Shown piece after piece: positions 1 through 12,173 of a DNA stretch of 12,173 nucleotides (its first letter is position 1; each line of letters starts with the position of its first letter). This stretch comes from Nitrososphaeraceae archaeon (GTDB taxonomy: Archaea; Thermoproteota; Nitrososphaeria; Nitrososphaerales; Nitrososphaeraceae): the NCBI GenBank assembly GCA_025922735.1, contig JAICHI010000020.1:1-12173 (forward strand), in the 5' to 3' direction. Both the position numbers and the translations under genes were made by a program. The notes under the pieces are model-generated. The model ran no database searches. It was given only the letters and a program-made list of their open reading frames with translations, and was not told the origin of the DNA.

Positions 1-323
1 AAGAAGAAGAAGAAAAAAGAAGAATAGGAAACACAAGAAAAGCATCGTTAGGCATCAGGAATAATACCCTCGATGAAGGCGTAATTGCCTTTGGCTTGTG
101 GCTAAATGCTGAAGATAAAAAATCTCCCGCGATCCCGATTGTGATGAAAGAATTCGCCGAGGGTAGAAGGGTAGTATTACAAGACAATACTTTACGAAGA
201 GAGGTGATTGTAAATATTGTAGAGGGAATTCCGTTTTGCAATGGATGCAGATCAAATGATTGTGCACATGTTGGCTTTGTAATATGCACCGAACAACTGA
301 CAAACAGGTCAAGAATCGAATAA
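1..323 (+). CDS. C-terminal part of an uncharacterised protein with a Cys/His cluster (5' end outside the window)
   Basis: The frame is open from the first bases of the window to a TAA at 321-323, so this is the last 107 codons of a gene that starts upstream; the TTG at 96 is not needed as a start. It opens with four glutamates and a basic stretch (EEEEKRRIGNTRK), which looks like a linker, and then a compact domain with the strand-like segment VIVNIVEGIPF. The domain ends in a metal-site-like cluster, C-x2-C-x5-C-x-H-x8-C (FCNGC ... CAHVGF ... C). Four Cys and one His within about 20 residues suggest zinc or another metal, but that is inference. I do not recognise the family. Only the C-terminus is visible, so length and function cannot be judged. 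Confidence 0.7.
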   Translation, partial: EEEEKRRIGNTRKASLGIRNNTLDEGVIAFGLWLNAEDKKSPAIPIVMKEFAEGRRVVLQDNTLRREVIVNIVEGIPFCNGCRSNDCAHVGFVICTEQLTNRSRIE

Positions 324-333
324 GGCGATATCG

Positions 334-531
334 TTATTTTTCAGGCCTATCAGCTTCTTCTACTTCTTCCTCCCTCATTGTATCCGCGGCACTCTTACCT
401 TCTCTATCGTGACTAAGCATGTTACTCGCTTTCCATCCAAGCATGATAACATACGGTGAAAGAAAAGTAGTGATTATAGTTATTGCTCCTATTGAGAGCA
501 ATACAGACGACGGCTGCTTTTTGATTTTGGC
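334..531 (-). pseudogene. C-terminal remnant of a second Kef/CPA2-type cation:proton antiporter
   Basis: On the minus strand, the frame ending at TAA (334-336) encodes a segment reading IGAITIITTFLSPYVIMLG followed by a charged tail. It matches the end of the intact antiporter at 964-2205, which reads IGAMTIITTFMSPYVIKFG near its C-terminus. Homology begins at about position 510. Upstream on the minus strand the frame hits a stop at 532-534 and has no start codon, so the whole transport domain (more than 300 residues) is missing. It therefore looks like the tail of a deleted paralogue. It is antisense to and upstream of the intact gene, and the sequence differs enough to be an old paralogue and not a recent copy. 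The family assignment is firm because of the shared block; inactivity is inferred from the missing start and domain. Confidence 0.8.
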
Positions 532-677
532 TTAATTGAAATTGTGTCAGAACCTAATTTTCTAATGACAGATGCCAAGCCTGGATATTGTGCCAGCCCA
601 TAATACTTCATAAGGTTCATAATCTGTCTATCTTCATGATCAAAGTTAATAATATCGCCAAACTTACCGTCTGCCAC
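489..677 (-). other. Unrecognised minus-strand reading frame, possibly a gene fragment
   Basis: A minus-strand frame runs from a GTG at 677 (open back to a TAG near 686) to a stop at 489, 62 codons. The peptide begins MADGKFGDIINFDHEDRQI and looks protein-like and soluble up to about residue 52. The last residues (RRLYCSQ) are an out-of-frame reading of the antiporter remnant, so the frame runs across a junction at about position 510. This fits the front part of some other gene fused by deletion to the antiporter tail. I do not recognise the family. The rest of 324-801 shows no convincing gene. The frame of the downstream antiporter is open back to 733, but the peptide there (PPIYGVADVSIIGID) was not recognised. 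Confidence 0.3.
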
Positions 678-936
678 AATGAATAATTGGGTTCTCTATT
701 CTTAAATTTTTTGTTCACCAGCTACTAATTAATGCGAAATACATTATCCTCCAATATATGGTGTAGCTGATGTTTCCATCATCGGTATTGATCCTGAAGG
801 TTTGTGCTACTTCCTGAGTTCATCCATCAATGAATGGGGGATTCCTGTCACTCGGCTGGTGTGTAGTGTAAGATCAATAGCGACATGTACGATGGAAGAG
901 CAAAAAAATCACTCTCGTTGCAAGGAGCAGTGCAAA

Positions 937-945
937 ACGCTATTA
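937..945 (+). promoter_or_regulatory. Possible archaeal TATA box for the antiporter gene
   Basis: The AT-rich element CTATTATTA lies about 20-30 bases before the ATGs at 964 and 970. That spacing would give a leaderless or nearly leaderless transcript, the usual form in these archaea. Position and composition are the only evidence. Confidence 0.35.
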
Positions 946-963
946 TTACATGCTGAAAAAAAT

Positions 964-2205
964 ATGGACATGGTTGTTGAGGCTTTTGAGCTTATTGTCC
1001 GGGATTTTGCAATTATTATGATACTAGCAACTGTCATGGCGCTAATTTCTCACAGGCTAAAGCAACCCATGGTTATTGCCTATATCATCGCCGGCATGAT
1101 AATAGGCCCATATACGCCACCTTTCAGTCTTATTTCGCAAACTGATACTTTAGAAGTTTTCGCAGAAATTGGCGTTATCCTGCTCCTGTTTGTAGTAGGA
1201 ATGGAGTTCCCAATTGCAAAGTTAAAACAAGTTGGCGGAAAAGCCTCCATCATTGCCGCGGCAGAAGCAGGAGGCACATTTCTCGCAGGGTTTGGAGCCG
1301 GCCAGTTGTTAGGATTTTCATTCTATGACAGCCTGTTTGTTGCCCTAGCAATATCAGTGACAAGCACGGTGATTGTAATGCGCGTACTAGAAGAGATGAA
1401 ATTGATAAAGGATCAATCATCTACCTTAATTCTAGGCGTTGCAATAATCGAAGATATCATTATCATCTCAATGCTGGCAGTACTGCAATCTGTTGCTTCA
1501 ACTGGAACCTTATCTTTTATCGAGATTGGAATCTCTGTGGGCTTGGTCTTGGCGTTCATAGGCGGCACCATATTCCTGGGCGCGAGAACTGTTCCAAAGT
1601 TCATTGACCTTATAGGAAGAATGAACAATTATGATGTCCTTGTAATTGCATTGCTGGGCGTTGCATTTGGCATGGCCTTTATAGCCTTTGAGCTCGGAAT
1701 ATCGGTCGCGGCAGGGGCATTCTTTGCAGGTGTTTTGGTAGCAGAGTCAAAGATGCACTCTGTTTCTGTTGTGCTAGCTACTCCGATCAGAGACATGTTT
1801 GCTGCGCTGTTCTTCATATCTATCGGTGCACTGATGGACATTACCCTGCTTCCGACGTTCATAGTGCCCGCGCTGATTCTTGTGGCAGTATCGTATGCAG
1901 GAAAATTCTTCACTGTATGGAGTTCAGCAAGGGCTCAAGGATTTGACAGGATAACTTCAGCCAGAGCTGGCTTTGGGTTGTCCTCTTCCGGCGGCGAGCT
2001 TGCTTTAGTGACTGCTCAAGCAGGTGCTGCTACAGGGGTAACAAGTGCATTTCTACTCCCGATGATTGGCGCAATGACAATCATTACTACGTTCATGTCT
2101 CCCTATGTAATAAAATTTGGATTCAAGTTTGCAGAGAGATGGAAAAATAAAGGAGGAGAAGATACAGCTACAGCATCAACAGACACAACAGCTACTGAAC
2201 AATAA
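964..2205 (+). CDS. Kef/CPA2-type cation:proton antiporter, transport domain only
   Basis: Predicted integral membrane antiporter that exchanges protons for K+ or Na+ across the cytoplasmic membrane. From the ATG at 964 it has 413 residues, nearly all hydrophobic helices (about 12), typical of the Kef/CPA2 transport domain. Family marks are an early LKQPMVIAYIIAGMIIGP segment, and ILLLFVVGMEF, and the helix GVAIIEDIIIISML, where the acidic pair E163-D164 sits where KefC-like proteins have QD and others ND. The C-terminus is a short Thr/Ala-rich tail (GGEDTATASTDTTATEQ) with no KTN/RCK nucleotide-binding domain, so it should not be gated like E. coli KefC. The frame stays open back to 733, giving possible TTG 802 and ATG 892 starts, but that extension is Cys-rich and not antiporter-like; MDMVVEAFEL at 964 fits the family. 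Ion specificity cannot be read from the sequence. Confidence 0.92.
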   Translation: MDMVVEAFELIVRDFAIIMILATVMALISHRLKQPMVIAYIIAGMIIGPYTPPFSLISQTDTLEVFAEIGVILLLFVVGMEFPIAKLKQVGGKASIIAAAEAGGTFLAGFGAGQLLGFSFYDSLFVALAISVTSTVIVMRVLEEMKLIKDQSSTLILGVAIIEDIIIISMLAVLQSVASTGTLSFIEIGISVGLVLAFIGGTIFLGARTVPKFIDLIGRMNNYDVLVIALLGVAFGMAFIAFELGISVAAGAFFAGVLVAESKMHSVSVVLATPIRDMFAALFFISIGALMDITLLPTFIVPALILVAVSYAGKFFTVWSSARAQGFDRITSARAGFGLSSSGGELALVTAQAGAATGVTSAFLLPMIGAMTIITTFMSPYVIKFGFKFAERWKNKGGEDTATASTDTTATEQ

Positions 2206-2253
2206 TTAGAACTATTATATCATATGACGATTAAAAACTAGCGTGTCGCAATG

Positions 2254-2406
2254 TCATTCTATTCTCGATCCGACGGGATTCGGATAAAAATTCATTTGAA
2301 TCCCATGAGCAGAATTTTGTCCTTGGAGAAAAGCCCTGTCAATTGTTTTTATGGCCATTCCTTTTTCCAGCTGTGATTCCATAACACTACCTTCAGCTTC
2401 AAACAT
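2254..2406 (-). CDS. Putative 50-residue protein of unknown function between inverted repeat copies
   Basis: A minus-strand frame starts at ATG 2406 (MFEAEGSVMESQLEKGMAIK) and ends at TAG 2254. The body is soluble and mixed charge, and its last residues (NFYPNPVGSRIE) come from the repeat copy at 2270-2300. Its start codon lies inside the other repeat copy (2394-2444), which is in the opposite orientation. A similar ATGTTT start occurs in the copy at 9917-9967, where it opens only a 21-codon frame. It may be a genuine small gene, cargo of a non-autonomous element, or a gene fragment caught between repeats. No family recognised. Confidence 0.3.
   Translation of the reverse strand: MFEAEGSVMESQLEKGMAIKTIDRAFLQGQNSAHGIQMNFYPNPVGSRIE
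2270..2300 (+). repeat. Dispersed repeat, copy E (core plus right arm)
   Basis: The sequence runs from CCGACGGG through ATAAAAATTCATTTGAA. It matches 27 of 31 positions with 5243-5273, including an identical 17-base block (2284-2300 and 5257-5273). The reverse complement of its arm resembles the arm of copies A and C (TTCGAATGAAAATT), so E and A form an inverted pair about 90 bases apart. Confidence 0.75.
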
Positions 2407-2444
2407 TGTGAGATTCGAATGAAAATTACTGCGGGCCCGTCGGG
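2394..2444 (+). repeat. Dispersed repeat, copy A (left arm plus core)
   Basis: This 51-base stretch matches 9917-9967 at 47 of 51 positions with no gaps. It has the arm TTCGAATGAAAATTA and ends in GCGGGCCCGTCGGG, a 14-base block also found exactly at 5237-5250. The core CCCGTCGGG is nearly its own reverse complement. Confidence 0.85.
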
Positions 2445-2451
2445 CCGTGAA

Positions 2452-2562
2452 GTGATATCGCTTCAAAAAGTGGATTCTTCTTTGCTAGTCTTAGTTGATG
2501 TAAGAGAAGCTAAAAAGGTTTCTGCAAGACGGCACAATAGTGAATTAGGTCTCTGCTTGTAA
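2452..2562 (+). other. Short open frame directly after repeat copy A
   Basis: A GTG-started frame of 36 residues contains KVDSSLLVLVDVREAKKVS and ends at TAA 2560-2562. The frame is also open through the repeat core just upstream. It looks more protein-like than chance and could be the end of a gene whose front was replaced by the repeat, but I do not recognise it. Between 2563 and 2684 I see no gene or structure. Confidence 0.2.
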
Positions 2563-2684
2563 TCGGGTTTTATTGATTTGCACTATATAGGTTTTCATCA
2601 ATCGTTAACTCATTGCTAACTTAATGCACACAGCCATCTCGTTTGTCGTAGAGGCTAACAATTTAAAACTAGATGGATTCAAGA

Positions 2685-2705
2685 GGATTTGATTCCTGCA
2701 TGTAA
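2685..2705 (+). repeat. Short repeat shared with the right flank of repeat copy C
   Basis: Twenty of 21 bases match 9966-9986, including the 15-base block GATTCCTGCATGTAA. At 9966-9986 this block follows directly on the CCCGTCGGG core, so this may be a partial copy of the same family lacking the core. Confidence 0.6.
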
Positions 2706-2747
2706 AGGGGTCAACTCTGCAAGCGTTATACTTTATGATATGAGGTT

Positions 2748-3215
2748 TCAAATCTTTTTCGTGACTCGCGCACCGATAATTCCAGCAACGACTCCAAACA
2801 CCGGTGGGATTAGACCTCCACCGACAAGAAACATCATTATTGAGAGTACTATGAGCACTAAGCCTCCATTTTTACTCCGAATGCGAGTAGCAGCCCAGAT
2901 TGTGACAGCAAGCCCTGAGAAGACTGTCACTATTCCGGATACTCTGAAGTTGGGAATAAGTGTCATCGCAGGCTCCCCACTCAGTAATGTCAGGGAAGGC
3001 CAAGCTTCGATGATGATTCCGCTTGGAGCTATATCGCCTTGAAGTATTTCACCTGGTCCATGGGATGCGCCAGCGACTCCTGCAAAAATGCCAAGAATAG
3101 TGGCCACAGTAATCGTGATACTTCCTCTGAATCTATGCCGTGCAATAATGGTCACAAGCGCAGTCAGCGCAGTGATAGAGCCCAACTGGACAACTATAAG
3201 ATTCCAATCATCCAA
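2748..3215 (-). CDS. Uncharacterised four-helix membrane protein
   Basis: A 155-residue protein begins at TTG 3215 (MDDWNLIVVQLG); a stop a few codons upstream in frame rules out a longer start. It is mostly hydrophobic with about four membrane helices: residues ~6-25, ~31-50, ~92-110 and ~118-148, the last stretch being one or two helices. It is rich in Gly, Ile and Val (GGLIPPVFGVVAGIIGARV near the C-terminus). A loop at ~52-88 contains GEILQGDIAPSG and may face outside. I do not recognise a named family. It lies 22 bases downstream of the minus-strand gene at 3238-3477, suggesting co-transcription. Confidence 0.75.
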   Translation of the reverse strand: MDDWNLIVVQLGSITALTALVTIIARHRFRGSITITVATILGIFAGVAGASHGPGEILQGDIAPSGIIIEAWPSLTLLSGEPAMTLIPNFRVSGIVTVFSGLAVTIWAATRIRSKNGGLVLIVLSIMMFLVGGGLIPPVFGVVAGIIGARVTKKI

Positions 3216-3237
3216 GTTCGCTCATCCAGCCTCTGTT

Positions 3238-3477
3238 TTAGATTGTTGCGGTCTCTACAGAGCTTTGAGCCCGGGCAATACCGATTGCCGAAGCCTCAAT
3301 GTCGTTCCAGTCACGGAAATCGCCTTCTGGCAGCAGTGCGCGGCCGGCGGGCATCTTTCTGATCATCAGACGTTGGAAAGGCATTATTTCTTTTCCCGAA
3401 TAGATGACAATGTGCATTCTACTATTGGGCATATTAATGCAGAAGAATTTATTATCGAACATATAAAGATCAGTCAA
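3238..3477 (-). CDS. Hypothetical 79-residue protein
   Basis: A minus-strand frame starts at TTG 3477, with an ATG at 3462 as an alternative. The peptide starts MTDLYMFDNKFFCINMP and includes MPFQRLMIRKMPAGRALLPE and an acidic segment (GDFRDWNDIEAS). The second half is noticeably GC-richer at codon third positions than the surrounding spacers, as expected for coding DNA. A TATAAGG element lies about 33-40 bases upstream of the TTG on the minus strand. The gene sits close ahead of the membrane protein gene at 2748-3215, so the two may form an operon. No family recognised; overlapping plus-strand frames make the call less certain. Confidence 0.45.
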   Translation of the reverse strand: MTDLYMFDNKFFCINMPNSRMHIVIYSGKEIMPFQRLMIRKMPAGRALLPEGDFRDWNDIEASAIGIARAQSSVETATI

Positions 3478-3561
3478 AAAATATTCCTTTAGGCATTGCG
3501 ATGAATCCTTATATTCCCAGAAAAGTTATTATCTACGCTAATCAATCTGAGAGCGTGATTA

Positions 3562-3716
3562 TTACTTCGTTGATAAAGTCAAAATAGACATCCATTTGTT
3601 CCTTATATTTTCATCTTGAAGAGCATTATCTTCCAATCCTGCCTTGATTCGTCGTGCTACAACTTCTTTCTCTTTAGTTAGATCCGCAACTATGGATACA
3701 AATGCGAATCTGGTAA
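3562..3716 (-). pseudogene. Unrecognised C-terminal gene fragment abutting the malic-enzyme remnant
   Basis: The minus-strand frame ending in TAA at 3562 reads as about 50 protein-like residues (FVSIVADLTKEKEVVARRI through NKWMSILTLSTK). It has no start codon of its own and would have to begin inside the oppositely oriented malic-enzyme fragment. That suggests the C-terminal piece of an unknown gene joined to foreign sequence at about 3716. The charge pattern is helix-like, but the family is unknown. Confidence 0.3.
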
Positions 3717-3970
3717 GGGCCAGCGTCCTAATTGGCGGAAGTATTGTTGGCAAGGCGTTTACTCAAGCGGTCATTGAGGCTATTTCTAGAGTGAGTGAAC
3801 GACCGATCATCTTCGCCCTGTCGAATCCAGCAGAACGCGCAGAGTGCAAGCCTGAGGAGGCTTATAGATGGTCCCAAGGCAAGGGGATCTATGCAGCCGG
3901 CGTGCAATTTCCTCCCGTGCATTATGATGGTGACAATCTGAGCTTCAACTGTAGATATGGTCGAGATTAA
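3713..3970 (+). pseudogene. Internal fragment of an NAD(P)-dependent malic enzyme
   Basis: Malic enzyme oxidatively decarboxylates malate to pyruvate. The frame encodes a recognisable piece of the NAD-binding domain of the large bacterial/eukaryotic-type enzyme: VLIGGSIVGKAFTQAVIEAI, then ERPIIFALSNPAERAEC and EEAYRWSQGKGIYAAG. The highly conserved ERPIIFALSNP signature makes the family clear. Only about 80 codons remain of a protein that normally has more than 500; the N-terminal malate-binding part and the PGQGNN-containing end are both absent. After HYDGD the homology fades and the frame stops at 3968-3970. At its 5' side it meets an unrelated minus-strand fragment near 3716. From 3971 to 4103 I see no further gene or recognisable piece. 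Confidence 0.8.
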
Positions 3971-4103
3971 CCCGCTTCTGCCTTCTATGGCGTGTCAAAT
4001 ACTATTACTAGTAGATATTCTCATGTTAGAAAAGCAATATTTCCATCAAGTTGCCATTAGCCAAATCACTCTACGACAAGATTGAAAGTTCAGCTGAGTT
4101 TCA

Positions 4104-4113
4104 GTGTTTATTA
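4104..4113 (+). promoter_or_regulatory. Possible TATA box for the MscS-family gene
   Basis: GTGTTTATTA is an AT-rich archaeal box A-like element centred about 28 bases before ATG 4137. That is the spacing expected for a leaderless transcript and supports 4137 over the GTG at 4104. Confidence 0.4.
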
Positions 4114-4136
4114 AGACCCTCCATCTCTACTTGCGT

Positions 4137-4979
4137 ATGCCCTCTACAAACACCAGATTATCTGACGCAGGTCCGAAGGCCGAGACGTTAAGGCAGGCGT
4201 TGGTCCGCTTGGCCATCAGGACCACCATAGTGATAATACTGACATGGGCAGTCCTTTACCTGTTTGAATCAGTGCTTGATCAACACTTGGGAATAACGGA
4301 TCTGCACATCCATATAAGCGGAAGTGTTGCCACGATTGCAATTTCATTTGTGCTTATCACCACGATTAGACGTCTAATTCACAAGAGCATACCAATGATT
4401 AGCCAGCATCTGATGGCAGTCATCTCATCCTTCGTTGTCATACTTATCTCGCTCATAGCCATCATAGTGCTGATGTACCTGTGGAATTTTGATCCACAGA
4501 CTATACTTGTTGGAGGCGGGGTGGTTGCAATAGTAGTAGGCATCGCCCTGTCTACAATAGTTGGCAACATATTGTCTGGCGGGCTGATGCTAACCACCTT
4601 TCCATCTAAGATTGGCGACGCAGTTTTCATTGTAAATGACAACATTCGTGGAGTAATCGAAGAAGTAAATCTTCTGTATACCAAGGTGATTACAGATGCA
4701 GGGACGGAATATTTTGTTCCAAACACTGCCGTAGTGCAGGGAACTGTGAGATTGATAAAGGAAGCAGTGGCGATTAAAGATCAGCTGCCATTCAGTGAAG
4801 GCGATCACATCGAGCTTGCCAGTTCAAGCATCAATAGATACGTGGGTACGGTCAGTAAAATTACTCCAAGGTTCAGTTCGCTGATAACTGACGATGACAG
4901 CAAGGAAGTGATGCTGCCCAATTCATCTATAATCTCAGGTCAATTCGTCATTATAAAGGACAGAGTCAAAATCAAGTAG
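4137..4979 (+). CDS. MscS-family mechanosensitive ion channel
   Basis: Predicted small-conductance mechanosensitive channel of the cytoplasmic membrane, opening under membrane tension to release solutes in osmotic downshock. From ATG 4137 it has 280 residues. Three membrane helices are visible at about 28-46, 59-79 and 94-115, followed by the Gly-rich pore helix and its neighbours (GGGVVAIVVGIALSTIVGN ... SGGLMLTTFPSKIGD), the hallmark of MscS. A beta domain follows (IGDAVFIVNDN ... TDAGTEYFVPNTAV). Unusually, a second segment with the same pattern comes next (EGDHIELASSS ... TDDDSKEVMLPNSSI), as if the beta domain were duplicated and replaced the usual alpha/beta vestibule. An upstream GTG at 4104 would add 11 residues but overlaps the likely promoter. 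Confidence 0.93.
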   Translation: MPSTNTRLSDAGPKAETLRQALVRLAIRTTIVIILTWAVLYLFESVLDQHLGITDLHIHISGSVATIAISFVLITTIRRLIHKSIPMISQHLMAVISSFVVILISLIAIIVLMYLWNFDPQTILVGGGVVAIVVGIALSTIVGNILSGGLMLTTFPSKIGDAVFIVNDNIRGVIEEVNLLYTKVITDAGTEYFVPNTAVVQGTVRLIKEAVAIKDQLPFSEGDHIELASSSINRYVGTVSKITPRFSSLITDDDSKEVMLPNSSIISGQFVIIKDRVKIK

Positions 4980-4992
4980 ATCAATGAAAGGC

Positions 4993-5012
4993 GGCGCCAG
5001 TTAGGGTGCGCC
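4993..5012 (+). terminator. Weak GC hairpin after the MscS gene
   Basis: GGCGC (4993-4997) and GCGCC (5008-5012) can pair across a 10-base loop, 13 bases after the stop codon. There is no strong T-run behind it, so a role in termination is only a possibility. Confidence 0.25.
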
Positions 5013-5103
5013 AATTTGTGGAATAACAAGCCAAGAATCTTCAGTGATTGGACGATTTGAATTTGGTTAAGAATCAAAAACATAATCTATAAGAGAAAAT
5101 TGT

Positions 5104-5351
5104 ATGTTATACAATTTCGTACACATTGTCGTTGGTATGTCATTTGTGCTTGCGACCGTTGCATTACTGGTCTATTCAAAGCTTGCATATCTATGTACTA
5201 TCTCGGTAGAATCCTTCTAACAGAACTGATAAAGGAGCGGGCCCGTCGGGATTTAAATAAAAATTCATTTGAACAAGGGCAAGAACCTGATGTTTATTAT
5301 TGGAAGTACGGCATTTCAGAGGGGTCCATGAGAAGAATTTTCGAAAAATAG
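5104..5351 (+). pseudogene. Small single-helix membrane protein, apparently split by a frameshift
   Basis: From ATG 5104 a 38-residue frame begins with a clear membrane helix (FVHIVVGMSFVLATVALLV) and ends at TAA 5218-5220. The overlapping frame, from ATG 5193 to TAG 5349-5351, reads YYLGRILLTELIKERARR, then NKNSFEQ, VYYWKYG and SMRRIFEK, which looks like the cytoplasmic tail such an anchor would carry. Joining them near 5190 with one frame change would give a protein of about 82 residues. The second frame contains the repeat copy at 5237-5273, so part of the tail may be repeat-derived. Alternatives are two separate tiny proteins or a sequencing error. An element CTATAAG lies just upstream of ATG 5104. 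No family recognised. From 5352 to 5475 I see no gene. Confidence 0.4.
5237..5273 (+). repeat. Dispersed repeat, copy D (core plus right arm)
   Basis: It contains the 14-base block GCGGGCCCGTCGGG, identical to 2431-2444, followed by an AT-rich arm sharing 17 identical bases with 2284-2300. It therefore links copies A/C (left arm and core) to copy E (core and right arm). Read on the minus strand, AATCCCGACGGGCCCGC resembles the T-arm and acceptor 3' strand of a tRNA, though no tRNA body is adjacent. Confidence 0.8.
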
Positions 5352-5475
5352 GCTCTCCAATTATTATAAAAACTAGTAGGCTCGTCTACATAGAGTAGAT
5401 ATTTGGCAACTATTCGTTATACATATCATGTATTAGAGAATAAAGCGCTAGTGTCGTATGACTACATTTACGGTG

Positions 5476-5486
5476 CTATTTATACA
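5476..5486 (+). promoter_or_regulatory. Possible TATA box for the 5523 gene and the PNGase-like gene
   Basis: CTATTTATACA is a good archaeal box A match about 40 bases before the TTG start at 5523. It would give a leader of roughly 15 bases. A second AT-rich element at 5511-5520 is too close to the start to serve it. Confidence 0.4.
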
Positions 5487-5522
5487 GAATAAATATCCTC
5501 ATATTCATAACTTTATATTATA

Positions 5523-6269
5523 TTGCATTTCTGGGTAGGTTCGTTTTGTGGCATTCTCGATAGTAGCAGTAACAAACCTGCATTTCCAAGAAGAGCTATT
5601 GCTGCAACTGATGTTATAGCATTAGTTGAAGACGTAGGCAACCAAATACCGGATAAATCATGGATGCTTTATTTGCTTGAATTATTCAATAAGCAGCAGA
5701 ATATTGCAATTGAACTAAACCTTATCTGCCAGTTCGATAGCCAGAATTACTTTGAAGCTATATTTAACGGTGTAAATAGATACAGATTCAAAGAAGTATT
5801 ACCCATACTTGGCCACTCGTACCTCCGTCAAATAATCATGAATTCACAAAAAGAATGCATTAGTTACCTTCTACAGGATAGAAATACAAAGCAAATAGAA
5901 AGGTTTGATCTACGTTTGAACATCGGAAGGGAATTATCATTTGCTTTTGAAGCATCAAACCAATTTACTGGAATAGAATGGTGGAATAAAATCGGTAACT
6001 TTCCATACCAAATAAGATATGATGTGCAAATATCACAGCTTATGTATGGTCTGTCAGATAATAGTAATAATCCTTCAGACTCTGAATACATGGTCTATCT
6101 ACCATATAACACATTAATGCCAAATAGCGAAGGATCAAGTTTACGGTATCCAATTTCATTCCATAATCCCAGAATCGAATCTGGTTGTATCTGTTATAAT
6201 GTTAAGCCAGGTATTTGCGAAAGCGGCATGAAATATATTTCCTTTGCAAAGAATAATAATAATAATTGA
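5523..6269 (+). CDS. Uncharacterised 248-residue protein, first gene of the PNGase-like pair
   Basis: The gene starts at TTG 5523 (MHFWVGSFCGILD); an in-frame TAA at 5508-5510 and no ATG nearby support this start. The product is soluble with no signal peptide or membrane helix. Notable stretches are AFPRRAIAATDVIALVEDVG (about 20-39), a Tyr/Arg-rich middle (YRFKEVLPILGHSYLRQI), FTGIEWWNKIGNFPYQIRY and a C-terminal Cys group (SGCICYNVKPGICESG), ending in five asparagines. The many aromatic and polar residues in alternating stretches suggest a beta-rich domain, which is inference. I do not recognise the family. It ends 54 bases before the PNGase-like gene with no terminator between, so the two are probably one transcript and may act together. 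Confidence 0.75.
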   Translation: MHFWVGSFCGILDSSSNKPAFPRRAIAATDVIALVEDVGNQIPDKSWMLYLLELFNKQQNIAIELNLICQFDSQNYFEAIFNGVNRYRFKEVLPILGHSYLRQIIMNSQKECISYLLQDRNTKQIERFDLRLNIGRELSFAFEASNQFTGIEWWNKIGNFPYQIRYDVQISQLMYGLSDNSNNPSDSEYMVYLPYNTLMPNSEGSSLRYPISFHNPRIESGCICYNVKPGICESGMKYISFAKNNNNN

Positions 6270-6311
6270 ACTTGAGCTATTGCATATTAAGTAGCTCTTC
6301 AATAGTATATA

Positions 6312-6317
6312 GAGGAG
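6312..6317 (+). promoter_or_regulatory. Shine-Dalgarno site for the PNGase-like gene
   Basis: GAGGAG lies six bases before ATG 6324. Internal genes of archaeal operons often carry such a site, which supports both this start and co-transcription with the gene upstream. Confidence 0.7.
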
Positions 6318-6323
6318 AATGTC

Positions 6324-7142
6324 ATGCTAGGTTGCAGCGGCTCTCTATTTGGCCTGTCTTCTTCTGATCCATTGAAAGATACTTTTTTGCTTTATAAGAA
6401 AGTCACAGAACAGTATGGAAACCCAGAGATTCTGAGGATAATTAGATCATTAATACCGCAAGATATTGTTTTGCAAACAACAACAACAAAGGATGATGGC
6501 TGGAATATTGTACCTTTATTGATATGGTTCAAAAATGACTTTATGAAATGGACTCCAAAAGATCCTGTCTGTGAAATGTGCATGGATAGAAGTGATGATC
6601 AAAGTAATGTTATCGAGGGCTGTAGTAATGATAGGTCGGTATCAGCAGCGGCACCAATAATGTCAGTTAAAAAAATAATAATAGGAAACTCATGGAAGAT
6701 GCGCAAATTAGAACTCTTTATCTGTAACAGCTGTAACTATGAATATGCTTTTCCTAGATATGGCGAAATCCTAAAGATCGCAGAAACCAAAACCGGAAGA
6801 TGCAGCGAATGGTCCATGCTTTTTGGAGCTATGTTAAGTAGTTTAGGAATAAAAACAAGAATTGTACACGACTTCCTTGACCATTGCTGGAATGAGGCTA
6901 TGCTTTCTTATCCAGAAGGTGAACAATGGGTACATGTAGATTCTACTTTAGATTATCCGATCTCACTAAACCACCCTTATCATTATGAAGAAAATTGGGC
7001 AAAAGATTATGAATATGTGCTGGCTTTTACTGCAGATAGGGTAGAAGACGTCACTCAAACATACACGCTAAAATGGGAATCTATACAGCAACGAAGATTG
7101 AATAAAAAGAAGGCAATAGATTTTCCAAAGGTTTATTCATAG
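6324..7142 (+). CDS. Peptide:N-glycanase (Png1/NGLY1)-like transglutaminase-fold protein
   Basis: Probable member of the Png1/NGLY1 group of the transglutaminase fold, which in eukaryotes cleaves N-glycans from asparagine of misfolded glycoproteins in the cytosol. The 272-residue protein carries the family layout: WFKNDFMKW; a zinc site made by C83/C86 (CEMC) and C134/C137 (CNSC); the linking FPRYGE; then the catalytic triad C160 in GRCSEW, H187 in DHCWNEA and D206 in WVHVDS. C160 to H187 is 27 residues, the same as in yeast Png1 and human NGLY1 as I recall them. The end also fits (YEYVLAF, DRVEDVTQTY, then basic QQRR). The PUB and PAW domains of the animal enzyme are absent, as in yeast Png1. 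Residues 1-60 and a Ser/Asp-rich insert at ~88-120 are unfamiliar. No signal peptide, so it acts inside the cell. The true substrate is unknown; another peptidase or amidase role is possible. Confidence 0.88.
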   Translation: MLGCSGSLFGLSSSDPLKDTFLLYKKVTEQYGNPEILRIIRSLIPQDIVLQTTTTKDDGWNIVPLLIWFKNDFMKWTPKDPVCEMCMDRSDDQSNVIEGCSNDRSVSAAAPIMSVKKIIIGNSWKMRKLELFICNSCNYEYAFPRYGEILKIAETKTGRCSEWSMLFGAMLSSLGIKTRIVHDFLDHCWNEAMLSYPEGEQWVHVDSTLDYPISLNHPYHYEENWAKDYEYVLAFTADRVEDVTQTYTLKWESIQQRRLNKKKAIDFPKVYS

Positions 7143-7182
7143 ATATAATATGGACATATAGTCTCGAATTATCTATTAATTG

Positions 7183-7356
7183 TCATTCAGTGACCGAACA
7201 CCCGAGCTGCCCACAAACGGAATAGATGCAGACTTGCACCGTCCCTATATACACACAACCATCTCTTGGCCTACTATCTGAGCGACTGTATCCTCTAGTC
7301 TCTCCTCGTAATCTTCTTCCCTTAATGTCTACATAGGCAGTACCGTTTAACGTCAA
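7183..7356 (-). other. Possible 57-residue basic protein with C-terminal cysteines
   Basis: A minus-strand frame starts at TTG 7356 and ends at TGA 7183-7185. It is Arg-rich in the middle (IKGRRLRGETRGYSRSDS) and has four Cys toward the end (VQVCIYSVCGQLGC). There is no recognised family and no clear start signal, so this may be chance. Otherwise the spacer 7143-7400 holds nothing I can identify. Confidence 0.2.
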
Positions 7357-7400
7357 GACATATCAGCATGTATATAACGTAGAACAAAGTCATCAATCAG

Positions 7401-7410
7401 TCTTATAATT
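7401..7410 (+). promoter_or_regulatory. Possible TATA box for the 7467 gene
   Basis: TCTTATAATT is box A-like. It would place transcription start near 7431, beyond the ATG at 7425, and so favours the ATG at 7467 as the start. Confidence 0.4.
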
Positions 7411-7466
7411 GACTGTGCAAAGAAATGCTAGCAGGAAGTAGAGAAAAAGAGGGAGTTTGTTTCGTT

Positions 7467-7730
7467 ATGCAAAAGATGGTAAGAATAAGAAAAAAGCAAG
7501 AAATAACTAAGAGACAAAAGGTCATCATCAGACGACCGCAATGGCAACAACAATCTTTAATAAGCCATCGGGCGAGCCAGGAACAACATGATCCACTATG
7601 GTATCAAACACCTGATATGGGGCTTGAGGGATTAGTTGCAACAATAAGATCCGTGGAAAAATTGCAGGCAGCATTAGTAAATGAACTAATGAAAAAAAGA
7701 CGAGAAGAATCTGAACTGGGGCACGATTGA
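7467..7730 (+). CDS. Small basic hypothetical protein
   Basis: An 87-residue soluble protein starting MQKMVRIRKKQEITKRQKV at ATG 7467, with GAGGGAG about a dozen bases upstream. The ATG at 7425 would add 14 residues, but the TATA element at 7401-7410 lies too near for it. The N-terminal third is strongly basic, the middle has QWQQQ and PLWYQTPDMGLEGLV, and the C-terminus is a charged helix (SVEKLQAALVNELMKKRREE). The basic N-terminus would suit nucleic-acid or membrane-surface binding, but that is speculation. No family recognised. Confidence 0.6.
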   Translation: MQKMVRIRKKQEITKRQKVIIRRPQWQQQSLISHRASQEQHDPLWYQTPDMGLEGLVATIRSVEKLQAALVNELMKKRREESELGHD

Positions 7731-7845
7731 AGGGAAATGAAAATTGTGAATATCTGTAGTAGCAGGGGGCTCGATTGTTCGATCCTTTAGATTCCTTAGT
7801 ATTTCTTATATTTTTAGAGAATTTCTTTTATAGCAAGAGAAAGAC

Positions 7846-8057
7846 GAATATAACAACAACAGTTCTAAGATTCAGATTTAATATCTACATCCGACAAGAG
7901 TTGGCAGGATGCTCTTGAAAAGAAACTAGAACGTGCAAGCAAGACTATCCGAAATATTAAGGGAGTAGACGTCACTAGCTGGAAGGCACAAGTTGATAAT
8001 GGACAGATAGTTGAATATAGGGCAGTAATGAAGATAGCTTTTGAAGTGAAAGAATAA
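7846..8057 (+). pseudogene. Dodecin-family gene broken near its N-terminus
   Basis: Dodecins are small flavin-binding proteins of about 65-70 residues that form hollow dodecamers. The frame 7869-8057 encodes ISTSDKSWQDALEKKLERA, then KTIRNIKGVDVTSW and VEYRAVMKIAFEV, the full helix and last two strands of the family. At the position of the flavin-stacking Trp of haloarchaeal dodecin it has Gly (KGVDV), as in many members of the wider family. The expected first strand (typically VYKVIEI) is present as SKIQI at 7864-7878 but in a different frame: a TA dinucleotide at 7879-7880 breaks the join and creates a TAA. Neither frame has an ATG, GTG or TTG at the right place. The gene therefore looks dead, unless the break is a sequencing error. 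From 7731 to 7845 I see no other gene. Confidence 0.78.
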
Positions 8058-8075
8058 CACAATAGTGCTAGTGTG

Positions 8076-8093
8076 CGCTTTTTCTTTATTATC
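8076..8093 (+). terminator. T-rich terminator-like run after the dodecin gene
   Basis: CGCTTTTTCTTTATTATC follows the dodecin stop by about 20 bases. Archaeal termination commonly needs only such a T-rich stretch. The spacer 8094-8266 contains a 19-codon frame from 8166 but nothing convincing. Confidence 0.4.
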
Positions 8094-8266
8094 TTAGCGT
8101 CACATGCAGGTGACATATAGATTTTATTCAAATTTGATTCCCTTAAATAAGAAAGAACGTCAACTATGGAGACGGCTTGTAAAGCAATTTTTGCCTGTAT
8201 CGCCGCCTGCTTTCATTGCCAATAGTAACACAAAAATGTGATGATTTTATCCCCAGATACTAGAAT

Positions 8267-8317
8267 ATGGCAGAAGTCAGAACTAATGGCGTTGAGTTTT
8301 GCTACCACCTTGATTAG
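8267..8317 (+). pseudogene. Possible N-terminal remnant of an alpha/beta hydrolase, or a leader peptide
   Basis: A 16-residue frame (MAEVRTNGVEFCYHLD) ends five bases before the glycosidase start. Its pattern resembles the opening strand of many alpha/beta hydrolases (M-x-x-V-x-x-NG-hydrophobic-x-x-x-Y), so it may be what remains of such a gene. A TTTTAT element about 20 bases upstream would put transcription start near its ATG, so it could also be translated as a leader. The match is short and may be chance. Confidence 0.25.
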
Positions 8318-8322
8318 AGACC

Positions 8323-9867
8323 ATGACAAATCAAACATCAAACTCTTTGCAACAAGAAGATTCGAATCTATTTTTCATGAAAGCAGACAAGTTTCTTGAA
8401 AATACAACAGAATATGTTCATCTTGGCATAAACCCTGGCGACTATTACAAGGCTATATGGACGAGAGATGCAGCATTTATACTTAAGGATCAGTTTCTTA
8501 CTGGAGATACCTATAACGTTCTAAGGTCGTTGTATTTTATCTGGACACATCAAATCGATCTGAATGATGAAAAAGTAATCTATGGAAGAGGGTCGCCTGA
8601 ATTAAGATTCAGTATCAGTACTGCAGATAGAGAAACAAAAGAAAGATTTAGGGGCGCTCTTCCCTCAACCATATATCATAGACATGGTTTCTCTGAAGTT
8701 TATGCACGGAATCCTGATATAGATTCCACTGCCTTGATGATATCTACTACTTCTTGGATTTTGGATGTATATCTCAAAGCAGGGCTTTACTCTTACTATG
8801 AAAACTTGCAAGAGTGGGCCTCTATATCATCCTCTCTCGATCCATCATTTCTTCCAGAGTCCGCAGCAAATCCACTGTCGTCTGCAGATTATTACAAGAA
8901 ACAAAAATCATCACTTGTTACTGCACCATACAATCCTCCATTAGAGATCATACCAAGGCCTATAGAATTGATAGAATTTCTTGTACCCCGGATGCTTTCT
9001 GCACTTGATTATCTTAGAAGCCGGGATATAGATAATGATGGGCTGCTTGAACAAGGATATAATGAAGATTGGATGGATACTGCACTCCGTGCAGGCAAGA
9101 TAGTCTACAGTCAGGCATCTTGGATATTGGCTGTTAGTAACCTTTCATCATTGCTTTATGAAATTGATCATAAGCCTATGGCAAGGAAGCTGATGGCAAT
9201 GGCAGAGAAAACAGTGAATGCTGTAGAGGAAAAGCTCTGGTCGGAAGAGGACGGTGCATATATTGATCTTTACAATGGAGCAAATGACACACTAAGTAGT
9301 TACAATCAATATAACAAAGGAAAAAGGATGTTGACTCAGGACACCTCGCTTTATCTTGTTTCAATAACTGAAAATACATTTAATGACATTCTAGGCATGC
9401 GCTTTAACCGCGATAATGATGGTGGTATCGATAATCTAGCAGCAGCAAATAAAAGGAAAAAACAGAGTAGTCAGCTTGAAGCTCCGAAGAAGTTCCTAGA
9501 ACAAAGGGCCTCAAGCACTTTAGCAGCCCTCAAGGATCGAGTATGGCTGGATAGCAGATGGCCGTTAGTTACAGAAAAGGAATGGGAAAGAACCGGTCCT
9601 TGGCATTTGGATTCAAACCAATATCATAACCACACATTCTGGCCTTGGATAACTGGCATTGAGATGCTTGCAAGAAGCAGGTTTAAGAGATACAGAGAGT
9701 GTAATGAGCTCCTTTCCATACTTACCCAAGGAAACCATCCACAAACACTTGCTTTTTATGAATGGATAAATCCTAAGACAGGGGGAGGGCATGGAGCCTT
9801 TCCATTTAGGACTGGCATTTCCACAATAAGGGTGGCATTAACTGATGTTATGCTTTCTAGACTTTAA
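8323..9867 (+). CDS. Six-hairpin glycoside hydrolase, related to glycogen-debranching enzyme C-domain
   Basis: Predicted glycosidase with an (alpha/alpha)6 barrel, 514 residues. Marks are YYKAIWTRDAAF (D49), a D-x-D-GLLEQGYNEDWMDT segment (D249, D252) that matches the GL...WMDA block of amylo-alpha-1,6-glucosidase domains, HNHTFWPWITG (435-445) corresponding to the conserved H-x-x-x-WPW region, and EWINPKTGGGHGAFPFRTG near the C-terminus. No signal peptide, so it is probably cytoplasmic and acts on an alpha-glucan or disaccharide. Which Asp/Glu are catalytic cannot be fixed by eye, and a GH15 or GH100-like specificity is also possible. A Lys/Ser-rich insert (~373-390, ANKRKKQSSQLEAPKK) looks like a surface loop. 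ATG 8323 is the first residue of a plausible N-terminus. No carbohydrate transporter or other sugar gene is adjacent. Confidence 0.8.
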   Translation: MTNQTSNSLQQEDSNLFFMKADKFLENTTEYVHLGINPGDYYKAIWTRDAAFILKDQFLTGDTYNVLRSLYFIWTHQIDLNDEKVIYGRGSPELRFSISTADRETKERFRGALPSTIYHRHGFSEVYARNPDIDSTALMISTTSWILDVYLKAGLYSYYENLQEWASISSSLDPSFLPESAANPLSSADYYKKQKSSLVTAPYNPPLEIIPRPIELIEFLVPRMLSALDYLRSRDIDNDGLLEQGYNEDWMDTALRAGKIVYSQASWILAVSNLSSLLYEIDHKPMARKLMAMAEKTVNAVEEKLWSEEDGAYIDLYNGANDTLSSYNQYNKGKRMLTQDTSLYLVSITENTFNDILGMRFNRDNDGGIDNLAAANKRKKQSSQLEAPKKFLEQRASSTLAALKDRVWLDSRWPLVTEKEWERTGPWHLDSNQYHNHTFWPWITGIEMLARSRFKRYRECNELLSILTQGNHPQTLAFYEWINPKTGGGHGAFPFRTGISTIRVALTDVMLSRL

Positions 9868-9868
9868 C

Positions 9869-9893
9869 AAAAAAGGCCTATGCTTTTATTTTT
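9869..9893 (+). terminator. Terminator-like hairpin and T-run after the glycosidase
   Basis: AAAAAGGC ... GCTTTTATTTTT immediately follows the stop codon. The A-rich and T-rich sides can pair around CTAT with one bulged G and end in a T-rich tract. Confidence 0.5.
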
Positions 9894-9916
9894 CAGGATT
9901 TGAATGACGATCCTCG

Positions 9917-9986
9917 CAGCTTTAAACATTGTGAGGTTCGAATGAAAATTAATGCGGACCCGTCGGGATTGGATTCCTGCATGTAA
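9917..9986 (+). repeat. Dispersed repeat, copy C (left arm, core and right flank)
   Basis: 9917-9967 matches 2394-2444 at 47 of 51 positions, and 9966-9986 matches 2685-2705 at 20 of 21. This is the longest copy and it overlaps the broken end of the Rieske remnant on the other strand. On the minus strand the core reads ATCCCGACGGGTCCGCA, again like a tRNA 3' end. Confidence 0.85.
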
Positions 9987-10101
9987 TGTGTTTTCCTTTA
10001 ACATTGGAGAGGCACACCTTTTCGCCATATACTTCTACTGCCATCATTTGTGAGGCTTGAATGTCTTTTGTCTCAGCAAATTTAACAAAATCTTCTCCCA
10101 T
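9949..10101 (-). pseudogene. N-terminal half of a Rieske [2Fe-2S] ferredoxin, truncated by a repeat
   Basis: From ATG 10101, with AGAGG about nine bases upstream, the minus strand encodes MGEDFVKFAETKDIQ, then MMAVEVYGEKVCLSNVKGK. This is the typical start of small Rieske or nitrite-reductase-small-subunit-like ferredoxins, which carry electrons to oxygenases or respiratory partners. Homology ends at about residue 38, where the next residues should be the AIGN-like strand and the CxH...CxxH cluster motifs. Instead the frame enters the repeat copy at 9917-9986 (TCRNPIPTGPH) and stops. No iron-sulfur ligands remain, so the product cannot bind the cluster. The 3' half is not found elsewhere in the window. 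Confidence 0.78.
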
Positions 10102-10174
10102 TAATTTTGCCTCTTGTGATCTATGCTAAATTTTTACAATTATCCCTTTTTAGTGTTAACTTTTTTGTACATAG

Positions 10175-10182
10175 TTTAAATA
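10175..10182 (+). promoter_or_regulatory. TATA box ahead of a broken frame
   Basis: TTTAAATA is a strong archaeal box A match about 25 bases before ATG 10203, the spacing of a leaderless gene. The frame behind it is interrupted by stop codons. Confidence 0.45.
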
Positions 10183-10202
10183 AAAATTTGGTTATATGTT
10201 AT

Positions 10203-10472
10203 ATGCCTGCAAAATGATGGCCCGGGTTTCTGTTCCGTTCACCGAAGGTCATTATTAGGGTGGAGGGGAAAGGCCAAACACGGAACTGGCTGATAATAGC
10301 CCCTCTGCCTGCAGGAAAATCCATGGCAAATATTAATAGTATTATAAGGAAGGTATATGAAAGGGTTAAGGTATGACCTATGCCACAATTCAATCTCTGT
10401 CTATTAACACCGCAGATTTTACATTTGAAGTTCCACGATGAACTCGAATTAGTCACTACAATTTTGCAATAG
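10203..10472 (+). pseudogene. Possible decayed gene interrupted by two in-frame TGA codons
   Basis: Starting at ATG 10203 the frame reads MPAK, TGA (10215-10217), about 52 codons including SPKVIIRVEGKGQTRNW and INSIIRKVYERVKV, TGA (10374-10376), then PMPQFNLCLLTPQILHLK to TAG 10470-10472. All three blocks share one frame behind a TATA box. The minus strand is also open here for 85 codons (10456 to 10199), so a dead gene, a non-coding transcript or chance are all possible. No family recognised. The nearby spacer 10102-10174 shows nothing else. Confidence 0.2.
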
Positions 10473-10479
10473 CAAAACG

Positions 10480-10500
10480 AAGTAACAGATTGGGTTACTT
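10480..10500 (+). other. Perfect 7-bp inverted repeat
   Basis: AAGTAAC and GTTACTT are exact reverse complements separated by seven bases. It may be an operator or RNA hairpin; there is no T-run behind it, so it is not an obvious terminator. Confidence 0.4.
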
Positions 10501-10584
10501 GGACTATTAGTTATATTATCTCTATGCCGGCAACCTCCTACCGTATTTTTCGTGCTGACTCTGTTCTATCAGAGGAGTGGATTG

Positions 10585-10737
10585 ATGATAAATAAAATGC
10601 ATGACCATCAACCTATTGAGATGTCTTCTACTGCAGGAACGACACTTCAAAACACAAAATGGCAAAACTGTATAGATGCCTGTATGTATTGTGCTGAATG
10701 CTGGAAAAGGCAGCATCATAGTCCATCATTTCCATAA
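10585..10737 (+). pseudogene. Truncated DUF326-like (four-helix Cys-rich, copper-binding type) protein
   Basis: From ATG 10585, with GAGGAG seven to eight bases upstream, the frame reads MINKMHDHQPIEMSS ... WQNCIDACMYCAECWKRQHH and stops at 10735-10737. The C-x3-C-x2-C spacing with IDAC.YCAE matches the first helix of DUF326 four-helix copper-binding proteins, which are normally over 100 residues with many more Cys. Here only one helix is left. After the stop, the same frame continues ECFYQDMKAELVRRYLEAKS to TAG 10825-10827, so the stop may have interrupted a longer gene. Alternatively 10756-10827 is a separate 23-residue frame. Family assignment rests on one short motif. Confidence 0.4.
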
Positions 10738-10828
10738 GAGTGCTTCTATCAAGATATGAAGGCAGAGTTGGTTCGAAGATATCTTGAAGCTAAGAGTGAT
10801 ATCAGGAAAGAGGATTTAGAGGTATAGA

Positions 10829-11386
10829 ATGACAGAGAACAAGAATAATGATAACAACAGTAACAGTCTCAAAACTAAATGGGGAAATAGGTTTATTATC
10901 GCAGCGATAATCCAGGGAGGAATAATTACAGGAATGGCCTTAGGCACTGTGGCATTTCAGCTATTAACTACAGATGTAGATATAATTCAATTCCTTTCCT
11001 TATCCTTTGAAGGACCTGCAAAATGGTTCTTTATTGGGATCATTCTATATTTGATACTAATTGTTGCTATAGCAACAACTGCTGTATTTTATAACCATTT
11101 GGAAATCAATCTGAAAAGAAAGTTCTCCAAGGTATCAAATATTCTTGCTTGGATTCACTTGTTTGGTATGAATATCGGAGGCGCTGGTACTACCTTACTT
11201 ATGATATTTGCAGGCCTAGCTGGTTCTGGAGTCCTCTCATTTTTTGTCGAAGGAAAACTAGGGAATCAAGATGTAGCAATATTGACTTCCTTTATACCTT
11301 CTATAGCAATTTTTATTGTTATGTTAAGTATAGGTGTAATATGTGGCGGTATTGCTTATATAATGGCTTATAGATCGAAAGCATAA
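10829..11386 (+). CDS. Uncharacterised four-helix membrane protein
   Basis: A 185-residue protein with a polar, Asn-rich N-terminus (MTENKNNDNNSNSLKTKWG) and four membrane helices at about 20-45, 65-90, 104-131 and 147-180. Helix ends carry YNHLE (about 88-92) and WIHLFGMNIGGAGTTLLMIF; the His residues near the membrane might bind a ligand or haem, which is speculation. AGAGGT lies five bases before the ATG. It starts two bases after the stop of the frame ending at 10827, so it may be translationally coupled to it. I do not recognise a named family. Confidence 0.75.
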   Translation: MTENKNNDNNSNSLKTKWGNRFIIAAIIQGGIITGMALGTVAFQLLTTDVDIIQFLSLSFEGPAKWFFIGIILYLILIVAIATTAVFYNHLEINLKRKFSKVSNILAWIHLFGMNIGGAGTTLLMIFAGLAGSGVLSFFVEGKLGNQDVAILTSFIPSIAIFIVMLSIGVICGGIAYIMAYRSKA

Positions 11387-11544
11387 CATTGTTGCTGACA
11401 AGATTATCAAGGTGTATTCTCATGACGTGCTGACTGAATTCTAAAAAATTTAATACTGCCGTTAGATAAGATCTAGATGTCATGATGAGAAGGCGGAAAA
11501 ACCACCTTGTTGCACATGAAAAAGCTAAAATAAGGTTTTGCTCC

Positions 11545-11552
11545 TTTTTTTT
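11545..11552 (+). terminator. T8 run downstream of the membrane protein gene
   Basis: A run of eight T residues lies about 160 bases after the stop of the gene ending at 11386, a sequence sufficient for archaeal termination. The remaining spacer 11387-11732 contains no gene or RNA that I can identify. Confidence 0.4.
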
Positions 11553-11732
11553 GCTGTCAAGATTTCAATGAGCATTCTTAACCAAAGGAAGGTTTTAGCT
11601 GATTCCGATATGTAATCGCAAACCAGTTTATTGTGCGGGATGACGACAATATGGCTCTAACTACTAACCATCTTTACTATGTAAATTAGAGCGTTTATTT
11701 CCTGCTGCACTTCTTAACAAGCAATCTGTATC

Positions 11733-11876
11733 ATGATCAAATTGGCTACCAATGTTACCCTGCCCTCTGGTCCATATCCGCTCTGCGTGAAGTGTAATGT
11801 AGGCACGATGTTGCCAAAATATAGTCATGATATAGGTATTTTCTGGCATTGTAGCAAATGTGACAACCAGATATAA
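11733..11876 (+). CDS. 47-residue zinc-ribbon-like protein
   Basis: From ATG 11733 the frame reads MIKLATNVTLPSGPYP, then LCVKC (C18, C21), about 18 residues, then HCSKC (C40, C43) and a short tail. Two CxxC knuckles separated by 18 residues are the standard zinc-ribbon layout. The frame is closed by a stop a few codons upstream (TAA at 11715-11717), so the start is well placed. The protein could bind nucleic acid or another protein. It is 55 bases ahead of the next small Cys protein. Confidence 0.6.
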   Translation: MIKLATNVTLPSGPYPLCVKCNVGTMLPKYSHDIGIFWHCSKCDNQI

Positions 11877-11931
11877 TCTAGCCCTATCCTGCTTGATAGA
11901 CACAACTAATCCTTTTATTGAATGTGATGAA

Positions 11932-12078
11932 ATGAAGAGAGTAAGTATGCCATCGAGCGAAATTCTGTATTGTAAAATATGTGGAAGGCGATTTGAAACT
12001 ATTGAATCCCTTCAAGAACATCTGATGGCAGAAAAAGAAGACCAGGAACTCCGAAACAAAGGTTTCGATGATGGCTAA
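11932..12078 (+). CDS. 48-residue C2H2-like single zinc finger protein
   Basis: Starts at ATG 11932 (MKRVSMPSSEILYC); the in-frame ATG at 11947 is an alternative favoured by the CTTTTATTG element about 30 bases before it. The finger is C14-x2-C17-x12-H30 with the expected F21 and L27 (CKICGRRFETIESLQEH). The usual second His is missing: HLMAEKEDQEL follows. It may use another ligand or be a degenerate finger. An acidic tail (GFDDG) ends the protein. The stop overlaps the start of the next gene, suggesting translational coupling. Confidence 0.68.
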   Translation: MKRVSMPSSEILYCKICGRRFETIESLQEHLMAEKEDQELRNKGFDDG

Positions 12079-12173
12079 GAAGATATTTTGTTTTAGATGT
12101 TGTAAGATTTTTGAAGATACAAATGGCTATTATCGGCCCGAACATAGTTGTTCCATATTATGGAAGGATTTTC
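12068..12173 (+). CDS. N-terminal part of a small Cys/His protein, running off the window
   Basis: The ATG at 12068 (or 12071) lies inside the last codons of the preceding gene, an 8-11 base overlap typical of coupled genes. The visible 35 residues read MMAKKIFCFRCCKIFED, then YYRPEHSCSILWKDF. C8-x2-C11 (plus C12) with H26 and C28 is another likely metal site, different in spacing from the two genes before it. The 3' end is outside the window. Confidence 0.55.
   Translation, partial: MMAKKIFCFRCCKIFEDTNGYYRPEHSCSILWKDF

Follow-up and report, generated by a model that had tools for sequence, protein, structure and literature searches.

A Png1-Type Peptide:N-Glycanase-Like Gene with a Complete Predicted Catalytic Triad in Archaea of the Family Nitrososphaeraceae

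Eukaryotic cells use an enzyme of the Png1 type to take the glycans off faulty proteins. Peptide:N-glycanases (PNGases) are said to range from bacteria to mammals, and the prokaryotic example, PNGase F, has an unrelated fold of two eight-stranded beta sandwiches with acidic residues (PMC9102325), called a double jelly roll in the accessible part of another paper (PMC8812541). The Png1 type is spoken of as conserved in eukaryotes in the available portion of PMC8997433. Yeast Png1 consists of the core only, without PUB and PAW domains (PMC3502110), and its two CxxC pairs form a zinc module (PMC9102325). The catalytic Asp of the mouse enzyme (D350) lies 17 residues past the His, and residues R229, W239, E241, and W248 of the Dictyostelium PNGase are conserved and possibly essential (PMC3502110). 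No archaeal Png1-type enzyme appeared among the titles and abstracts of the matches listed in our literature search, most of the subscription literature being beyond its reach. Superfamily papers by Makarova and by Anantharaman are said, going by their titles, to put archaeal proteins in the same superfamily. Two papers that mention both PNGase and Thaumarchaeota speak of PNGase F in their available parts (one is PMC8812541).

We analyzed a window, that is, a whole stretch of 12,173 nucleotides (GenBank assembly GCA_025922735.1, contig JAICHI010000020.1, positions 1 to 12,173) from a Nitrososphaeraceae soil archaeon that is presumably an ammonia oxidizer, as judged from its family. A reading frame with its ATG at 6324 and a stop codon ending at 7142 was found to encode a Png1-like protein of 272 residues, which shares with PNGase F of Flavobacterium meningosepticum the reaction predicted for it. 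The features of the locus were located as follows.

5523..6269, plus strand: open reading frame (ORF) of unassigned family next to the gene on its upstream side, a probable hitchhiker; in G021 and G025, too, a relative precedes the gene
6312..6317, plus strand: GAGGAG, possible ribosome binding site 5' of the ATG, by direct sequence reading
6324..7142, plus strand: Png1-type peptide:N-glycanase-like gene, 272 amino acids, by sequence, profile, and model comparison
6570..6581, plus strand: first CxxC (C83, C86) of the zinc module, aligned to Cys of mouse and yeast Png1 and present in 31/31 archaeal rows
6582..6680, plus strand: long polar loop linking the two CxxC pairs, with model confidence partly low; far shorter in most aligned relatives
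6723..6734, plus strand: second CxxC (C134, C137), by alignment
6750..6767, plus strand: FPRYGE block (residues 143-148), aligned to FPRY of mouse and yeast Png1
6801..6803, plus strand: C160, predicted nucleophile within GRCSEW, by alignment
6858..6860, plus strand: R179, conserved, equivalent to R229 of the Dictyostelium PNGase, by alignment (PMC3502110)
6882..6896, plus strand: H187, predicted catalytic His in DHCWNEA, with conserved W189 and E191, by alignment (PMC3502110)
6927..6941, plus strand: conserved W202 to predicted catalytic D206, WVHVDS, by alignment
6942..6965, plus strand: STLDYPIS loop, which exceeds that of mouse and yeast by three residues, with Leu/Phe in place of the Glu of mouse, yeast, and the minimal form
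7014..7064, plus strand: YVLAF and DVTQTY blocks, common to Png1, by sequence and profile matches and alignment

A phmmer search of PDB chains up to E 1 returned three distinct sequences, every one a peptide:N-glycanase (mouse, 1.9e-27; yeast, 8.1e-25 and 9.8e-25). The profile of 16 archaeal relatives found peptide:N-glycanases at 6e-41, 2.4e-38, and 3e-38, with the next PDB entries only at 0.012 and 0.082. Png1 was also the best match of the transglutaminase-fold core, and the predicted core fold was like that of mouse (2f4m) and yeast (1x3w, 3esw) Png1 over window residues 14-272. A preliminary description of the gene had seen a Png1/NGLY1 signature in it; the PDB sequence, profile, and fold matches supported a place in this group and not among generic transglutaminases or proteases, with peptide:N-glycanases on top of the profile search. 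The motifs listed there (C83/C86, C134/C137, FPRYGE, C160, H187, D206, YVLAF, and DVTQTY) were all found at the claimed residues, and the spacing of 27 residues between Cys and His was confirmed and is identical in mouse (C306/H333; PMC3502110). The likeness to Png1/NGLY1 thus comprises the two CxxC pairs, FPRY, the Cys-His-Asp triad with equal Cys-His spacing, the conserved Arg/Trp/Glu/Trp, and the AF and DVT end blocks. The His-to-Asp distance was 19 residues in the window protein, four additional residues there accounting for the difference from the 15 of most archaeal relatives. Its model contains N- and C-terminal helices, no PUB or PAW domain was found in it with Pfam at E 0.1, and its highest 19-residue hydropathy mean was 1.04, which speaks against a membrane helix. 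We know of no Rad23 from archaea. In sequence, the resemblance to Png1 is far above chance.

Other members of the superfamily were also compared. The general transglutaminase core PF01841 of Pfam matched with 54.3 bits (cut-off 23), and this superfamily also holds the animal transglutaminases (factor XIII, TG2, and TG3), but these were not the closest match of the window protein in the PDB sequence, profile, or fold comparison. The match to NCBIfam rad4 was weak (23.8 vs a cut-off of 400). Rad4/XPC has an inactive transglutaminase-like domain that lacks the triad, plus further DNA-binding domains, and 272 residues in all are too few to include the latter. The archaeal proteins differ from it in keeping the whole triad, and an inactive Rad4-like protein was ruled out by the complete, invariant triad in the archaeal rows.

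Conservation of the active site was followed in aligned archaeal, eukaryotic, minimal, and outgroup rows. The positions C83, C86, C134, C137, C160, H187, and D206 were invariant columns among 16 aligned archaeal sequences and identical in all 31 archaeal zinc-type rows, window included. Judged by sequence, the Cys-His-Asp triad of the archaeal proteins is complete. Together with R179, W189, E191, W202, Y221, and W225, it was identical in the 31 archaeal zinc-type rows, in mouse and yeast, and in 7 of 7 minimal rows; R179, W189, E191, and W202, kept in 31 of 31 archaeal rows, correspond to R229, W239, E241, and W248 of the Dictyostelium enzyme. The same triad and the same six further residues occurred in 4 of 4 outgroup transglutaminase-like rows, which had been retrieved with a Png1-like profile, so these active-site residues, the CxxC pairs aside, are not specific to Png1. 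The CxxC pairs were present in 31 of 31 archaeal rows and missing from the 7 minimal rows, and together with W163 they set the zinc-type archaeal rows and the eukaryotes apart. The minimal Png1-like proteins (L066-L072; 159-169 residues, no CxxC pairs) occur in two other families of the phylum, can be aligned gap-free with the eukaryotic catalytic core, and keep the pocket Glu. The zinc-type archaeal proteins differ from Png1/NGLY1 here: the position of L209 was Leu in 28 and Phe in 3 of their 31 rows and Glu in mouse, yeast, and 7 of 7 minimal rows, and the loop beside it was three residues longer than in the eukaryotes. This Glu reportedly contacts the sugar in yeast Png1, in work ascribed to Zhao in 2009.

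The distribution of the gene was investigated in genome searches that covered the window's phylum. With the window protein as query, 34 of the family's 70 genomes gave a match, as did 19 of the 37 that were at least 90 percent complete, and the matches spread over 10 of 12 genera; within the window's genus, 2 of 18 genomes matched, its own included. The copy was open in 31 matching genomes, some of them cut off at a contig end, and broken in three (G067, G068, and G075, counted within the 34), while G088 had three copies. The triple copy and the broken copies elsewhere point to gain and loss. A profile search over 250 genomes of the order added three genomes of a second family, all of genus g48 (E 7.7e-96, 2.8e-97, and 1.4e-97); the 39 genomes that it listed include G069 with a 42-position fragment and G109 with a match (E 6.9e-4) that is probably due to chance. 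A contig scan gave six loci, all from Nitrososphaeria, Nitrososphaerales, or Nitrososphaeraceae. No relative was present among four candidate stretches of viral contigs, nothing was found in phages at E 1e-3, and the one plasmid match (24 percent over 39 percent of the query, E 7e-4) was read as a generic transglutaminase. In the family search, G014, probably Nitrososphaera viennensis, gave no match to the window protein. Some carriers are probably cultured Nitrosocosmicus strains, and a native glycoprotein assay may therefore be within reach.

The genes closest to that of the window belong to other genera (67 percent identity in G021 and 63 percent in G025), and the gene of G007, from the same genus, is only 50 percent identical. 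Since the nearest genes lie outside the genus and share the upstream ORF, the gene has evidently been gained, lost, or exchanged within the family. The same identities could suggest that the contig was misbinned or that the gene is an artefact of one genome, but the glycosidase-like gene of the contig is 72 percent identical to that of same-genus G010, its antiporter gene is 78 and 77 percent identical to those of same-genus G012 and G010, and the 34 genomes that carry the family include several single-contig ones (2,836,447, 2,989,777, and 3,430,706 bases). Such an error is extremely improbable. Eukaryotic contamination or misbinning was likewise ruled out by the same-genus genes on the contig and the presence of the family in 34 of 70 genomes.

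We demonstrated Png1-type membership in sequence and fold, an intact triad, zinc-type Cys pairs, and conservation over two families. As far as these comparisons can tell, the gene product is probably a cytosolic peptide:N-glycanase that belongs to an archaeal branch of the Png1/NGLY1 family. Deglycosylation is, with the same confidence, its likeliest predicted function, the main rival being another substrate. In the proposed reaction, Cys160, activated by His187 with Asp206, would attack the amide between Asn and the first sugar of the N-glycan. The sugar would depart as a glycosylamine and break down to sugar and ammonia, and water would then free the peptide, its Asn now being Asp. The release of ammonia on glycan removal belongs to PNGase chemistry. 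The zinc module would have a structural role. Less certainly, the substrates may be N-glycopeptides or unfolded glycoprotein pieces with the local chitobiose-type core that reach the cytosol by uptake or through a failure of export, and the role may be glycan and nitrogen salvage, or clean-up.

An N-glycoprotein setting for such an enzyme, as supposed in the preliminary description, was corroborated: the genome encodes the oligosaccharyltransferase STT3/AglB, which was found in 61 of 70 genomes of the family, and an N-glycan with a chitobiose-type core is described from Nitrososphaera viennensis (PMC12153357). In the available part of that source, the glycan is a hexasaccharide on the S-layer protein, proposed as a nitrogen store, and its first sugar carries two N-acetyl groups (PMC12153357). 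Considering this doubly N-acetylated first sugar, a changed pocket may not be strange. Archaeal N-glycans are attached outside the membrane, and a cytosolic enzyme therefore needs uptake or failed export to meet them.

Several observations argue against a deglycosylase. Leu or Phe replaces the Glu in 31 of 31 archaeal rows, and the neighboring loop is lengthened. The gene has a patchy distribution, with 34 carriers among 70 genomes of the family and 2 among 18 of the window's genus. It is missing from G014, probably Ns. viennensis, where the glycan is known, and it is carried by probable members of Nitrosocosmicus. According to the accessible portion of PMC11559005, Nitrosocosmicus has no S-layer and maybe has an amino-sugar-rich coat instead. 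An alternative, which we consider somewhat unlikely, is a cysteine enzyme of the Png1 fold with another substrate: a protein deamidase, a transglutaminase, or a peptidase. The loss of the pocket Glu with the altered loop, the lack of the gene in what is probably Ns. viennensis, the topology problem, and the sharing of the remaining active-site residues with all four outgroup rows would all fit this alternative, and Arabidopsis Png1 is reported to have transglutaminase besides PNGase activity (PMC9102325). However, the match to Png1 extends over the whole length, CxxC pairs and end blocks included, and stands far above those to transglutaminases. Moreover, as stated in the available part of PMC3502110, transglutaminase activity was not lost on deletion of the Dictyostelium PNGase, and an Arabidopsis knockout is said to behave likewise. 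Deglycosylation is retained here as the preferred function. If the enzyme is active, archaeal N-glycans would have a removal enzyme besides their assembly line.

Among 21 neighborhoods of the gene, the commonest recurring neighbor was an MFS transporter gene, which stood tail to tail with it in five genomes (G020, G007, G208, G219, and G247) from two families of the order.

L082:8612-9961, L087:8571-10079, L094:8519-9487, L095:8927-9961, L096:6711-7673: MFS transporter genes tail to tail with the Png1-like gene

One other neighbor family recurred in four of the 21, and several others were seen three times, in part a result of the surroundings that the three g48 genomes have in common. Between the two families, the transporter proteins share 45-53 percent identity, and they match Pfam MFS_1; their matches in NCBIfam were only below cut-off. 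Close homologues (E < 1e-50) were found in 6 of 22 genomes, 19 of which had been chosen as carriers of the Png1-like gene and 3 (G144, G010, and G014) as non-carriers, and they always lay beside a Png1-like gene, in G482 beside the minimal form. At E 1e-35, relatives were present in at least 48 of 398 sampled genomes of the phylum, at most four candidates having been scored per genome, and within the order only in G020, G208, and G219. Within the order, the transporter stood beside the Png1-like gene in 5 of 5 occurrences found. No such transporter was detected in the carriers G000, G018, G028, G029, G036, and G062; most tested carriers being without it, the transporter is not required. The linkage is firm only inside the order, because transporter relatives are common in the lineages with minimal forms and most of the neighborhoods there are without one. 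Around the minimal genes, a related transporter gene follows about 20 bases after the gene in G482 (L109:5523-7299), a 44-residue piece of the transporter (66 percent identical) follows it in G301 (L107:6260-6391), and a more distant transporter (25 percent) lies about 1 kb upstream in G504; the other minimal-form neighborhoods (G351, G551, G341, G325, and G381) gave no transporter match.

The origin of the gene was addressed with a tree of 44 rows and 101 columns of the catalytic core, for which five of the 47 rows that remained after removal of identical and nested copies (two L044 pieces, the truncated L005 and L075, and one stray L066 frame) were dropped and two eukaryotic rows were added. 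The 31 archaeal zinc-type rows formed one clade (97/96) that spans two families, and the two eukaryotes formed a clade of their own (92/87) outside it. Thus, by sequence, the archaeal genes were not recently copied from an opisthokont. Acquisition from a eukaryote, which had been put forward as an equal possibility, lost ground on this tree and on the transporter gene that adjoins some members of both families, a shared neighbor that points to an old locus. The occurrence, in two further families of the phylum, of a minimal relative that lacks the CxxC pairs also speaks against such a transfer. We consider a horizontal transfer very unlikely, although the CxxC pairs are common to the eukaryotes and missing in the minimal archaeal forms, the gene is patchy in the family, and a tree with only two eukaryotic rows leaves room for an archaeal clade within eukaryotic diversity.

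Compatible with our preferred explanation is the reading that this is an old archaeal enzyme and the source of eukaryotic Png1, via the archaeal ancestor of eukaryotes; we regard this as a tentative possibility. The eukaryotes grouped with the zinc-type archaea and not with the minimal forms (84/51), a sister grouping that is weakly indicated by the sequences, and chitobiose-core N-glycans are common to Thermoproteota, Nitrososphaerota, and eukaryotes (PMC12153357; the available part of PMC8993221). Against it, the support hangs on an outgroup of one long row, and long branches may meet. Forcing the eukaryotes together with the minimal forms cost 14.4 log units and was not rejected (p-AU 0.09), and the pocket Glu ties the eukaryotes to the minimal form instead. 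The genomes searched, moreover, were those of the window's phylum, with no Asgard among them. An archaeal root of the Png1 enzyme could be tested at the bench, relatives being present in many related archaea. If the enzyme is active, the origin of the human disease enzyme NGLY1 could be tested with small archaeal proteins, the minimal form included. A wider scenario can be drawn, which we judge unlikely as a whole. Thermoproteota would carry an old salvage module, a Png1-type amidase with a partner transporter in some lineages; N-glycopeptides would be taken up, their glycan freed, and the ammonia and nitrogen-rich sugar recycled by organisms that depend on ammonia for their living; the quality-control enzyme of eukaryotes would be a later use of the archaeal enzyme; and, ahead of the rise of eukaryotes, the zinc module would have joined a minimal core of about 165 residues.

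The other genes of the window were also examined. The upstream ORF (5523-6269) had no match in Pfam, NCBIfam, or PHROGs, and its best PDB match was at E 0.58. Its relatives adjoin the Png1-like gene in G021, where the contig begins inside the ORF, and in G025, where it is in pieces in two frames; in G020, a relative lies about 5 kb from the gene. The ORF family has members in 49 of the 70 Nitrososphaeraceae genomes and lies, in the remaining listed places, on other contigs or far off. Given this count and these scattered positions, a functional pairing was rejected, and the ORF looks like a hitchhiker of a shared locus. A pairing with the downstream glycosidase-like gene (8323-9867) was also rejected, its nearest listed homologue outside the window lying about 17 kb from a Png1-like gene (G018). 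Homologues of this gene occur in 31 of 70 genomes, some relatives have several copies, and it gave weak GH116, GDE_C, and MGH1-like signals below cut-off. When G010 was compared with the window for an empty site, the glycosidase gene and, at another place, the antiporter gene were all that the two stretches had in common. An ORF at 3644-3970 matches no more than the central part (positions 99-183 of 258) of the malic enzyme NAD-binding domain and is perhaps a broken gene, and a small protein with a C2H2-like zinc finger is encoded at 11860-12078.
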